64,000 bases of DNA from Hoeflea sp. IMCC20628 (GTDB lineage Bacteria > Pseudomonadota > Alphaproteobacteria > Rhizobiales > Rhizobiaceae): the NCBI RefSeq assembly GCF_001011155.1, contig NZ_CP011479.1, positions 1,444,501 to 1,508,500 of the forward strand, read 5' to 3'. The notes under the pieces are model-generated. The model was not told the origin of the DNA and made no database searches. It saw only the letters and a program-made list of their open reading frames with translations. Shown piece after piece: positions 1 through 64,000 of the stretch. The translations under genes were made by a program, and so were the position numbers. Positions within the stretch are counted from its first letter, which is position 1. The number at the start of each line of letters is the position of its first letter.

Positions 1-1280
1 ATCCGCTGCTTCTGGCCACCGGACAGTTCGGATGGCAATCGGTCCAAGAAACTCTCGTCGAGCTCGATCATGTCCAGCAGTTCGAGGATCCGTTCCTCAC
101 GGGCCTTGCCGGTCAGGCCGAGATAGAACTCGAGCGGGCGTCCGATGATGTCTTCCACGGTCTGGCGCGGATTCATCGCCGTGTCCGCCATCTGGTAGAT
201 CATCTGGATCTGCTGCAGCTGTTCCTTGCTGCGATCCTTCAAGGCGGCCGGCAAAGGTTCACCGTTGAAAATGACTTCTCCGGCCGATGGCGGCAACAGG
301 CCGGTGATCACCCGCGCGACGGTTGATTTTCCCGATCCGGATTCGCCGACCACCGCGACAGTCCGTCCACGCGGAAACGACATCGAGACATCATGCAGAA
401 CCTTGATGTCGCCATAGGCCGCTTCAACATTGTTGACTGACAGGACGATATCCGTGCCCTTGACCTCGGGCTTTTCCAGCGCCCGAACCGACCAGAGTGA
501 TTTGGTGTAGGGCATTTCCGGCTTGGTCAGCATCTGACGCGTCGGCGCCTCTTCAACCTCTTCGCCGTAGCGCAGCACCTGAATGAAATCGGCCATCTGG
601 GCAACTACTGCCAGATCATGGGTGATGTAGATCGCTGCGGTGTTGAACTCCTCGACGATGTTGCGCATCGACGCGAGAACCTCGACCTGGGTGGTGACGT
701 CGAGCGCGGTTGTCGGCTCGTCAAAAATGATCAGGTCCGGGCGTGGTGACATTGCCATGGCCGTCATCACCCGCTGCAACTGTCCACCTGAGACCTGGTG
801 CGGATAGCGGTTGCCGATGGTTTCGGGATCGGGCAATTGCAGGGCCCGGAACAGTTCCACCGCATCGGCTCGGGACTCGGCATCGGGCCGGATACCGCGC
901 CGGGTGGCGGCTTCGACGGTCTGGTCGATCAGTCGGTGTGCAGGGTTAAAGGACGCTGCGGCGGATTGTGCCACATAGGCGATGCGGGTTCCCCACAGCA
1001 GCCGCTTGTCCCGGTCTTTGGCTTTTGCCAGATCGATGCCGTCGAACATGATCGAGCCGCCGGTCAATTTGCAGCCGGGCTGGGTGTAGCCCATGGCGGC
1101 CTTGCCGAGCGTCGACTTGCCAGCGCCGGACTCGCCAATCAAGCCCATGATTTCGCCACGGCGAAGCGTCAGGTCGACACCCTTGATGATCGGGTGCCAT
1201 TGCTCGTCGGAATAGCCGTCGATGCGAATGTCGCGCATCTCCAACAGGATATCGTTGTTGGCTTCAGGAGTGTCGGTCAT
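1..1280 (-). CDS. Dpp/Opp-type ABC transporter, fused dual ATP-binding protein (3' end cut by window edge)
   Basis: The frame is open from the ATG at 1280 (protein start MTDTPEA) to the window edge, giving about 426 residues. It holds two nucleotide-binding domains in tandem. The first has Walker [10 protein letters not shown] near residue 48 and signature VSGGQLQR near 163, with DEPTTALD after it. The second has Walker [10 protein letters not shown] near 309 and signature LSGGQKQR at the cut end. This is the DppD-DppF fused arrangement that energises peptide, opine or glutathione-type importers on the cytoplasmic side of the membrane. The start overlaps the stop of the upstream permease as ATGA, so the genes are translationally coupled. 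The last 100 or so residues lie outside the window. Confidence 0.93.
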
Positions 1281-2191
1281 TCGCGAAGCCCGCTTGTTTT
1301 CTGAAGGAACCAGTCAACGATGAAGTTCACCGCAACGGTCAGCAGCGCGATAGCGGCAGCTGGCAGCAAGGGGGTGATCGCTGCTGTCATGTCGTATTTG
1401 GCGAACTGGATCAGCGAGGCGTTGGCACGCACCATCGAACCCCAGTCGGCGGTCGGCGGCTGGATGCCGACGCCGAGGAATGACAATGCCGCGATGGTCA
1501 GGAACACAAAGCAGAACCGCAGCCCGAATTCGGCCACCAGCGGCGGCATGATATTGGGCAGGATTTCCCGGCGCATGATCCAGCCGAGGCCTTCACCGCG
1601 CAGCTTGGCGGCCTCGACATAGTCCATCACCGCGACATTGACGGCGACAGCGCGGGTAAGGCGGAAGACCCGGGTCGAATCGAGCACGGCGATGATGATG
1701 ATCAGGCTGGTGATGGTCGATCCGAAAATCGACAGCAGCATCAACGCGAAGATCAGGCTTGGAATGGCCATCAGCACATCGACAAAGCGGCTTAGCGCCT
1801 GGTCAAGCCAGCGGCGGTTGATGGCTGCCACAAGGCCCAGTCCGCCGCCAATGAGAAATGACAGAAATGTGGTCGCTAGCGCGATGCCCATGGTGTTGCG
1901 GGCGCCATAGATCAGCCGGGTGAGTACGTCGCGGCCGATCTGGTCGGTGCCGAAAAAGAACTCATCACCCCATGGGGCAAAAGCAACGGCATGGATCTCG
2001 GCCTCGCCATAGGGCGCAAGCACATCTGCCAGTACCGCCACAAGGATATACAGTGAGACCACGATCATCCCGAACCAGGCGCTGGGCGGTGCTGATTTCA
2101 GCAGCAGGCCAACGCGCTCCAGGCGGCTTCGGCGCTTGCGGACAGCGCCGACTTCCGAGGACGCAGTGTAAGTGTCTGGTTGCTCGCTCAT
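1277..2191 (-). CDS. Dpp/Opp-type ABC transporter permease (DppC-like)
   Basis: A 304-residue inner-membrane permease. A longer frame exists upstream, but the ATG at 2191 (MSEQPDTYTASSE) overlaps the stop of the preceding permease as ATGA, which fixes the start. A cytoplasmic N-terminal stretch of about 50 residues rich in Arg and Lys is followed by a first transmembrane helix, the periplasmic segment FFGTDQIGRDVLTRLIYGAR typical of DppC proteins, and four to five more helices. The EAA loop (YVEAAKLRGEGL) that contacts the ATPase is present. It is the second permease of the importer at the left edge. The substrate is unknown; a peptide-like or amino-acid-derived compound fits the setting. Confidence 0.93.
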   Translation of the reverse strand: MSEQPDTYTASSEVGAVRKRRSRLERVGLLLKSAPPSAWFGMIVVSLYILVAVLADVLAPYGEAEIHAVAFAPWGDEFFFGTDQIGRDVLTRLIYGARNTMGIALATTFLSFLIGGGLGLVAAINRRWLDQALSRFVDVLMAIPSLIFALMLLSIFGSTITSLIIIIAVLDSTRVFRLTRAVAVNVAVMDYVEAAKLRGEGLGWIMRREILPNIMPPLVAEFGLRFCFVFLTIAALSFLGVGIQPPTADWGSMVRANASLIQFAKYDMTAAITPLLPAAAIALLTVAVNFIVDWFLQKTSGLRE

Positions 2192-3168
2192 CTGGGGTGC
2201 AACAATCGCGGGTTGGTGACGATGCCGACGATGTCGGCTGTCAGGTTCAACAGGATGTAGGTGGCTGCGAAAATCAGCGCGCAAGCCTGGACCACGGGAA
2301 TGTCTCGGCTGGTCACGGCGTCGACCATCAGTTGCCCTATGCCGGGATAGACGAACACCACCTCAACCACGACCACGCCAACCACCAGATAGGCCAGGTT
2401 GAAGGCGATGACGGTGGCGATCGGCGCCCAGGCATTGGGCAGTGCGTGCTTGAGAATGATCTCCGAGCGCGACGCACCCTTGAGCCGGGCCATCTCGATA
2501 TAGGGGCTGGCCAGAAGATTGATGATGGCGGCGCGTGTCATGCGCATCATGTGCGCGACAATCACCAAAGTCAGTGTGAGGGCCGGCAGCGCTACGCGGT
2601 AGAGCCGCTCGCCAATGCCGGTCGAGGCGTCAACATTGGCCAATGAGGGAAACACTGGCCAAAGCGACGCGAGGAACAGGATCAGGATATAGGCGACGAA
2701 AAACTCCGGCGTCGAGATCGTGGTCAGCGTCGCAGCATTGACGATGCGGTCATAGGCCGTGTTGCGGTAAAGAGCTGCGGTCAGCCCCAGAAATAGCGCA
2801 AGCGGTACGGCGATAACCGCGGTGACACCGGCGAGAAACAGCGTGTTCCAGAGCCTTGGCATGACAAGTTCGCTGACTTTGCGGGAGCGGTCCTGACCCG
2901 ACGCGTTGCGGCCTGAGAAAGAAGTTCCGAGATCGCCTTGCAGGACAGAACCAACCCATTCGAGATAGCGAACCGGCGCGGGCTTATCCAGGCCGAGTTC
3001 CTTGCGGAACGATGCGACGGTTTCCTTGGTTGCGGCCTGGCCGAGCACGGCTTCACTGAAGTCTCCCGGCAGCATTGAAATGGAACTGAAGATGATGGCT
3101 GAAACAACGAAAAGCGTGGCAACGCCCATTCCGAGTCGTTTCAATATGGTCGACAGCACTGCATTCAA
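2188..3168 (-). CDS. Dpp/Opp-type ABC transporter permease (DppB-like)
   Basis: A 326-residue membrane protein that begins with a short cytoplasmic end and a transmembrane helix (MGVATLFVVSAIIFSSI), followed by the family's periplasmic segment and about five more helices. The EAA loop reads YIEMARLKGASRSEI, and the C-terminus ends in NPRLLHPR as is usual for DppB. It is the first gene of the leftward permease-permease-ATPase operon. The start at 3168 is backed only by a distant GGAAGG, so a nearby alternative cannot be excluded. The binding protein of the system is divergent, at 3574. Confidence 0.92.
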   Translation of the reverse strand: MNAVLSTILKRLGMGVATLFVVSAIIFSSISMLPGDFSEAVLGQAATKETVASFRKELGLDKPAPVRYLEWVGSVLQGDLGTSFSGRNASGQDRSRKVSELVMPRLWNTLFLAGVTAVIAVPLALFLGLTAALYRNTAYDRIVNAATLTTISTPEFFVAYILILFLASLWPVFPSLANVDASTGIGERLYRVALPALTLTLVIVAHMMRMTRAAIINLLASPYIEMARLKGASRSEIILKHALPNAWAPIATVIAFNLAYLVVGVVVVEVVFVYPGIGQLMVDAVTSRDIPVVQACALIFAATYILLNLTADIVGIVTNPRLLHPR

Positions 3169-3573
3169 GTGCGCATTCCTTCCCGCTGATTGATGGTCTT
3201 GACGCCATTTTCCTGGCTCTGATTTCCGATGGGTATCGGCGGCCGGGTACTGGTCAGCATTGTTGACCAGCCTTACGGTGTTGTAAACCGGCTAATCGAA
3301 CATAACGGGATATGTGCGGGGCATAAGGCATTGTTTGTGCCCCGGTTTTGTTCTACTTATTCAGGACCGCTTGGATTTGCCGTTCGGCATGACAGCCGGC
3401 TGTGCTTTGGCCGTTTTATTCGGCCTGATCTGTGAAAAGCTTACAGTATCATCGCCTTGGCTCGTGCTGTTGACAATCGCCGTCAGGAGGACAGGATAGG
3501 CGCAGCCCCCATTTCGTCGCGTTTAGCGTGACGTCAAAAATCAATAAAAATTCGGGAATAGATGGAGAATATC
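3169..3573. promoter_or_regulatory. divergent intergenic region between permease operon and binding-protein gene
   Basis: About 400 bases separate two divergent halves of one transporter, so both promoters must lie here. A stem-loop with arms CGGGGCA (3317-3323) and TGCCCCG (3338-3344) is followed by GTTTTGTT. It could be a terminator of an upstream leader, an operator, or a structured 5' leader of the binding-protein mRNA. The stretch nearest the binding-protein gene (3531-3560) is AT-rich. No clear -35/-10 pair was found that I would defend. I see no coding potential. Confidence 0.45.
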
Positions 3574-5181
3574 ATGAAAGACGAATATCTGAATAAACAG
3601 GCACGCTGGCTCAGCGAAGGCCAGATTGGCCGTCGGCAGTTTATCACGACTGCCATTGCAGCAGGCTTGGCTGTGCCTGCGGCGCTGACGTTGGCGACGG
3701 ATGTGCTCGCTGCAACACCCAAGAGTGGCGGCAAACTGCGCTATGGCTCTTCCTACGGTTCGACGACCGATGCGCTTGACCCGGGCACCTCTGAAAACGG
3801 AATGTCGCAGGCTATCAACTACGCTCGCGGTAACCAGCTTACCGAAGTTGGCAATGACGGCAAACTGATTGCTGAACTGGCCGAAAGCTTCGAGCCATCA
3901 AACGGCGCCAAGACCTGGGTGTTCGATCTGCGCAAGGGTGTGGAATTCCATAACGGCAAGACCATGACCGCCGACGATGTGATCGCGACGTTCAACTACC
4001 ACCGAGATGAAAACTCCAAGTCCGCCGCTAAAGGCCTGTTGAGTGCGGTCAAGGAAATCAAGAAGGACGGCGACAACCGGGTGATCTTCGAACTCGAAGG
4101 CGGCAATGCCGACTTCCCGTATATCGTTTCCGATTACCACATCATGATCATGCCCTCCGTGGATGGCATGATCGAAGATGCCAACAGCCCGATCGGTACC
4201 GGCGGATATATCATTGAAAGCTACGAGGCAGGCGTGCGCACGTTGATGAAGCGCAATCCTAACTTCTTCAAGGAAGGCCGCGCGCATTTCGACGAAGCTG
4301 AATTCATCACGCTGGCCGACACCACAGCGCGCCAGAACGCGATCATGAACGGCGATGTCGATTTTATCGACAATGTCGATCCGAAAACCGTGTCTCTGCT
4401 GGCGCGTGTGCCAACGCTTGATATTCTTCAGACAACCGGTACGCAGCATTACACATTCCCGATGCGGGTCAATGCGGCTCCGTTCGACAATTACGACCTG
4501 CGCATGGCGCTCAAATTTGCCATCAAGCGTCAGGAACTGGTCGACAAGATCCTGCTCGGCCATGGTAAGGCCGGCAATGACGTGCCGGTCAATGCCTCGA
4601 TGCCGTTCTTCAACACCGAACTTCCGGTGCATGAATTCGACGCCGAAAAGGCTGCCGAACACTACAAGAAATCCGGCCATTCCGGTGCGATCCAGCTGTC
4701 GGTCTCGGACGCTGCATTCCCCGGCGCCGTCGATGCGGCTCAGCTGATTGCAGCTTCCGCAAAGGAAGCCGGAATCGAGATCGAACTGGTTCGCGAGCCC
4801 AGCGATGGTTACTGGTCCAACGTCTGGAACAAGAAGCCGTGGAGCGCTTGCTACTGGAGCGGCCGTCCGACTCAGGACTGGATGTATGCATCAGCCTACA
4901 CTGCCGACACCGAGTGGAACGATACCGCCTGGAAAACCGGCGAATCCGCTGACAAGTTCAACGATCTGGTTGTCATGGCGCGGTCGGAAACCGACGAAGA
5001 CAAGCGCAAGGAACAGTATTGGGAAGCGCAGCGGCTGCTGCAGGACGATGGCGGCGCCATCATCGGCATGTGGGCCAACTTCATTCATGCCCACTCCAAG
5101 GGGCTGACGCATGATGACCAGGTTGCAGCCAACTGGCAGGCCGATGGCGGCAAGTTCACCGAACGCTGGTGGTTCTCCTGA
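3574..5181 (+). CDS. ABC transporter substrate-binding protein, family 5 (peptide/opine type), Tat-exported
   Basis: A 535-residue periplasmic binding protein of the SBP_bac_5 family. The ATG at 3574 is preferred to the in-frame ATG at 3562 because GGAG at 3564-3567 lies six bases before it. The N-terminus carries a twin-arginine signal (GRRQFITTAIAAG) with a hydrophobic stretch ending near VLAATP, so folded export by Tat is likely. The mature part has family landmarks such as LAESFEP, FHNGKTMTADDV and IGTGGYIIESYE. It should deliver substrate to the permeases encoded at 1277-3168. A strong terminator follows directly. Ligand is unknown. Confidence 0.92.
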   Translation: MKDEYLNKQARWLSEGQIGRRQFITTAIAAGLAVPAALTLATDVLAATPKSGGKLRYGSSYGSTTDALDPGTSENGMSQAINYARGNQLTEVGNDGKLIAELAESFEPSNGAKTWVFDLRKGVEFHNGKTMTADDVIATFNYHRDENSKSAAKGLLSAVKEIKKDGDNRVIFELEGGNADFPYIVSDYHIMIMPSVDGMIEDANSPIGTGGYIIESYEAGVRTLMKRNPNFFKEGRAHFDEAEFITLADTTARQNAIMNGDVDFIDNVDPKTVSLLARVPTLDILQTTGTQHYTFPMRVNAAPFDNYDLRMALKFAIKRQELVDKILLGHGKAGNDVPVNASMPFFNTELPVHEFDAEKAAEHYKKSGHSGAIQLSVSDAAFPGAVDAAQLIAASAKEAGIEIELVREPSDGYWSNVWNKKPWSACYWSGRPTQDWMYASAYTADTEWNDTAWKTGESADKFNDLVVMARSETDEDKRKEQYWEAQRLLQDDGGAIIGMWANFIHAHSKGLTHDDQVAANWQADGGKFTERWWFS

Positions 5182-5206
5182 TTCCAGTCCTTGACTGAAA
5201 ATCATT

Positions 5207-5237
5207 CGGCCGCGGAGCAATCCGCGGCCGTTTTCGT
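5207..5237 (+). terminator. rho-independent terminator after binding-protein gene
   Basis: Perfect 10-base-pair stem CGGCCGCGGA / TCCGCGGCCG (5207-5216 and 5221-5230) closed by a GCAA tetraloop and followed by TTTTCGTT. It lies 25 bases after the stop of the binding-protein gene and next to the stop of the convergent PACE gene. Confidence 0.85.
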
Positions 5238-5690
5238 TCAGCGCTGCATCTCAGCCTCTGGTGTCTTTGGACTGCTTGGCTGCATGATGGGAAAGACAAC
5301 ATCGTAAGCCCAGTTGAAGACGAAGGCGTAGACCAGATAAAAGGCTGCGAATGACACGTCCATCAGGAACGCCTGAATGAGGCTGACGCCAAGATACCAG
5401 GCAATGAACGGCAGCAGCACGACAAGCAGGCCAGCTTCGAACACGACAGCGTGGAGAACGCGCAGGGCAAACGTCTTGCTGACATGGCCGGCAATTCTCA
5501 ACAGCGCATGGTCGAACAGCAAATTGTAAAGATAGTTCCAACCGGTGGCGATGGTGGCGCTGATCACGGCGATGACGCCGATGTCCCCGAGCGGCAGACC
5601 AAAGCCCCAGGCACCAAGCGGTGTGACAACAAACAGCGCTATGATTTCAAAACTCAAGGCGTGGCGGATTCGGTCAAAGGTGGTTCGCAT
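5238..5690 (-). CDS. PACE-family efflux transporter
   Basis: A 150-residue protein with four predicted transmembrane helices in two tandem halves. Each half has the family hallmarks: RIRHALSFEIIAL and WNYLYNLLFDHAL in the first, RVLHAVVFEAGLL and FNWAYDVVFP in the second. These match the proteobacterial antimicrobial compound efflux (PACE/AceI) family, whose known members export cationic biocides such as chlorhexidine and, in some cases, short diamines, using the proton gradient. The ATG at 5690 has GGGGA five bases upstream; an in-frame TTG four codons earlier is less likely. It stands alone between two catabolic operons. Confidence 0.88.
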   Translation of the reverse strand: MRTTFDRIRHALSFEIIALFVVTPLGAWGFGLPLGDIGVIAVISATIATGWNYLYNLLFDHALLRIAGHVSKTFALRVLHAVVFEAGLLVVLLPFIAWYLGVSLIQAFLMDVSFAAFYLVYAFVFNWAYDVVFPIMQPSSPKTPEAEMQR

Positions 5691-5937
5691 GGAAGTCCCC
5701 AATAGATTGCCGGGTCGTCCCGGCTGGTTTTTCCGATTGGGGAGGTCGTCCTCGCTTGCCTGTCCTATGTATGATCTTGCAGCATCGGCGCAAGCCCCAT
5801 TTTTGCGTCAGCCCTTCACGAAACGGTGTCTGGCCGGTTGCTGCAGCCTTGATGCCCCGTCGCTGATTGAGCTCGCAGGGCGAACCTGGAAAGCCGAGTC
5901 AGTCCAGCGTCTTGCGGCGGTTTCCGGGTGATCTGAT

Positions 5938-7521
5938 TCAAGCCTGATGGCCGGTTTCGCTCTGTTCTGCAAAGGAGCGGACTGTCTTGAGGGCGCCTTC
6001 GAGTTGGTCGCCTTTTTCGTCGGCCAGTGCTGCTTCGCGCAACAGGCGGCACCAATGGGCGGCATCGTCGCGACCGGCGAGCAGCGCTACGCCGTTCATT
6101 ACCCGGTCAAATTTCGACAGGCCACGGGTGTGGGTGTCCGAATAGCCCTTGACCAGGCGGCGGTTGCGCAGGGTTTCGACCGCCAATGCGTAGTCGATCT
6201 TGCGGTAGGTCATCACCAGCTCGAGCCAGTGTTCCATATGCTGCTTTTCGATGCTGTGACGCAGGGTGCCGCGGCGGTATTTGCGCAACCCGCCGAGCAC
6301 ATAGAGCTGCGCAAACGGCAGCAGGCGATCGGTGCGCAAGCGGCGTCCGCGATTGAACAGCTTGTCGATCAATCGCATGACGCTCTGGCTCGCCGACAAC
6401 CTGCGGCCAAGCCGTGACGGCATCATGCCGACGATTTCCTCGGCACGCGGATGCATGAACTCCGTGAGTTTCATCTGCGCGCCCTTGGCCGGCTTCATCT
6501 CGGTCTGAATCCGGGCAAAACGGCTGCCGCGGGTTTTGAGATCTGCCACCCGGAAGACGTCATCATAGGCCATCGCCTTGGCGATATATTTGGCGGCCTC
6601 AAACGTCAGTTCATGATCCTTGGAGGCATCGTCCTGGGCCAGCACGGTCTCAACCCGGTCGAGATACTCGCTGCCGTAATCCAGGTCCTGGAAATCCACT
6701 ACAGCGCGCAGGCCGGTCAGCGCCATGTCGCGGGCGCTCGCGGGCAGGGCCATTGCCCGGGCTTCAAGGGCATTCCATTTCTCGACCAGCCGGGTCGGAC
6801 CCGCTGGTGTGTTGGCTACAGCGAGCTTTGTCTTGCCGGATGAAGGCCGTTCTACGATGCCGCCGGCTGCGGCTTCGAAACCCGCCGCAAAGGCGCGCAG
6901 GCTGGCCTCGACGCCACGGCCCGAGGCCCTGATGGCGGCTTCAAAGCTTTCGCGTTCGAAAGGCAAGGCGCCGGAGCCTGCCAATGCCCCGAACAGGCTT
7001 GCCGAGATCATCGATCCGGCATCGACCGCCATTTTTTCCATATCGAAGGCGATGAAGCGTTGGGATGCGATTTCAGCCGTTGCGATCACTTCCTCGGAAT
7101 CGGCGATCCCGTCACCGGGCACCATTTTCTCGGAGACCGCCAGCGCCCGGTGCGAAGACGCAATCAGCGTGGTGCGGTCGGGAGTGACAAAGCCGCGCAT
7201 GATGGCGCGTCCGGCTTCCATCATCTCGGCCGCCACCAGAATGTCGACATCGCCGGCGGCCGGCATTAGCGAGAAAACCGGATTCCGCTCCTGCGCCGGT
7301 GCCATTTCCATGTAATAGATCGTCGCGCCGGTGCGCTGGGCGACACCTGCGACGGAGGTGGCCTGAACGACATAGCCGTTGCGGTGGGCGCAGTCCTCGA
7401 TCCAGTTGGTCAGCACGCCGCCGCCCTGGCCACCAACGGCCATGACGGCGAGCTTGATGATCTGGTCAAGCGCCGGGTCTTGCCGTTTCGGTGTGAATTC
7501 GGATGCGATGTTGAGTGCCAT
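5938..7521 (-). CDS. iorB: indolepyruvate oxidoreductase subunit beta-family protein
   Basis: A 527-residue partner of the large TPP/iron-sulfur subunit encoded immediately upstream (three-base gap). The N-terminal third is the gamma-type domain of 2-oxoacid:acceptor oxidoreductases, with the glycine-rich AVGGQGGGVLTNW near residue 27 and ATSVAGVAQRTGAT near 55. The remaining 300 residues form the helical extension found in proteobacterial long IorB proteins (archaeal IorB is about 200 residues). The family converts aryl-pyruvates, CoA and an electron acceptor to aryl-acetyl-CoA and CO2. It is the last gene of the six-gene leftward operon. Physiological substrate here is open: indolepyruvate, phenylpyruvate or another aryl 2-oxoacid. 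Confidence 0.85.
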   Translation of the reverse strand: MALNIASEFTPKRQDPALDQIIKLAVMAVGGQGGGVLTNWIEDCAHRNGYVVQATSVAGVAQRTGATIYYMEMAPAQERNPVFSLMPAAGDVDILVAAEMMEAGRAIMRGFVTPDRTTLIASSHRALAVSEKMVPGDGIADSEEVIATAEIASQRFIAFDMEKMAVDAGSMISASLFGALAGSGALPFERESFEAAIRASGRGVEASLRAFAAGFEAAAGGIVERPSSGKTKLAVANTPAGPTRLVEKWNALEARAMALPASARDMALTGLRAVVDFQDLDYGSEYLDRVETVLAQDDASKDHELTFEAAKYIAKAMAYDDVFRVADLKTRGSRFARIQTEMKPAKGAQMKLTEFMHPRAEEIVGMMPSRLGRRLSASQSVMRLIDKLFNRGRRLRTDRLLPFAQLYVLGGLRKYRRGTLRHSIEKQHMEHWLELVMTYRKIDYALAVETLRNRRLVKGYSDTHTRGLSKFDRVMNGVALLAGRDDAAHWCRLLREAALADEKGDQLEGALKTVRSFAEQSETGHQA

Positions 7522-7524
7522 GGG

Positions 7525-9672
7525 TCAGGTCCGGACGAATTCGATGCGGCCGCGGGAGCGGCGGGTTTGCAGCCAGGCGATGGTGCTGCTTCGGATAGTG
7601 CCGAGCCTGGTTTCGATCCAGCCCGGATTGTCGACCACATCAGCACGGTAGAATGAGGGGCAGAGCACCGCGGCGTCGGCGACTTCGCCGCAATTGCCGC
7701 AGCCGACGCAGCTCTGGTCGATGCTGGCGACCGGATCGTCGCGCAACGGATCATCGAGCTTCTTGAGCGACAATGACGGGCAGCCCGACAGACGAATGCA
7801 GGCGTGGTCGCCGGTGCAGATGTCTTCATCAACACCAAAACGCGGTTTTTCGACCCTTCGCCCTTCCTTGATCGCCTTGTTCACCAGTGGCTTTTCACGC
7901 CGCTGCTTGTTGAGCATGCATTCCGATGCGGCAATGATGACTTTCGGTCCGACATGATCGGTGGTCAGCGCCTCGTTGAGGATCTCGCGCATTTTCGGCA
8001 CGTCATAGGTGCGGTCGAGCTGGCGCACCCATGTGACGCCAACGCCCTTGACCGCATCGGCAATCGGGTGGCCGGTGGCCTTGGACGGATTGTCGGCGCG
8101 CGACGACAGGATGTCCTGTCCGCCGGTGGCGGCGGAATAGAAATTGTCGACGATGACGATGACACCGTCGGACTTGTTGTAGACCGCATTGCCGATCGAG
8201 GATGACAGGCCGTTGTGCCAGAAACCGCCGTCGCCAAGAATGGAAATCGAGCGTTTGTCACCGCCGCCATCAAAGGCGGCATTGGAGGCCGGCCCGAGGC
8301 CGTAGCCCATGGTCGAGCCGCCGATCTCGAAGGGCGGCAGGCTGGCAAACAGATGGCAGCCGATGTCGCCGGCGATCTGGTGCTTGCCGAATTCCTGCTC
8401 GGTCATTTTCAGCGCCGCGAAGATCGGCCGTTCCGGACAGCCGGTGCAAAAGCCCGGCGGGCGCATCGGCACGGTCTTGGAAAGATCGGGCAGCGCCGGC
8501 TTGTGGTCGGAATTGGGTGCGCGCAGCCGGGCGGGCAGCAATTCGGGGGCAGCCTTTTTCAAAAATGCCTCAAGTCCGTCGAGCAAGACCTGGCCGGTGT
8601 ATTCGCCGGCCATCGGCAGCATGTCCTTGCCGTGCAGTCTGATGGTCTTGCCGGCCTTGTAGAGTGCAGCACCCAGAGCTGTTTCGATGAATTCCGGCTG
8701 GCCTTCCTCGACAACCAGAACCGCCGATTTGCCGTCGCAGAAATCGAAGAATTCGTCATTGACCAGCGGGTAGGTGACGTTGAGCACATAGAGTGGAATC
8801 TCGGTGTCGCCGTGGATGTCGGCCAGTCCCAGTCGTTGCAACGCCCGGATCACGCCATTGTACATGCCGCCCTGCAGCACGATGCCGACCGGTGCGTCGC
8901 TGGGGCCAAAGAATTCGTTGAGCTTGTGCTCGACGATGTATTTCTGCGCCGCCGGCCAGCGGTTCTGGATCTTGTCGTGTTCCTGCAGATAGGACATCGG
9001 CGGCAGCACGACGCGGGCGTAATCGCTGCGCGGATTGGCAAGCGCATCCTTGACGGTGAATGGCGGGCGCTTGTTGTCCTTGGCCTGGAAACTGCCGGTG
9101 ACATGGCAGGAGCGGATCCGCACCATCAGCATCACCGGGGTGTTGGTGGCTTCCGACAGCTCGAACCCTTGATGGACCGATTGAACGATGGAGGGCAGGT
9201 TGGGGCGCGGGTCGAGCAGCCACATCTGCGATTTCATCGCGAAAGCATGGCTGCGCTCCTGCATGATCGAGGAGCCTTCGCCATAATCTTCGCCGATTAT
9301 CACCAGCGCGCCGCCGGTGACGCCGGATGACGACAGATTGGCCAAAGCATCAGACGCGACGTTGACGCCGACCGGTCCCTTGAAGGTGACTGCGCCACGG
9401 ATCGGGTAATGCACCGAGGCGGCCAGCATCGCTGCAGCGGCGGCCTCGGATGCATTGGCTTCATAGCGCACGCCAAGCTCGGTGAGAATTTCCTCGGCAT
9501 CGGCGAGCACGTCCATCAGGTGACTGATTGGCGCGCCCTGATAACCGCCGACATAGCCGACGCCTGCTTCCAGAAGGGCTTTGGTCAGCGCCAGAATGCC
9601 CTCGCCGGAAAAGGTTTCACCTTCTCCGACCTTGAGCTTCTGGACTTCCTTGGCGAATGAACGTTCAGCCAT
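7525..9672 (-). CDS. iorA: indolepyruvate:ferredoxin oxidoreductase-type alpha subunit (TPP, iron-sulfur)
   Basis: A 715-residue 2-oxoacid oxidoreductase subunit. Order of parts: pyrimidine-binding domain (GYQGAPISHLMD near residue 44), transketolase-C-like domain, TPP pyrophosphate domain with FCTGCPERP near 407 and the TPP motif starting GDGG near 477 and ending VDN about 25 residues later, and a C-terminal ferredoxin domain. The second cluster motif is complete (CVGCGNCG then CP near 652-668), while the first reads CTGDHAC with Asp where the second Cys is usual. AAGGG precedes the ATG at 9672. It is coupled to the beta subunit and sits in an operon with an isatin-hydrolase-like enzyme. Confidence 0.88.
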   Translation of the reverse strand: MAERSFAKEVQKLKVGEGETFSGEGILALTKALLEAGVGYVGGYQGAPISHLMDVLADAEEILTELGVRYEANASEAAAAAMLAASVHYPIRGAVTFKGPVGVNVASDALANLSSSGVTGGALVIIGEDYGEGSSIMQERSHAFAMKSQMWLLDPRPNLPSIVQSVHQGFELSEATNTPVMLMVRIRSCHVTGSFQAKDNKRPPFTVKDALANPRSDYARVVLPPMSYLQEHDKIQNRWPAAQKYIVEHKLNEFFGPSDAPVGIVLQGGMYNGVIRALQRLGLADIHGDTEIPLYVLNVTYPLVNDEFFDFCDGKSAVLVVEEGQPEFIETALGAALYKAGKTIRLHGKDMLPMAGEYTGQVLLDGLEAFLKKAAPELLPARLRAPNSDHKPALPDLSKTVPMRPPGFCTGCPERPIFAALKMTEQEFGKHQIAGDIGCHLFASLPPFEIGGSTMGYGLGPASNAAFDGGGDKRSISILGDGGFWHNGLSSSIGNAVYNKSDGVIVIVDNFYSAATGGQDILSSRADNPSKATGHPIADAVKGVGVTWVRQLDRTYDVPKMREILNEALTTDHVGPKVIIAASECMLNKQRREKPLVNKAIKEGRRVEKPRFGVDEDICTGDHACIRLSGCPSLSLKKLDDPLRDDPVASIDQSCVGCGNCGEVADAAVLCPSFYRADVVDNPGWIETRLGTIRSSTIAWLQTRRSRGRIEFVRT

Positions 9673-9697
9673 CTGATACCCTTAATGCTGGTGATGT

Positions 9698-10294
9698 TTA
9701 CTTGGCGGGATCGGTGTTGGACCACAAAACCGGTCCGCCGTCTTTTTCGTAGGCCATGCCTTCGGGGAAGGAGATTGCTTCCATCTGCAGCCCCCAGGGC
9801 GCAAAGAAATAGATGATCGACTGGCCCGCGGCTGGTCCCTCATTGACCGGGAAGGGGCCCATCAAGGTGCGGATTCCCTTGTCCTTGAAATAAGCCGCAG
9901 CCGCCTCGATATCGTCGACGTAGAAGGCGATGTGGTGCCCGCCGATGTCGCTGTTGCGCGGCCGCACGGTCTTCTGGTCGGGCGCATCATAGGAGAACAA
10001 CTCGATGTTGCTGCCGAAGCCGCAACGCATCAGCGTGATCTGGTTGACTACGGCGCGCGGGTCGACGTCGAGCAGATCCTGCATGAAGCTGCCGGTATCG
10101 TCGCGAAAGGGACCGAAAGACGTAGCTTTTTCGCAGCCCAGAACATCGGAGAAGAAGCCCTCTGCTTCGGCGATGTCGGGGACAGTCAGCCCGATGTGAT
10201 TGACGCCGCGAACGCCCGGCAGTGTTTCAGCCTCAGCGGAAAATGCTCCAAAGCTCATGGCAAGTGCGGCAATGGCGAGAATGCTATGCTTCAT
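9698..10294 (-). CDS. exported VOC (glyoxalase/dioxygenase superfamily) protein
   Basis: A 198-residue protein with a Sec signal peptide of about 22 residues (cleavage likely after FSAEA) followed by one VOC domain. The domain starts VRGVNHIGLTVPDIAEAEGFF and ends in a segment with FFAPWGLQMEAISFP. His in NHIGL, His in GGHHIAFYV and Glu in QMEAIS are at positions that bind metal in this superfamily, so an active metal site is plausible. AGGAG sits before the ATG. It lies between a MarR regulator and iorA in the same operon. Export of a VOC enzyme is uncommon. The reaction cannot be named from sequence. Confidence 0.8.
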   Translation of the reverse strand: MKHSILAIAALAMSFGAFSAEAETLPGVRGVNHIGLTVPDIAEAEGFFSDVLGCEKATSFGPFRDDTGSFMQDLLDVDPRAVVNQITLMRCGFGSNIELFSYDAPDQKTVRPRNSDIGGHHIAFYVDDIEAAAAYFKDKGIRTLMGPFPVNEGPAAGQSIIYFFAPWGLQMEAISFPEGMAYEKDGGPVLWSNTDPAK

Positions 10295-10354
10295 CGGTTT
10301 TCTCCTGGGCTGATCGACGGGATTCGAGGTAGTAAATTCGGAAGGTTCATATGG

Positions 10355-10846
10355 TCAAAAGTCGTGCTTTCGAATGTTCTGCAGCATTGTTTTCAGCGTC
10401 GCGACAAAAGCCGCCCGCTCATCAGCGGGAATGCCGTGAAACATCTGTGAATAGACCCGCGACATCGATGGCCACATCTGGTCAAAAGCAGCGCGACCGG
10501 CATCGGTGATGGCAATGCGGGTAACACGGCTGTCATTGGGGTCAGGATCGCGTCGCACCAGGCCATCGGACGTCAGTTGCTCGAGCGAACGGCTGAGCGT
10601 TGATTGCTCGATAACCGCATAGACTGCCAGTTCGGAGATCGGCAATGTATCGATCACCGCCAACACCGCCAGCGCACGCATCTTTGCTGTGGTCAGTCCG
10701 AGTCCGGCCAATTCCTGCCTGAGGTCGGCATTGTAGCGGCCCATGATGCGGTTCATCAGATAGGGCGGAAAATTCGACAGGCCGATTTCACCCAGCCGCT
10801 GCAAGGGTTCTGATTTGTCGGTTTCTGGTGGTTTGACCTCGTTCAT
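10355..10846 (-). CDS. MarR-family transcriptional regulator
   Basis: A 163-residue winged-helix repressor. The core is MRALAVLAVIDTLPISELAVYAVIEQSTLSRSLEQLTSDGLVRR-like in layout: helix-turn-helix near residues 65-95 and the wing with DPNDSRVTRIAITDAGR. Family members bind palindromes as dimers and release on binding small aromatics or their CoA esters. The start overlaps the stop of the FAD oxidoreductase gene (ATGA), so it is co-expressed with catabolic enzymes. A 21-base near-palindrome in the divergent promoter region at 13330 is a candidate operator. The effector is unknown. Confidence 0.9.
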   Translation of the reverse strand: MNEVKPPETDKSEPLQRLGEIGLSNFPPYLMNRIMGRYNADLRQELAGLGLTTAKMRALAVLAVIDTLPISELAVYAVIEQSTLSRSLEQLTSDGLVRRDPDPNDSRVTRIAITDAGRAAFDQMWPSMSRVYSQMFHGIPADERAAFVATLKTMLQNIRKHDF

Positions 10847-12420
10847 CCGCCCAGCCTCTTTGCCAATAGGAAGCCCGATCCGCCTCCAAGCCCCGGACCC
10901 GGATGGGTCGAGGCGCCGATGTGATGCAGGTTTTTGATCGCAGTTGCGTTGTTCTTCGAGTGGGCGAAGGGCCGCCAGATAAAGAACTGGTCGAGCGCAC
11001 AGGATCCGCCATAGGGATCGCCACCGACCAGATTGATATTCATGGTTTCCAGATCGACTGGTGAGTAGGCCTTGCGCGCCAGAACGGAGTTGGCAAACCC
11101 CTCGATGTGGTTGGCGAGGATTGCCTCGATGCGGTCGGCAAAAGCCTCGCGGGTGGCTACGCTCCAGGCACCATCGGTCTCGATCTCACCCGCGGCATCG
11201 CCCTTGATGCTGCGTGGCGCATCGGGGATCTGCAGCCAGAGAATGGATTTGCCATCGGGGCAGCGGCTGGGATCAAGACTGTGCGGCTGGCCGACGCAGA
11301 TGGTCGGCGTTACCGGCAGCATGCCGCGCTCGGCTTCGTTGGATGATTTGGAAACCGAGTCGATGCTTTCGGCCAGGTGGACGAGGGCGACTTGATCCAG
11401 TCCTTCGGTTTTCCAGCGGATCGGTCCATCTATGGCGTAGTGGAGCTGGAAATTGCCGCGGCCATGACGGAACTGGCTGAGACCGGAGGTTGTCTCCTGC
11501 GGAAGCTTTTTCGTGTCGTCGCGCAGAAGCCGGTTGTAAAGCTGTCCCGGCGCTACGGAGCAAATCACATCGGCGGCGGAAATCACGGTGCCATCGGCGA
11601 GCTTGACGCCAGCGGCCTTGTCATCGCGGGTGATGATCTGGTCGACATCGGCATTGGCGCGCAGTTCGCCGCCATTTGCCTCGATCAGGCCTTTGAAGGC
11701 AGCCGCGGCCTGACCGGCGCCGCCCTTGACCACCGGCGCACCGGCCGCTTCCAGCGCAAAGGCAATGACCTTGCCCATCTGGCCGCCATAGGTGGATTCG
11801 GGGGTCAGCCCGGTGTGAAGCGCCCATGGCGCCCACAGAGCCTGGACCAGTTCAGAGGTATAGGTGGTTTCAAGCCAGGCGCGCATCGGGCGCAAGGCTT
11901 CTCCCATCCAGGCGGCAAGACCGCGCAACCCGCGCTTCCAGGCCTGGCTGGCCAGCAATTTGGCTGTCGGCCAGCTCCATAATTCGCCGCCCAGCAGCGC
12001 GAACAGGAAAGGCGCGTCGGTCTCGATCGCTCCGACGTCGGCGCCGTGACGGTCACCGTCGCCGGGAGCAAGGGCGTTGAATGTCTTGATGTTGGCGGCC
12101 CGGTCTGTGGTCAGCACCAGCGAAGAGCCGTCAGGCCGCAGCACCGCTGTGGGGTGCGGCGTATGGCAGAATTCCAGCCCATGCCGCGCCAGATCAGGTC
12201 CGAGCGCGGCATGGGCGGGGGAGGTAAGGAACAGCACAAAGGTTGCCGCCATTACGTCATGGTGGAAACCCGGCAGCGTGATTTCCTCGGTGCGCATGCA
12301 GCCGCCGAAGCGGCTCTCACGTTCGAGAACCAGCACACGCTTGCCTTTGGAGCTAAGCATGGCTGCAGCAACGAGCGCATTGATCCCGCTGCCCACAATG
12401 ATGTGGTCAAAATCTGCCAT
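10843..12420 (-). CDS. NAD(P)/FAD-dependent oxidoreductase, phytoene-desaturase (CrtI/PYROXD2) type
   Basis: A 525-residue flavoprotein. The N-terminus has the dinucleotide-binding fold (IIVGSGINALVAAAMLSSKGKRVLVLE) with a GG motif (RFGGCMRTEE), and the C-terminus has the family's FAD-contact segment (GASTHPGPGLGGGSGFLLAK). It is a paralogue of the gene at 13376, which is divergent from the same operon region: shared stretches include GQP..LDPSR..DGK and NLVGGD. Proteins of this type desaturate or oxidise diverse substrates, so the annotation of carotenoid synthesis should not be taken literally here. Placed between the cyclase-family hydrolase and the MarR gene. A role in oxidising an indole or aminoaryl compound is inference. 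Confidence 0.86.
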   Translation of the reverse strand: MADFDHIIVGSGINALVAAAMLSSKGKRVLVLERESRFGGCMRTEEITLPGFHHDVMAATFVLFLTSPAHAALGPDLARHGLEFCHTPHPTAVLRPDGSSLVLTTDRAANIKTFNALAPGDGDRHGADVGAIETDAPFLFALLGGELWSWPTAKLLASQAWKRGLRGLAAWMGEALRPMRAWLETTYTSELVQALWAPWALHTGLTPESTYGGQMGKVIAFALEAAGAPVVKGGAGQAAAAFKGLIEANGGELRANADVDQIITRDDKAAGVKLADGTVISAADVICSVAPGQLYNRLLRDDTKKLPQETTSGLSQFRHGRGNFQLHYAIDGPIRWKTEGLDQVALVHLAESIDSVSKSSNEAERGMLPVTPTICVGQPHSLDPSRCPDGKSILWLQIPDAPRSIKGDAAGEIETDGAWSVATREAFADRIEAILANHIEGFANSVLARKAYSPVDLETMNINLVGGDPYGGSCALDQFFIWRPFAHSKNNATAIKNLHHIGASTHPGPGLGGGSGFLLAKRLGG

Positions 12421-12447
12421 TGTCCTGGTCCCCGGCGTGGATACGCC

Positions 12448-13239
12448 TTAGCCGCGCGCGACCAGCGCCATGGCGCGGATCGGGCTGCCGGTGCCCTTGA
12501 CGATCTTCAGTGGCGCGGCAATCAGGATCGCGCCCTTGGGGGGGAGCTTGTCGAGATTGGCGAGCGAAGCGAGGCCGTATTTGTTGGCAGCATGCAGCAG
12601 ATTGTGCGCCGGGTAGGGCGGTTCCATGCCGCCAGCCTGTCCAGCGTCGGTGCCGATGCACTGGTTGCCCCAGCCGATCACGCCCTTGGACAAGATGTAC
12701 TGAATGCAATCGACAGTCGGTCCAGGCGAATGCGGGCCGGTTTCATCGGCGTTGAGATAAGCCGCTTCATCATTGGAACGGGCGTCCCAGTCAGAGCGCA
12801 TCACAACCCATTCGCCGGCTTTGATTTCGCCATGCTTGGCTTCCCAGGCCTTGACGCCGGCAGCGTCGAGCAGAAAGTCAGGGTTTTTGGCGACTTCAGC
12901 GGAGCAATCGATCACATTGACCGGTGCGACGAAATTCTGCGGCGGGATGGAATCGGTGTAGCCATCGGTGTAGTCCTTGCCGGTGATCCAGTGATGCGGC
13001 GCATCGAAATGGGTACCGGAGTGCTCGCCGAGTTTGAGCCAGTTCCACGCAAAGAACGGACCGTCATTGTCATATTCCGAAATCTTGTGAATTTCGATCT
13101 TGGGCGTGTTCTTGGCAAAATCTTCCGGCAACTGGAGAAGCGGTGTGTCGGGACCCAGCGTGCCGGAGAGATCGATCACCTCGACTTTTCCTTCAATCAG
13201 CATTCCAGCGAGATTACCCAGAGTTTCTGCAGCGTTCAT
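12448..13239 (-). CDS. cyclase-family metal-dependent hydrolase, isatin-hydrolase-like
   Basis: A 263-residue member of the cyclase/kynurenine-formamidase superfamily. The metal-binding motif HSGTHFDAPHHW (near residue 73) is intact, and the C-terminal layout (IGTDAGQ, then EPPYPAHNLLH, then LIAAPLKI) resembles long members such as isatin hydrolase of Labrenzia rather than the shorter KynB. Isatin hydrolase opens isatin to isatinate; kynurenine formamidase cleaves N-formylkynurenine. Both would fit this island. The ATG at 13239 has GGGGAGAG upstream and is chosen over a longer in-frame option at 13281. First gene of the operon that ends with iorB. Family certain, substrate inferred. Confidence 0.82.
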   Translation of the reverse strand: MNAAETLGNLAGMLIEGKVEVIDLSGTLGPDTPLLQLPEDFAKNTPKIEIHKISEYDNDGPFFAWNWLKLGEHSGTHFDAPHHWITGKDYTDGYTDSIPPQNFVAPVNVIDCSAEVAKNPDFLLDAAGVKAWEAKHGEIKAGEWVVMRSDWDARSNDEAAYLNADETGPHSPGPTVDCIQYILSKGVIGWGNQCIGTDAGQAGGMEPPYPAHNLLHAANKYGLASLANLDKLPPKGAILIAAPLKIVKGTGSPIRAMALVARG

Positions 13240-13329
13240 GTGTGACTCTCCCCTGACAGGCGTGTTGTGGCTTCGTTTCAACTCCCGGATGACGGGATGT
13301 GTATCTGCGATAAATAGATGCTAGACAGA

Positions 13330-13350
13330 ATAATATGCATTTGCAATTAT
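13330..13350. promoter_or_regulatory. near-palindromic candidate operator in divergent promoter region
   Basis: The 136-base region between the divergent starts at 13239 and 13376 is AT-rich near its right end and holds the arms ATAATATGCA (13330-13339) and TGCAATTAT (13342-13350) around TT. They are reverse complements apart from one missing base. Size and AT content suit a MarR-type site. Its place, 26 bases before the GTG start at 13376, would allow repression of the rightward operon and perhaps both. Binding is inferred. Confidence 0.45.
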
Positions 13351-13375
13351 AAATCTCGAATGGAGAGCGGGCTCA

Positions 13376-14950
13376 GTGCAAAACGAATATGATGCGGTCA
13401 TAGTGGGCGCCGGTGTGAACAGCTTGGCTTGCGCTGTTCACCTGGGGGCGAAAGGCTGGCGTGTCGGCGTTTTCGAACAGGCAGGCAAGCCTGGCGGAGC
13501 CGTCAAGACGCTGGAGTTGACCTCGCCGGGGTTTCGGCATGACTGGGCTGCGATGAATCTCAGTCTCTTTGCAGGTTCCGTGTTTTTTAGGACATACGGG
13601 GAAGACCTGATAGGTCATGGTCTTGAATTCGCTCCTGCCTCCAACTGTTTCGCCAGTGTTTTTGATAATGGCAAATGGCTCGGTGTCAGCACCGGGCCGG
13701 GTGAGACGCGGGCACGGATCGCAGCGTTCTCGGAGGCGGATGCGAATGCCTGGGATCAGCTTTGCACAGACTTCCCCGGGACTGCGGAATATATCTTCGC
13801 GCTTCTCGGAAATCCCATGCAAATGCATATACAAGGCAAGCTCCTGGCAAAAGCGCTGTTCCGCAAGGGCTTTTCCTGGACGGCTGATCTGGTGCGTTTG
13901 CTGCTGTCGTCGCCGCGCAAATGGCTGACGGAGACATTTCAATCCGATCATGTGCGAGCCACCATGGCCACCTGGGGCATGCATCTGGACTTTGCGCCCG
14001 ATATGGCTGGCGGTGCAGTGTTTCCCTATCTTGAATCGATGGCCAACCAGCATTTTGGCATGGTCATCGGCAAGGGCGGCGCGGACACGCTGACTCGGGC
14101 GATGGTGGCCAAGATCGAAGCTTCCGGCGGCGCGGTTCATTGCGGCAGCCGCGTGGCGCGTATTGTCCGCAAGGGCGGCAAGGCGACAGGTGTCGAGCTT
14201 GAAGACGGATCCGAGATCACGGCAAAGCGGGCAGTTATTGCCAATGTTGCGCCCTCCGGGCTGATGAATTTGCTCGACGGGCAATCCGGCGATTCAGCGT
14301 TTGATGGCAAGATGGTCAAATTCACCCATGCGCCGGGAACCATGATGATCCATCTGGCTCTCGATGGTCTGCCGGATTGGGCGGCCAGCGAAGAACTCAA
14401 GACATTTGCCTATGTCCATATTGCGCCATCACTCGATCAGATGGCCCGCACTTACCAGCAAGCGGTCGCAGGGCTGTTGCCGGATGAACCGGTGTTGGTT
14501 GTCGGGCAGCCGACGGTCGTTGACCCGAGCCGGGCACCCGAAGGCAAACATGTGCTCTGGGTTCAGGTTCGCATGGTGCCGGGCGAGATCCGCGGCGATG
14601 CGGCCGGCAAGATCACGGAAACCGACTGGGCAAAGGTCAAAGAGATCTATGCCGATCGCGCGCTGGAAATGATCGAGCGGCATGCGCCGGGCTTGAAGGC
14701 GAAGATCATCAGCCGCGCCGTCGTCTCGCCACTGGATCTGGAAGCCGACAATCCGAATCTGGTCGGTGGCGATCAGATCGCCGGCAGTCACCATCTTTCA
14801 CAGAATTTCCTGTTTCGTCCGGCCTTGGGCCACGCCACTGGAAAGACCCCCGTTGACGGTCTGCATCTCACCGGAGCCAGTGTCTGGCCTGGTGCGGGGA
14901 CCGGAGCGGGCGCAGGGTATATGCTCGCTCAGAAACTGGGCGGGAAATGA
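13376..14950 (+). CDS. NAD(P)/FAD-dependent oxidoreductase, phytoene-desaturase type (paralogue)
   Basis: A 524-residue flavoprotein starting with GTG (protein MQNEYDAVIVGAGVN); GGAG at 13362-13365 supports it. The FAD-binding fold is at residues 5-35, followed by GKPGGAVKTLE, and the C-terminal FAD segment reads HLTGASVWPGAGTGAGAGYML. It is clearly homologous to the product of 10843-12420 along its whole length but well diverged. It is the first gene of the rightward operon with an ABC importer and a kynureninase-like enzyme, so it probably acts on the imported compound or on a product of the PLP enzyme. Reaction unknown. Confidence 0.86.
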   Translation: MQNEYDAVIVGAGVNSLACAVHLGAKGWRVGVFEQAGKPGGAVKTLELTSPGFRHDWAAMNLSLFAGSVFFRTYGEDLIGHGLEFAPASNCFASVFDNGKWLGVSTGPGETRARIAAFSEADANAWDQLCTDFPGTAEYIFALLGNPMQMHIQGKLLAKALFRKGFSWTADLVRLLLSSPRKWLTETFQSDHVRATMATWGMHLDFAPDMAGGAVFPYLESMANQHFGMVIGKGGADTLTRAMVAKIEASGGAVHCGSRVARIVRKGGKATGVELEDGSEITAKRAVIANVAPSGLMNLLDGQSGDSAFDGKMVKFTHAPGTMMIHLALDGLPDWAASEELKTFAYVHIAPSLDQMARTYQQAVAGLLPDEPVLVVGQPTVVDPSRAPEGKHVLWVQVRMVPGEIRGDAAGKITETDWAKVKEIYADRALEMIERHAPGLKAKIISRAVVSPLDLEADNPNLVGGDQIAGSHHLSQNFLFRPALGHATGKTPVDGLHLTGASVWPGAGTGAGAGYMLAQKLGGK

Positions 14951-14972
14951 AGCAAAAAGCAGGGAGAACAGC

Positions 14973-16505
14973 ATGAAACAGATTTCGCGTCGCACGATAC
15001 TCAAGGGCTCGGCAGCAGCGCTGGCGATCAGCGCCTTTGCCGGGCCGTCGTTTGCTCAGGGCATCGATGAACTTGTCATCGCCTATAATGTGAACTTGCC
15101 GTCTTGGGATCCGACTGTCGGCCCGTCGGCGGTCAATCCGACAATCCAGGGGATCTACCAGTCGGTTTTCGACCAGTTCATCCTGCAGAAGCCCGACCTG
15201 TCGCCGGCGCCCGGTCTTTTGACCGATTGGGGTTGGAACGATGACAAGACCAAGGTCATGATGACGGTGCGCGAAGGCGTCACCTGGCATGACGGGTCGC
15301 CATTTACCGCCGAAGACGTCGCCTGGTCGTTGACCCGTGCGGCTGACGAGACAACCGGCAATCCGATCCAGTTCATCTGGTCGACGCTGGCCAACATCAA
15401 GGCCGAAGGCAATGTGGTGACGGCTGACGTCGCCCGCTTTGAGCCGACGATCTTCAAATGGATGTACTTCCTCACCGGCTATGTGTTGCCCAAGGCCTAC
15501 TATGAAAAGGTCGGCGCGGACGGGTTTGAAGCTGCTCCGATCGGCACCGGCCCCTATATGGTCGACAAGTTCGAGCGCAATGCGTTTGTGCGGCTGAAGG
15601 CCAACCCGAACTACTGGGGCGGCAAGCCTGACTTTGAAACCGTGACCATCAAGTTTGTCACCGACGCCGCAAGCCGCGTCGCCGAAATTGAATCCGGCAA
15701 TGCCCACGTCACGCTGGAAATGCCCTACGAGGAATATGACCGCCTCAAGGGCGGCAACGGTATCGTCGGCACTGCCGCTCCGATTTCCGACATTGGCATG
15801 ATCTTCCTCAATGACATCGATGTGATGCTGGATCCGAACGTGCGCATGGCTGCTGCCATGTCGATCGACAAACAGCTGATCATCGACCGGTTGCTGTCAG
15901 GCTACGGTGTTGCCCTTGATACGCTGGAGACGCCTGAATACACAGCCTACGATGCGTCGATCAAGGTTCCGTACAATCCTGAAAAGGCCATGGAACTGCT
16001 GGCCGCTTCCGGCTACTCACCGGAAAACCCGGTGAAGTTCAAGATCCAGACCACGCGCGGCTTCAAGCCGAAGGATTATGAAATGATCCAGGCCATTGTC
16101 GGCCTGTGGCGCAAGGTCGGTATCGAAGCCGAAATCGAAGTCTACGAAATCGCCAAGCATTATGAACTGCGCGCCGCCGACCAGCTCGCACCGGCTGCGT
16201 TCTACAACTGGGGCAACTCGGTTGCTGATCCGACGACATCGACCGGCTTTGCCATGTTCGGCCCTACACCGCATTCGGTGTGGGACGGTCAGGATCTCAT
16301 CGACATGATCGGCCCGCTCTGGGGCGAGGCTGACGAAGAGAAGCGGATTGATGGCTGGAAGGCGGTCGACAAGTACATTGCCGACAACGCGCTGGTGATC
16401 CCGCTGTTGCAGTATGTGCAGCCGATCCTTCATGCGGATGGCATCGAAGTGACGCCGCATGCTTCGGGCGCACTGCTTCCGCATCTGATGAAGCGGGTTT
16501 CGTAA
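14973..16505 (+). CDS. ABC transporter substrate-binding protein, family 5, Tat-exported
   Basis: A 510-residue periplasmic binding protein. The start at 14973 follows AGGGAGAAC and gives a twin-arginine signal (ISRRTILKGSAAALAISAFA, cleavage near SFAQG). A longer upstream in-frame extension overlaps the previous gene and is rejected. SBP_bac_5 landmarks include VREGVTWHDGSPFTAEDVAW and IGTGPYMVDKFE. It is only distantly similar to the protein encoded at 3574, so the two importers probably take different ligands. A perfect terminator hairpin separates it from its permease genes, which usually makes the binding protein more abundant than the membrane parts. Confidence 0.93.
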   Translation: MKQISRRTILKGSAAALAISAFAGPSFAQGIDELVIAYNVNLPSWDPTVGPSAVNPTIQGIYQSVFDQFILQKPDLSPAPGLLTDWGWNDDKTKVMMTVREGVTWHDGSPFTAEDVAWSLTRAADETTGNPIQFIWSTLANIKAEGNVVTADVARFEPTIFKWMYFLTGYVLPKAYYEKVGADGFEAAPIGTGPYMVDKFERNAFVRLKANPNYWGGKPDFETVTIKFVTDAASRVAEIESGNAHVTLEMPYEEYDRLKGGNGIVGTAAPISDIGMIFLNDIDVMLDPNVRMAAAMSIDKQLIIDRLLSGYGVALDTLETPEYTAYDASIKVPYNPEKAMELLAASGYSPENPVKFKIQTTRGFKPKDYEMIQAIVGLWRKVGIEAEIEVYEIAKHYELRAADQLAPAAFYNWGNSVADPTTSTGFAMFGPTPHSVWDGQDLIDMIGPLWGEADEEKRIDGWKAVDKYIADNALVIPLLQYVQPILHADGIEVTPHASGALLPHLMKRVS

Positions 16506-16522
16506 GCCTCGACTATAAATAC

Positions 16523-16555
16523 GGACCGCCGCCACAGTGCGGCGGTCCTGTTTTT
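16523..16555 (+). terminator. intercistronic terminator/attenuator hairpin
   Basis: Perfect 10-base-pair stem GGACCGCCGC / GCGGCGGTCC (16523-16532 and 16539-16548) with a six-base loop, followed by TGTTTTT. It lies between the binding-protein stop (16505) and the permease start (16570). It can act as a partial terminator that lowers expression of the downstream membrane genes. Confidence 0.82.
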
Positions 16556-16569
16556 CAGGACATTTTGAT

Positions 16570-17580
16570 TTGAAATTGTTGCGCGCGACCTTGCTTCGCC
16601 TGATGACCATGTCGGTTACCCTGATCGGGGCGGCCGTGGTGGTGTTTTTTGTTATCCGCGTGGTGCCGGGCAATCCCATTGCCATGATGCTGCCCCCGGG
16701 CGCCACGGACGAGGATGTGGCGCGGCTGACGGCGCATTACGGGCTCGACAAATCGATCATCGAGCAATTCGGGATCTGGTTGGGCGGCGTCTTGCATGGC
16801 GATTTCGGTACTTCGATCTCGTTGCGCCAACCAGTGATGCCGTTGGTGCTGGGACGGCTTCCTGCGACGCTGGAACTGGCGATTTTTGCGCTGGTGATTG
16901 CCGTGGTGATTGGCGGCACTCTGGCGCTGACAGGCGTCAGGCACCGCGAGACCCGCACTGAAACTGCCGTCGATGTCGCCAACGGGGTTGGGTTGTCGAT
17001 CCCGGACTTTCTCTGGGCTTTGATCCTGATTGTGCTGTTTGGCGTGCTGATGCCGGTGTTTCATATCTCCGGGCGGATCTCGCCGTCGCTCGATCTGCCC
17101 TTTGTCACCCAGTTCTATGTGTTCGAGAGTATCGTGCGGTTGCGGTTCGATCTGTGGTGGGACCTGCTCAAGCACATGTTCATGCCGGCCTTGGCGTTGG
17201 CAATTCCGCTGGCGGCGATCATCAGCCAGCTACTCAAACAATCTCTCAAGGAAACCATGCATCTTGATTATGTGACGCTGTCGCGGACCAAGGGCTACAG
17301 CGAAAACCACGTTATCCTGTCCGAGGCGCTGCCCAATGCGGTGTTGCCGACGCTGACGCTGATTGGTGTGCAGTTCACCTTCTTGATCGGTGGCACAGTG
17401 ATCATCGAGCGATTGTTCTCCTATGAAGGGCTTGGCAACATGGCGATTGACGCTGTCATCAACCGCGACCTGCCGCTGATTCAGGGCATCGTCATTGTCT
17501 TTGCGCTGCTGTTCACCATTATCAACCTGGTTGTCGACATGACCTATGCGCTGCTTAATCCGAGGTTGCGTCATGCTTGA
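16570..17580 (+). CDS. Dpp/Opp-type ABC transporter permease (DppB-like)
   Basis: About 336 residues. The proposed start is TTG at 16570, nine bases after AGGA; an in-frame GTG at 16537 lies inside the terminator stem and is rejected, and ATG at 16603 would remove part of the cytoplasmic end. Six transmembrane helices are expected, beginning MSVTLIGAAVVVFFVI. The EAA-like loop reads DYVTLSRTKGYSENHVI and the end NPRLRHA is typical of DppB. The stop overlaps the start of the next permease by eight bases. First membrane component of the second peptide-type importer in this window. Confidence 0.88.
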   Translation: MKLLRATLLRLMTMSVTLIGAAVVVFFVIRVVPGNPIAMMLPPGATDEDVARLTAHYGLDKSIIEQFGIWLGGVLHGDFGTSISLRQPVMPLVLGRLPATLELAIFALVIAVVIGGTLALTGVRHRETRTETAVDVANGVGLSIPDFLWALILIVLFGVLMPVFHISGRISPSLDLPFVTQFYVFESIVRLRFDLWWDLLKHMFMPALALAIPLAAIISQLLKQSLKETMHLDYVTLSRTKGYSENHVILSEALPNAVLPTLTLIGVQFTFLIGGTVIIERLFSYEGLGNMAIDAVINRDLPLIQGIVIVFALLFTIINLVVDMTYALLNPRLRHA

Positions 17581-18424
17581 TGGCCGCGGAAGTGTAAGCC
17601 GGCGTCTTGGCGCGCGGTTGTGGCTGTCAGGGCTGTGGCTCGGGCTTTTTGCCCTGCTGGCGCTGTTTGCGCCCTTGGTCAGTCCGCATGATCCGCTGGC
17701 CCAAGACCTGTTCGCAGGGCGTTTGCCGCCGTTCTGGCAAGCGGGTTCGGACCCCGCCTATCTGCTGGGGACTGACAGCCTTGGCCGTGATGTGCTTTCA
17801 CGCCTGATCCATGGTGCGCGGATCGCCTTCGCGGTGGCGCTTGTCGCCGGGCTGGCGACGGCGTTTGTCGGATCGGCACTGGGGCTTCTCGCAGGTTATA
17901 TGCGCGGCTGGGTCGATGTGGTGATTTCGCGGCTGGTCGAAATCTGGATGGCGTTTCCGCCGGTGCTGTTCGCGATCCTGCTGATTGCGGTGCTGGGCAC
18001 CGGGCTGACCTCGATCATCATTGCCATCGTGGTGATCGACTGGACCCGGTTCTGCCGCGTCGTGCGCGCCGAAGCGATGAACCAGTCAGCCATGGATTAT
18101 GTCTCAAGTGCTGTCGTCGCGGGCCGGCCGCGGCGCGATATCCTGTGGCGGGAGATATTGCCCAATGTGTTGCCGACCATCGTGGTGCTGTCGACACTGG
18201 AAATGGGCATCGCCGTGATCGTCGAAGCGATCCTGTCGTTCGTCAATCTGTCGATCTCCACCGATGCACCGACCTGGGGCGGGATGATTGCCGAGGGACG
18301 CACCTCGATCCATCAGGCCTGGTGGGTGCTGGCGTTTCCGCTGGGTGTCTTGTTCCTGACCGTCCTGTCCTTCAGCCAGTTTGGCGAAGGTCTCAAGGAC
18401 CGCTTTGATCCGGTGCTGCGATGA
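17573..18424 (+). CDS. Dpp/Opp-type ABC transporter permease (DppC-like)
   Basis: A 283-residue permease. The ATG at 17573 (MLDGRGSVSRRLG) is preferred; an earlier in-frame start lies deep in the upstream gene. After the first helix comes the DppC segment LLGTDSLGRDVLSRLIHGAR and the EAA-like loop DYVSSAVVAGRPRRDIL before REILPN. The stop overlaps the next start as ATGA. Together with the gene at 16570 it makes the membrane channel of the importer. Confidence 0.92.
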   Translation: MLDGRGSVSRRLGARLWLSGLWLGLFALLALFAPLVSPHDPLAQDLFAGRLPPFWQAGSDPAYLLGTDSLGRDVLSRLIHGARIAFAVALVAGLATAFVGSALGLLAGYMRGWVDVVISRLVEIWMAFPPVLFAILLIAVLGTGLTSIIIAIVVIDWTRFCRVVRAEAMNQSAMDYVSSAVVAGRPRRDILWREILPNVLPTIVVLSTLEMGIAVIVEAILSFVNLSISTDAPTWGGMIAEGRTSIHQAWWVLAFPLGVLFLTVLSFSQFGEGLKDRFDPVLR

Positions 18425-19299
18425 GCGCGTTTCTGACTGTCAACAATCTGTCTGCAGCCTTGCACGGCTACGATCAACGGGTGCTGCGCTCGGTGTCGTT
18501 TTCCATCGATACCGGTGAAGTGCTCGGTCTGGTCGGCGAAAGCGGCGCCGGCAAGAGCATGATCGGCAAGGCCATTCTCGGCATATTGCCGTCGGCGATC
18601 TCGATTGTCGAAGGCGAGATCCTGCTCGACGGGCAGGACTTGCAGAAGATGAAGCCGGCCGACAGGCGCAGGCTGATTGGTGCGACAGCAGCATTGATCC
18701 CGCAGGATCCGCTGACGGCGCTCAATCCGTCACGGCGGATCGAGCCGCAGATCACCAACCGGCTGGTTGATATTCTGGGCTGGACCAAGACCAATGCCCG
18801 GGTGCGGGCGCTGGAACTGCTCAACGAAGTTCATATCGACAACCCCGAACGGGTGATGGCAAGCTATCCGCATGAATTGTCGGGCGGCATGCGTCAACGC
18901 GTGCTGATCGCCTCGGCCTTCGCCGCCAATCCCAAGCTGGTGATCGCCGACGAGCCGACCACGGCTCTCGATGTCACCGTGCAAAAGCAGATCCTGAAAC
19001 TGATCCGCGAGCTTCAGGCACGTCATTCCACGGCTATGGTATTTGTCACCCATGATCTTGGCGTCGTCTCGAAGGTCTGCCAGCGCTTGTCTGTGCTTTA
19101 TGGCGGCAAGATCGTCGAGAATTCCAGTGTGCCTGATTTCTTCAACGGTCCGCAGCATGCCTATTCACGGGCGCTGCTGGCGGCGACGCCGAAATACACC
19201 GATCCGGATGCATCGCTGCTGCCAGTTGATGACGCGGTGATAGACGCGGTGGCCGCAGAGGTTGTGGCCGCTGACAAGGAGTGGCGTCATGGTGCATGA
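18421..19299 (+). CDS. Dpp/Opp-type ABC transporter ATP-binding protein (DppD-like)
   Basis: A 292-residue ATPase with Walker [10 protein letters not shown] near residue 40, Q-loop PQDPLTALNPS, signature LSGGMRQRV near 155, Walker [10 protein letters not shown] and the switch His in FVTHDLGVV. The oligopeptide-type C-terminal part follows but is short and lacks the usual Cys-rich motif that binds an iron-sulfur cluster in some DppD proteins. It overlaps both neighbours and works with the second ATPase (19289) as a heterodimer. In the importer at the left edge the same two domains are fused in one protein. Confidence 0.92.
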   Translation: MSAFLTVNNLSAALHGYDQRVLRSVSFSIDTGEVLGLVGESGAGKSMIGKAILGILPSAISIVEGEILLDGQDLQKMKPADRRRLIGATAALIPQDPLTALNPSRRIEPQITNRLVDILGWTKTNARVRALELLNEVHIDNPERVMASYPHELSGGMRQRVLIASAFAANPKLVIADEPTTALDVTVQKQILKLIRELQARHSTAMVFVTHDLGVVSKVCQRLSVLYGGKIVENSSVPDFFNGPQHAYSRALLAATPKYTDPDASLLPVDDAVIDAVAAEVVAADKEWRHGA

Positions 19300-20113
19300 A
19301 ACCGGAACGGATAAGGATATTCTGTTTTCAGCCAGATCGCTTGAGGTGGCGCTGCCGGACATGGGGGCAAAGCCGGTTTTCGGCCGGGCGCCACTGATCC
19401 GGATCATCAATGGTATTGATCTCGACATTACCCGTGGCTCTGTGCTTGGCATTGTCGGCGGTTCGGGATCGGGCAAGTCGACGCTGGGGCGGGCATTGCT
19501 GCGGTTGATCGAGCCAACAGCCGGAACCATTTTGTTCGACGGTCAGGATATCACCCATCTGAACGAAGATGCGCTTCGCCCGATCCGGCGACGCATGCAG
19601 ATGATTTTCCAAGACCCGATGTCGTCGCTCAATCCGCGCAGACGGGTGGGGGCGATCATTGCCGATCCAATGCAGATGCATGGCTTTGACGGGATTGATG
19701 GCCGCATCGACGAGGCGCTTGACCATGTCGGCCTGCCGCGCAATTTCCGCAGCCGCTATCCGCATGAGTTGTCAGGTGGGCAGCGGCAGCGGGTCGGGAT
19801 CGCCCGGGCGATTGCGCTGAAGCCGGAATTCATTCTGGCCGATGAAATTGTCTCTGGCCTTGATGTGTCTTCGCAGGCGCAGGTGCTGAATGTTGTTGCG
19901 GATCTGGTCAAGGAACTTGGCTTGACACTGGCCTTCATCAGCCATGATCTGTCGGTAATCCGGCGGCTGTGCGATCGAGTGATGGTGCTGCAACGCGGCA
20001 ACATTGTCGAATATGCCGATGCCGACCAGTTGTTTGATGCGCCGCAGGCGGCTTATACGCGTGAATTGCTTGACGCGATTCCGCTACCCAATCCGCAGCA
20101 GGCAGGCTGGTAA
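19289..20113 (+). CDS. Dpp/Opp-type ABC transporter ATP-binding protein (DppF-like)
   Basis: A 274-residue ATPase starting at the ATG at 19289, seven bases after a perfect AAGGAG (19276-19281). It has Walker A GGSGSGKST, FQDPMSSLNPR, signature LSGGQRQRVGIARA, the Walker B region ILADEIVSGLDVS, and FISHDLSVI. The Walker B following residues read EIVSGLD instead of EPTSALD; the catalytic Glu is kept. It pairs with the gene before it. The next gene, a PLP enzyme, follows after 59 bases, probably in the same transcript. Confidence 0.91.
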   Translation: MVHETGTDKDILFSARSLEVALPDMGAKPVFGRAPLIRIINGIDLDITRGSVLGIVGGSGSGKSTLGRALLRLIEPTAGTILFDGQDITHLNEDALRPIRRRMQMIFQDPMSSLNPRRRVGAIIADPMQMHGFDGIDGRIDEALDHVGLPRNFRSRYPHELSGGQRQRVGIARAIALKPEFILADEIVSGLDVSSQAQVLNVVADLVKELGLTLAFISHDLSVIRRLCDRVMVLQRGNIVEYADADQLFDAPQAAYTRELLDAIPLPNPQQAGW

Positions 20114-20172
20114 GACCGAAAAGATAACGGATTTGGCAGCACTTTTGATAGGTGAGGCCCAAGGAGATGGAC

Positions 20173-21333
20173 ATGACGGACACAACAGGCCAGCGCGACA
20201 CCGATGGGTCAGGTTACTTTCTCTATCATTCAATCGGGCAATATCCCGACAAGGCCGTTGATATGGCCAAGTCCCTGACCGCTTTCGCGGAGTGCTGGGG
20301 TGCGCCAAATGACGATCAATGGGGCTATGCGCTGGGCCAGAGGCAGCGCTTCATCGATCTGTGGAGCCAGTTGCTCAAGGCGCCATCAGCGTCGCTGACC
20401 ACAACGGAAAATGTCACATCGGCGCTGGCTGCATTAATCATGGCGCTGCCCAGGGATGACCTTGAGGGCAGGGTGGTGCTGGTGGCGGGCGACTGTTTCC
20501 CGAGCCTGCATTTCCTGCTCACCGGGCTGGCCGACCGCTACGGATTCACGCTGCGCACAGTGCCGCTGCGCGATGGCGCCAATTGGGTTGAGGACGAAGA
20601 TGTCATCGCAGCCTGGGGTCCCGAGGTCGGGCTGGCGTTGCTGACCTGGGTCAGTTCCACCTCTTCGCACCGTTGTGATCTCACCACGCTGATGGCGCAT
20701 GGCCGCAAGCAGGGTTCGGTGATCGGCGTCGACATCACCCAGGCTGCCGGACTGATCGATTATGACTGCATGGCTGTGGCCGCCGATTTTTCGATTTCGA
20801 CCAGTCTCAAATGGATGTGTGGATCTCCGGGGGGCGGCATCCTGCAGGTGATGCCGGATGTCATCGCCCGCTGTCAGCCGAGCCTGCGCGGCTGGTTCAG
20901 CCAGGACAATATTTTCTCCTGGGACATCAACACATTCGCCTATGCGCCGGATATCCGGCGGTTTGACAATGGCACGCCCTCTGTGATGGCCTGTGCGGCC
21001 TCGGTTCCGGCGCTGGAATGGCATGCGTCTCAGGATTGGAGCGCGCAGCTTGAAAAGAATCGCGCCTATTGCACCCAGATCATTGCCGCCTCCGACGCCG
21101 CCGGTTTCGAACTGGCCTCCCCGCGGGATGCTGATCACCGCGGCGGCAGCGTGATGATGAAATTGCCCGATGATACCGATCCGCAAGGCTTGCTGGCTGA
21201 CCTGCGCGCTCGCTCGGTTTTTGCCGACGCGCGTGGACCGCTGCTGCGCTGTTCGCCTGGGTTCGTCACCACTCAGGCCGGTGTCGACCGGTTGGCAGTG
21301 GCGCTGGGCAGCCTCCGGCGCAATTCGGTCTAG
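20173..21333 (+). CDS. kynureninase-like PLP-dependent enzyme (class V aminotransferase fold)
   Basis: A 386-residue fold-type I PLP enzyme. The ATG at 20173 has AAGGAG six bases upstream (20161-20166); an ATG directly next to that site is rejected. The PLP lysine is in STSLKWMCGSPGG near residue 218, with Asp in VIGVDITQAAG just before it. Other kynureninase-family marks are RGWFSQ, RFDNGTPSV, HRGGSVMM and DARGPLLRCSPGF. It is clearly different from the true kynureninase at 29089. Probable roles are a C-C beta-kynureninase-like cleavage or a related lyase on the compound taken up by the importer of the same operon. Exact substrate unknown. Confidence 0.82.
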   Translation: MTDTTGQRDTDGSGYFLYHSIGQYPDKAVDMAKSLTAFAECWGAPNDDQWGYALGQRQRFIDLWSQLLKAPSASLTTTENVTSALAALIMALPRDDLEGRVVLVAGDCFPSLHFLLTGLADRYGFTLRTVPLRDGANWVEDEDVIAAWGPEVGLALLTWVSSTSSHRCDLTTLMAHGRKQGSVIGVDITQAAGLIDYDCMAVAADFSISTSLKWMCGSPGGGILQVMPDVIARCQPSLRGWFSQDNIFSWDINTFAYAPDIRRFDNGTPSVMACAASVPALEWHASQDWSAQLEKNRAYCTQIIAASDAAGFELASPRDADHRGGSVMMKLPDDTDPQGLLADLRARSVFADARGPLLRCSPGFVTTQAGVDRLAVALGSLRRNSV

Positions 21334-21362
21334 CCTGATTTGCCCGGTGTCGTCAGGTTTTT
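21334..21362 (+). terminator. weak terminator-like hairpin after PLP-enzyme gene
   Basis: CCTGA (21334-21338) and TCAGG (21353-21357) can pair and are followed directly by TTTTT (21358-21362). The stem is only five base pairs with a long loop, so termination would be weak. It lies between two rightward operons. Confidence 0.35.
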
Positions 21363-21397
21363 GGCCTGATTGCGCCGGGTGTGGATATTATCCGCGA

Positions 21398-21442
21398 CAT
21401 AAAAAGTTTATGCTTGAAATATCTCCTGTCAGGCATATGATT
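21398..21442 (+). promoter_or_regulatory. candidate promoter/operator of the anthraniloyl-CoA operon
   Basis: An inverted repeat CATAAA-AAG-TTTATG (21398-21412) is followed one base later by TTGAAATATCT (21414-21424). TTGAAA can serve as a -35 box with TATGAT at 21436-21441 as -10 (16-base spacing). The same 11 bases, again directly after an inverted repeat, occur at 31157-31167 before the cupin gene. A strong GGAGG for the first gene follows at 21464. Shared control by one of the local MarR regulators is inferred. Confidence 0.5.
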
Positions 21443-21476
21443 GTGGCAATTGAAAATCATGCTGGAGGTGCGGAAC

Positions 21477-23771
21477 ATGAAGGTAGCTTGCTTGGGCGGT
21501 GGTCCCGCTGGCCTCTATTTCGCAATCTCGATGAAGCTGCGCGATCCGTCGCATGAGGTTGTCGTCATCGAGCGCAACAAGGCCGATGACACCTTCGGCT
21601 GGGGTGTGGTTCTTTCCGACGAGACCCTGGACAATCTGGCTGAAAACGACCCAGTCAGCGCTGCCTCGATCCGTGAGCACTTTGCCTATTGGGACGATGT
21701 CGCTGTCGACTTCAAGAACACAAAGACCGTTTCGACCGGCCACGGCTTCTGCGGCATCGGCCGCAAGAAACTGCTGTTGTTGCTGCAGGCGCGGGCCAAG
21801 GAGCTTGGCGTCGAGTTGCGGTTTGAAACCAATGTTTCGAGTGCCGCCGATTACGCCAAGGATTTTGACCTGGTGGTGGCCGCTGATGGGCTAAATTCGC
21901 GCACCCGCACCGAATTTGCCGACAAGTTCCAGCCCGAAATCGATGTGCGCAAGTGCCAGTTCGTCTGGCTCGGCACGCATCAGAAATTCGATGATGCTTT
22001 CTCCTTCATCTTCGAGGAAACCGACAAGGGCTGGCTTTGGGCTCATGCCTATCAGTTCGATGATGAGACCGCGACGTTCATCGTCGAGTGCACCCAGGAG
22101 ACCTTCGACGCTTATGGCTTTGGTGAGAAGAGCCAACAGGAAACCATCGCCATCTGCGAGAAGATTTTTGCCAGGCATCTGGGTGGTCACAGCCTGATGA
22201 CCAATGCCAATCACGTTCGCGGCTCGGCCTGGATTCAGTTCCCGCGGGTGCTGTGCGCGCGCTGGAGCCATGAGAACATCGTGCTGATGGGTGACGCTGC
22301 GGCGACAGCGCATTTCTCCATTGGCTCGGGCACCAAGCTGGCACTGGAAAGCGCGATTTCGCTGGCCAACGACCTGCATTCCGAACCGACCTTGGAAAAG
22401 GCCTTCGCCAAATATGAAGACGAGCGGCGGCTTGAAGTGTTGCGGCTGCAGTCGGCGGCGCGCAACTCGATGGAGTGGTTCGAGGAAATCGAGCGCTATT
22501 TCCACCTCGATCCGGTGCAGTTCACCTATGCGCTGCTGACCCGTTCACAGCGTATCAGTCATGAAAACCTGCGCATGCGCGATGCCGAATGGCTCGAAGA
22601 CGCCGAACGCTGGTTCCAGACTCAAGCCGAGGTTTCGGCGCAGGCGCCGCTGCGGCGGCCGATGTTTGCGCCTTACAAATTGCGCGACATGAAGCTCAAG
22701 AACCGCATCGTGGTCTCGCCGATGGCGCAGTACAAGGCGGTCGATGGCTGCCCGACCGATTGGCATCTGGTGCATTATGGCGAGCGCGCCAAGGGCGGCG
22801 CCGGTCTGGTTTACACCGAGATGACCTGCGTATCGCCGGAAGGCCGGATCACCCCGGGCTGCCCCGGGCTCTACGCCCCGGAGCAGGAAGCGGCATGGGC
22901 GCGGATCGCTGCCTTCGTTCACAGCGAGAGCGAAGCCAAGATCTGCATGCAGATCGGTCATTCCGGCGCCAAGGGCTCGACCCAGCTCGGCTGGGAAACC
23001 ATGGATGCGCCGTTGAAGGACGGCAACTGGCCAATCCTGTCGGCGTCCGACGTGGCCTGGTCGTCGGCCAACCAGACGCCCAAGGTGATGGACCGGGCGG
23101 ATATGGACATGGTGCGCGACCAGTTTGTCGCCGCCACCGAAATGGCCGACCGCGCCGGGTTCGACATGATCGAAATCCACATGGCGCATGGCTATCTGCT
23201 GTCTTCCTTCATCACCCCGCTGACCAACCGGCGCGACGACGAGTATGGCGGCAGCCTGGAAAACCGCATGCGCTATCCGCTTGAGGTCTACCGGGCCGTG
23301 CGCGAGGCCTGGCCGCAGCACAAGCCGATTTCGGTGCGTATTTCAGCCAGCGACTGGGTCGAAGGCGAAGGCGTTACGCCACAGGAATCGGTCGAGATCG
23401 CACGCATGCTCAAAGATGCCGGCGTTGATATCTGTGATGTTTCTGCCGGCCAGACCTCCAAGTTGGCCAAGCCGGTCTATGGTCGCATGTTCCAGACGCC
23501 GTTCGCCGACCGGATCCGCAACGAAGCGCAGATGGCGACCATGGCGGTGGGCAACATCTACGAACCCGATCACGTCAATTCGATCCTGATGGCCGGCCGC
23601 GCCGATCTGGTCTGCCTGGCCCGTCCGCATCTGGCCAATCCTTACTGGACCTTGCATGCTGCAGCGGCGCTGGGCGACCATGACGAAAAATGGCCCGATC
23701 CCTATCATCCCGGACGTGACCAGATGTGGCGTCTGGCCGAGCGCGCCGACACCATGCTTGGAAAGGTCTGA
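21477..23771 (+). CDS. anthraniloyl-CoA monooxygenase/reductase (FAD monooxygenase fused to old-yellow-enzyme domain)
   Basis: A 764-residue two-domain flavoenzyme. Residues 1 to about 385 are a class A FAD monooxygenase: [10 protein letters not shown] at the start, GLNSRTR near 137 and [16 protein letters not shown] near 270. Residues from about 395 on are an old-yellow-enzyme-like NADH:flavin reductase ([34 protein letters not shown]). This fusion is shared by 2-aminobenzoyl-CoA monooxygenase/reductase (EC 1.14.13.40) and proteins labelled bifunctional salicylyl-CoA 5-hydroxylase. The former hydroxylates and reduces anthraniloyl-CoA to 2-amino-5-oxocyclohex-1-enecarboxyl-CoA. The CoA ligase, kynureninase and TDO in the same operon strongly favour anthraniloyl-CoA. 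GGAGG precedes the ATG. Confidence 0.9.
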
Positions 23772-23773
23772 CC

Positions 23774-24535
23774 ATGTCGGAACTGTTGGGGCATCACGCG
23801 ATTGTCACCGGCGCCGGGTCAGGCGTGGGAGAAACAATTGCGCTGGCCTTGGCGGCACGCGGCGCGCGGGTGACGGCCATCGGACGTCGTCTCGAGCCGT
23901 TGCAGGTTCTGGCGAAGAAGGATGACAGAATCACGGCCGTTTCCGCCGATGTCACCGACGCCAATGCCATGGCCGCTGCAATAGAAGAGGCCATTGAGAT
24001 CAATGGCGTGCCGACAATCGTCATCGCCAATGCCGGATCTGCGGAAAGCGCACCCTTTCACCGCACCAGCGTCGAGAGTTTCCGCTCCACGCTCGATGTC
24101 AATTTGACCGGCGTTTTCAATACCTTCCAGTCTGCTTTTGTGAAAATGAATCGGAAGCAGCCAGGCCGCCTGATTGCGGTTGCATCGACAGCCGGTCTGA
24201 AGGGCTATCCCTATGTCAGCGCCTATTGCGCCGCCAAGCACGGGGTCGTCGGCCTGGTGCGCAGCCTGGCGCAGGAATTGGCAAAGACCGGTGTGACCGT
24301 CAACGCCATCTGCCCGGGATTTACCGACACGCCGATGCTTGAGCGGTCGATTGACAACATTGTTGAAAAGACCGGACGATCACGGTCAGAAGCGGAAGCC
24401 TCGTTGCGCGATGTCAATCCACAGGGCAGGTTCATTCAGCCGGATGAAATCGCGGAAACGGTGATCTGGCTTTGCAGCGATGCCGCGGCCTCCATGACGG
24501 GCCAGGCAATCTCATTGTCGGGAGGGGAAACATGA
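23774..24535 (+). CDS. SDR-family oxidoreductase
   Basis: A 253-residue short-chain dehydrogenase/reductase. It has the cofactor motif TGAGSGVGE near residue 13, NAG near 87, catalytic Ser in VASTAGLKG and YxxxK as YCAAK near 155. It starts two bases after the monooxygenase stop and its own stop overlaps the MarR start. In the hybrid pathway a reductase or dehydrogenase is needed for the 5-oxo or a 3-hydroxyacyl-CoA group of the ring intermediates; this gene is the candidate. That assignment rests on position only. Confidence 0.88.
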   Translation: MSELLGHHAIVTGAGSGVGETIALALAARGARVTAIGRRLEPLQVLAKKDDRITAVSADVTDANAMAAAIEEAIEINGVPTIVIANAGSAESAPFHRTSVESFRSTLDVNLTGVFNTFQSAFVKMNRKQPGRLIAVASTAGLKGYPYVSAYCAAKHGVVGLVRSLAQELAKTGVTVNAICPGFTDTPMLERSIDNIVEKTGRSRSEAEASLRDVNPQGRFIQPDEIAETVIWLCSDAAASMTGQAISLSGGET

Positions 24536-25032
24536 CCAAAAGCGCAGCAGCCCAACAGACCACAATGGAGTCCGGCGCCAAGGACAAGGCAGCGTCAAAG
24601 GCGCGGCTGCGGCTATGGCTGAAGCTTCTCAAAGCCACAAAGCACGTCGAGGGCGAGTTGCGGGAAAACCTGCGCGTCTCTTTCGATACCACGCTGCCGC
24701 GCTTTGATGTGATGGCAGCACTCTACCGTGCCGAAGCCGGTCTCAAGATGAGTGAATTGTCGAGTGTGCTGCGGGTTTCCAACGGCAATGTCACCGGCAT
24801 TGTCGACCGGCTGGTCGATGACGGCGTACTGGTGCGGGTTCCGGTCGACAATGACCGTCGCGCCACCACGGTGCGGCTGACCAAGGCGGGACGCGAGCAG
24901 TTTGCAGTGATGGCTGTCAGCCATGAGGCCTGGGTCGACACCCTGCTTGAAGGCATCGATGCGAGCGAAGTCAAGGATATGTCAGATCAGCTTGAGCTCA
25001 TCGCCCGCAAGAGTTCCAAGGGAAAGGCCTGA
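24532..25032 (+). CDS. MarR-family transcriptional regulator (operon-internal)
   Basis: A 166-residue winged-helix regulator beginning at the ATG at 24532, which overlaps the SDR stop (ATGA) and follows GGAGGGG. The DNA-binding part runs from about residue 55 to 125 ([19 protein letters not shown], wing [15 protein letters not shown]). Regulators of this type beside aryl-CoA ligases often sense the CoA thioester product, so anthraniloyl-CoA is a reasonable effector guess. It is different from the MarR protein at 10355. Candidate sites are the inverted repeats at 21398 and 31138. Confidence 0.9.
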
Positions 25033-25036
25033 ATTC

Positions 25037-25840
25037 ATGACGACAGATACCCCCAAGACCTTCCGATTGAGCCTGACCGATGGTGTGGCCGAAATCTCGC
25101 TGGACCGGCCGGAGCGGAAAAATCCTCTGACATTTGAAAGCTATGCCGAGCTGCGCGACTGGTTTCGCGGCCTGGTCTACCGGGATGACATCAAGGTGGT
25201 GATCTTCGGCTCCAATGGCGGCAATTTCTGCTCCGGTGGTGATGTGTTCGAGATCATCGGACCGCTTGTCGACAAGGACATGAAGGGCCTGCTCACCTTC
25301 ACCCGGATGACCGGCGATCTGGTCAAGGCCATCATTGGCTGCGGCAAGCCGGTGATTGCGGCGGTTGACGGCGTCTGCGCCGGCGCCGGGGCGATCATTG
25401 CCATGTGCAGCGATTTGCGGATGGCCACGCCGGAAGCCAAGACGGCATTCCTGTTCAACCGTGTCGGGCTTGCCGGCTGCGACATGGGCGCTTGCGCCAT
25501 CCTGCCGCGGATCATCGGACAGGGCCGGGCGGCTGATCTGCTTTACACCGGCCGTTCGATGAGCGCCGAGGAAGGCGAACGCTGGGGCTTTTACAATCGC
25601 GTCGTCGCGGCGTCCGAGATCGAAGACGAAGCGCGCAAGCTGGCCCGGCGGATCGCTGACGGTCCGGCATTTGCCAACATGATGACCAAGACCATGCTGG
25701 CGCAGGAATGGAACATGGGCATCGAGCAGGCGATCGAGGCCGAAGCCCAGGCACAGGCAATCTGCATGAAGACCGAGGATTTTCGCCGCGCCTATGAGGC
25801 CTTCGTATCGAAACAGAAACCCGTTTTCGAGGGCAACTGA
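25037..25840 (+). CDS. crotonase-family protein lacking both hydratase glutamates
   Basis: A 267-residue crotonase. The oxyanion-hole segments are there ([13 protein letters not shown] near residue 68; [15 protein letters not shown] near 115). At the two positions that carry the catalytic Glu residues of classical enoyl-CoA hydratase (GGGCEL and the QPEI segment) this protein has Ile (GAGAII) and Arg (FNRVGL). An Asp is present in [10 protein letters not shown], where PaaG-type isomerases have one. Plain hydration is therefore unlikely; isomerisation, thioester hydrolysis or C-C ring cleavage of a cyclic beta-oxoacyl-CoA are options. GGAAAGG supports the ATG at 25037. It overlaps the next gene by one base. 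Confidence 0.87.
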
Positions 25841-27006
25841 TGTCAGACCGCAGCTTTCTTGCCTGGCCGTTTTTCGATGCACCCCACCGGGATCTGGCTG
25901 ATCGCGTCGATGAATGGGCGACCGCCAATATTGTCGATATTGACCATTCCAATGTCGATGATGCCTGCAAAGCGCTGGTCAAGTCGCTTGGCGATGCAGG
26001 ATGGCTCAAGTTGAGTGCTGTCGATCCGACTGACGAGAACTCGCGCATTGATGTGCGGAGCCTGTGCATTCTGCGCGAAACCCTGGCTCGTCATGACGGG
26101 TTGGCCGATTTCGCATTTGCCATGCAGGGCCTCGGCACCGGTGCGATCTCGCTGTTCGGTACGTCGGCGCAGAAAACCGAGTGGCTGACGAAGACCCGTG
26201 CAGGCAAGGCTTTGTCAGCCTTTGCGCTGTCAGAACCGGCTTCGGGGTCGGATGTGGCCAATATCGCCATGACCGCAACGCGTGATGGCGATGAATATGT
26301 TCTGGATGGTGAAAAGACCTGGATCTCCAATGGCGGCATCGCCGATGTCTACACCGTTTTTGCCCGCACCGGCGAAGCGCCGGGCGCCAAGGGGTTGTCG
26401 GTTTTCATCGTGCCGGCCACCACGCCGGGTCTCGAGATTGCCGAGCGGCTTGAGGTGGTTGCGCCGCATCCGCTGGCACGGTTGAAATTTACAAACTGCC
26501 GGGTGCCTGCCACGGCAATGATCGGCAAGCCCGGTGAGGGATTTCGCATCGCCATGTCGGTGCTTGATGTGTTCCGCTCCACCGTTGCTGCTGCGGCACT
26601 GGGCTTTGCCCGCCGGGCGCTTGATGAAAGCCTCGACCGGGTCAGCGAACGTCAATTGTTCGGCGCGCCGATGAGCGACCTGCAAATGGTGCAGGGGCAC
26701 ATTGCCGAGATGGCGCTTGATGTCGACGCCTCGGCGCTGCTGGTCTACCGGGCGGCCTGGCTCAAGGATCAGGGCGCGCCGCGCGTCAGCCGCGAAGCCG
26801 CAATGGCCAAGCTCTATGCCACCGACCATGCCCAGGATGTGATCGACAAGGCGGTGCAGCTGCATGGCGGCGACGGCGTCCGCAAGGGTCATATCGTCGA
26901 AAGCCTGTACCGGGAAATACGCGCTTTGCGGATTTATGAGGGCGCATCAGACGTCCAGAAGGTCGTGATCGCGCGGCAGACATTGGCCAATTCCAAGGGG
27001 GTATAA
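25840..27006 (+). CDS. acyl-CoA dehydrogenase family protein
   Basis: A 388-residue flavin-dependent acyl-CoA dehydrogenase. FAD/substrate segments are FALSEPASGSDVANIAMTA and EKTWISNGGIADVYTVFAR. The catalytic base is the Glu of LRIYEGASDVQ near residue 370, as in short- and medium-chain enzymes. It should oxidise a saturated CoA thioester from ring opening, passing electrons to an electron-transfer flavoprotein not in this window. Start overlaps the crotonase stop by one base; the ligase follows one base after the stop. Confidence 0.9.
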   Translation: MSDRSFLAWPFFDAPHRDLADRVDEWATANIVDIDHSNVDDACKALVKSLGDAGWLKLSAVDPTDENSRIDVRSLCILRETLARHDGLADFAFAMQGLGTGAISLFGTSAQKTEWLTKTRAGKALSAFALSEPASGSDVANIAMTATRDGDEYVLDGEKTWISNGGIADVYTVFARTGEAPGAKGLSVFIVPATTPGLEIAERLEVVAPHPLARLKFTNCRVPATAMIGKPGEGFRIAMSVLDVFRSTVAAAALGFARRALDESLDRVSERQLFGAPMSDLQMVQGHIAEMALDVDASALLVYRAAWLKDQGAPRVSREAAMAKLYATDHAQDVIDKAVQLHGGDGVRKGHIVESLYREIRALRIYEGASDVQKVVIARQTLANSKGV

Positions 27007-27007
27007 A

Positions 27008-28636
27008 ATGCTGGGACCATCGGGGCATGTCGATACGTTCACGCGGGACAACCTGCCGCCGGCTGAGCAGTGGCCGGATTTGCCGCTTGATGGTTTTGAA
27101 TATCCGGAGTGGCTGAATTGCGGCTATGAGCTGACCGATGCGATGGTGGCCAGGGGATTTGGCGACCACACCGCGCTGATCGGCAATGGCCGGATCAGGA
27201 CCTACAAGGAACTGACCGACTGGACCAACCGCATGGCCCATGTGCTGGTCGAGGATTACGGCGTCAAGCCGGGCAACCGCATCCTGATCCGCTCGGCCAA
27301 CAACCCTGCCATGGTGGCAGTGTGGCTGGCGGCGACCAAGGCCGGTGCCGTGGTGGTCAACACCATGCCGATGCTGCGCGCAGCCGAGTTGGGCAAGATC
27401 GCCGACAAGGCGGAAATCACGCTGGCGCTGTGCGACACGCGACTGATGGACGAGATGGTGGCCTGCGCCAAGGTAAACCGGTTCCTGGACAATGTCGTGG
27501 GCTTCGATGGCACGGCCAATCATGATGCCGAACTCGACCGTCTGGCGCTGTCGAAATCTGTTCGCTTTGACACCGTGAAAACCGGACGAGATGACGTGGC
27601 GTTGCTTGGTTTCACCTCCGGAACCACCGGCATGCCAAAAGCGACGATGCATTTTCACCGCGACATGCTGATCATCGCTGATGGTTATGCTAAGGAAGTG
27701 CTCGGCGTGACGCCGGACGACGTGTTTATCGGCTCGCCGCCGCTGGCCTTCACCTTCGGACTGGGCGGCCTGGCGGTGTTCCCGCTGCGCTTTGGCGCGG
27801 CCGCGGCCCTGCTTGAGCAGGCGACGCCGGCCAACATGGTCGAGATCATCCAGAACCACAAAGCCACCGTCTGCTTTACCGCACCGACCGCCTATCGCGC
27901 CATGCTGGCGGCGATGGAGGAGGGGGCGGATCTGTCCTCGTTGCGCGCTGCGGTATCGGCCGGCGAGACCTTGCCCGGCCCGGTCTATGAGCAATGGATG
28001 GAAAAGACCGGCAAACCGATGCTCGATGGCATTGGCGCCACCGAGATGCTGCATATCTTCATCTCGAACCGGTTTTCCAATTCCCAGCCTGCCTGCACCG
28101 GACTGCCGGTCGGTGGCTATGAAGCGCGGATCGTTGACGAGAACATGACCGAATTGCCGCGCGGTGAAGTGGGCCGGCTGGCGGTGCGTGGCCCGACCGG
28201 ATGCCGCTATCTCGCCGATCCGGAACAGCAGCAGAAATATGTCCGCGATGGCTGGAACTTGACCGGCGATTCCTTCACCCAGGACGAGGACGGCTTCTTC
28301 CATTTCGCCGCCCGCAGTGACGACATGATCATCTCGGCGGGCTACAACATTGCTGGCCCTGAGGTTGAAGCCGCACTGCTGGCGCATGCCTATGTCGCCG
28401 AATGCGCCGTGGTGGGTGTTCCCGACGAGGCGCGGGGCCAGATCGTTCAGGCGCATGTGGTGCTCAAGGCAGGCTCTGTGGCGGACGCGCTGATGACCAA
28501 GCTGTTGCAGGACCACGTCAAGCAGGTAATCGCGCCCTACAAATATCCCCGGTCGATCATCTTCACCGAAACACTGCCAAAGACACAGACCGGCAAGATC
28601 CAGCGTTTCAGGCTGCGGTCCGGCGACGCGGCTTGA
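27008..28636 (+). CDS. 2-aminobenzoate-CoA ligase (benzoate-CoA ligase family)
   Basis: A 542-residue adenylate-forming enzyme. It shows the P-loop-like FTSGTTGMPKATMH near residue 200, GIGATEMLHIF near 343, LTGDSF near 417 and the C-terminal lysine in LPKTQTGKIQR. The N-terminus (VDTFTRDNLPP then WP) is typical of anthranilate/benzoate-CoA ligases. It activates anthranilate with ATP and CoA and supplies the monooxygenase/reductase encoded upstream. The substrate assignment is supported by kynureninase and TDO downstream, which make anthranilate from tryptophan. Specificity against benzoate or salicylate cannot be settled from sequence. Confidence 0.88.
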   Translation: MLGPSGHVDTFTRDNLPPAEQWPDLPLDGFEYPEWLNCGYELTDAMVARGFGDHTALIGNGRIRTYKELTDWTNRMAHVLVEDYGVKPGNRILIRSANNPAMVAVWLAATKAGAVVVNTMPMLRAAELGKIADKAEITLALCDTRLMDEMVACAKVNRFLDNVVGFDGTANHDAELDRLALSKSVRFDTVKTGRDDVALLGFTSGTTGMPKATMHFHRDMLIIADGYAKEVLGVTPDDVFIGSPPLAFTFGLGGLAVFPLRFGAAAALLEQATPANMVEIIQNHKATVCFTAPTAYRAMLAAMEEGADLSSLRAAVSAGETLPGPVYEQWMEKTGKPMLDGIGATEMLHIFISNRFSNSQPACTGLPVGGYEARIVDENMTELPRGEVGRLAVRGPTGCRYLADPEQQQKYVRDGWNLTGDSFTQDEDGFFHFAARSDDMIISAGYNIAGPEVEAALLAHAYVAECAVVGVPDEARGQIVQAHVVLKAGSVADALMTKLLQDHVKQVIAPYKYPRSIIFTETLPKTQTGKIQRFRLRSGDAA

Positions 28637-28673
28637 AGCAGACAATCCCAACACATAAACGAGGAATTTCATC

Positions 28674-29084
28674 ATGATCGAAGCAGTCAATCCACCGGAT
28701 TGGGAGAAGCCAAAGGGCTACTCGAACGGCATGCTTGTTGACGGCGAGCGGCTTTACACCGGCGGCCAGATTGGCTGGAACAAGGATCAGGTCTTCGAGC
28801 ACACGGATTTCGTGGGCCAGCTCGAGCAGACACTGGCCAATATCGTGGCAATCGTGCATGCCGCGGGTGGCGAGGTCTCTGATATTGTGCGTCTGACCTG
28901 GTTCATCACCGACAAGAAGGAATATGTTGCACGCCAGAAGGATGTCGGCGCTGCCTATCGCAAGGTCATGGGCCGGCATTTCCCCACCATGTCGGTGATC
29001 GTGGTCGCCGGTCTGATCGAGGATGCGGCGATGGTCGAAATCGAGGCGACAGCGGAAATCGGCAAGTCGCAGAAGGAAGCGTGA
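28674..29084 (+). CDS. ridA: RidA-family (YjgF/UK114) enamine/imine deaminase
   Basis: A 136-residue RidA protein. It has the small trimeric-barrel layout with NGMLVDGERLYTGGQIGWN, NIVAIVHAAGGEVSDIVRLTWFI and a C-terminal MVEIEATAEI. In RidA the active-site Arg lies in the segment VRLTWF here, which is consistent with activity on imines. GAGGAA precedes the ATG. In this operon a special task is conceivable: the monooxygenase/reductase product is an enamine, and hydrolysis of such a group would release ammonia. The alternative is general removal of 2-aminoacrylate. Confidence 0.88.
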   Translation: MIEAVNPPDWEKPKGYSNGMLVDGERLYTGGQIGWNKDQVFEHTDFVGQLEQTLANIVAIVHAAGGEVSDIVRLTWFITDKKEYVARQKDVGAAYRKVMGRHFPTMSVIVVAGLIEDAAMVEIEATAEIGKSQKEA

Positions 29085-29088
29085 TGTC

Positions 29089-30282
29089 ATGACTGATTTT
29101 TCAGCAAGCCGGGCCAAGTTCGATCTTCCTGCGGGCATCACCTATCTCGATGGCAATTCGCTCGGGCCCTTGCCCAAGGCTGCTGTTGAACGGGCCCGCA
29201 AGACAATCGCCGATGAATGGGGCCCGATGCTGATCACCGGCTGGACCAAGGCCCAGTGGATGGATCTTCCGGCGCGTCTGGGCGATCGAATCGGCCGTCT
29301 GATCGGTGCGCCCGCGGGCAGCACCGTGGTCGGCGACACCTTGTCGATCAAGGTCTACCAGGCGGTCGCCTCCGCGGTGGAACTGCGTCCCGGACGCAAG
29401 ATCGTGCTGTCCGACAACGGCAATTTCCCTAGCGATCTCTACATGGCCGACGGTCTGCTCAAGAGTCTGAAGCAGGGGCATGAGTTGAAGATCGTCGATC
29501 CGGAAGCCGTGGCTGATCATATCAACGAGGATGTGGCAGCCGTGATGCTGACCCAGGTCGATTACCGCACCGGCCGGCTGCACGACATGAAGGCAATCAC
29601 CGCCAAGGCCCATGCCAGCGGCGCGGTGATGATTTGGGATCTGGCGCATACCGCCGGTGCGTTGCCGATTGATCTGACCGGCTGCAACGCCGACATCGCG
29701 GTCGGCTGCACCTACAAATATCTCAATGGCGGCCCCGGTGCACCGGGATTCATCCATGTACGTCCGGATCTGATCAATCAGGTTCGTCCGGCGCTGTCGG
29801 GCTGGCTCGGACATCAGGCGCCGTTTGCGTTTGATCTCGATTACCGTCCAGGCGAGGGCATCAGCCGTATGCGCGTCGGCACGCCACCGGTGATCCAGAT
29901 GGCGGTGCTGGATGCAGCACTTGATGAATTCGATGGCATCGCCATGGAAGACATCCGCAGCCGCTCGATCGAGCTGTCCGAGCAGTTCATTGCCGAGGTC
30001 GAAGCCGGCTGCAAGGAAGTGAAGCTTGCCAGCCCACGTGATCCGCATGCGCGCGGTTCGCAGGTCTCATTCCGCTTCCGCGAAGGCTATGCGGCGATGC
30101 AGGCGCTGATCGCCCGCGGGATCATCGGTGACTTCCGCGCGCCCGACATCATGCGCTTCGGCTTTTGCCCGCTCTACAATACGCCCGACGAGGTCTGCCA
30201 TGCGGCTGCCGCTTTGTGCGAGATCATTGCAACAGGTGAATGGGACCAGCCGGCGTTCAAGACCCGGAAAGCCGTCACATGA
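29089..30282 (+). CDS. kynU: kynureninase
   Basis: A 397-residue PLP enzyme of the kynureninase family that splits L-kynurenine into anthranilate and alanine. Marks are [13 protein letters not shown] at the start, [11 protein letters not shown] near residue 108, the Asp of [13 protein letters not shown] near 184 and the PLP lysine in [15 protein letters not shown] near 210. The C-terminal part contains RMRVGTPPV and [14 protein letters not shown] at 29073 supports the ATG at 29089. The next gene, TDO, starts inside the stop codon. Product anthranilate feeds the ligase in the same operon. Confidence 0.95.
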
Positions 30283-31121
30283 GCGAGCCCAAGGACTACG
30301 ACCCTTCCAAGGAAGGGGCGGAGATGAATTTCGACGGCCGCATGTCCTATGGCGACTATCTTTGCATCGACCAGATTCTTGGTGCGCAGAAGGTCAGGAC
30401 CGACGCCCATGACGAGATGCTGTTCATCATCCAGCACCAGACTTCGGAACTGTGGATGCGGCTGGTGATCCATGAAATCACCGCTGCACGAGAGGCCATC
30501 AAGGGCGATCATCTGCAGCCGGCGATGAAGACCCTGTCACGGGTTTCGCGGATATTCGAACAGCTGAACTCGGCCTGGGATGTGCTCAGGACCATGACGC
30601 CTGCCGATTATACCCATTTTCGCAACAAGCTCGGCCAGTCCTCCGGTTTTCAGTCGCTGCAATACCGGCTGATCGAATATGCGCTGGGAAACCGCAATCA
30701 CGCCATGATGCGTCCGCATGCACATGTCCCGGAAGCCATGGCCAAGCTCGAAGCCGAACTGGCCCAGCCAAGCCTTTATGACGAAGCCATAAGACTGGCG
30801 GCAAGGCGTGGCGTTAACATGCCTGACGAGGTGCTGTCGCGCGATGTGCGCAATACCCACGAGCTGCATGATGGCGTGACTGCTGGCTGGAAAGTGATCT
30901 ACGAAGACCCGGAGAAACACTGGGCGCTTTATGAGGTTGCCGAAAAGCTGGTCGATCTGGAAGACTATTTCCGGCGCTGGAGATTCAACCATGTCACCAC
31001 GGTGGAGCGGGTGATCGGGCTCAAGCGCGGCACCGGCGGCACCGGCGGCACCAGCTATCTTCGGCGCATGCTGGATGTGGAGCTGTTCCCGGAACTCTGG
31101 CGGGTACGCACCGAATTGTAG
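30279..31121 (+). CDS. kynA: tryptophan 2,3-dioxygenase
   Basis: A 280-residue heme enzyme that opens the indole ring of tryptophan to N-formylkynurenine. Conserved parts are [20 protein letters not shown] (active-site His near residue 56), SGFQSLQYR, the heme-ligand region [15 protein letters not shown] near 240 and [11 protein letters not shown] near 250. The length is normal. It is the last gene of the nine-gene operon, overlapping kynU by ATGA. No KynB-type formamidase lies beside it; the cyclase-family hydrolase at 12448 is the only candidate in the window. Confidence 0.96.
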
Positions 31122-31137
31122 ACGGGCGGCACAGTTT

Positions 31138-31167
31138 AGGGCTAATTATTTTAGCCTTGAAATATCT
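31138..31167 (+). promoter_or_regulatory. hairpin plus conserved element before the cupin gene
   Basis: Arms AGGGCTAA (31138-31145) and TTAGCCTT (31151-31158) pair around TTATT with one G-U pair. TTGAAATATCT (31157-31167) overlaps the right end and is identical to the element at 21414-21424. The hairpin may end the upstream operon, but no T-run follows; an operator next to a -35 box is an equally good reading. The -10 region is poor (GATAGT). Confidence 0.45.
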
Positions 31168-31271
31168 ATTGGCTTCGATAGTCTCGAAATGCCGTAGAAA
31201 TTAGGGGGTTGGCGTCATCGCGAATGACCAACCCGGATCGAAAACGGCGAATGGTCGCTTGGGAGAGCAGT

Positions 31272-32363
31272 TTGGACACACGCGCGGAAATCAGGTTGCC
31301 GACATCGGAATTGCGGGATGATCTGCCGTTCTTCACCAAGACGCTAAAAATGCGCCTCGACATGATTTATCCTGCGGATAATCCCGAGGTTGCGGTTCTC
31401 TCGGGCCACGGCCTGCGAATCCGCATCCAGAAAGACGCTCCCGAAGCGCCTGGAACCTTGCGCATCCTGACCGATGATCCGGACAGTTTTGCTGATGGCA
31501 AGCGTGAATTGATTGCGCCCAATGGCACACGGATCGAAATTGACGAACTGAATCCACCATTGGTGATGCCTGAAACCAAGCACGCTTTCGTGGTTCGGCG
31601 GTTGGCGGATCAAGCGCCATGGGTCATTGGCCGGGCAGGCATGGAGTACCGGGATCTGATTCCAACACGGCTGGGCGGCGCGATGATCGCCTCGCACATC
31701 CGAGTGCCGGACGGCCCGGTGCCTGACATGGTTCACTTCCACAAGGTCGGGTTCCAGTTGATTTTCTGCATCAGCGGCTGGGTTGACGTGCTTTATGAAG
31801 ACCAAGGCGGCACGCGCCGTCTGCACGCCGGTGATTGCTTCATCCAGCCACCGCAGATCCGCCACAAGGTCTTGCACGCGGCTGAGGGGATCGAGGTCAT
31901 CGAGATTGGTGTGCCGGCCGATCATGTCACCGAAATCGATCATGATATGGAACTGCCTACTCCGCACGAGCGGCCGGACCGCGAATGGGATGGGCAACGC
32001 TTTGTGCACAGCCTTGTCAAAGACGGCACCTTCAAGCCTTTCCGCATTCCCGGCTTTGAAGCCCGCGATACAACCATCAATGCCAACACCAAGGGCGTTG
32101 CCTCTGTGATGGTGGCGCGGCCTTCGGGGACCAGCAAGCCGGTCTGGACCAAGCATGAAGGCGATATCCTGTTCAACTTCGTGATGTCTGGCAGCATGAT
32201 GCTGGAAGGCGAGGGCAAGGAGCCGTATCGTCTTGAAAAAGGCGATGCTTTTGTCATTCCGCCGCGTATGGCGACACGCTATAGTGACCCGAGCAGCGAT
32301 CTCGAACTGCTGGAAGTTTCGCTTCCCGGTTCATTCGAAACACAGGTAACCGACGAAATCTGA
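31272..32363 (+). CDS. double-cupin protein, possible metal-dependent dioxygenase
   Basis: About 363 residues with two cupin folds. The first (near 150-215) has VHFHKVGFQLIFCISG followed by GDCFIQPPQIRH, giving three histidines and a Gln at metal-site positions. The second (near 285-340) has the fold (GDAFVIPPRM) but no metal-binding histidines. Bicupins with one metal site include gentisate-type ring-cleaving dioxygenases, but I do not recognise this as one of them. Proposed start is TTG at 31272 after GGGAGAG; ATG at 31224 or 31251 would add 7-16 residues. It shares an upstream element with the anthraniloyl-CoA operon, which ties it to the pathway. Confidence 0.72.
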   Translation: MDTRAEIRLPTSELRDDLPFFTKTLKMRLDMIYPADNPEVAVLSGHGLRIRIQKDAPEAPGTLRILTDDPDSFADGKRELIAPNGTRIEIDELNPPLVMPETKHAFVVRRLADQAPWVIGRAGMEYRDLIPTRLGGAMIASHIRVPDGPVPDMVHFHKVGFQLIFCISGWVDVLYEDQGGTRRLHAGDCFIQPPQIRHKVLHAAEGIEVIEIGVPADHVTEIDHDMELPTPHERPDREWDGQRFVHSLVKDGTFKPFRIPGFEARDTTINANTKGVASVMVARPSGTSKPVWTKHEGDILFNFVMSGSMMLEGEGKEPYRLEKGDAFVIPPRMATRYSDPSSDLELLEVSLPGSFETQVTDEI

Positions 32364-32432
32364 GCGTTTTTAATGGAAGCCCGCGGGGCGCTCACGTAGC
32401 ATAGGGCATAATAATTCAATGGGAGCAGTAAA

Positions 32433-33635
32433 ATGAAAAAGACAATTTATGCAGTGGCGGTAGCGGCTTTGCTCGCGTCCAGCGCCTCAACTTTCGCCGC
32501 CGACACCAAAATCGGCCTGTTGATGGATATCACAGGTCCAATCGCCAGCTTCATTCCGCCATTGCAGAACGCTGCCAATCTGGCTGTTCAGCATGTCAAT
32601 GAGAATGGCGGACTGCTTGATGGCCAGGCAGTGCCGGTTTACGGCGACACCACCGGGTCGTCGCAAGGCGCAGTCGATGCCGCCGGCAAGCTGATCAACA
32701 TTGAAAATGTGCCGATCATCATGGGTGCGCTGATGTCGGGAACGACCATCGCCTCCGCCGAAGCTGCCGCCATTCCGGCTGGCGTCGTGCAGATTTCGCC
32801 GACCGCAACTTCGCCGGCCATGACCGACATCAAGGACAATGACCTGCTTTACCGGATTGTCCCTTCGGACAACTTTCAGGGCAAGGTTCTGGCCAAGATG
32901 GTGATGGATGAAGGTCTCACAAAGGTTGCCGTGACCTTCGTCAACAATGATTACGGCGTTGGCATCGGCAGCACATTTGTCGCGGCCTACAAGGCGCTTG
33001 GCGGTGAAGTCGTGGCCGAGGTCAAGCACGAGGAGAAGAAGAACTCCTACCGGTCCGAGCTCGCGACCCTTTCGAAAGCCGGCGGCGACGCACTTGTGGT
33101 GATTGCCTATGCGGGCGATTCAGGCGGCAAGATCGTCAAGCAGTCGATTGAAGGCGGGTTGTTCACCAAGTTCGTCGGCACCGACGGTCTGCGCGACGAG
33201 TCACTGATTGCCGATATCGGCGCGGAAGCACTGGCTACCTCGTTTTTCTCGGCACCGACTTCGCCAGCCGACAACCCGAACCAGGCTTCGCTGCACGAAC
33301 TCTACACCGCAGCTTACAACGAACCTGCCGACAAGCCTTTTGTCGATCAGACCTACGATGCCACGTTCATGGCGCTGCTGGCCATTGAGCAGGCCGGTTC
33401 GGCTGACCGCACCAAGATGGCTGCAGCACTGCGCGCCATTGCATCGGCCCCCGGTGAAAAGGTTGGTCCTGGGGACTGGGCCAAGGCCAAGGCGCTGATA
33501 GCCGAAGGCAAGGACATCGATTATGACGGCGCCGGCGGCAATTACGATTTTGATGAAAACGGCGATGTTGCCGGCTTCATCGGCAAGTTTGTCGTTGATG
33601 GCACTGTCTACAAACAGATCGCCATTGTTGAGTAA
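32433..33635 (+). CDS. Liv-type ABC transporter substrate-binding protein
   Basis: A 400-residue periplasmic binding protein of the branched-chain amino acid type (periplasmic binding fold I). The Sec signal is residues 1-22, with cleavage near STFAAD. The mature start IGLLMDITGPIASFIPP is characteristic, as is VAVTFVNNDYGVGIG near 170. GGGAG lies before the ATG. Such systems beside aromatic-CoA genes in other proteobacteria take up benzoate-like or aminobenzoate compounds, so an aromatic acid or amino acid ligand is likely here; this is inference from context. Confidence 0.92.
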   Translation: MKKTIYAVAVAALLASSASTFAADTKIGLLMDITGPIASFIPPLQNAANLAVQHVNENGGLLDGQAVPVYGDTTGSSQGAVDAAGKLINIENVPIIMGALMSGTTIASAEAAAIPAGVVQISPTATSPAMTDIKDNDLLYRIVPSDNFQGKVLAKMVMDEGLTKVAVTFVNNDYGVGIGSTFVAAYKALGGEVVAEVKHEEKKNSYRSELATLSKAGGDALVVIAYAGDSGGKIVKQSIEGGLFTKFVGTDGLRDESLIADIGAEALATSFFSAPTSPADNPNQASLHELYTAAYNEPADKPFVDQTYDATFMALLAIEQAGSADRTKMAAALRAIASAPGEKVGPGDWAKAKALIAEGKDIDYDGAGGNYDFDENGDVAGFIGKFVVDGTVYKQIAIVE

Positions 33636-33662
33636 TCCGGCCTGAAAATCAGGAAAAGACTT

Positions 33663-33689
33663 TCCCTCCCTGCAATCCGCGGGGAGGGA
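33663..33689 (+). terminator. intercistronic stem-loop after binding-protein gene
   Basis: TCCCTCCC (33663-33670) pairs exactly with GGGAGGGA (33682-33689) around an 11-base loop. No T-run follows, so it is more probably a 3'-protecting or attenuating hairpin that raises binding-protein mRNA over the downstream permease and ATPase genes. Confidence 0.5.
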
Positions 33690-33779
33690 TACAAACAAAG
33701 CGCGAGCCATCTGGTCGGACAATGACTGGTCCGGAAAGGCGTCGCCAGCGGCTTGAACAAGCCGCGATATGGGGAATAT

Positions 33780-34553
33780 ATGATTTCTGTTGAGCATGTG
33801 AAGGTGAGTTACGGCGGACCGAATGTCGTCGATGACGTCAGCTTTGACATCCCGTCCGGGCAGATCACCGGGCTTATAGGGCCAAATGGCGCGGGCAAGA
33901 CCACGATGTTCAATGCCATTGCCGGTCATGTGGCACTCGCAGGCGGGCGGATCTTGCTCGAGGGCAAGGACATCACCTCGCTAAAACCGCATCAGCGGGC
34001 GGCACGAGGCCTGGCGCGCACCTTCCAGATTCCGCATGAGTTCTCGCAACTCACCGTGATCGAGAATTTCATGGCTGCAGCGGCAACGCCGGTCGGTGAA
34101 AATGTGTTCAACGTCATTTTCCGGCGCGGTCGTTTCGCTGCCGAAGAGGAGGCGACCTACCGCGCGGCGCGCGACATGGTGACTTTTCTCGAGATCGATC
34201 AGGTCAAGGACGAGAAGGCTGGCAACCTCTCCGGTGGTCAGAAGAAGCTTCTGGAACTCGGCCGGGCGCTGATGCAAAAACCCAAGATCATTCTGCTTGA
34301 CGAGATCGGGGCCGGTATCAACCGCACGCTGCTCGCCAAGATTTCCGACAAGATCCTGCTGCTCAACAAGGAGCAGGGACTGACCTTCTGCCTGATCGAG
34401 CACGATCTCGATTATGTCTCCAAACTCTGCGACGAGGTCATCGTCATGGCGCAAGGAACGTTGCTGACCCGTGGGCCAGTGGATGAGGTGCGGCAGGATG
34501 CGCGCGTTATCGAAGCCTATTTCGGCGGCGGAAAATATGAGGCCCAGCCATGA
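33780..34553 (+). CDS. Liv-type ABC transporter ATP-binding protein (LivG-like)
   Basis: A 257-residue ATPase. It starts at the ATG at 33780 after GGGGAA, rather than at an upstream in-frame TTG. Walker [10 protein letters not shown] is near residue 38, the LivG-type insertion ([19 protein letters not shown]) near 80, signature [15 protein letters not shown] near 150, Walker [12 protein letters not shown] and the switch His in LIEHDLDYV. The Walker B continuation reads DEIGAGIN instead of the usual DEPxAGLN; the catalytic Glu is kept. It overlaps the next gene (ATGA). Confidence 0.93.
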
Positions 34554-35269
34554 GCGCGTTGTTGTCGGTCAAGGGACTGATCGCCGGTTACGGCGGTGTG
34601 CCGATCATCGAGGATATAAATCTCGACGTTCAGAAGCATGAGATTTCGGTCATCATCGGGCCCAATGGCGCCGGCAAGTCGACCTTGCTGAAAACCATTT
34701 TTGCGCTGACTGCCCGTTCGGAAGGCGAAATTCTGTTTTCCGGCAAGGATATTTCCGGGATCAAGACCGCGAAACTCGTGCCGCTCGGCATTTCCATGGT
34801 GCCGCAAAGCCGCAATGTGTTTCCGACGCTGACGGTGGACGAAAATCTCGATGTCGGCACCTATGCAGCCCCACCGAAGGACAAGGAAGCTGTGCGTGAG
34901 AACGTATTGGCGCTGTTTCCCGATCTTCGCACCAAGCTTGGCCAGGCGGCCGGTGAATTGTCCGGCGGACAACGGCAGATGGTGGCTATGGGACGGGCGC
35001 TGATGAGCGAGCCGAAATTGTTGCTTCTGGATGAGCCGACGGCCGGATTGTCACCAGCCTATCTCGAGGTCATCTTCGATCTGCTGCTTGATATCCGAAA
35101 GCGCGGTGTCACCATCCTGATGGTGGAGCAGAACGCCAAGCAGGCCTTGCGGATCGCCGACAATGGCCATGTGCTGGTCAGCGGCAAGAATTTCATATCT
35201 GGGACGGGGGATGCGCTGCTCAACGACGATGCTGTGCGGCGGTCTTTCCTCGGGGGTGCTGCGGCATGA
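34550..35269 (+). CDS. Liv-type ABC transporter ATP-binding protein (LivF-like)
   Basis: A 239-residue ATPase, the shorter partner in Liv-type importers. It has Walker A GPNGAGKST near residue 39, MVPQSRNVFPTLTVDENL near 82, signature LSGGQRQMVAMGRALM, Walker B LLLDEPTAGLSP and the switch region LMVEQNAKQAL with Gln in the usual LivF place. Both ends overlap neighbouring genes as ATGA, showing one tightly coupled operon. Confidence 0.94.
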   Translation: MSALLSVKGLIAGYGGVPIIEDINLDVQKHEISVIIGPNGAGKSTLLKTIFALTARSEGEILFSGKDISGIKTAKLVPLGISMVPQSRNVFPTLTVDENLDVGTYAAPPKDKEAVRENVLALFPDLRTKLGQAAGELSGGQRQMVAMGRALMSEPKLLLLDEPTAGLSPAYLEVIFDLLLDIRKRGVTILMVEQNAKQALRIADNGHVLVSGKNFISGTGDALLNDDAVRRSFLGGAAA

Positions 35270-36156
35270 TCGATTTCATCAACTTGTACCTGGTTCCCGG
35301 GCTGACCATCGGCAGTATCTATGCGCTTGGAGCCGTGGGTATCTCGATGGTTTTCGGCATCCTGCGGTTTGCGCATTTTGCCCATGGCGACCTGATGACG
35401 CTTGGCGGCTACGGTGTGCTAACGGCTGTCTGGTTCATTCCTGTGCACCCGTTGTTGCTGCTGCCGTTCGGCATTGCGTTGGCGATCGTGGCGGCGCTGG
35501 CGGCGGACGAGTTTTTCTACAAGCCGCTTCGCAAGCTCCCGACCATTTACACGGTCATCGCCTCGTTTGGCGTGGCGCTGATTTTCCGGTCTCTGGCGCA
35601 ATTGTTCTGGAGTTCGGGCAATCAGGTGTTTGTCTCGGGCGTTCGCATGCCGGTGGTGCTGTTTGACACGTTCCGGATATCCGAACTGCATATGCAGGTC
35701 ATCTCTCTGACCCTGATCATCGCGATTGCGCTGCATTTTTTCCTGACCCGTTCGAAGCTCGGACGTGCCATGCGGGCGGTCTCGGACGAGCCGGAATTGG
35801 CGGCGGTTGCCGGACTTGATACCGAACGGGTGGTGCGCTGGACCTGGGTGATCGGCGCGTCACTTGCCGCCACCGCCGGGGTGTTTGCTGGCATGGACAC
35901 CAGCATGCATCCCAATCTGGGCTGGAACCTGCTCCTGGCAATGTTTGCCGCAGCGGTGCTTGGCGGAATCGGCAAGCCGATGGGGGCCATTGTCGGTGGT
36001 CTGATCATCGGCGTTGCCGAAGAAACCGCGACATTCCCCTGGCTCACCGATGAGCCGTTGATTTCACCATCGTATAAATCCGCCGTCGCGTTCTTCATCA
36101 TGGTGGCATTGCTTCTGTTCCGGCCGCAGGGCCTGTTCAAGGGGAGGTTGCTGTAA
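35266..36156 (+). CDS. Liv-type ABC transporter permease (LivH-like)
   Basis: A 296-residue membrane protein with about eight helices. Family marks are LVPGLTIGSIYALGAVGISMVFGILRFAHFAHGD at the start in layout (seen at residues 8-40), RSKLGRAMRAVSDEPELAAVAGLD near 165 as the cytoplasmic loop that contacts the ATPase, and RPQGLFKGRLL at the end. The stop shares one base with the start of the next permease (TAATG). Confidence 0.93.
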   Translation: MIDFINLYLVPGLTIGSIYALGAVGISMVFGILRFAHFAHGDLMTLGGYGVLTAVWFIPVHPLLLLPFGIALAIVAALAADEFFYKPLRKLPTIYTVIASFGVALIFRSLAQLFWSSGNQVFVSGVRMPVVLFDTFRISELHMQVISLTLIIAIALHFFLTRSKLGRAMRAVSDEPELAAVAGLDTERVVRWTWVIGASLAATAGVFAGMDTSMHPNLGWNLLLAMFAAAVLGGIGKPMGAIVGGLIIGVAEETATFPWLTDEPLISPSYKSAVAFFIMVALLLFRPQGLFKGRLL

Positions 36157-37100
36157 TGGAAATGACCGGTCTGTTGTTCTATCTGGTCAGCGTGCTGATC
36201 GCTGGCGGCATCTATGCGGTGCTGTGCCTGGCGCTGAATGTGCAATGGGGCATGGGCGGCCTGTTCAATGCAGGTATCGCCGGGTTCTTTGCTGTTGGCG
36301 CCTATGCCTCGGCCATTGCCACCACCGCCGTGTCGGCTAAGCATCTTGGCGGCTTCGCTCTGCCTATCCCGTTCGGGCTCGCTGCCGCGATGATCGTGGC
36401 CGGGATCACCGGTTGGGCGGTGGCCAAGATCTGTGTCGGGCTCAAAAGCGATTATCTGGCGATGGCATCTGTCGGTATCGCCGAGATTCTGCGGCTGGTA
36501 ATTGTCAATGAATCCTGGCTGACCAATGGCAGTCTCGGAATTTCCGGCGTGCCGCGCCCATTTGGCGATCTGGTGAATGGCCGGTGGGCGGATATTCTCT
36601 ATCTCGCCGTTGTCTGGACCTGTGTGCTCGGCGTCTACATCCTGTGCCAGCGGCTCTATGTCAGCCCTTGGGGGCGCACCTTGCGGGCGATCCGCGACAA
36701 TGAGGATTCGGCGCGCGCCGCAGGCAAGGATGTCGACAAGTTCCGCCTGCAGACCTTCGTCATCGGCTGCGCCGTCATGGGCCTGGCCGGAGGACTTTCG
36801 GCGCATTATTTCAAGTTTCTGTCACCATCAGCCACCGAACCATTGCTGGTCACATTCCTTGTCTGGGTGATGCTGATGGCTGGCGGCTCAGGCAACAACA
36901 AGGGTGCCATCGCCGGCGCCATTGTGATCTGGTTCCTATGGTCGGCGACGGAAATCTTCACCAGCCGCCTGCCACCGGAATGGATCACGCGATCGTCCTA
37001 CATCCGCATGTTGCTGGTCGGATTGATTTTGCAATTCGTGCTGCAGAAGTTCCGCTCCGGACTGGTGCCGGAGAAATCACCGAAGATCAGATCAGATTAG
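36156..37100 (+). CDS. Liv-type ABC transporter permease (LivM-like)
   Basis: A 314-residue membrane protein, the second channel subunit. It has ALNVQWGMGGLFNAGIAGFFAVGAY in layout near residue 27, the LivM loop (WGRTLRAIRDNEDSARAAGKD) near 172, and a long run of helices to the C-terminal LQFVLQKFRSGLVPEK. It ends the importer operon. A CCGCGG-based hairpin (37117-37135) follows and also covers the stop of the convergent thioesterase gene, so it may serve both directions. Confidence 0.93.
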   Translation: MEMTGLLFYLVSVLIAGGIYAVLCLALNVQWGMGGLFNAGIAGFFAVGAYASAIATTAVSAKHLGGFALPIPFGLAAAMIVAGITGWAVAKICVGLKSDYLAMASVGIAEILRLVIVNESWLTNGSLGISGVPRPFGDLVNGRWADILYLAVVWTCVLGVYILCQRLYVSPWGRTLRAIRDNEDSARAAGKDVDKFRLQTFVIGCAVMGLAGGLSAHYFKFLSPSATEPLLVTFLVWVMLMAGGSGNNKGAIAGAIVIWFLWSATEIFTSRLPPEWITRSSYIRMLLVGLILQFVLQKFRSGLVPEKSPKIRSD

Positions 37101-37115
37101 CGAAGCCATCGGTTT

Positions 37116-37136
37116 TCCGCGGATTTATTCCGCGGG
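37116..37136. terminator. bidirectional hairpin between convergent genes
   Basis: Two copies of the self-complementary CCGCGG (37117-37122 and 37130-37135) flank ATTTATT, with TTTT just before the left copy. The structure lies between the LivM-like gene and the convergent thioesterase, covering the latter's stop codon. On the minus strand the four T residues become A's, so termination is better placed for leftward transcripts only in part; overall weak. Confidence 0.4.
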
Positions 37137-37523
37137 ATCGTCCGGCAGGAATGACATGAGCTTGGCCGTCACATCGTCTGGCCAGGGCATGGATGTGTGC
37201 TTGTCGAGCCAGCTCGCAGCCAGCACCTGTTTGCCAGACCAGCGGTGTTCTCCGTCACACAGCACTACGTGCTCGACAGTCATTGACGATTTGCCGACCC
37301 TGGTGACGGTCAACTCAAAAGTCAGCTTCTCGCCGAAAAGGGATGGCTTGGAAAAATCGCAGGTCAGGTGGACGGTCGGCGTGCCCCAGCGCTCTTTCCA
37401 GATAATCTCGTGCCACGGGTAACCGATGGCCGACCAGAACTCCTCGATGACGCCGTTCAGCAGATTGAGATAGGCCGGATAATAGGCGGTTCCGGAAATA
37501 TAGCAGTCGCCGAAATGCAGCAT
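37125..37523 (-). CDS. 4-hydroxybenzoyl-CoA-thioesterase-like hotdog protein, possibly frameshifted at N-terminus
   Basis: 132 residues from the ATG at 37523 (MLHFGDCYISGTAYYPAYLN). Family members normally have about ten residues before the FGDC motif. An ATG at 37545, directly after a G-run that can act as ribosome site, reads MTVSYR and is in a different frame; removing one base in the next few codons would join MTVSYR to RMLHFGDC. In addition the motif reads FGDCY where the catalytic Asp of Pseudomonas 4-hydroxybenzoyl-CoA thioesterase (FGDCD) is expected. The gene may be decaying, may use a shortened start, or may hold a sequencing error. Its expected job is release of aryl-CoA pools. Confidence 0.6.
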   Translation of the reverse strand: MLHFGDCYISGTAYYPAYLNLLNGVIEEFWSAIGYPWHEIIWKERWGTPTVHLTCDFSKPSLFGEKLTFELTVTRVGKSSMTVEHVVLCDGEHRWSGKQVLAASWLDKHTSMPWPDDVTAKLMSFLPDDPAE

Positions 37524-37675
37524 GCGGTCGGTAGCTGACAGTCATGTTCCCCCCAATACTGGTCAAAGCATCGACAGGTTTCGCATGAGGGGCGAAAAGA
37601 GGCAACTCCCGGGCCCTTTTCGCCACCAGCCTGGAACCGGCGCTGTGGGGAGGTCAGGGCGTTATGTGCAGGTGC

Positions 37676-37709
37676 AAAAATGCAAACGGCCGGGCATGAT
37701 GCCCGGCCG
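37676..37709 (-). terminator. rho-independent terminator for the leftward attachment-protein gene
   Basis: Perfect 10-base-pair stem CGGCCGGGCA / TGCCCGGCCG (37687-37696 and 37700-37709) with a three-base loop. Read on the minus strand it is followed by TTTGCATTTTTGC, and it lies 21 bases after the stop at 37731. Confidence 0.8.
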
Positions 37710-37730
37710 GATCGTGTGTCTGGGGTAGTA

Positions 37731-38141
37731 TCAGAGTGCGGCCAGAATCGATTTTTCGATCTGGTCGGTGGGGCTGTTGACCAGTGTCTTGGGCAGTTCC
37801 AGCATGACCTTGTCGGTGACGCTGACATGCAGGCTGGGACGGGTTTCGCCCAGCGTATCGGGATCAAGCACCAGAATCAGATGGTCGAATTTGTGCTGCT
37901 GGGCCAGATCATAAAGGTGATTGGCCAATATCTTGGCGAAGGTTGCCTCCATCGATTCCTTGGCGGAGACATCCGGGGCCTGCTTGCCGGCCGGGCCCTG
38001 GTCGGCCAGGTTGCCGGGCTCGAGGTCGTGCTCATGCTGCAGCTTGAGTTCGCCGCTCTTGCCGGAATTGCGATAGAATTTGGCGCCTTCTCCGGTGCCT
38101 ACGACGATAAGGGTTTTGTGAGGAACTGGTGTGTGGGTCAA
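37731..38141 (-). CDS. host-attachment-family protein
   Basis: About 136 residues. The proposed start is TTG at 38141, six bases after GGGAG, giving MTHTPVPHKTLIVVGTGEGAKFYRN. The family (annotated as required for attachment to host cells, after an Agrobacterium gene) has this N-terminal strand with a GA.FYRN motif, a variable acidic middle, and a C-terminal helix pair (ESMEATFAKILANHL, FDHLILVLDP). The fold resembles release-factor-like or Rossmann domains; the molecular function is not known. The PfpI-family gene lies directly upstream on the same strand. Confidence 0.78.
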   Translation of the reverse strand: MTHTPVPHKTLIVVGTGEGAKFYRNSGKSGELKLQHEHDLEPGNLADQGPAGKQAPDVSAKESMEATFAKILANHLYDLAQQHKFDHLILVLDPDTLGETRPSLHVSVTDKVMLELPKTLVNSPTDQIEKSILAAL

Positions 38142-38244
38142 TTCGATCTCCCGCTGAAAGTGAAAACTAAAATCGTTGATGCAGTATCGGCCGCAAATGC
38201 GGCGCGGTGGGGGCAGCCGCAAATGCGGTTGCCCCGTTCCAGTG

Positions 38245-38814
38245 TCAGGCAGCGTTGGCAGAGTCGCGATGATGCTCGCCTTCGCGGACTTCTTCGATAA
38301 TCTTGGACACGAAGGCTTCCAGATCCTCGGGTGAACGGCTGGTGATGATGCCGTTGTCGATGGCGATCTCGCTGTCTTTCCACATGGCGCCGGCATTTTC
38401 CATGTCGGTGCGGATCGAGTGGTAGGAGGTTGCCTCGCGACCCTTGATGACGCCGGCTTCAATCAGCAGCCAAGGGGCGTGGCAGATGGCGGCTACGATC
38501 TTGTCGCCGGTGACGAAATCACGGACCAGCTGAACAGCTTCCTTGTTGACCCGCAGAACGTCCGGATTGATCTGGCCGCCGGGCAGCACCAGAGCGATAT
38601 AGTCATCGACTTTGACATCGGAAATTTTCAGATCTGCATCGACCGTGTGACCCCAATCATCCTTGTCCCAGCCCTTTATCGGCTTGCCATCGGGGGTGGC
38701 GACATGAACGGTTGCGCCTGCCTTGGTGAGGTGCTCAAGCGGGTATTCGAGCTCGGACTGCTCAAAACCGTTGGTCGACATGATAAGGATTTTTGCGTTT
38801 TCCATATTCGGCAT
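38245..38814 (-). CDS. PfpI/DJ-1-family type 1 glutamine amidotransferase-like protein
   Basis: A 189-residue protein of the PfpI/YhbO group. The nucleophile elbow is AAICHAPWLLIEAGV with Cys near residue 92, preceded by the acidic residue in EYPLEHL near 22 and followed by the catalytic His. AAAGGAG lies six bases before the ATG at 38814. Members are described as protein or nucleotide deglycases or general stress proteins. Not part of the catabolic island. Confidence 0.9.
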   Translation of the reverse strand: MPNMENAKILIMSTNGFEQSELEYPLEHLTKAGATVHVATPDGKPIKGWDKDDWGHTVDADLKISDVKVDDYIALVLPGGQINPDVLRVNKEAVQLVRDFVTGDKIVAAICHAPWLLIEAGVIKGREATSYHSIRTDMENAGAMWKDSEIAIDNGIITSRSPEDLEAFVSKIIEEVREGEHHRDSANAA

Positions 38815-39085
38815 CGGGGTCTCCTTTGCGATTGAAACTTACCGGTCTACAATGCTCGAGTCCTGTTTGGGTTCCATCCGTTGCGGCAATCCGGGCGACC
38901 GCGGTCAGATGCGGGCAGTCGTAGACCAAAAGCGGTGTGGTTTGCTCCGGATCGGTTTGTCGTATGATTGCCGGCAGGAGTGTGGGCATTGCGTTCGCAA
39001 TAATCGTGCAATGGGCTGTAAAATCCGGTATGAGGCCCCGCATCTCCACCAATACACACACCCGTGGCAGGCTCAGGCTGACGAC

Positions 39086-40093
39086 ATGTATCGCGACGCA
39101 TTGAAAAGCAAAGACAAGATCCTCTCGGTGGCACCGATGATGGACTGGACGGACCGGCATTGCCGGTTCCTGCACCGGCAATTGTCGCACCAGGCGCTGC
39201 TTTACACCGAGATGGTGGTGGCTGACGCGATCATCCATGGCGACCGGGAGCGGTTGCTGGGGTATGATCCTGCCGAGCATCCGGTGGCGCTGCAACTGGG
39301 TGGCTCCGAACCCGACAAGCTGGCCGAGGCGGTGCGGATTGCCGCCGACTTCGGCTATGACGAAATTAATCTCAATGTCGGCTGCCCCTCTGACCGGGTC
39401 CAGTCAGGTGCTTTCGGCGCCTGCCTGATGCGTGAACCGGACCTGGTGGCGGGCTGCGTGGCGGCGATGAAGGCGGTGTCGGATCTGCCGGTGACGGTCA
39501 AATGCCGCATCGGCGTCGATGAGCAGGACACAGAGATCGCCTTGTCTGCATTTGCGCATGCCGTCCTGGATGCCGGTACCGACGCGCTGTGGGTGCATGC
39601 CCGCAAGGCCTGGCTGGAAGGGCTTTCGCCGAAGCAGAACCGCGATGTCCCGCCGCTGGACTATGATCGGGTCTATCGGCTTAAACAGGAATTTCCGAAC
39701 GTTTTCATTGGTATAAATGGTGGCGTTGCCGATCTGAATCAGGCTGTTGATCATTTGAATCATGTCGACGGGGTGATGCTCGGGCGGGCCGCGTATCACA
39801 ATGCCTCGCTGCTCGGCGAGGTTGACCGGCGGATCTACGGCATGGACGTGCCTGAGATCGACTGGGAAGCGGTCTGCGCGGCGATGATGGCCCATGCCGA
39901 GGCGCATCTGGCTTCGGGCGGGCGCCTTATCCACGTCACCCGCCACATGGTCGGGCTGTTCCTGGGTGTCCGTGGCGCGCGCCGGTTCCGCCAGATCCTG
40001 TCAAATGAGGCAGTGCGTCCGGGTGCAGGGCCGGAGGTGATGGGCGCAGCTTTTGCCGCAATCGATTTTGCCGATCTGACGGCCGCCGCCTGA
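39086..40093 (+). CDS. dusA: tRNA-dihydrouridine(20/20a) synthase DusA
   Basis: A 335-residue FMN enzyme that reduces uridine 20 and 20a in tRNA. The TIM-barrel marks are ILSVAPMMDWTDRHCR near residue 12, NLNVGCPSDRVQSGAFGACLM with the catalytic Cys near 97, and the FMN site GINGG near 210. The C-terminal helical part has HMVGLF and GARRFRQILS. The ATG at 39086 matches the family length; the frame extends far upstream, but that part shows no similarity and overlaps the divergent gene's promoter. Confidence 0.92.
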   Translation: MYRDALKSKDKILSVAPMMDWTDRHCRFLHRQLSHQALLYTEMVVADAIIHGDRERLLGYDPAEHPVALQLGGSEPDKLAEAVRIAADFGYDEINLNVGCPSDRVQSGAFGACLMREPDLVAGCVAAMKAVSDLPVTVKCRIGVDEQDTEIALSAFAHAVLDAGTDALWVHARKAWLEGLSPKQNRDVPPLDYDRVYRLKQEFPNVFIGINGGVADLNQAVDHLNHVDGVMLGRAAYHNASLLGEVDRRIYGMDVPEIDWEAVCAAMMAHAEAHLASGGRLIHVTRHMVGLFLGVRGARRFRQILSNEAVRPGAGPEVMGAAFAAIDFADLTAAA

Positions 40094-40156
40094 TTTTGGC
40101 AAGCCGCCGGTGGCGATCACGCGCGTTCACGGCGCAACACATAGCGCAATCCGCCT

Positions 40157-40186
40157 TTGACAAGTTGGAACCAACGCCCATCTAAG
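40157..40186 (+). promoter_or_regulatory. candidate sigma70-type promoter of the amino acid importer
   Basis: TTGACA at 40157-40162 is a perfect -35 box. TCTAAG at 40181-40186 is a moderate -10 box after an 18-base spacer. It lies 77 bases before the start of the binding-protein gene, in a 169-base gap with no coding potential. Confidence 0.5.
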
Positions 40187-40262
40187 CCGTTCAGTTGAAG
40201 GGGCCGCGAGCCTCGTTGCGCCGATGTTCGGCGCCGGTTCGGACCATCAAGGGATATATCCA

Positions 40263-41018
40263 ATGTTGAAAGCACTCGTTATTGCTGCCGTCACGACGGC
40301 CAGCCTCGTCACCATGGCCCAGGCTCAGGATACGCTGAGGGTCGGCATGTCGGGCGGCTATTTCCCCTTCACTTTTGTGAAGCAGGACAAGCTGCAGGGC
40401 TTTGAGGTTGATGTGATGGACGCGGTGGGTCGGGAAACAGGCTTGAACGTCGAATATGTCACGATGTCGTTTTCCGGCCTGATCGGAGCGCTGAGTTCCG
40501 GCCGCATTGACACTGTCGCCAACCAGATTACCATTACGCCGGAGCGGGAAGCAGCCTTCGCCTTCACCCAGCCTTACGTCTATGACGGCGCACAGGTGGT
40601 GGTGAAGAAGGGCAATGAGAGCGAGATCAAGGGACCGGAAGACCTCAAGGGCCGTACGGTCGCGGTCAATCTGGGATCAAATTTCGAGCAATTGCTCAGT
40701 GACCTTCCCTATGCGGGCGAAATCACCATCAAGACCTACGAGTCCAATATCGAACAGGACACCGCACTTGGCCGGGTCGACGCTTTCGTGATGGACCGGG
40801 TGTCGTCGGCTCAAGTGATCGAAAAAAGCCCGCTGCCACTGGCGCTTGCCGGCAAGCCGTTCGCTGAAATTCACAATGCCTTGCCGTTCCGTGATGACGA
40901 GGCGAGCCGGGCGCTGCGCGACAAGGTCGATGCAGCCCTGACCACGTTGAAAAGTGACGGCACGCTTGCGGATATCTCGCAGACGTGGTTCGGATCGGAC
41001 ATAACCTCGACCGAATAA
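40263..41018 (+). CDS. polar amino acid ABC transporter substrate-binding protein
   Basis: A 251-residue periplasmic binding protein of family 3. The Sec signal ends near MAQAQD (residue 20). The mature start DTLRVGMSGGYFPFTFVKQDKL is typical, as are GFEVDVMDAVGRETGL and VANQITITPEREAAFAF. AAGGGAT precedes the ATG at 40263. Together with the permease and ATPase behind it this makes a complete importer, possibly for cystine or another polar amino acid; the exact ligand is not resolved. Confidence 0.92.
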   Translation: MLKALVIAAVTTASLVTMAQAQDTLRVGMSGGYFPFTFVKQDKLQGFEVDVMDAVGRETGLNVEYVTMSFSGLIGALSSGRIDTVANQITITPEREAAFAFTQPYVYDGAQVVVKKGNESEIKGPEDLKGRTVAVNLGSNFEQLLSDLPYAGEITIKTYESNIEQDTALGRVDAFVMDRVSSAQVIEKSPLPLALAGKPFAEIHNALPFRDDEASRALRDKVDAALTTLKSDGTLADISQTWFGSDITSTE

Positions 41019-41027
41019 GGTATCGCC

Positions 41028-41702
41028 ATGCAACCGCTCGATCTCGATTATATGCTTGGCTTGGTCCCGGTGCTTCTGGGTTATGTGCCGCTGACGCTGG
41101 CCATGGCTCTGGCGTCGATGGCGCTGGCGCTGGTGCTGGCGTCGCTGCTGGCGGTAGAGCGGATCTTGCGAATTCCGGTGCTGGATCAGGCTGTGATGCT
41201 GTTCATCAGCTTTTTTCGCGGTACACCGTTGCTGGTCCAGCTTTTCCTGTTTTACTACGGGCTGCCACAACTGGTGTCATTCCTGGCCCAGATCAATGGC
41301 GTGACCGCGGCGATCATGGGGCTGACGCTGCATTTTTCGGCCTATATGGCCGAGAGCATCCGGGCTGCCATTCTCGGCGTCGACCGCAGCCAGTGGGAAG
41401 CGTCGATGGCCGTCGGCATGACCCGTGGCCAGATGTTGCGGCGCATCGTGCTACCGCAGGCCTCGCGGGTGGCAGCACCAACGCTGGTCAACTATTTCAT
41501 CGACATGATCAAGAGCACATCGCTGGCCTTCACCCTTGGCGTTACCGAAATGATGGGCGCCACCCAGAAGGAAGCGGCCGGCAGTTTCCTCTATTTTGAA
41601 AGTTTCATTGTGGTCGCCATTCTCTACTGGGGTATCGTCGAGGTGCTGTCCTACGGCCAGCGCCTGCTGGAGGGCCGCATGGAACAGGCCTATGCCCGAT
41701 GA
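41028..41702 (+). CDS. amino acid ABC transporter permease
   Basis: A 224-residue His/Glu/Gln/Arg-type permease with five helices. The family motif FFRGTPLLVQLFLFYYGLP is near residue 62, and the EAA-like loop (QWEASMAVGMTRGQMLRRIVLPQA) near 120. A single permease gene implies a homodimeric channel. The stop overlaps the ATPase start as ATGA. Confidence 0.94.
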   Translation: MQPLDLDYMLGLVPVLLGYVPLTLAMALASMALALVLASLLAVERILRIPVLDQAVMLFISFFRGTPLLVQLFLFYYGLPQLVSFLAQINGVTAAIMGLTLHFSAYMAESIRAAILGVDRSQWEASMAVGMTRGQMLRRIVLPQASRVAAPTLVNYFIDMIKSTSLAFTLGVTEMMGATQKEAAGSFLYFESFIVVAILYWGIVEVLSYGQRLLEGRMEQAYAR

Positions 41703-42430
41703 CCGGCGTTCGCGGACTGGTCAAGCGCTTTGGCGCCAATACCGTGCTCGACGGCATTGATCTGGATATTGCCGACGGTGAGCGGGTCGTTATCATCGGC
41801 CCGTCAGGCACCGGAAAATCAACGCTGCTGCGCGCCATCAACTTTCTCGATCACCCTGACTCAGGCATCATCACTGTGGGCGATTTGAGCGTCGATGCGG
41901 CTCGCGCCAGTCGCGCCGATATTCTGGCGCTGCGCCGCCGTACGGCCTTCGTGTTTCAGAATTATGCGCTGTTTGCCAACAAAACTGCACGGCAGAACAT
42001 CACCGAAGCCTTGATTACCGTGCAGAAGCAATCGCCTGCCGAAGCCGAAGCCCGGGCAGACGCGGTGTTGCGCGAAACCGGGTTGAGCGACAAGGCCGAT
42101 GCCTATCCGGCGGCGCTGTCGGGTGGCCAGCAGCAACGCGTCGGGATCGGCCGGGCGATGGCGCTGGGCGCGGATCTGATGCTGTTTGATGAGCCGACTT
42201 CGGCTCTCGATCCCGAATGGGTCGGCGAGGTGCTGGATCTAATGCGCCGCGTGGCAGAGCAGCGCCAGACCATGCTGATCGTCACCCACGAGATGCAGTT
42301 CGCCCGCGAGATCGCCGACCGAATCGTGTTCATGGAGGGAGGGCGGATCGTCGAACAGGGGCCGCCAAGCCAGATATTTGATGCGCCACAGGATCCCCGG
42401 ACCCGCGACTTCCTGCGGCGGGTGACCTGA
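41699..42430 (+). CDS. amino acid ABC transporter ATP-binding protein
   Basis: A 243-residue ATPase with Walker A GPSGTGKST near residue 33, Q-loop FVFQNYALFANKTARQNI, signature LSGGQQQRVGIGRAM, Walker B LMLFDEPTSALDPE and switch His in IVTHEMQFA. It drives the importer encoded just upstream. A hairpin-like stretch with one mismatch (42441-42468) follows and may end the transcript. Confidence 0.95.
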   Translation: MTGVRGLVKRFGANTVLDGIDLDIADGERVVIIGPSGTGKSTLLRAINFLDHPDSGIITVGDLSVDAARASRADILALRRRTAFVFQNYALFANKTARQNITEALITVQKQSPAEAEARADAVLRETGLSDKADAYPAALSGGQQQRVGIGRAMALGADLMLFDEPTSALDPEWVGEVLDLMRRVAEQRQTMLIVTHEMQFAREIADRIVFMEGGRIVEQGPPSQIFDAPQDPRTRDFLRRVT

Positions 42431-42518
42431 AAAACGCAAGACGCCACCGGCATCAAGGCTGGCGGCGTTCTGGACAAGCTTAGTCAATCTGTGGGTTGGG
42501 CGCCCTGAACCTGTCGCG

Positions 42519-42785
42519 TCAGTTGTTGCGCAATGCCTGGATCAAATCGCCCTTGGTCATCGCTGACCGGCCTTGGATCCCGAGCTCTTGCGCCCGTCCA
42601 TAAAGCTCGTCCTTGGTCCAATCCTCATACGCAGATGCCTTGCCGCCCTTGGAAGAGGGGTGCTGGCTGTCATTGGCCTGGGCGTTGGCTATGCGGGCGG
42701 CTTTTTGTTTGGAAGCTCCATCGTCACGCAAAGCCTCATAGGTGTCGCTGTCTTTGACGGATGGACCATGGTCGTTGCCGGACAT
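42519..42785 (-). CDS. small protein with Rho-N/SAP-like C-terminal domain
   Basis: 88 residues. The N-terminal half is polar and lysine-rich (GASKQKAARIANAQA, SSKGGKAS), and the C-terminal half is a helix-extended-helix motif of Rho termination factor N-terminal type (YEDWTKDELYGRAQELGI then MTKGDLIQALR). Proteins like this are common in alphaproteobacteria and are often linked to general stress, possibly with nucleic-acid binding. Function is not established. Confidence 0.82.
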   Translation of the reverse strand: MSGNDHGPSVKDSDTYEALRDDGASKQKAARIANAQANDSQHPSSKGGKASAYEDWTKDELYGRAQELGIQGRSAMTKGDLIQALRNN

Positions 42786-42844
42786 TTCAAAATCCTCGCT
42801 TGGAATTGAAGTTCATGCGGAGGCGGGAAGTGACACATTTTACG

Positions 42845-43114
42845 CTACATCTGAGGCGACAGTTGCTCAAGCGCCCCATTGATCTCGGCGACCAAGGGGT
42901 CCATGTCGCCACCGAAGTCAGCATGGGATCGGGCTTCAAGCTCATCTCGCATTGACCGCAAGACGTAAATACGTTGATCGACTGACCGCGGCGACATCAG
43001 CACTGTGTTGATATCGTCAGCTGTAATGGTCTGGGCGATACCATCGATATCTGCATCACCGCCAACCTGTGTGTCGACGGGATCGAAGATTGATCCGTTT
43101 TTCATAGCTGGCAT
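42845..43114 (-). CDS. small hypothetical acidic protein
   Basis: 89 residues from the ATG at 43114, which has AAAGGAG six bases upstream (MPAMKNGSIFDPVDTQVGG). It is acidic, soluble and probably helical, with no signal peptide. I do not recognise a family. A longer frame starting at 43285 lacks a ribosome site. It lies 59 bases upstream of the Rho-N-like gene on the same strand and may be co-transcribed with it. Confidence 0.65.
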   Translation of the reverse strand: MPAMKNGSIFDPVDTQVGGDADIDGIAQTITADDINTVLMSPRSVDQRIYVLRSMRDELEARSHADFGGDMDPLVAEINGALEQLSPQM

Positions 43115-43220
43115 GTGTTTCTCCTTTAATTGCCTGTCACCAACGCCGGGCAGGCATAGTTGGTTCCTTGCGGGGTCCAGGAGATCCTTGTTCAGGCGGC
43201 AGGGTTTGGCCTGCGGGCCG

Positions 43221-43598
43221 TCATTCTGCAGGTAGCGGAGTCGGCTTGTTGTTGGCGTCGAGTGCGACCATGACGAACAAGGCATTGGTCACCTTGTCCA
43301 TTTGCGGGGTCAGATAGCGCTGGGCCCAGGCTTCGACCAGAAGAGTCATAGAAGTGCGGCCGACCTTGACGATGTCAGTGTAGATGCACAGCGTATCGCC
43401 GATCTTGACCGGCATGGCGAAGGACATTTCATTGACCGCCGCTGTGACCACACGCCCGTGCGCACGCTCGGCGGCGCGGATGCCGCAGGCCAGATCCATC
43501 TGAGCCATCACCCACCCCCCAAAAATGTCGCCGGCAGCATTGGCGTCAGCCGGCATCGCCAGCGTCCGCAATGTCAGTTCACCCGTTGGCTTGATCAT
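43221..43598 (-). CDS. acyl-CoA thioesterase, YciA-like hotdog fold
   Basis: A 125-residue protein. The ATG at 43598 has AAGGAG six bases upstream; the longer frame to 43760 is rejected. The family motif is ADANAAGDIFGGWVMAQMDLA near residue 18, including the Asp that acts in catalysis, and VGRTSMTLLVEAWAQ near 75. It hydrolyses a broad range of acyl-CoA esters in the cytoplasm. It is intact, unlike the thioesterase in the catabolic island. Confidence 0.9.
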   Translation of the reverse strand: MIKPTGELTLRTLAMPADANAAGDIFGGWVMAQMDLACGIRAAERAHGRVVTAAVNEMSFAMPVKIGDTLCIYTDIVKVGRTSMTLLVEAWAQRYLTPQMDKVTNALFVMVALDANNKPTPLPAE

Positions 43599-43836
43599 GA
43601 CCTGCTCCTTGTTGACTTCCATGTGTACCGGGGTCTGCACGCTATTTGAACCCTTGCACAGCCGGAAGCTGGGGACGAGCTCGAAAGCCGGACACGCGGC
43701 GCATGCCGGGTGCTTTTTCACAGTCCCAAACCGGGCCTGCCACAATATTGCCCTAAGCATTAAGGCCGATCATCAGCCTTCCTTTACCCTTATGTGCGAA
43801 TTTCATGATCTGTTTTGCGTTATATCGGACCTTTCC

Positions 43837-44943
43837 ATGCCGTCTTGCCCAACTGAACTGCTGTACTCCAGACCGCTCCTTGCGGGACTGGCGCTGATGG
43901 GTGTGCTTGCCGTCGCCGGATGTTCAGGCGATGCCGGGTTGGCCCCTCCAGGCGACCTGCTGGGCATGGAGCAGGTCCGGCCGGTTATTCGTGCCGAGCC
44001 GAAAGCTCCGGCGATGTTCGCTCCATCAGCCGCGCCAATGATGACCAGTTCGCCTGTGGAGCAGGCCTTGTTCAGTGACCCGGGTACTTCGCTGCTTCCA
44101 AACGGACCGGATGCGCCGATGCAAAATGTGCTGGCCTATCCGGTGTCGGCAGGCGTCGACATGAACCAGATGACCTCAGCATTGCCGGAAGGCAATGTGG
44201 ATCAGCCGGTTGTCACGGGGATTGGCACAGACACGCTTCGTCTGGCCAGTCCGCCCCAAATGGAAGCCGCGGTTCCGGAACAGGTCCCCGACACAAGCAT
44301 GTCCAAGGTTGAGAAAAAGCCGTCGCTGCTGGCCGGGCTGCTTCCCCGTTTCACCAATCCGCTCGCAAAGCCGCAATGGGCAGGCGGCATGCCGGCCGCC
44401 GAAAAAGCGTGCCGCACGCGGCTCAAGCGCCTTGGCGTGACATTCCGCGATGTCCCGGCAATCAGCAGCGGCGCGGGTTGTTCGATCCCGTACCCGGTGG
44501 AGGTCACCAAGCTTTCGGGCGGGATAGAGATCAAGCCGGCAGCAAAGCTTAACTGCCAGATCACCGACGCCTTTGCTCAGTGGGTCAAGAATGAGCTCGG
44601 GCCGGCTGCAAGGGTGCGCTATATGTCCGGCGTCAGTTCGATCCGGCAGCTTTCATCCTATTCCTGCCGCACCATGAATTCCAAGGCCGGTGCGCCGATG
44701 TCGGAACACGCCAAAGGCAACGCCATCGACGTCGGCAAGATCACCCTGGACAACGGTCGTACAATCGATGTGAAGAAGCCCGGTTTTTTCGCGTTTCGGG
44801 AAAAGAGCCTGCTTAACAATATCCGTGCCGACAGCTGCAAATATTTCAACACCGTTCTCGGGCCGGGCAGCGATGTGCATCACAAGGACCATTTCCATTT
44901 TGACCTGAGAAAGCGCAAGACTTCCTACAGGCACTGCGACTGA
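43837..44943 (+). CDS. extensin-family (extensin-like C-terminal domain) lipoprotein
   Basis: A 368-residue envelope protein. A lipobox (VLAVAGC near residue 29) indicates lipid attachment. Residues 35-185 are low-complexity, Pro/Met/Ala-rich and probably unstructured. The C-terminal 180 residues are the extensin-like C-terminal domain seen in many rhizobial proteins (CRTRLKRLGVTF, MSGVSSIRQLSSYSCR, HAKGNAIDVGKI, DHFHFDL). The layout with conserved His/Asp resembles peptidase M15-like D-alanyl-D-alanine peptidases, so a cell-wall role is likely. ATG at 43837 is one of two plausible starts; 43795 adds 14 residues. Confidence 0.83.
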   Translation: MPSCPTELLYSRPLLAGLALMGVLAVAGCSGDAGLAPPGDLLGMEQVRPVIRAEPKAPAMFAPSAAPMMTSSPVEQALFSDPGTSLLPNGPDAPMQNVLAYPVSAGVDMNQMTSALPEGNVDQPVVTGIGTDTLRLASPPQMEAAVPEQVPDTSMSKVEKKPSLLAGLLPRFTNPLAKPQWAGGMPAAEKACRTRLKRLGVTFRDVPAISSGAGCSIPYPVEVTKLSGGIEIKPAAKLNCQITDAFAQWVKNELGPAARVRYMSGVSSIRQLSSYSCRTMNSKAGAPMSEHAKGNAIDVGKITLDNGRTIDVKKPGFFAFREKSLLNNIRADSCKYFNTVLGPGSDVHHKDHFHFDLRKRKTSYRHCD

Positions 44944-44952
44944 GCGCGAAAA

Positions 44953-44975
44953 GAAGGCCGGACAAACCGGCCTTC
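44953..44975 (+). terminator. hairpin after extensin-family gene
   Basis: Nine base pairs: GAAGGCCGG (44953-44961) with CCGGCCTTC (44967-44975) around ACAAA, ten bases after the stop. The 3' side lacks a T-run, so termination may be rho-aided. Confidence 0.6.
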
Positions 44976-45214
44976 AAAGCGTATCCCTGATGATGGGGCA
45001 TCAACAGACATCCGGACAACACCGACACTCAACGGTTTCGCAGGGTGGAGGCTGAACTGGATTGTGAAGCTGAACCGGCATTTATGATTGCCGCGCCCGG
45101 TAAAACAACGCTTAAAAAATCAATCGGTTTGATGACGTCTGGCCAGCATACGCCATTCGATTGTGCGTTGAGGCTCACCGGACTCCCGAAAAACCGAACA
45201 AGGAACCCTGCCGC

Positions 45215-46033
45215 ATGCCTCCTGTGGAAGAATTGATCTGGATTGCAGCGGCGCTGGCCGGTGCAGGCTGTGTCGCAGGCGTTCTTGCAGGCTTGTTCGG
45301 CATCGGTGGCGGGGCAATTCTGGTTCCGGTCTTCTATCAGATCTTCGGTCTCATTCACATCGATGAGGCCGTGCGCATGCATCTCGCGGTCGGAACATCG
45401 CTGGCCATAATCGTACCGACGTCGGTTCGCTCCTTCATGGCGCACAAGGCGCGTGGGGCCATCGATCTGGAACTGTTGCGCAGCTGGATCCTGCCAATAC
45501 CGTTTGGTGTGGTGGCCGCGTCACTGATCGTCGCCTCGGTATCGAGTGCCGGGTTGCGCGCCATCTTTGCGGGCATCGCCATCATTGTCGGACTGAGGAT
45601 GCTGTTTAACCGGCAGAGCTGGCGCCTTGGAACAGATCTGCCGCCAAATCCTGTCCGTGCCAGTGTCGGGGCGCTGATCGGGCTTTTGTCTGCGCTGATG
45701 GGTATTGGCGGCGGCGTACTCAACAACACGTTCATGACTTTGTATGGCCGCCCTGTGCACCAGGCCGTGGCCACATCATCAGGCGTCGGTGTGCTGATCT
45801 CGATTCCGGGCCTGCTCGGCTATATCTGGGCAGGCTGGGGAGCAGGGGGCCTGCCGCCGTTTTCAACCGGCTATGTCAACTGGGTGGTGGTTGCGCTGAT
45901 TATTCCGATTACGCTTGCTGTCGCGCCACTTGGCGTGCGGCTTGCGCATGCGCTGGAGAAGCGGCAACTGGAAATCGGGTTTGGCATTTTCATGCTGATC
46001 GTCGCAGCCCGGTTTTTCTACAGCCTCAGCTGA
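45215..46033 (+). CDS. sulfite exporter TauE/SafE-family membrane protein
   Basis: A 272-residue inner-membrane protein with about eight helices in two repeats. The repeats carry AGLFGIGGGAILVPVF near residue 27 and SALMGIGGGVLNNTFM near 163. AGGAA lies nine bases before the ATG at 45215. The family exports sulfite, sulfoacetate or other organosulfonates and anions; the substrate here is not predictable. No operon partner. Confidence 0.92.
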   Translation: MPPVEELIWIAAALAGAGCVAGVLAGLFGIGGGAILVPVFYQIFGLIHIDEAVRMHLAVGTSLAIIVPTSVRSFMAHKARGAIDLELLRSWILPIPFGVVAASLIVASVSSAGLRAIFAGIAIIVGLRMLFNRQSWRLGTDLPPNPVRASVGALIGLLSALMGIGGGVLNNTFMTLYGRPVHQAVATSSGVGVLISIPGLLGYIWAGWGAGGLPPFSTGYVNWVVVALIIPITLAVAPLGVRLAHALEKRQLEIGFGIFMLIVAARFFYSLS

Positions 46034-46071
46034 CAAAAATGCGCCAGATCATGGTCAGTGCCGGAACGTCA

Positions 46072-48375
46072 TCAATAGTTGCGCAATTGCATCAACGTCG
46101 CCACGTTTTCAAAGCTGATGGAAGTGTCGTTGTTGAAAATCGAGAGCACAGGGTCCTGAACTCCGTTGTCGACATCATACAGCGCCAAAAACCGCTGAAC
46201 CATGGTTTCGATCTTTTCCGGATCCAGCAGGTCGTCGATTTCAAAATACCGTTCAAACATGGCTTTCTGCACATCAATATCGGTGGCAGCCGTTTCATCC
46301 GATATTGAGAATGTGGTGCGAAAAAACTGCGCCAGGGCTTCATCGGCGAGAAGTTCGTAGGTGCTCGTGATTGTCGGCGCCATCCGCTCGAAATAAAGTG
46401 CTAGGCGAGCGCCGACGCTGTCTTCTCCGGCTTCCTCTTCAACCGCTTGGGTCAGATAAAGCCGCTGGGTTTCGACCAGTCCCCTGTCGTTCTGGATGCT
46501 CTTGGTCGCGGAGCTCTGAATGATTCCGTCTGCATCAAAGTTAAAGGACCCGGCCAGCTTCTGGAAGGCGATATCGGTTTGCTGATTGGCAAAACTATCG
46601 GGATCATCCAGGTCTGATACCAACACCGCTCTCAAGGTTTCCGAGCTGACTTCTTTCGGCTTCAGGCCTTCGGCAACCAGCAATACATTTGTCAGGCGGG
46701 TATCGGCCAGCAGTTGGTCAACGCTTTCCAGGGTTTGCAACTGGGTACGATAATAGGCGGCCTCGGTCTCGGCAGCCGCCTTGCCCGAATCGCTGGAATC
46801 CAGCCGCGTGTAAGCCGTGTAGTAGGCCTTGGTGATCCGGGTGATTTCGTTTTCGGACTGGGCATAACGCGGCGCGCCGATGCTGCCATCCTCGGTGAAG
46901 TTGAAAGCCTTGGCCAGTTCGACGAACCGTTCATCCTTCAATTTGTTCACATAGCTGGTAGGGTCATAGGGATCGCTGGTGAAGATCTGCTTCAGTTTGA
47001 AAGTGGAGACCTCGTCGGGCGAAATGTTGAAGGCCTTCAGCGCAAATTCCCGGATCGTCACCGCAGCCGATTCCTTTGACAAAAAGTCATTCAGATCGGA
47101 TGTCAGCCCAATATAGAGCTTGTATTTTGCAATTGCGGCCGCATCCTTTTCTTCATCCAGATCGTCATAAGCAGAAATGTAGTGGGCTGTCGTATTGTAC
47201 AGCTGCGTTGCGTCCTGGATGTCTTTTCCTGGCGTAATGCTGCCATCACTCTCGAAATTGAAGGCTTTGGCCAGCGCGATGATGGCGTCGCTTTTCGAAT
47301 AGATCTCACCATTGAGGTCTGACGTGTCCTGCTGCAACGCCCATTGGACATCGCTGCGACTGGTGGTCAATGGAACGCCATAGGCCGTCAGCACCATTGT
47401 GCTGAGACGGCTGTCACTGAGAAGATCGTCCAGCGAGGTGATGCCGGAAATTGTCTCTTCATAATATTGCTTGTTTAGCAGCGCGCCGGTGGCGGTTAGC
47501 CGCGGTTGCGAAAACACATACCGGTCGGTCACCAGTTTTAGCTGCGCATCATTCATTGGTTCGACACCGGCATCCAGACTGCCATCTGCATTGAAATTGA
47601 ACGACGCGGCGAGTTCGTAGTATTTGCCAATGGTTTCAATGGACTTGGTGTACTGGGCAATCAGATAATCGATTTTGGTGATTTGTGCGGGTGTTCGTGT
47701 CCCGTCTGCCCGATCTATCGTCAGATCATTGATGAGGCCATTCCATTCGGCAACCTTCGGCGCGAGTACCGAATTCACATAGCTGTCCGGATCGGCAATG
47801 TTGCTGGTGAGGACGCTCCTGATCGTGTCATAATCAAAGGTCTTGGGATCAATGCCGAAAGTGGTGAAGACGTAGTCGCGTGCGGAAGTGTTCTTGAACA
47901 GGTCATCAACGTCGGTGAAGGTTTTCGACACCGCAGTGAAATAGTTGGTCGCCTGCCGCAATACGGCGTCGTTGTTTTCAATGCTTTGCTCATAGGTTCC
48001 GACCAGATCGTCAATCTGGCTGGTGGTCTGGACAATCTCGCTTGTGACCGTGCTGCCGAAATCATAGGCCGCCGCAAGGTTCTTGTATTTCACGTCCGTG
48101 AGCAGATTGGCAAAACTGCCAGAGTCCGTCAGATCGCTTTCCATGACCTTGCGGATGAAGGCCTTGGCGTAGGCCATCTCCTCAAGGCCATAGGCCTTCA
48201 TGGCATAGGCGTAGACACGGTCATCGGCCAGAAACTCATCGATGCTGGTGATCGTACCGATGGTGTCGCGGTAATACTGCGCCTCCCTGGTGACAATCGG
48301 ATCCGCGGCAGCGCGGCGCAGCGTCTCATTTATGTCCCGGGTGTAAAACGTATAGGATTGATAACTGGATATCAT
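46072..48375 (-). CDS. DUF1217-family protein with about six tandem repeats
   Basis: A 767-residue soluble, acidic protein. It is built of about six related units of roughly 110-140 residues. Each has an N-terminal helix with aromatic residues (YYRDTIGTITSIDEFLADDRVYAYAMKAYG type), then a segment like SDLxDPxSFAN, then KLAxxFNF(N/E/D)xDG. The FNFxxDG ending is seen in units 2 to 5 and in a weaker form in 1 and 6. DUF1217 proteins occur in rhizobial flagellar gene regions and some are annotated as flagellar; no flagellar gene is near this one. No signal peptide. Confidence 0.82.
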   Translation of the reverse strand: MISSYQSYTFYTRDINETLRRAAADPIVTREAQYYRDTIGTITSIDEFLADDRVYAYAMKAYGLEEMAYAKAFIRKVMESDLTDSGSFANLLTDVKYKNLAAAYDFGSTVTSEIVQTTSQIDDLVGTYEQSIENNDAVLRQATNYFTAVSKTFTDVDDLFKNTSARDYVFTTFGIDPKTFDYDTIRSVLTSNIADPDSYVNSVLAPKVAEWNGLINDLTIDRADGTRTPAQITKIDYLIAQYTKSIETIGKYYELAASFNFNADGSLDAGVEPMNDAQLKLVTDRYVFSQPRLTATGALLNKQYYEETISGITSLDDLLSDSRLSTMVLTAYGVPLTTSRSDVQWALQQDTSDLNGEIYSKSDAIIALAKAFNFESDGSITPGKDIQDATQLYNTTAHYISAYDDLDEEKDAAAIAKYKLYIGLTSDLNDFLSKESAAVTIREFALKAFNISPDEVSTFKLKQIFTSDPYDPTSYVNKLKDERFVELAKAFNFTEDGSIGAPRYAQSENEITRITKAYYTAYTRLDSSDSGKAAAETEAAYYRTQLQTLESVDQLLADTRLTNVLLVAEGLKPKEVSSETLRAVLVSDLDDPDSFANQQTDIAFQKLAGSFNFDADGIIQSSATKSIQNDRGLVETQRLYLTQAVEEEAGEDSVGARLALYFERMAPTITSTYELLADEALAQFFRTTFSISDETAATDIDVQKAMFERYFEIDDLLDPEKIETMVQRFLALYDVDNGVQDPVLSIFNNDTSISFENVATLMQLRNY

Positions 48376-48493
48376 GGTGCTGCCGGAGGTCGCATTTCCA
48401 CTATGGCATTGCGGGACAAAACGGGATTGCAGACGATTCTAAGGCAATGGTACCGTTGGCTGCTTGCCTGAAGCTGTCGCAGTCCCGGGGACG

Positions 48494-49183
48494 TCAGTCC
48501 CGCAAGATGACCTCGTCCTGGCGCATCTCGAAAGCAGTCAGCGAGGAGATGAAGTTCATCCCCAGCAGGCTTTGATCGAGCCGTCCGGGTTCGGAAACCA
48601 TGGCGCGCAATCCGGTCCGGGCAATGGACCCGACCTCGACACTTTCAAGCCGGACAGGTGCTGCTTTTGCCTTGCCGTTGGCGGTGTTGATGACCAGCGT
48701 ATAGCTCAGGTCTTCGTCCGAAAAACCGATACTCAGCGCATCCTTGTGCGATAGCGCGATCGAGGTTGCACCAGTATCAATGAGGAAGTTCACGGTTTTG
48801 CCGTTGACCGAGCCTGTGGCTTCGAAATGCCCGTTCAGCGATTTGCGGATCGAGACGGCGCTGCCGTTACCATCGGAGATGATGACCGGGCGTCCCGGAG
48901 CCAGGCCGCCGGCAATGCGCGCCACCGTTTCCCGGGCCTGATCCTGATAGAGCCAGCCGGTAATCAGTCCGAGACTGACAACCACCCAGATCAGCAGGTT
49001 CTTGATCAATTCGCCGATATTGCGATGCGCGCCGACAACGCCCGCGCCAATGACGGCGGCAATCAGGCCGAGATAGACCAGGCTGGCAAGATCGTCATTG
49101 GGCAGTCCGAAGCTCATCCCTGATTCATGGTTGAAAGCAAGCACAGCCAAAGTGACACCGATCGCGACGAGTATGAAGATCAT
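48494..49183 (-). CDS. TIGR02281-type retropepsin-like aspartic protease, membrane-anchored
   Basis: A 229-residue protein. Three hydrophobic segments are followed by a C-terminal retropepsin-like domain with the active-site motif FLIDTGATSIALS near residue 136 and a second conserved part ending in LGMNFISSLTAFEM. The enzyme is predicted to act as a dimer in the periplasm, close to the inner membrane. Its start overlaps the DUF1289 gene stop (ATGA). Natural target unknown. Confidence 0.88.
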   Translation of the reverse strand: MIFILVAIGVTLAVLAFNHESGMSFGLPNDDLASLVYLGLIAAVIGAGVVGAHRNIGELIKNLLIWVVVSLGLITGWLYQDQARETVARIAGGLAPGRPVIISDGNGSAVSIRKSLNGHFEATGSVNGKTVNFLIDTGATSIALSHKDALSIGFSDEDLSYTLVINTANGKAKAAPVRLESVEVGSIARTGLRAMVSEPGRLDQSLLGMNFISSLTAFEMRQDEVILRD

Positions 49184-49416
49184 TCCGGAATGACGTCCTG
49201 GCGCTCACGCGCCATGCGTTGCCGCCGGGTTTCGCGTCTCGGCTTGCGCTCGATGGTTTCCATCCGCTCCGGCAGTTCCGCCATGACCTGGCGCCGGTCT
49301 TCGGGCGTGTAATTGATCCAGCCTGCGATTTCGTCGCGCGTGCGCCCGCACCCGAAACAATATCCGGTGGTCAGGTCCATCGAGCAGACGAGAATGCAGG
49401 GTGATTGTATACTCAT
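49180..49416 (-). CDS. DUF1289 protein (small Cys-rich)
   Basis: 78 residues: the DUF1289 core SPCILVCSMDLTTGYCFGCGRT supplies four cysteines that could bind a metal, followed by IAGWINYTPEDRRQVMAELPER and a basic tail (RKPRRETRRQRMARER). Widespread in proteobacteria, function unknown. Coupled with the aspartic protease gene. Confidence 0.9.
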   Translation of the reverse strand: MSIQSPCILVCSMDLTTGYCFGCGRTRDEIAGWINYTPEDRRQVMAELPERMETIERKPRRETRRQRMARERQDVIPE

Positions 49417-49476
49417 CGGGGGTTCATCGGGTCCTTCGTCTGCGCCTCAGGGTTACGTAGCTTCTATATCGGATCT

Positions 49477-50259
49477 TCAAACCAAAAGGGCAAGGGTGGC
49501 CAGACCGGCCGTCTCGGTGATCTGCTGGGTCGCGCCGATGGTGTCGCCGGTGTGGCCGCCGAGCCGCTTGCGCACGATGGATGTCCACTGCTGGACGGCA
49601 ACTGCCATGATTGCCAGCGCAAGCACAGCCGGTATCCACCCGATGGCAAGGCCGGCAATCGCGAGAAACAGGATCCCGCCTGATGCGAGCGCGAAGGTTT
49701 TGGCGCTGTCGTCGGGTGTTCCCACCGAAGCCGCGACGCCATCCTGGCGGGCAGGGGGCAGTTCATTCCAATGCCAAACCATGCTGGCACGGGATATTGC
49801 CGCAACGGCGAGCAGCAGCAGGCAGGTGTACCAGCCACCGAATACGGAGAGGATGATGGTGAGCGCGATGGCGCGAAGCGCAAAACTGACCATCAGAGCC
49901 AGAACCCCATAGGTCCCGATGCGGCTGTCCTTCATGATCTCGAGCATATGAGCGCGGCCGCCGCGCGCCCCGAATGCATCGGCGGAATCGGCCAGCCCGT
50001 CCTCGTGCAATGCGCCGGTGACGCCGATCAGCAGCATGAGTGCAAGGAGGCTGGCCATGGCTGCATTGGCGCCGAGCATGGACAGGATCAGCACAACAAG
50101 TGCCGGGCAAAGCGCGATGACGATGCCAGCGGCGGGGAACATGCCCGACGCGCGCGAGAGCGAACCGTCATGATCGTTAAAATAATGTGCGGGTACCGGC
50201 AAGCGGCTCAAAAAGCCGGTGGAGCGGGCGATGTCATCGAGATAGTCGCTGATCTGCAT
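49477..50259 (-). CDS. cobS: adenosylcobinamide-GDP ribazoletransferase
   Basis: A 260-residue integral membrane enzyme (called CobV in aerobic-pathway organisms) that joins alpha-ribazole to adenosylcobinamide-GDP in the last steps of cobalamin synthesis. It has the catalytic Asp-rich motif GALHEDGLADSADAFGARGG near residue 82 and R(M/I)GTYG near 115, and five to six helices. AGGAG precedes the ATG. It is divergent from cobT with 119 bases between; no cobalamin riboswitch landmark was seen there. Confidence 0.93.
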   Translation of the reverse strand: MQISDYLDDIARSTGFLSRLPVPAHYFNDHDGSLSRASGMFPAAGIVIALCPALVVLILSMLGANAAMASLLALMLLIGVTGALHEDGLADSADAFGARGGRAHMLEIMKDSRIGTYGVLALMVSFALRAIALTIILSVFGGWYTCLLLLAVAAISRASMVWHWNELPPARQDGVAASVGTPDDSAKTFALASGGILFLAIAGLAIGWIPAVLALAIMAVAVQQWTSIVRKRLGGHTGDTIGATQQITETAGLATLALLV

Positions 50260-50378
50260 ATTAGTCTCCTGCCGGCTGCGACATCAGGGGGCGTGGACGT
50301 TATTGTCCTTGAGCGATTCGACAATTACACGGGGTCAGGTCGCGCGTCATGCGCGAGAAGAGCCCGAGGAGAGAAAAA

Positions 50379-51395
50379 ATGAGTGCCAGCGGTTTGCCTT
50401 TCGATGATTTTCGCGAACTCTTGCGCAATATGCCGGGGCCCGATACCGCCGCGCTGGCTGCGGCGCGGGAGCGCGATGCACAGCTGACCAAACCCGCGGG
50501 CTCGCTGGGACGGCTCGAAGAAATTGCGTTCTGGCTTGCCGCCTGGACTGGCCGCGCACCTCAGGTCACCCGGCCTCTGGTGGCGATTTTCGCTGGCAAT
50601 CATGGCGTCACGGCGCAAGGTGTGTCGCCGTTTCCGTCATCGGTGACGGCGCAGATGGTGGAGAATTTTGCCGCAGGCGGCGCCGCCATCAACCAGATTT
50701 GCGTCGCCAATGATCTGGGTCTCAAGATTTTCGATTTGGCGCTGGAAGTGCCGACCGGTGACATTTCGGTGGAAGCAGCGATGGATGAGCGCACCTGTGC
50801 GGCAACCATGGCTTTCGGAATGGAATCGATTGCCGGTGGAACCGATCTTTTGTGCATCGGTGAAATGGGCATCGGCAACACCACCATCGCTGCAGCCATC
50901 TTTTACGGCCTGTATGGCGGATCGGCGGCGGACTGGGTCGGGCCCGGCACCGGTTCGGAAGGCGAGGTGCTGGTGCGCAAGATCGCGGTCGTCGAGACTG
51001 CGGTGGCATTGCACAAAGCCCACCTTGGTGATCCCCTCGAGGTTCTCCGGCGGCTTGGCGGGCGTGAACTCGCGGCTATGGCCGGCGCCATTATGGCAGC
51101 ACGGATGGAGCGCATACCGGTGTTGATCGATGGTTATGTCGCAACTGCAGCGGCTGCGGTGCTGCATGCTGTCAATCCGCATGCGCTGGATCATTGCCTG
51201 ATCGGCCACGTGTCTGCCGAGCCGGGGCATATGGCAGCCATCGAGAGACTTGGCAAAACGCCGCTGCTGGCTTTGGGGATGCGTCTGGGAGAAGGTACAG
51301 GGGCCGCACTTGCTGCTGGCATCGTCAAGTCAGCGGCAATGTGTCATTCCGGAATGGCGACCTTTGCCCAGGCCGGTGTTGCCGGGAAGGGTTAG
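50379..51395 (+). CDS. cobT: nicotinate-nucleotide--dimethylbenzimidazole phosphoribosyltransferase
   Basis: A 338-residue cytoplasmic enzyme (CobU in the aerobic nomenclature) that makes alpha-ribazole phosphate for the lower ligand of cobalamin. Motifs: FAGNHGVTAQGVSPFPSSVT near residue 72, GEMGIGNTT near 165, and the catalytic Glu in MRLGEGTGAALA near 306. GAGGAGAG precedes the ATG at 50379; an upstream in-frame start at 50349 is less likely. Confidence 0.94.
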   Translation: MSASGLPFDDFRELLRNMPGPDTAALAAARERDAQLTKPAGSLGRLEEIAFWLAAWTGRAPQVTRPLVAIFAGNHGVTAQGVSPFPSSVTAQMVENFAAGGAAINQICVANDLGLKIFDLALEVPTGDISVEAAMDERTCAATMAFGMESIAGGTDLLCIGEMGIGNTTIAAAIFYGLYGGSAADWVGPGTGSEGEVLVRKIAVVETAVALHKAHLGDPLEVLRRLGGRELAAMAGAIMAARMERIPVLIDGYVATAAAAVLHAVNPHALDHCLIGHVSAEPGHMAAIERLGKTPLLALGMRLGEGTGAALAAGIVKSAAMCHSGMATFAQAGVAGKG

Positions 51396-51452
51396 AAAAT
51401 CAATTCAATCGTTGGACTGGGCCGGGCCGGCCCGGTTCAACGGGGCTGGGCT

Positions 51453-52970
51453 CTATCGAAAGACGCGCTTTTTCTTTTGTGCTGCGCCCGGCAGGCCCTC
51501 GACCGGGGCCATGCTTTCGAGCACCCGCTCGCGCGGCAGAATGGCTATGCCCTCGGTGCCCTCGCGTAATTTCGATTTGAGCACGAATTCGCCGCCGTGC
51601 TTAGCCAGGATCGCCTGGACAATTGGAAGGCCGAGGCCTGTGCCCTGTTCGGCGCTCTTGATGGCGATGGAGCCCTGACCAAAGGCCGCCAGCACAACAG
51701 GGATTTCCTCCTCGGCGATGCCGGGGCCGTTGTCCTTGATTGCCAGATACTGGCCGCCACCGGCTGTCCAGCCGAGCTTGACCTTGATCTCGCCACCAGA
51801 GGGGGTGAATTTCACCGCATTTGACAACAGGTTGAGGATGACCTGACGCATCGATTTTTCATCGGCCCAGACCATCGGCATCTTTTCTTCAAAAGATTCT
51901 GTAATGCTGATGTTCTTGCTGCGCGCCTTGAGCTGCACCAAGCCGATGCAATCTTCTGCAATATCAGACAGCGCAAGGGCATTTTCATTCAACTCGTACC
52001 GGCCCGCCTCGATGCGTGAAAGGTCGAGAATCTCGTTGATCAGGTTGAGCAGGTGCTGACCTGAGCGGTGAATATCACCGACATATTCCTTGTAACTTTC
52101 GTTCTCCATCGGGCCGAGCACTTCGCCCGACATGACTTCGGAAAAGCCGAGGATGGCATTGAGCGGGGTTCTGAGCTCATGGCTCATGGAGGCCAGAAAC
52201 CGCGATTTGGCGAGATTGGATTCCTCGGCGCGGCGCCGGGCTTCGTCCGACACTGATTTTGCTACTTCCAGTTCGGCGATAAGATCGTCCTTCTCGGTCT
52301 GGTAACCGAGCATCTTGACGTTTGTTATATAGAGCCGCCGTGACATGAAGATGAAGAACAGCGCGACTGCCAAAATCATCGCCAGCACGGAAAAGTCCGA
52401 AACATCGCGGGTCATGCCTGCGCGCAGGGCCAACACAAGAACCACAGGTATGACTGCAACAAGAAGGGCATGGCGCAGGGCAAATGTCGCCATGGCGGTG
52501 GCGGCCAGTGCAATCAACAACACGGCGGATTTGTAAAAATTGAAGGTGTCACCCTGACAGGTGGTGCAGTCCTGATAGGCAAATACTGCCCAGCAGAGGC
52601 CAATGATAACAAAGACGCCGAGGAAGCGGTGGCGCCAATGCTCGGCGGTCTGCTCTGCAATGGTCTCCCGTGAGGCCCGCCGCGCCATCAGAACCAGTCC
52701 GGCATAGACAAACATCGTCGCCAGCGCCCAGGCCAGAAGCCAAATCGCATCGTCGAACCAAAGCCCGGCGATTGCGGCCAGCATGACGAGCACCGGAGGG
52801 GCCGCAGCGCCCTGCAACACAGCGTTGATGTGGAGCCGGAACATTTCATTGTCGAAGGCCGGCGTTATCTCGCGCCCATGCTGCAACCGTTCACGCTGGG
52901 CGCGCACGGCTTTGACCACCGCTGCGTTCTTGTGCGTACGCGAGCGGTCGACAATGTTCTTGTCGGTCAT
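51453..52970 (-). CDS. membrane sensor histidine kinase
   Basis: About 505 residues from the ATG at 52970; an in-frame TTG at 53009 adds 13 residues. The N-terminal 70 residues are basic and soluble, followed by about six transmembrane helices (residues 75-215), a coiled-coil linker, the dimerisation/phosphoacceptor helix with SMSHELRTPLNAILGFSEVMSGEVLGPM, and an HATPase with NLLSNAVKFTP and GTGLGLPIVQ. The H-box with GFSEVM...LGPM is of the DivJ/PleC/PdhS-like kind that acts on cell-cycle regulators in alphaproteobacteria. No response regulator is adjacent. The signal is unknown. Confidence 0.88.
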   Translation of the reverse strand: MTDKNIVDRSRTHKNAAVVKAVRAQRERLQHGREITPAFDNEMFRLHINAVLQGAAAPPVLVMLAAIAGLWFDDAIWLLAWALATMFVYAGLVLMARRASRETIAEQTAEHWRHRFLGVFVIIGLCWAVFAYQDCTTCQGDTFNFYKSAVLLIALAATAMATFALRHALLVAVIPVVLVLALRAGMTRDVSDFSVLAMILAVALFFIFMSRRLYITNVKMLGYQTEKDDLIAELEVAKSVSDEARRRAEESNLAKSRFLASMSHELRTPLNAILGFSEVMSGEVLGPMENESYKEYVGDIHRSGQHLLNLINEILDLSRIEAGRYELNENALALSDIAEDCIGLVQLKARSKNISITESFEEKMPMVWADEKSMRQVILNLLSNAVKFTPSGGEIKVKLGWTAGGGQYLAIKDNGPGIAEEEIPVVLAAFGQGSIAIKSAEQGTGLGLPIVQAILAKHGGEFVLKSKLREGTEGIAILPRERVLESMAPVEGLPGAAQKKKRVFR

Positions 52971-53115
52971 GGTCTGCGGATTTGACACTTGGTTTTCCGA
53001 TGTCTCCAATTCTGCCAGTAAAACTAACCGTCAATGTTTAAGAACCTGTTTGCAATTTTGCCAAACCACACATCAATGCGCTTGAGCCGGAGAATGAAAC
53101 AGGGTCATTTGCGTC

Positions 53116-53712
53116 ATGGCATTCCGAACCCGATTCGCGTCGAGACGACGCTCCGGCTGGCGCAGATATCTTGATCTTGGCGTGGCGATGCTGGTGATTG
53201 CCGGCGTCGCTTTTGTTGCCGCGCGCATGGATCATTTCGCCGGGGATGAGATCAGCGGTGCCGCGCGGGTGGTGGATGGCGACAGCCTGGCTATCGGTAA
53301 ACGGCGGTTGCGGCTCAAGGGTATTGATGCACCGGAATTGAAACAGCGTTGTCACAGGGACGGGTTTGAGTACGGCTGCGGTATCGAGTCAGCCTCCTAT
53401 TTGCGAGGTTTGGTCGGCAAGCATCTCATTGAGTGCAAAGGCGAGGGGATGGATCGCTATGGCCGCGATCTGGTTCGATGCAAGTCAGGCGGCGTTGATC
53501 TCAATGAGACCATGGTGCGGTCGGGACATGCGATCGCTTTTGGTGATTATGGGTGGGCCGAAACTGCCGCAAGATCTGAAGCGGTCGGGCTTTGGGCCGG
53601 CGATTTTCAGACACCGAAACAATGGCGGGTAATCCATGGCGGGCTCAGCGAAGACCTGCATGCGGGTTTTGCCACGCTGATGGCTTTCCTGCGGCGGCTG
53701 TTTGATGTCTGA
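53116..53712 (+). CDS. thermonuclease-family (SNase-like) secreted or anchored protein
   Basis: A 198-residue protein with one N-terminal helix (LGVAMLVIAGVAFVAARM) and a staphylococcal-nuclease-like domain. Seen: VVDGDSLAIGKRRLRLKGIDAPEL near residue 55 (metal-binding Asp and the conserved Arg) and CKGEGMDRYGRDLVRC with the second catalytic Arg near 118. The usual catalytic Glu region (SEAVGLWAGDFQTP) is also recognisable. Probable activity is Ca-dependent nucleic acid cleavage in the periplasm; many family members in alphaproteobacteria are uncharacterised. Confidence 0.85.
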   Translation: MAFRTRFASRRRSGWRRYLDLGVAMLVIAGVAFVAARMDHFAGDEISGAARVVDGDSLAIGKRRLRLKGIDAPELKQRCHRDGFEYGCGIESASYLRGLVGKHLIECKGEGMDRYGRDLVRCKSGGVDLNETMVRSGHAIAFGDYGWAETAARSEAVGLWAGDFQTPKQWRVIHGGLSEDLHAGFATLMAFLRRLFDV

Positions 53713-53742
53713 TTGAAATGTTCAACAAGGGAGAGAAATCAA

Positions 53743-54354
53743 ATGAAGCTCTATGATGGTGGACGCGCGCCAAATCCGCGACGGGTGAATGTATTTCTGG
53801 CGGAGAAGGGAATCGAGGTCGAGAGAGTGCCGGTGGACATGGGGCAACTGGGCCACAAATCCGCCGAGGTGACCGAGCTCAATCCGCTGCAGAGATTACC
53901 GGTGCTGGTTCTCGATGATGGCACGGCACTCTCCGAATCGGTGGCGATCTGCCGCTATCTCGAGGAACTTCATCCCGAACCACGGCTGATGGGCGGGGAT
54001 GCGAAGGACAAGGCAATCGTCGAGATGTGGAACCGTCGGATGGAACACCATTTTCTCGCCGCTGTCGCCAACGCGTTCCGGCACACCCATCCGGCGATGA
54101 AAGATTGGGAAGTGCCGCAGGTTGCTGAATGGGGCGAGATCAACCGGCCCAAGGCGGTTGCGTTTCTGGAAATGATGGATCAGGAACTGGCAAATCATGA
54201 GTTCATAGCGGGCGACCGCTACACCATTGCCGATATCACCGGCATGATCGCCTTTGACTTCATGAAGCCGGCGCGGATCGACCGGCCGGAGCATCTGACC
54301 AACGTCATGCGCTGGTACCGGGCGGTATCCGCGCGTCCGAGCGCACAGGCATAA
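53743..54354 (+). CDS. glutathione S-transferase family protein
   Basis: A 203-residue cytosolic GST. The thioredoxin-like half has LYDGGRAPNPRRVNVFLAEKGI, the cis-Pro in LQRLPVLVLDDG and the glutathione gamma-Glu site LSESVAICRYLEE. The helical half begins near residue 85 and includes the N-capping motif YTIADITGMIAFDF. GGGAGAG precedes the ATG at 53743. Substrate unknown. Confidence 0.92.
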   Translation: MKLYDGGRAPNPRRVNVFLAEKGIEVERVPVDMGQLGHKSAEVTELNPLQRLPVLVLDDGTALSESVAICRYLEELHPEPRLMGGDAKDKAIVEMWNRRMEHHFLAAVANAFRHTHPAMKDWEVPQVAEWGEINRPKAVAFLEMMDQELANHEFIAGDRYTIADITGMIAFDFMKPARIDRPEHLTNVMRWYRAVSARPSAQA

Positions 54355-54369
54355 TGGGACGGGTGTGGC

Positions 54370-55032
54370 ATGAGCACTGGAGAGCGCGCGCTCGAGTTGT
54401 TGCTGGCTGATATTGCGGCCTGCCGGATATGTCGCGACTGCCCCGAGGGCGGTCCGGACAAGGCGCTGCCGCATGAGCCGCGTCCGGTCTGCGTCGCATC
54501 CGCCAGCGCGCCGATCCTGATTGCCGGCCAGGCGCCCGGCGCGCGGGTGCACCGCAGCGGCCAACCATTCACCGATCCGTCCGGCGACCGGCTGCGAGAC
54601 TGGCTCGGCGTTGATGCGCCAGCGTTCTACGATCCGGCCAAGTTTGCCATCGTGCCGATGGGGTTCTGCTTTCCCGGCAATGACGCCAAGGGAGGGGATC
54701 TGCCACCGCGGCGGGAATGCGCACCGGCCTGGCGGAGCCAGGTGATGGACCTGATGCCGCAACTCAAGCTGATCCTGGTCATCGGCCAGTATGCACAAGC
54801 TTGGCATCTCGGGCCATTGCGGCAGAAAACGCTGACCGAGACGGTGCGTAACTGGCGGGAAATCATCGACGTGGGCGATCCGAACTGTCCGGTGGTACCG
54901 CTGCCGCATCCGTCCTGGCGCAACAGCGGCTGGATCCGCAAGAACCCCTGGTTTGAAGCCGAGCTGTTGCCGGAGCTCAAACAACGGGTCGCGACTCTGG
55001 TTTCACCGAAAGATGGAATCGTTTCCTCATGA
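54370..55032 (+). CDS. uracil-DNA-glycosylase-family protein
   Basis: A 220-residue member of the UDG-like superfamily. It has a CRICRDC-type N-terminal segment near residue 17, ILIAGQAPGARVHRSGQPFTDPSGDRL in layout near 56 (family motif 1 with GQAPG in place of GEAPG) and LPHPSWRNSGWIRKNPWF near 177 as motif 2. Typical class 4 UDGs bind an iron-sulfur cluster by four cysteines; only part of that pattern is present here, so activity on uracil is uncertain. Start ATG follows GGGACGGG. Confidence 0.84.
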   Translation: MSTGERALELLLADIAACRICRDCPEGGPDKALPHEPRPVCVASASAPILIAGQAPGARVHRSGQPFTDPSGDRLRDWLGVDAPAFYDPAKFAIVPMGFCFPGNDAKGGDLPPRRECAPAWRSQVMDLMPQLKLILVIGQYAQAWHLGPLRQKTLTETVRNWREIIDVGDPNCPVVPLPHPSWRNSGWIRKNPWFEAELLPELKQRVATLVSPKDGIVSS

Positions 55033-55116
55033 TAGATTGATTTGAGGTAAAATAATCTTTGTGGAGTATGCGCTGGCGCGATATCAGGGAGGATAATCCC
55101 GTTTTTGGAGACTCTC

Positions 55117-55605
55117 ATGGACCGCCTCGACCGCAAGATCCTACGCCTGTTGCAGGAAGATTCGACTTTGGCTGTTGCCGAAATCGCCAAGAAGGTGGGG
55201 CTTTCCACAACACCGTGCTGGCGTCGTATTCAGAAGCTGGAAGAAGATGGTGTCATCAAGCGGCGCGTGGCGCTGCTTGATCCGGTGGCGGTCAATGCCA
55301 AGGTGACGGTGTTCGTGTCGATCCGTACCAACTCGCACTCCAATGAGTGGCTGAAACGGTTCTCCGAGGTCATCACCGAGTTTCCCGAGGTGGTGGAATT
55401 CTACCGGATGAGCGGCGATGTCGATTACCTGTTGCGCGTGGTGGTGCCCGATATTGCTGCCTATGACGCCTTCTACAAGCGGCTGATCGCCAAGATCGAG
55501 ATTCGTGACGTATCGTCGTCCTTCGCCATGGAGCAGATCAAATACACGACGCAGTTGCCGCTGGATTATTTGCAGATGGCCAAGGAAAAACCTGAAACCA
55601 GCTGA
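55117..55605 (+). CDS. Lrp/AsnC-family transcriptional regulator
   Basis: A 162-residue regulator. The helix-turn-helix occupies residues 1-60 (MDRLDRKILRLLQEDST, STTPCWRRIQKLEEDGVI), and the RAM ligand domain follows (VVEFYRMSGDVDYLLRVVV). GGAG is six bases before the ATG at 55117. The ligand is probably an amino acid; targets unknown. It is not close to the tryptophan genes (24 kb away). Confidence 0.93.
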   Translation: MDRLDRKILRLLQEDSTLAVAEIAKKVGLSTTPCWRRIQKLEEDGVIKRRVALLDPVAVNAKVTVFVSIRTNSHSNEWLKRFSEVITEFPEVVEFYRMSGDVDYLLRVVVPDIAAYDAFYKRLIAKIEIRDVSSSFAMEQIKYTTQLPLDYLQMAKEKPETS

Positions 55606-55714
55606 TGGCGTGACAAACCGCGCCTGTCCTTTGCTTTCAAAATATGCAATTATTCCAATGTAATTTGCTGCGCATTGGTCGCGGCGGGACAAACCATTGG
55701 GAAGGACCGATGTC

Positions 55715-56170
55715 ATGAGAGGTTTTGTTTTCGGACTTGGGCTGGCGACGCTTGCCGCGATACCTGCGCAGGCCGCCGGCGAGGACGTTTTCACGGTTGT
55801 TGCAGAGGTGCCGTTTGCCGATGCCGCGCAGGGCGTCAATGACGCGATCATCAACAAGGGTTTCAAGGTTGATTATCACGGCTTCATCGGCGAAATGCTC
55901 AAGCGTACCGCCGGTGATGTCGGGGCCACCAAGGAACTCTACACCGACGCCGAATTCTTTACCTTCTGCTCGGCAGTTGTGTCGCGCGACGTGATGGAAG
56001 CCGATATCGGCGACATCGCTTACTGCCCCTATGTGGTGTTTGTCTATGAGGATGCCGCGACGCCTGGCAAGGTGACCATAGGTCACCGCAACCTGCCCGA
56101 AGGCGGTGCCCGTGATCAGGTCAACGAGTTGCTTGGCGACATCGTCAAGACTGCGGCTGACGGGTTTTAA
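55715..56170 (+). CDS. exported DUF302 protein
   Basis: A 151-residue protein. The signal peptide is residues 1-20 (cleavage after AQA). The DUF302 domain follows: VPFADAAQGVNDAIINKGFKV, then a conserved Cys pair (FFTFCSAV, IAYCPYVVFVYE) and GKVTIGHRNLPEGG. GGAAGGA lies before the ATG at 55715. DUF302 proteins are small periplasmic or cytoplasmic proteins of unknown function. It converges with the AlkD-like gene and their stop codons overlap. Confidence 0.85.
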   Translation: MRGFVFGLGLATLAAIPAQAAGEDVFTVVAEVPFADAAQGVNDAIINKGFKVDYHGFIGEMLKRTAGDVGATKELYTDAEFFTFCSAVVSRDVMEADIGDIAYCPYVVFVYEDAATPGKVTIGHRNLPEGGARDQVNELLGDIVKTAADGF

Positions 56171-56898
56171 TAGCGACGGGTCTGAAGCTGCTTTGAGATC
56201 AGGCGCTGTCGGATTTTTTCGTCCGTCAGCTCCCTGACCGCGTCCTTGCCGATCCAGCGGGCGGTCGTATCATCGGAAGCTGCGAGTTGTTCGGCCAGAG
56301 TGAGAGCTGGCCCGTGCAGGGTCATTGAGCGTTTGCCGATCTGCCGCAATGCCCAATTGACTGCCTTTTTGACGAAATTGCGCGGGTCAGTGGTGTATTG
56401 CTCGACCAAAGGCAGAAAGCGCAGGAATTCTGCGTCGTCGCGCTTTTTCAGATGAACCGCGCCCCAGGCGATCATGGCGAAGGCGGTGCGGCGGACGAAC
56501 TCCCGCTCGTCTGCGGCGAACTCCGGAACCAGCTCATCGAGATGACCGGCATCGACGAACAGATCGGCGGCGTGATCGACTATCTCCCAGCTGTTGAAAT
56601 CGGCGGCCATGTCCCGTGCCTGTGCCGGGCTCAGCCGGCGTGGTTCTTCGGTGAACAAGGCCAGAATCATGGCCTCGCGCATCCCGGTCTGCCAGAGTTG
56701 CTCCGCGCGCTCATGATTGCGGCCCAGTGTCTTGCCAAAAGGTCTCAGCGCCGCATTGCCGACGCCATAGGCCTTGTCGGTATTGATGCCGAAGCGCGCC
56801 ATGCCGGCAAGATTGTCCGCCGACCCGCTTGCCTCAATCCATGCCAGGATTTCGGGCACGGTGTAATCGGCGTTTTGCGGTGGCCGGCGGACAGGCAT
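56167..56898 (-). CDS. AlkD-like DNA alkylation repair protein
   Basis: A 243-residue all-helical protein of HEAT-like repeats, similar to AlkD. The region HERAEQLWQTGMREAMILALF near residue 53 and FVRRTAFAMIAWGAVHLKK near 130 are characteristic, as is FVKKAVNWALRQIGKRS near 175. AlkD excises positively charged alkyl bases such as 7-methylguanine. The start is one base from the stop of the preceding dehydrogenase gene, so they are likely co-transcribed. Confidence 0.86.
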   Translation of the reverse strand: MPVRRPPQNADYTVPEILAWIEASGSADNLAGMARFGINTDKAYGVGNAALRPFGKTLGRNHERAEQLWQTGMREAMILALFTEEPRRLSPAQARDMAADFNSWEIVDHAADLFVDAGHLDELVPEFAADEREFVRRTAFAMIAWGAVHLKKRDDAEFLRFLPLVEQYTTDPRNFVKKAVNWALRQIGKRSMTLHGPALTLAEQLAASDDTTARWIGKDAVRELTDEKIRQRLISKQLQTRRY

Positions 56899-56899
56899 T

Positions 56900-57769
56900 T
56901 TATTTTTCCAGGCGTGCCAGCAGCGAGGATGTGTCCCAGCGTTTGCCGCCCATGGCCTGTACGTCGGCGTAGAACTGGTCGACCAGCGCCGTCACCGGCA
57001 ATGTCGCGCCGTTGTGTTTGGCTTCATTGAGAACGATGTCGAGATCCTTGCGCATCCAGTCGACGGCAAAACCATAATCATACTTGCCGGCATTCATGGT
57101 CTTGTAGCGGTTCTCCATCTGCCAGGAGCCTGCTGCGCCCTTGGAAATGACGTCGATCACTTTTTCGATGTCGAGACCGGCCTTCTTGCCGAAATGAATG
57201 CCTTCGGCGAGACCCTGGACCAGACCGGCAATGCAGATCTGGTTGATCATCTTGGTGAGCTGACCGCTACCGACCGGGCCCATCAGGCCAACCATGCGGG
57301 CATAGGCGTCGATGACGGGGCTGGCTTTATCAAAGGTGGCTTCGTCGCCGCCAACCATGACGGTGAGGGCGCCATTTTCGGCACCGGCCTGGCCACCTGA
57401 GACTGGCGCATCAAGGAAGCTGCAGCCCTTGTCGGTGCAGGCATCGGCCAGTTGCCGTGCCACTTCGGCGGACGCGGTGGTGTTGTCGATCAGGATCGAG
57501 CCTTTGCTCATGCCATGCAGGACGCCGCCCGGGGCGATGGTGACAGCGCGCAAATCATCGTCGTTGCCGACGCAGGTGAAGACGAAATCGGCGCCCTTGG
57601 CAGCCTCGGCCGGGGTGTCGCAGGCAGTGCCGCCAAATTCGTCGGCCCATTTGCGGGCTTTTTCGGCTGTGCGGTTGTAGACCCGCAGTTCATGGCCGCC
57701 CTTGGTTTTAAGGTGTCCTGCCATGGGATAGCCCATAACGCCCAAACCGATGAATGCTACTGTTGCCAT
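56900..57769 (-). CDS. NAD(P)-dependent beta-hydroxyacid dehydrogenase family oxidoreductase
   Basis: A 289-residue enzyme of the 3-hydroxyisobutyrate dehydrogenase / tartronate semialdehyde reductase family. It has the N-terminal Rossmann motif VAFIGLGVMGYPMAGHL, the substrate motif DAPVSGGQAGAENG near residue 118 and the catalytic Lys in GSGQLTKMINQ near 170. AGGATAGG precedes the ATG. The substrate among the beta-hydroxy acids is not resolved. Confidence 0.9.
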   Translation of the reverse strand: MATVAFIGLGVMGYPMAGHLKTKGGHELRVYNRTAEKARKWADEFGGTACDTPAEAAKGADFVFTCVGNDDDLRAVTIAPGGVLHGMSKGSILIDNTTASAEVARQLADACTDKGCSFLDAPVSGGQAGAENGALTVMVGGDEATFDKASPVIDAYARMVGLMGPVGSGQLTKMINQICIAGLVQGLAEGIHFGKKAGLDIEKVIDVISKGAAGSWQMENRYKTMNAGKYDYGFAVDWMRKDLDIVLNEAKHNGATLPVTALVDQFYADVQAMGGKRWDTSSLLARLEK

Positions 57770-57863
57770 TTTGCCTATCCTTCTGTCACAAATGCGCTTT
57801 ACGGTTGACCTGATTGCAAGTTACGTAAAGCAACCCGTCAGCTCCTGGGAGGGACATAAACCA

Positions 57864-60326
57864 ATGATGCGCATCGTCAAAGGGCTTATCAAGTTCATTC
57901 TTCTGCTTATCCCTCTGGTTGTGATGGCTGCGGGCGCAGCAATGCTGTGGGCGTCGCGCTCGCAAGCACCAGTTGACGGGGCGATGCAGATTACCGGACT
58001 GGGCGCGGAGGTGAGCATCACGCGGGACACAAACGGCGTACCGCACATCAAGGCCAAGACCCGTGCCGATGTTGCCGCCGGGCTTGGTTTTGCCCATGCG
58101 CAGGACCGCCTGTGGCAGATGGAAGTCAGCCGCATGGCCGGGCAGGGGCGGTTGTCGGAGATGTTTGGCGAGGCCACTGTCACCACCGATATCTGGCTTC
58201 GGACGATGGGTATTCACGAAGCGGCGGAAGCCTCGATGCGGGTGATGGACACGGACACACTGGCGATGCTTGAAGGCTATGCGCGTGGCGTCAATGCCTG
58301 GATGGAGCGCACGCCACAGGTGTTTTCGTCCAGATTACCGCCGGAATATCTGATCCTCGGTTACAGGCCCGAACCCTGGAGAGCCGTCGACAGCCTGACC
58401 GCCATCAAGATGATGTCGATTTCGCTGGCGGAAAATCTCGGTGAAGAGGCGCTGCGGCTCGGGTTTCGCCGGATCGGGCTGAGCGACGCTGAAGTGCGGG
58501 ATCTTCTGCCCTATCAGGATACCGACACCCCGCCGCCGATGCCTGATCTGAGTGCACTGCTCGGGCTTGATACAAAGCCGATCGGCGAGACTGTGACAAC
58601 GGCCAATGCTTCTGACGCCTTTGCCGGCATCAACGGCATGCTGTCCACCGGCGCCTCCAATAATTGGGTGATTTCAGGTGACCGCACCCAATCCAGCCTG
58701 CCGGTTCTGGCCAATGATCCGCATCTGAGCCTGATGGCGCCGTCGGTCTGGTATCTGGCCCATCTCGAGGTGACCGAAGAGTTTGACGAGCCGCGACATC
58801 TGATCGGCCCGTCGCTGCCGGGAACGCCGTTTGTGCTTTTAGGCCGCGGCAATGACATTGCCTGGGGATTTACCAACACCGCCACCGACGCACAGGACGT
58901 ATTTGTCGAACGGATCAATCCCGACAACCCGGATCAATATCTGACGCCGACAGGCTGGGCGTTGTTCGGCAGCCAAGAGGAAATTATCAAGGTTCGTGGC
59001 GGCGAGGATCAGAGTTTTACCCGCCGCTGGACCCGGCATGGCCCGGTGTTTCCGGCGAGCTACAAGCATTTTGACAAGCTCTTGCCGGAAAACACTGTTG
59101 CGGCGCTGCAATGGGTGGCGCTGGCCCATGATGACACCACGGCGATGGCCGGCACGCAGTTGTTCGACATGCGCACTGTGGAGGATTTCCAGACCGGGTT
59201 TGAAGCTTTTCTAACGCCGATGCAGTCGATGGTGGTGGCCGACAGGTCTGGCAATATCGGTTTTGTCGCTGCCGGACGGGTGCCGCAGCGCGATCCGGCC
59301 AACCGGCTGATGGGCCGCGCGCCGGCGCCCGGCTGGAACGCGATTTACGACTGGCGCGGCTATGTACCCTACAAGGATCTGCCACAGCAGACCAATCCCG
59401 ACAGCGGGTTGATTGCCACCGCCAACACCAAGATTGTTGGTCCGGATTATCCGGTGCATCTGACATTCGACTGGGAAGAACCCTACCGGCAGAACCGCAT
59501 CGAAACGCTGATCAACGGATTTGAGGGCAAACACACAGCAGCGATGTCGCAGCAGATGCAGGCGGATGTGTTTTCGCCGACTTTTGCGGATCTCAAGCCA
59601 CGCATGCTCAAGGCGTTGGAGGGCGAGAGCCTGACAGATGCCGATCAGGTGCTGGTTGCGCAGATTGCTGCCTGGGACGGCGAGATGGCGCGCGACAATA
59701 TGGAACCCTTGCTGTTCATCGCCTGGGTGCGCCAGATGATGAAATTGAGCTTTGAGGACGATCTCGGCTTCCTGTTCAAGGACTGGTTCAAACTGCGCGG
59801 ACGGGTGCTGGAGCACCTGCTTGATGGCAAAACCGCGCGCAACTGGTGCGACGTCAAAACCACCGATTCCGAGGAAAGCTGCGACCAGATCGTCACGCAG
59901 GCCTTTGTCGCGGCTGTCGCAGACCTGTCGACCCGCTATGGCGAGGCGCCCGGCAGCTGGCGCTGGGGTTCGGCGCATTTTGCCAAGGGCGCGCATCGCC
60001 CGTTTGGCGAAGTCGCCGCACTCAGGGGCTTCTTCAATGTCGAAGTCGAAAGCGGCGGCGGGCCGTTCACGTTGGATCGTGGCCGCACCCAGATCCAGGA
60101 TGACGAAGATCCCTATGCCAATACCAATGCGGCAAGCTATCGCGGCATCTTCGATATGGCCGATCTCGACCGCGCCACCTATATCCAGACCACGGGCCAG
60201 TCGGGCAATGTGTTCTCAGGCCACTACAGTGATTTCGCGCCACTTTGGGCCGATGTTAAGTCGATCGAGATCCCGGCGACCGATGTAGCTGATCCGGAAG
60301 GCGTGTGGAGCCTGAGCCCGGGATGA
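57864..60326 (+). CDS. penicillin acylase family protein (Ntn amidohydrolase precursor)
   Basis: An 820-residue precursor. The start at 57864 follows GGGAGGG; an extended frame to 57750 overlaps the divergent gene. Residues 1-35 hold a signal or anchor helix (IKFILLLIPLVVMAAGAAML). The alpha chain follows (GVPHIKAKTRADVAAGLGFAHAQDRLWQME in layout near 60), and the beta-chain N-terminal nucleophile is the Ser of GASNNWVISG near residue 265, where self-cleavage is expected. Substrates of this family range from beta-lactams to N-acyl-homoserine lactones (PvdQ-like). The true substrate here is unknown. Confidence 0.89.
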   Translation: MMRIVKGLIKFILLLIPLVVMAAGAAMLWASRSQAPVDGAMQITGLGAEVSITRDTNGVPHIKAKTRADVAAGLGFAHAQDRLWQMEVSRMAGQGRLSEMFGEATVTTDIWLRTMGIHEAAEASMRVMDTDTLAMLEGYARGVNAWMERTPQVFSSRLPPEYLILGYRPEPWRAVDSLTAIKMMSISLAENLGEEALRLGFRRIGLSDAEVRDLLPYQDTDTPPPMPDLSALLGLDTKPIGETVTTANASDAFAGINGMLSTGASNNWVISGDRTQSSLPVLANDPHLSLMAPSVWYLAHLEVTEEFDEPRHLIGPSLPGTPFVLLGRGNDIAWGFTNTATDAQDVFVERINPDNPDQYLTPTGWALFGSQEEIIKVRGGEDQSFTRRWTRHGPVFPASYKHFDKLLPENTVAALQWVALAHDDTTAMAGTQLFDMRTVEDFQTGFEAFLTPMQSMVVADRSGNIGFVAAGRVPQRDPANRLMGRAPAPGWNAIYDWRGYVPYKDLPQQTNPDSGLIATANTKIVGPDYPVHLTFDWEEPYRQNRIETLINGFEGKHTAAMSQQMQADVFSPTFADLKPRMLKALEGESLTDADQVLVAQIAAWDGEMARDNMEPLLFIAWVRQMMKLSFEDDLGFLFKDWFKLRGRVLEHLLDGKTARNWCDVKTTDSEESCDQIVTQAFVAAVADLSTRYGEAPGSWRWGSAHFAKGAHRPFGEVAALRGFFNVEVESGGGPFTLDRGRTQIQDDEDPYANTNAASYRGIFDMADLDRATYIQTTGQSGNVFSGHYSDFAPLWADVKSIEIPATDVADPEGVWSLSPG

Positions 60327-60501
60327 GACGGCTGGTCCAGCAGGTGCTCCGGCGGCGGCCTTGAGAAACGGCCATCTGCCAGGTCTGTTCGAGCTTTCGG
60401 AGCCAGATCAATAGCTGTAGGTCTTGCCTGTCTTGATCGCCTTGCGAAGCCAGGTTTCAAGTCAGCTCGCGCTTCCGCCGGCCGCTGCCAGGCGCTGCTT
60501 G

Positions 60502-61449
60502 TTACTGATTGCCTAGGGCGCAGGCTAGATCGTCAATGCTGTGCTGGGTCACCAGCCCGCGGGTGCCGAAGTTGTAGGTTGCTTCCACAATTTTCGGATT
60601 TTTCTCCAGCACCGGAAAGATCATCTTCATGAAGGACCGCAGCAAGGCAAGAATTTCGCCCCGTTCGCTGATTCGGTAGATCCGCATGCCCATCTTGTTC
60701 TTGTCGCGATTCAGGACATCATAATACCCGGTGACGCTGGACCCGTTGAAGGAATAGACGCGTTTGATGTGTTCGCTGGCGTAGCCTGCCTGTTGCGCCA
60801 GTCCGCCGCCAAGTGAATGCCCGGCGGCAATGAATTCGGGTTCTCCAAGTTCCTGCAATTCGGGATGTTCGATCATGACATTGTTCACGACGTGATTTGT
60901 TACGGTGCGTGTGAGGTCATACTGGTCCCAGCCGGAGCTGAAATACCTGGTGAACCAGCGGACATTGCTCCACCAATCGCCAATCGTATGCGTGCCCCGG
61001 AACACAAGGGCGATCTGGAGTTTGCCAATGCCGGCGGGACGATACCAGATCCCATAGACCAACGGGCCATCCCATCCAGCCTGGTCGCGCGCATTGTCGT
61101 CCGGTTTGGTCGGGTCTGTGTCAGAGGGTGGCAGAAGCTTCCAGTCGGAAAGGATCGCACCCAGATCGCAGGTCGATTGTTCAGTCTTGGCGTCGCCCTT
61201 GTGGGGCAGGCGATAGACTTCAGCGCTCATTGAAGCGAAATATTTGGCTTCATAGAGTTCGTATGCGGTTGTTCCGTTCTTCAAATCCTCAACCGATTCG
61301 AGCAGTCCGGCGATCCGCGAATATCCCTTTTCGAGGGTGAGTATGTTGTAGGCTCTCACACCCAGTAACCACACTATGGCGAAGAGCAGGAAGGCGCTCT
61401 GAAAAGGGTGGTTCTGGATGGCGTCAATGATTGCGCGAAATATACCCAT
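60502..61449 (-). CDS. class 3 lipase family protein with N-terminal membrane anchor
   Basis: A 315-residue alpha/beta-hydrolase. An N-terminal helix (FQSAFLLFAIVWLLGVRAYNIL) should anchor it in the membrane. The lipase 3 core starts near QIALVFRGT and has the nucleophile elbow AAGHSLGGGLAQQAGYA near residue 210, with an Asp and His to complete the triad further on. The start codon has no good ribosome site. The substrate is probably a lipid or ester; no neighbours suggest a pathway. Confidence 0.82.
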   Translation of the reverse strand: MGIFRAIIDAIQNHPFQSAFLLFAIVWLLGVRAYNILTLEKGYSRIAGLLESVEDLKNGTTAYELYEAKYFASMSAEVYRLPHKGDAKTEQSTCDLGAILSDWKLLPPSDTDPTKPDDNARDQAGWDGPLVYGIWYRPAGIGKLQIALVFRGTHTIGDWWSNVRWFTRYFSSGWDQYDLTRTVTNHVVNNVMIEHPELQELGEPEFIAAGHSLGGGLAQQAGYASEHIKRVYSFNGSSVTGYYDVLNRDKNKMGMRIYRISERGEILALLRSFMKMIFPVLEKNPKIVEATYNFGTRGLVTQHSIDDLACALGNQ

Positions 61450-61781
61450 GATCTTGCCCCGTCACTCTCGCGTTACCTGTATCGAGAACTTGCCGGGAAC
61501 TGGAAAATCAAGCTCAACACAAGATGGCGCAAGTGCAAATGCAGACATATAGGGCTTTAGATTGAGACGGTGTTCGCATCTTGCTGCGGTCAAACATGAA
61601 ACCGCCCTAGATCGTTGCGGGGAGCAGCGGCGGTGCGAGCTCTTTGGCATGACCGGGCGACACCAAGCCAGGGTCGCCATTGAGGGTGGGTGCCTTCATG
61701 GCTATAAGAATGTTGCCGCAAGCGAAGCCGGTCGGCTGGCGTAGCTTGGAGAGGCCAGGATGCATGACAGCGAGATGACCA
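61450..61781. other. intergenic region without recognised feature
   Basis: A 332-base gap between the divergent lipase and aldo/keto reductase genes. A small inverted repeat (GGCGAC and GTCGCC around 61660-61678) is the only structure noticed. Short open frames lack a ribosome site and similarity. Promoters for both neighbours must lie here, but I cannot point to them. Confidence 0.4.
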
Positions 61782-62612
61782 ATGACAAAAATGAACTCAA
61801 TCCCTTTTCATGACGGATATTCCATCCCGCAGCTTGGATTCGGCATCTGGCAGATCCCGCAGGACGAAACCGCTGCAGCCGTTCAAAGCGCGCTGAGCCT
61901 CGGCTACCGGCTGATCGACGGCGCCTTCATTTACGGCAATGAGACCGGGCTGGGCGAGGGACTGAAGCGCTCGGATGTGCCGCGCGAGGAGGTGTTTGTC
62001 ACCACCAAGGTGTGGAACAACTCGCATGGTCGCGACACGGCGCGTGCCTCGGTCGAGCGCAGCCTGAAGAACATCGGCGTCGATCAGCTTGATCTGGTGC
62101 TGATCCACTGGCCGGTGCCGAGCCAGAACCTCTATGTCGAGACCTGGGAGGCCTTGATCGAGATGCGCGATGAAGGTCTGATGCGCTCGATCGGCGTGTC
62201 GAACTTCAACGTCGATCATCTGGAGCGGATCGTTGAGGCCACCGGTGAAGCGCCGGTGCTCAACCAGATCGAGATCAATCCGCAGCTGCAGCAGCCGGAG
62301 CTGCGTGCGGCCTGTGATGCGCACAAGATCGTTCCCCAGGCCTGGACGCCTCTGGGCAATGGCAAGTCGTTTGACGCCGAGCCGATCAAGGCTGCCGCCG
62401 CGCGCACCGGCAAGAGTCCGGCGCAAGTTGTGCTGCGCTGGCATGTCCAGCTCGGCCACGCGGTGATCACGCGCTCGGTCAATCCCGGCCGCCAGGCGGA
62501 AAACCTCGATGTGTTCGATTTCACGCTCACCGACGACGAGATGAGCGCCATCGCAACCCTTGATGTCGGCCTGCGCTGCGGACCGGATGCGACGGTGTTC
62601 AAGCTGATGTAA
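61782..62612 (+). CDS. aldo/keto reductase
   Basis: A 276-residue NADPH-dependent reductase with a TIM barrel. The catalytic tetrad is visible: Asp and Tyr in LIDGAFIYGNE near residue 45-50, Lys in VTTKVWN near 75 and His in LVLIHWPVP near 108. The cofactor region is RSVNPGRQAENLDVFDFTL near 235. The layout is like 2,5-diketo-D-gluconate reductase-type enzymes. A strong terminator follows. ATG at 61791 is an alternative start. Confidence 0.92.
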   Translation: MTKMNSIPFHDGYSIPQLGFGIWQIPQDETAAAVQSALSLGYRLIDGAFIYGNETGLGEGLKRSDVPREEVFVTTKVWNNSHGRDTARASVERSLKNIGVDQLDLVLIHWPVPSQNLYVETWEALIEMRDEGLMRSIGVSNFNVDHLERIVEATGEAPVLNQIEINPQLQQPELRAACDAHKIVPQAWTPLGNGKSFDAEPIKAAAARTGKSPAQVVLRWHVQLGHAVITRSVNPGRQAENLDVFDFTLTDDEMSAIATLDVGLRCGPDATVFKLM

Positions 62613-62642
62613 GGCCGGTCCACTTCGGAGCAGACAAACCCG

Positions 62643-62680
62643 ACCCGCCAGCTGCAGACCGCATCTGGCGGGTTTTTGTT
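62643..62680 (+). terminator. rho-independent terminator after aldo/keto reductase
   Basis: CCCGCCAG (62644-62651) pairs with CTGGCGGG (62665-62672), with extra pairing inside the loop, followed by TTTTTGTT. It lies 31 bases after the stop. Confidence 0.82.
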
Positions 62681-62819
62681 GGTCAGGACTGAACAGGTCA
62701 GAGGACGGATGCGGGCGGACAGGGCCGTGCCGTATGCAGCCGCACGTATTGCAATTACAACATGCACGTCATTGTGTGCTTTAATCCCGGCGGTTCCAAC
62801 GGGCCTCAAGAGAACCGCC

Positions 62820-64000
62820 ATGTCGTTGTCAGATTTCGTTTTTCGACCCTTCGAAACGATGGTCCGTCCGCTGGACATTCCCTGCACGCCATTGCCGACA
62901 GATGGGCCATTCGCGTTGGTCATGCATTTTGTGCGGCTTTTCCGCGGCGTACTCCTGACCGTGACCATCCTGATGGTTGCAATCGAGTCGATCAACCTGG
63001 CGACGATCTGGGGAGTTTCCTTTGTCGTTGACGGGATTGATACAAAGGGCGCAGCGGTCTTCCTTCAAGAGGAATGGCCGGTCCTGATGGCTCTTGGACT
63101 TCTGGTGTTTCCGCTGATGCCGGTTCTGATCTTTCTCGCCAACACCATCAATTCGCTGGTGGTGGCAGTCAGCATGCCGACGGCGATGGCGTGGCAGGGC
63201 CACAAGGCGGTGGAGCGGCAAGACCTCTCCTTCTTCCACGACATGTTCGCAGGCCAGGTGGCTTCGCGCATTGGGCAGGTCGCTTCCGCCGTGCAGCAGC
63301 AGATCGTCGTCGCCTTCTACCACGTCCCCTATATTGCCATGAAGTTTGTCGGCTCGCTGGTGCTGCTCGCCACACTTTCATGGCCGCTGGCGGTTCCTGT
63401 GGTTGTCTGGATCGCAGCCAACGTCGTTGTTTCGGTGGTTGCCGTGCCGCATTTTGCTGCGCGCTCCCGTCACACGGCGCGCGCCCGCAGCATGGTCGTC
63501 GGAGCGATGACCGACCTCTACGCCAATATCCAGATGGTCAAGTTGTTTGCCGCCGAGGACAGTGAGGCGGGCCTGATGCGCAAGGTGATTGGCGAATCCA
63601 TCCACACCCAGCAATTGGAACGCCGGGTTCATCTGACAACCGACATCACCGTAGTGTTGCTCAACGTGCTTCTGTTGCTGGCAAATGTCGCCATTGGCGT
63701 GTGGGGACTTGTCTCCGGCTTCGTCACGATCGGCGAATTTGCGGCATCGATCGCCATCGTCCTGAGGCTGACTGGGAGTTCCCGCGCTTTTCTGGAGATG
63801 TGCCAGCAGGTCTTCCAGGCTTTGGGCACAATTCGCGACGCCATGCCGGTCATCACCACACCGCCGACGATCACCAATGCGGCGGGTGCGCGGCCGCTCA
63901 AAGTGAGCAAGGGTCATGTCGAGTTCAGGAATGTGGGGTTTGAGTACCGGCAGGACCAACAGGTGATCGGCGACTTGTCGCTGTCGATAGAGCCTGGCGA
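62820..64000 (+). CDS. ABC exporter, fused membrane and ATP-binding type (3' end cut by window edge)
   Basis: The frame runs from the ATG at 62820 to the window end (393 codons seen). The first about 340 residues are a six-helix ABC exporter membrane domain with the typical loops (FFHDMFAGQVASRIGQ, MTDLYANIQMVKLFAAEDSE). After residue 360 the ATP-binding domain starts (GHVEFRNVGFEYRQD) and is cut just before its Walker A. Such half-transporters export lipids, drugs or peptides as dimers. The substrate cannot be named. Confidence 0.88.
   Translation, partial: MSLSDFVFRPFETMVRPLDIPCTPLPTDGPFALVMHFVRLFRGVLLTVTILMVAIESINLATIWGVSFVVDGIDTKGAAVFLQEEWPVLMALGLLVFPLMPVLIFLANTINSLVVAVSMPTAMAWQGHKAVERQDLSFFHDMFAGQVASRIGQVASAVQQQIVVAFYHVPYIAMKFVGSLVLLATLSWPLAVPVVVWIAANVVVSVVAVPHFAARSRHTARARSMVVGAMTDLYANIQMVKLFAAEDSEAGLMRKVIGESIHTQQLERRVHLTTDITVVLLNVLLLLANVAIGVWGLVSGFVTIGEFAASIAIVLRLTGSSRAFLEMCQQVFQALGTIRDAMPVITTPPTITNAAGARPLKVSKGHVEFRNVGFEYRQDQQVIGDLSLSIEPG

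Follow-up and report, generated by a model that had tools for sequence, protein, structure and literature searches.

The gene at 20173-21333 (+) raises the question of what a second, divergent kynureninase-like enzyme does beside a true kynureninase, which is encoded at 29089 in the same window (the whole 64,000-nucleotide stretch of DNA analysed here, from a genome of 5.1 Mb). The gene is confirmed as real. Its open frame runs from a GTG at 20152 to the stop at 21333, and translation from the ATG at 20173, the start given in a preliminary description of this DNA, yields a product of 386 residues. That description saw an enzyme separate from the 29089 protein that nevertheless keeps the PLP lysine and the general kynureninase layout, and both points are borne out by the comparisons below.

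The protein belongs to the class V superfamily by its score against Pfam Aminotran_5 (PF00266; 62.1 bits, cut-off 21.5), and it lies barely above threshold for KYNU_C (27.5 bits, cut-off 27); two of its relatives among the plasmid matches listed bear the annotation 'aminotransferase class V-fold PLP-dependent enzyme'. An AlphaFold2 model built with 41 family members (pLDDT 91.8), together with its fold matches, identifies a fold-type-I PLP enzyme, with the PLP lysine at Lys213 (counted from the ATG) in 73 of 73 aligned rows. A single comparison with the 29089 kynureninase gives 27% identity across 373 columns (E 3e-25), so the resemblance is beyond chance, and the best solved relative is the Pseudomonas fluorescens kynureninase 1qz9 (phmmer 6.6e-16; Foldseek 6.8e-25). 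The VIA comparison of the model with 1qz9 returned Z 38.9 and rmsd 2.5 A for 363 residues at 22% identity, with cysteine desulfurases tied on Z-score (within 1), so that the fold alone cannot single out KynU. The curated kynureninase model TIGR01814 accepts the 29089 protein (265.7 bits, cut-off 246.4); the 20173 protein is absent from its matches at E <= 0.001, a threshold at which 31 of the 41 clade members scanned do match it (best E 2.3e-22). With the models for EgtE (TIGR04343; 51.6 bits, cut-off 400) and SufS (TIGR01979; 41.8 bits, cut-off 475.1) the 20173 protein scores far short of the cut-offs, and both models are matched weakly by all 41 members scanned.

Relatives at E <= 1e-3 are encoded by 222 stretches that a pattern scan picked out of species genomes; the best 80 of these (53-86% identity) were retained as loci for comparison. 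A tree built from 73 class V proteins groups 22 members (2 of the 23 chosen loci being missing from these rows) in one clade (SH-aLRT 100), which is sister to the kynureninases (SH-aLRT 96) and separate from the remaining class V enzymes in the sample; this is a quick tree whose own checks warn of long branches, and in it the 20173 protein does not group inside the kynureninase clade. Nor does it cluster in this tree with class V aminotransferases that have a different function, an outcome that would have spoken against a kynureninase-like enzyme.

Active-site positions were counted in 73 rows (the window protein and 72 of the 80 loci, the other 8 having been lost by the ORF caller) against 11 kynureninases, with P. 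fluorescens residue numbers taken from the phmmer alignment to 1qz9; a separate alignment of the clade, A1, was made from the window protein and 40 of the 80 loci. Ser36, Trp64, Phe129, Asp201, Lys227, Trp256, Thr282 and Arg375 of the P. fluorescens enzyme are kept. Here we take Lys227 to be the PLP lysine, Arg375 to hold the substrate carboxylate, and Ser36, Trp64, Phe129, Trp256 and Thr282 to be pocket positions; the arginine corresponds to Arg359 of the 20173 protein (72/73 rows). By contrast, Tyr226, a catalytic acid/phosphate ligand, is replaced by Leu (Leu212) and His204 by Gln (Gln190) in every one of the 73 rows, both residues being present in 11 of 11 kynureninases. Asn35 is changed to His and Gly258-His259 to Ser-Gln throughout the 73 rows, and Asp132 to Leu in 72 of them. 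With the carboxylate and aryl-pocket positions kept and Tyr226 replaced, the substrate is expected to be aryl-alanine-like, with different chemistry at Cgamma. Because the curated model and the two active-site residues fail, we do not file the protein as a kynureninase, and propose that it may work like one. It is like KynU (TIGR01814; 1qz9, 2hzp/3e9k) in fold, PLP lysine, carboxylate arginine and pocket positions, and in a predicted Cbeta-Cgamma cleavage giving alanine; it is unlike KynU in its low identity to 29089 and 1qz9, in its separate clade, in the changes at positions 226, 204, 132 and 35, and in its partner, an isatin hydrolase.

The neighbourhood of the gene is given in Table 1. It is the last in a row of genes read in one direction (FAD oxidoreductase, family-5 binding protein, two permeases, two ATPases, PLP enzyme), in agreement with the preliminary description, which had noted an importer and a flavoenzyme in the same direction. 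A promoter-like match at 21414-21441 (10 of 12 positions), one of 2 such sites found in the region where shuffles gave 0.6, lies in the gap behind it, suggesting that the ring-degradation genes beyond this gap may form their own transcription unit. The first of these encodes what we take to be an enzyme of the 2-aminobenzoyl-CoA monooxygenase/reductase type. Judged by their families, the genes at the far end (28674-31121) are the ordinary kynurenine entry into the ring pathway, which the 20173 route would also feed.

Table 1. Features of the window around the kynureninase-like gene
Feature	Position	Strand	Remarks
IorB-like subunit	5938..7521	-	PRK08312 family, 677.7 bits, cut-off 348
IorA-like 2-oxoacid:acceptor oxidoreductase subunit; predicted isatinate -> 2-aminobenzoyl-CoA	7525..9672	-	TIGR03336 272.5 bits, below cut-off 650.9; adjoins isatin hydrolase in relatives
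Glyoxalase/VOC-fold protein, N terminus signal-peptide-like (by eye)	9698..10294	-	
MarR-family regulator	10355..10846	-	
CrtO/phytoene-dehydrogenase-like FAD oxidoreductase, adjoins isatin hydrolase	10843..12420	-	all listed models below curated cut-offs
Isatin hydrolase B orthologue	12448..13239	-	best match 4j0n/4m8d, E 1.7e-140; TIGR03035 27.2 bits, cut-off 223.05
Paralogous FAD oxidoreductase, first gene of importer run	13376..14950	+	36% to 10843 protein
Family-5 (Opp/Dpp-type) solute-binding protein	14973..16505	+	
Two permeases	16537-17580, 17546-18424	+	BPD_transp_1; second with OppC_N
Two ABC ATPases	18421-19299, 19262-20113	+	
Kynureninase-like fold-type-I PLP enzyme; predicted dioxindolylalanine C-C lyase (isatin-forming)	20173..21333	+	
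Salicylyl-CoA 5-hydroxylase/oxidoreductase family	21441..23771	+	PRK08255, 1304.6 bits, cut-off 1078
Ring-degradation genes: SDR, MarR, enoyl-CoA hydratase family, acyl-CoA dehydrogenase-like, benzoate-CoA-ligase-like	23774..28636	+	PRK08258 above cut-off; TIGR02262 358.7 bits, cut-off 375.25
RidA family protein, true kynureninase (29089-30282), tryptophan 2,3-dioxygenase (30240-31121)	28674..31121	+	

Several further features of these loci were recorded. The two CrtO-like FAD oxidoreductases flank the isatin hydrolase on both sides in the window, and near relatives of the 20173 gene the 10843 type occurs in 15/80 loci and the 13376 type in 21/80; they recur next to isatin hydrolase and, as a guess, might oxidise oxindolylalanine or dioxindole. 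In Mesorhizobium loci, relatives of the VOC-fold protein stand between the genes for the importer and those for the monooxygenase. Next to the IorAB genes lies another Dpp-like pair of permeases with a binding protein (1277-5181, by eye). The binding protein of the importer run gives no ligand clue beyond its peptide/nickel/opine-type family. Importer type differs between genera (Opp, family-3 binding protein ABC, or TRAP, e.g. L054, L061, L062, L063 and Mesorhizobium L104), so the Opp importer is not a constant partner: the importer link previously proposed holds for the window, but not for any one transporter. Other PLP genes also recur near the enzyme in other genera (at L049:12364-13533 and L099:12854-14149, among other loci), namely a class I/II aminotransferase family in 19/80 loci and a second class V PLP protein in 16/80 (one member of each family was checked).

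The partner that stands out is the protein at 12448-13239. It is the orthologue of the crystallised isatin hydrolase B (LaIHB, 4j0n) of Labrenzia aggregata, and the metal motif HxG[T/A]HxDxPxH, as quoted in the available text of PMC6117287, occurs in it as HSGTHFDAPHH. It thus resembles the LaIHA/LaIHB pair, and has Phe for LaIHA Trp59 and Ala for LaIHA Gln219, as LaIHB does. An isatin hydrolase lies within the retained flanks of 33 of the 80 loci (26 of 56 among loci of at least 20 kb), 9 of the 80 being near-copies from Hoeflea. None was found in 9 control kynureninase loci outside the Hoeflea-type cluster (0/9 vs 33/80, Fisher 0.024), these being 13 regions less 3 of that cluster and 1 lacking a kynureninase. 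Their flanks are mostly 5-9 kb long, those of the 80 loci as much as 10 kb. In the remaining 47 of the 80 loci the retained flanks hold no isatin hydrolase. Tryptophan dioxygenase (TDO) is near the enzyme in only 9 of 80 loci.

Where the two genes are neighbours, their arrangement varies. In 6 of 80 loci (L057, L083, L087, L095, L098, L109), all metagenome-assembled genomes by their titles, the PLP enzyme is followed by the isatin hydrolase in one stop-free frame, which in L095 ends at the contig end, inside the hydrolase. The ATG at the usual hydrolase start is kept in five of the six (the exception being L095), so separate translation of the hydrolase is possible; a plasmid collection contained no record covering 80% of a joined protein. 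The metal motif is kept in all five complete joined hydrolase domains, as are the residues at LaIHA positions Trp61, Trp80, Tyr204 and His207 (located by manual counting from the motif). A wider tree requires two changes to account for the six joined proteins, and one common origin is possible. The two genes are also divergent neighbours on opposite strands, 124-136 bp apart, in L060, L069, L071, L073, L075 and L076, and stand in tandem with 62 bp between them in G706. Two kinds of apparent fusion were rejected, namely extended open frames at some of the distant isatin hydrolases and a 745-residue frame round the PLP gene in G560; both look like chance upstream extensions. In one genome of the same genus (G001), a 47-codon match between ATPase and monooxygenase genes (L154:10598-10738) is all that corresponds to the PLP gene, and the isatin hydrolase, FAD enzymes and importer are kept.

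Co-occurrence was also counted at the level of genomes. Among 297 genomes of the same family (threshold E <= 1e-50) the enzyme is found in 40 and isatin hydrolase in 98, the latter in 38 of the 40 genomes with the enzyme vs 60 of the 257 without it (Fisher 7e-19, a value that ignores kinship). The enzyme is present and the hydrolase was not found at this threshold in G487 and G710. The hydrolase lies within 20 kb for 19 of the 41 enzyme loci. As a prediction test, we searched 24 genomes, corresponding to 24 of the 47 loci whose retained flanks lack the hydrolase and partly overlapping the family sample (identical coordinates). Isatin hydrolase was found elsewhere in 23 of these 24, in 21 of them at 60% identity or more, and IorA likewise in 23; in one genome that has the enzyme (G741, L108), isatin hydrolase and IorA both failed to reach the thresholds applied. 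A class-wide sample of 385 genomes was too sparse to add weight, the enzyme occurring at E <= 1e-50 only in its own genome and G214, both with isatin hydrolase.

With isatin hydrolase the strongest partner found and TDO so seldom near, the evidence suggests as substrate dioxindolylalanine, the 3-hydroxyoxindole amino acid 3-hydroxy-2-oxindolyl-alanine that arises by oxidation of tryptophan. The earlier supposition of a substrate other than kynurenine appears likely to hold; its more specific part, a modified kynurenine or another beta-oxo amino acid, is not supported, given the isatin hydrolase partner and the scarcity of TDO. We consider it somewhat better than an even bet (probability about 0.55) that the 20173 protein is a PLP-dependent carbon-carbon lyase splitting imported dioxindolylalanine into isatin and alanine, with isatin hydrolase and IorAB then leading to 2-aminobenzoyl-CoA. 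The clade, its residue changes, its gene linkage and the shared reading frames are observed; what the enzyme acts on and makes, in which order the steps run and what the importer does we infer from them. Several observations weigh against this reading: context does not prove a substrate, the retained flanks of 47 loci lack the hydrolase, G001 keeps the neighbourhood with so short a match to the PLP gene, G741, G487 and G710 depart from the pairing, 60 of 257 genomes have the hydrolase and no such enzyme, and the two conserved FAD enzymes are given no part in it.

The enzyme would have evolved next to kynureninase. In kynureninase, a ketimine is formed, water is added to give a gem-diol, and Cbeta-Cgamma cleavage yields a carboxylate and an enamine (PMC7461572, in the portion available). 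In the proposed reaction the PLP ketimine would form in the same way; dioxindolylalanine is a tertiary alcohol, so no added water would be needed, and a retro-aldol step would break the Cbeta-Cgamma bond to give isatin directly, along with an enamine that becomes L-alanine. A reaction in the opposite sense is on record: alanine and isatin are reported to give a gamma-hydroxy amino acid of m/z 237 with Aro8/TyrB (PMC13397446, partial text), a product whose structure and mass suggest that it is dioxindolylalanine. The same partial text cites UstD and KynU as related nucleophilic-aminoacrylate enzymes. UstD, a decarboxylative aldolase, and Aro8/TyrB resemble our proposal in the chemistry described, a nucleophilic aminoacrylate joining the alanine Cbeta to a carbonyl, and Aro8/TyrB share its use of isatin; according to that text they differ in working in the synthetic direction, the aminotransferase reaction being non-native and UstD starting from aspartate. 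As for supply, the excerpted text of PMC8228365 places dioxindolylalanine among the major tryptophan degradation products, and the importer would bring in the free amino acid or peptides carrying it.

Downstream of the lyase, isatin hydrolase B would convert isatin to isatinate (2-aminophenylglyoxylate), and an IorAB-type enzyme would take this 2-oxoacid to 2-aminobenzoyl-CoA, a step proposed because the enzyme family has known chemistry on 2-oxoacids. The ring would then be degraded by the neighbouring flavin monooxygenase/reductase and beta-oxidation-like enzymes. The downstream genes are like those of the 2-aminobenzoyl-CoA pathway (salicylyl-CoA 5-hydroxylase family), the difference being the proposed extra feed by isatinate oxidation, in which no CoA ligase takes part. 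IorA is matched in 21 of the 80 loci, the match spanning half of the protein or more in 13 and being an end piece in 8, and 20 of the 21 also have isatin hydrolase; phmmer at E <= 0.001 found no solved relative of IorA. Two Mesorhizobium loci for which the genomes were fetched (L167, L168) reproduce the order of the window, IorB-IorA-MarR-FAD-isatin hydrolase and then, divergently, FAD-binding protein-permeases-ATPases, continuing with VOC, monooxygenase, SDR, MarR, hydratase, dehydrogenase and RidA; in L104 and L099 the PLP enzyme comes after RidA, after or near a GntR-family gene. Isatin hydrolase and IorA are 2.1-2.4 kb apart in all 10 Mesorhizobium genomes searched. A close CoA ligase (78-79%) is present in only 4 of the 10, on other contigs, the other six having distant CoA ligases only (30-34%), and a ligase-free entry, from isatinate directly to 2-aminobenzoyl-CoA through IorAB, would fit this distribution.

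The auxin-degradation (iad) locus is among the known systems closest to such a route. In the available text of PMC9613470 and PMC12633357 it shares isatin and isatinate intermediates, IorAB-type IadA/B, MarR and, by description, a formamidase-annotated amidase, IadI. It differs in its entry, where a Rieske oxygenase (IadCDE), a CoA ligase and a thiolase act on indole-3-acetate, and the portions available mention no PLP enzyme, unlike the loci described here. The partial texts of PMC6117287, PMC9613470 and PMC12633357 tie isatin to auxin breakdown, and that of PMC6117287 likewise mentions no PLP partner.

Other readings must be weighed against the lyase. A substrate closely related to dioxindolylalanine, whether ring-hydroxylated or halogenated, peptide-bound, or an auxin-derived oxindole conjugate, would account for the same linkage and sits well with the varying importers, and isatin as an auxin (iad) breakdown intermediate, with the recurrence of IorAB and amidase-like IadI (PMC9613470, PMC12633357, both in part), speaks for it too; we nonetheless think such substrates unlikely, since the carboxylate arginine is kept and a free alpha-amino acid is the expected substrate of the PLP enzyme. 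Rather unlikely, in our view, is a second kynureninase, perhaps preferring N-formylkynurenine or a ring-modified kynurenine, with the neighbouring 'isatin hydrolase' acting as its kynurenine formamidase. The shared fold and sister clade agree with this, as do the related folds of formamidases and isatin hydrolases (PMC6117287, partial text), and nothing encoded in the genome reaches the cut-off of the arylformamidase KynB model TIGR03035 (best 41.8 of 223 bits, at C1:3402029), despite the kynureninase and tryptophan 2,3-dioxygenase at 29089-31121. That best match is another cyclase-family protein (G000:C1:3402017-3402391). However, the protein at 12448-13239 scores lower still against this model and is an LaIHB orthologue, Tyr226 and His204 are lost in all rows, TDO is rarely near, and the recurrent IorAB would be left with no role. 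On the residues, the LaIHB orthology and the model scores, we rejected the plain second kynureninase with the hydrolase as formamidase.

A carbon-sulfur lyase of the EgtE or cysteine-lyase type, splitting an oxindole cysteine conjugate to a precursor that isatin hydrolase could use, is suggested by the C-DES, SufS-type and EgtE proteins that rank among the next hits in the sequence and structure comparisons, and by the faint EgtE and SufS model matches across the family. It is quite improbable and, as an EgtE/SufS-type enzyme, was rejected: the scores lie far below the curated cut-offs and the tree places the clade with the kynureninases; we know of no abundant oxindole-cysteine conjugate. Finally, the protein could be an unrelated accessory PLP enzyme, such as an aminotransferase, that shares mobile catabolic islands with isatin genes by association alone. 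The 47 loci whose retained flanks lack the hydrolase, and the genome G001, which retains the hydrolase beside a mere remnant-length match to the PLP gene, agree with this, but the six shared reading frames, the co-occurrence in 38 of 40 genomes and the adjacency in different arrangements make it very improbable.

Among the papers listed in searches of open-licence literature, none showed a microbial route for dioxindolylalanine use and none joined isatin hydrolase with kynureninase. We put at even odds the broader claim that dioxindolylalanine lyase (isatin-forming) is a new activity, from a clade split off from kynureninase, that serves salvage of oxidised tryptophan in which no CoA ligase is needed, a single polypeptide carrying out the first two steps in some bacteria. 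If the dioxindolylalanine lyase reading is true, the kynureninase fold would gain a physiological retro-aldol reaction, one that mirrors the isatin-alanine coupling used in biocatalysis (PMC13397446, partial text), and isatin hydrolase would have a second metabolic source of its substrate beside auxin. The gene would then be a marker, open to testing, for the use of oxidised tryptophan in Hoeflea, Mesorhizobium and Sulfitobacter-type bacteria, and its linkage to isatin hydrolase suggests an undescribed bacterial route for feeding on oxidised tryptophan.
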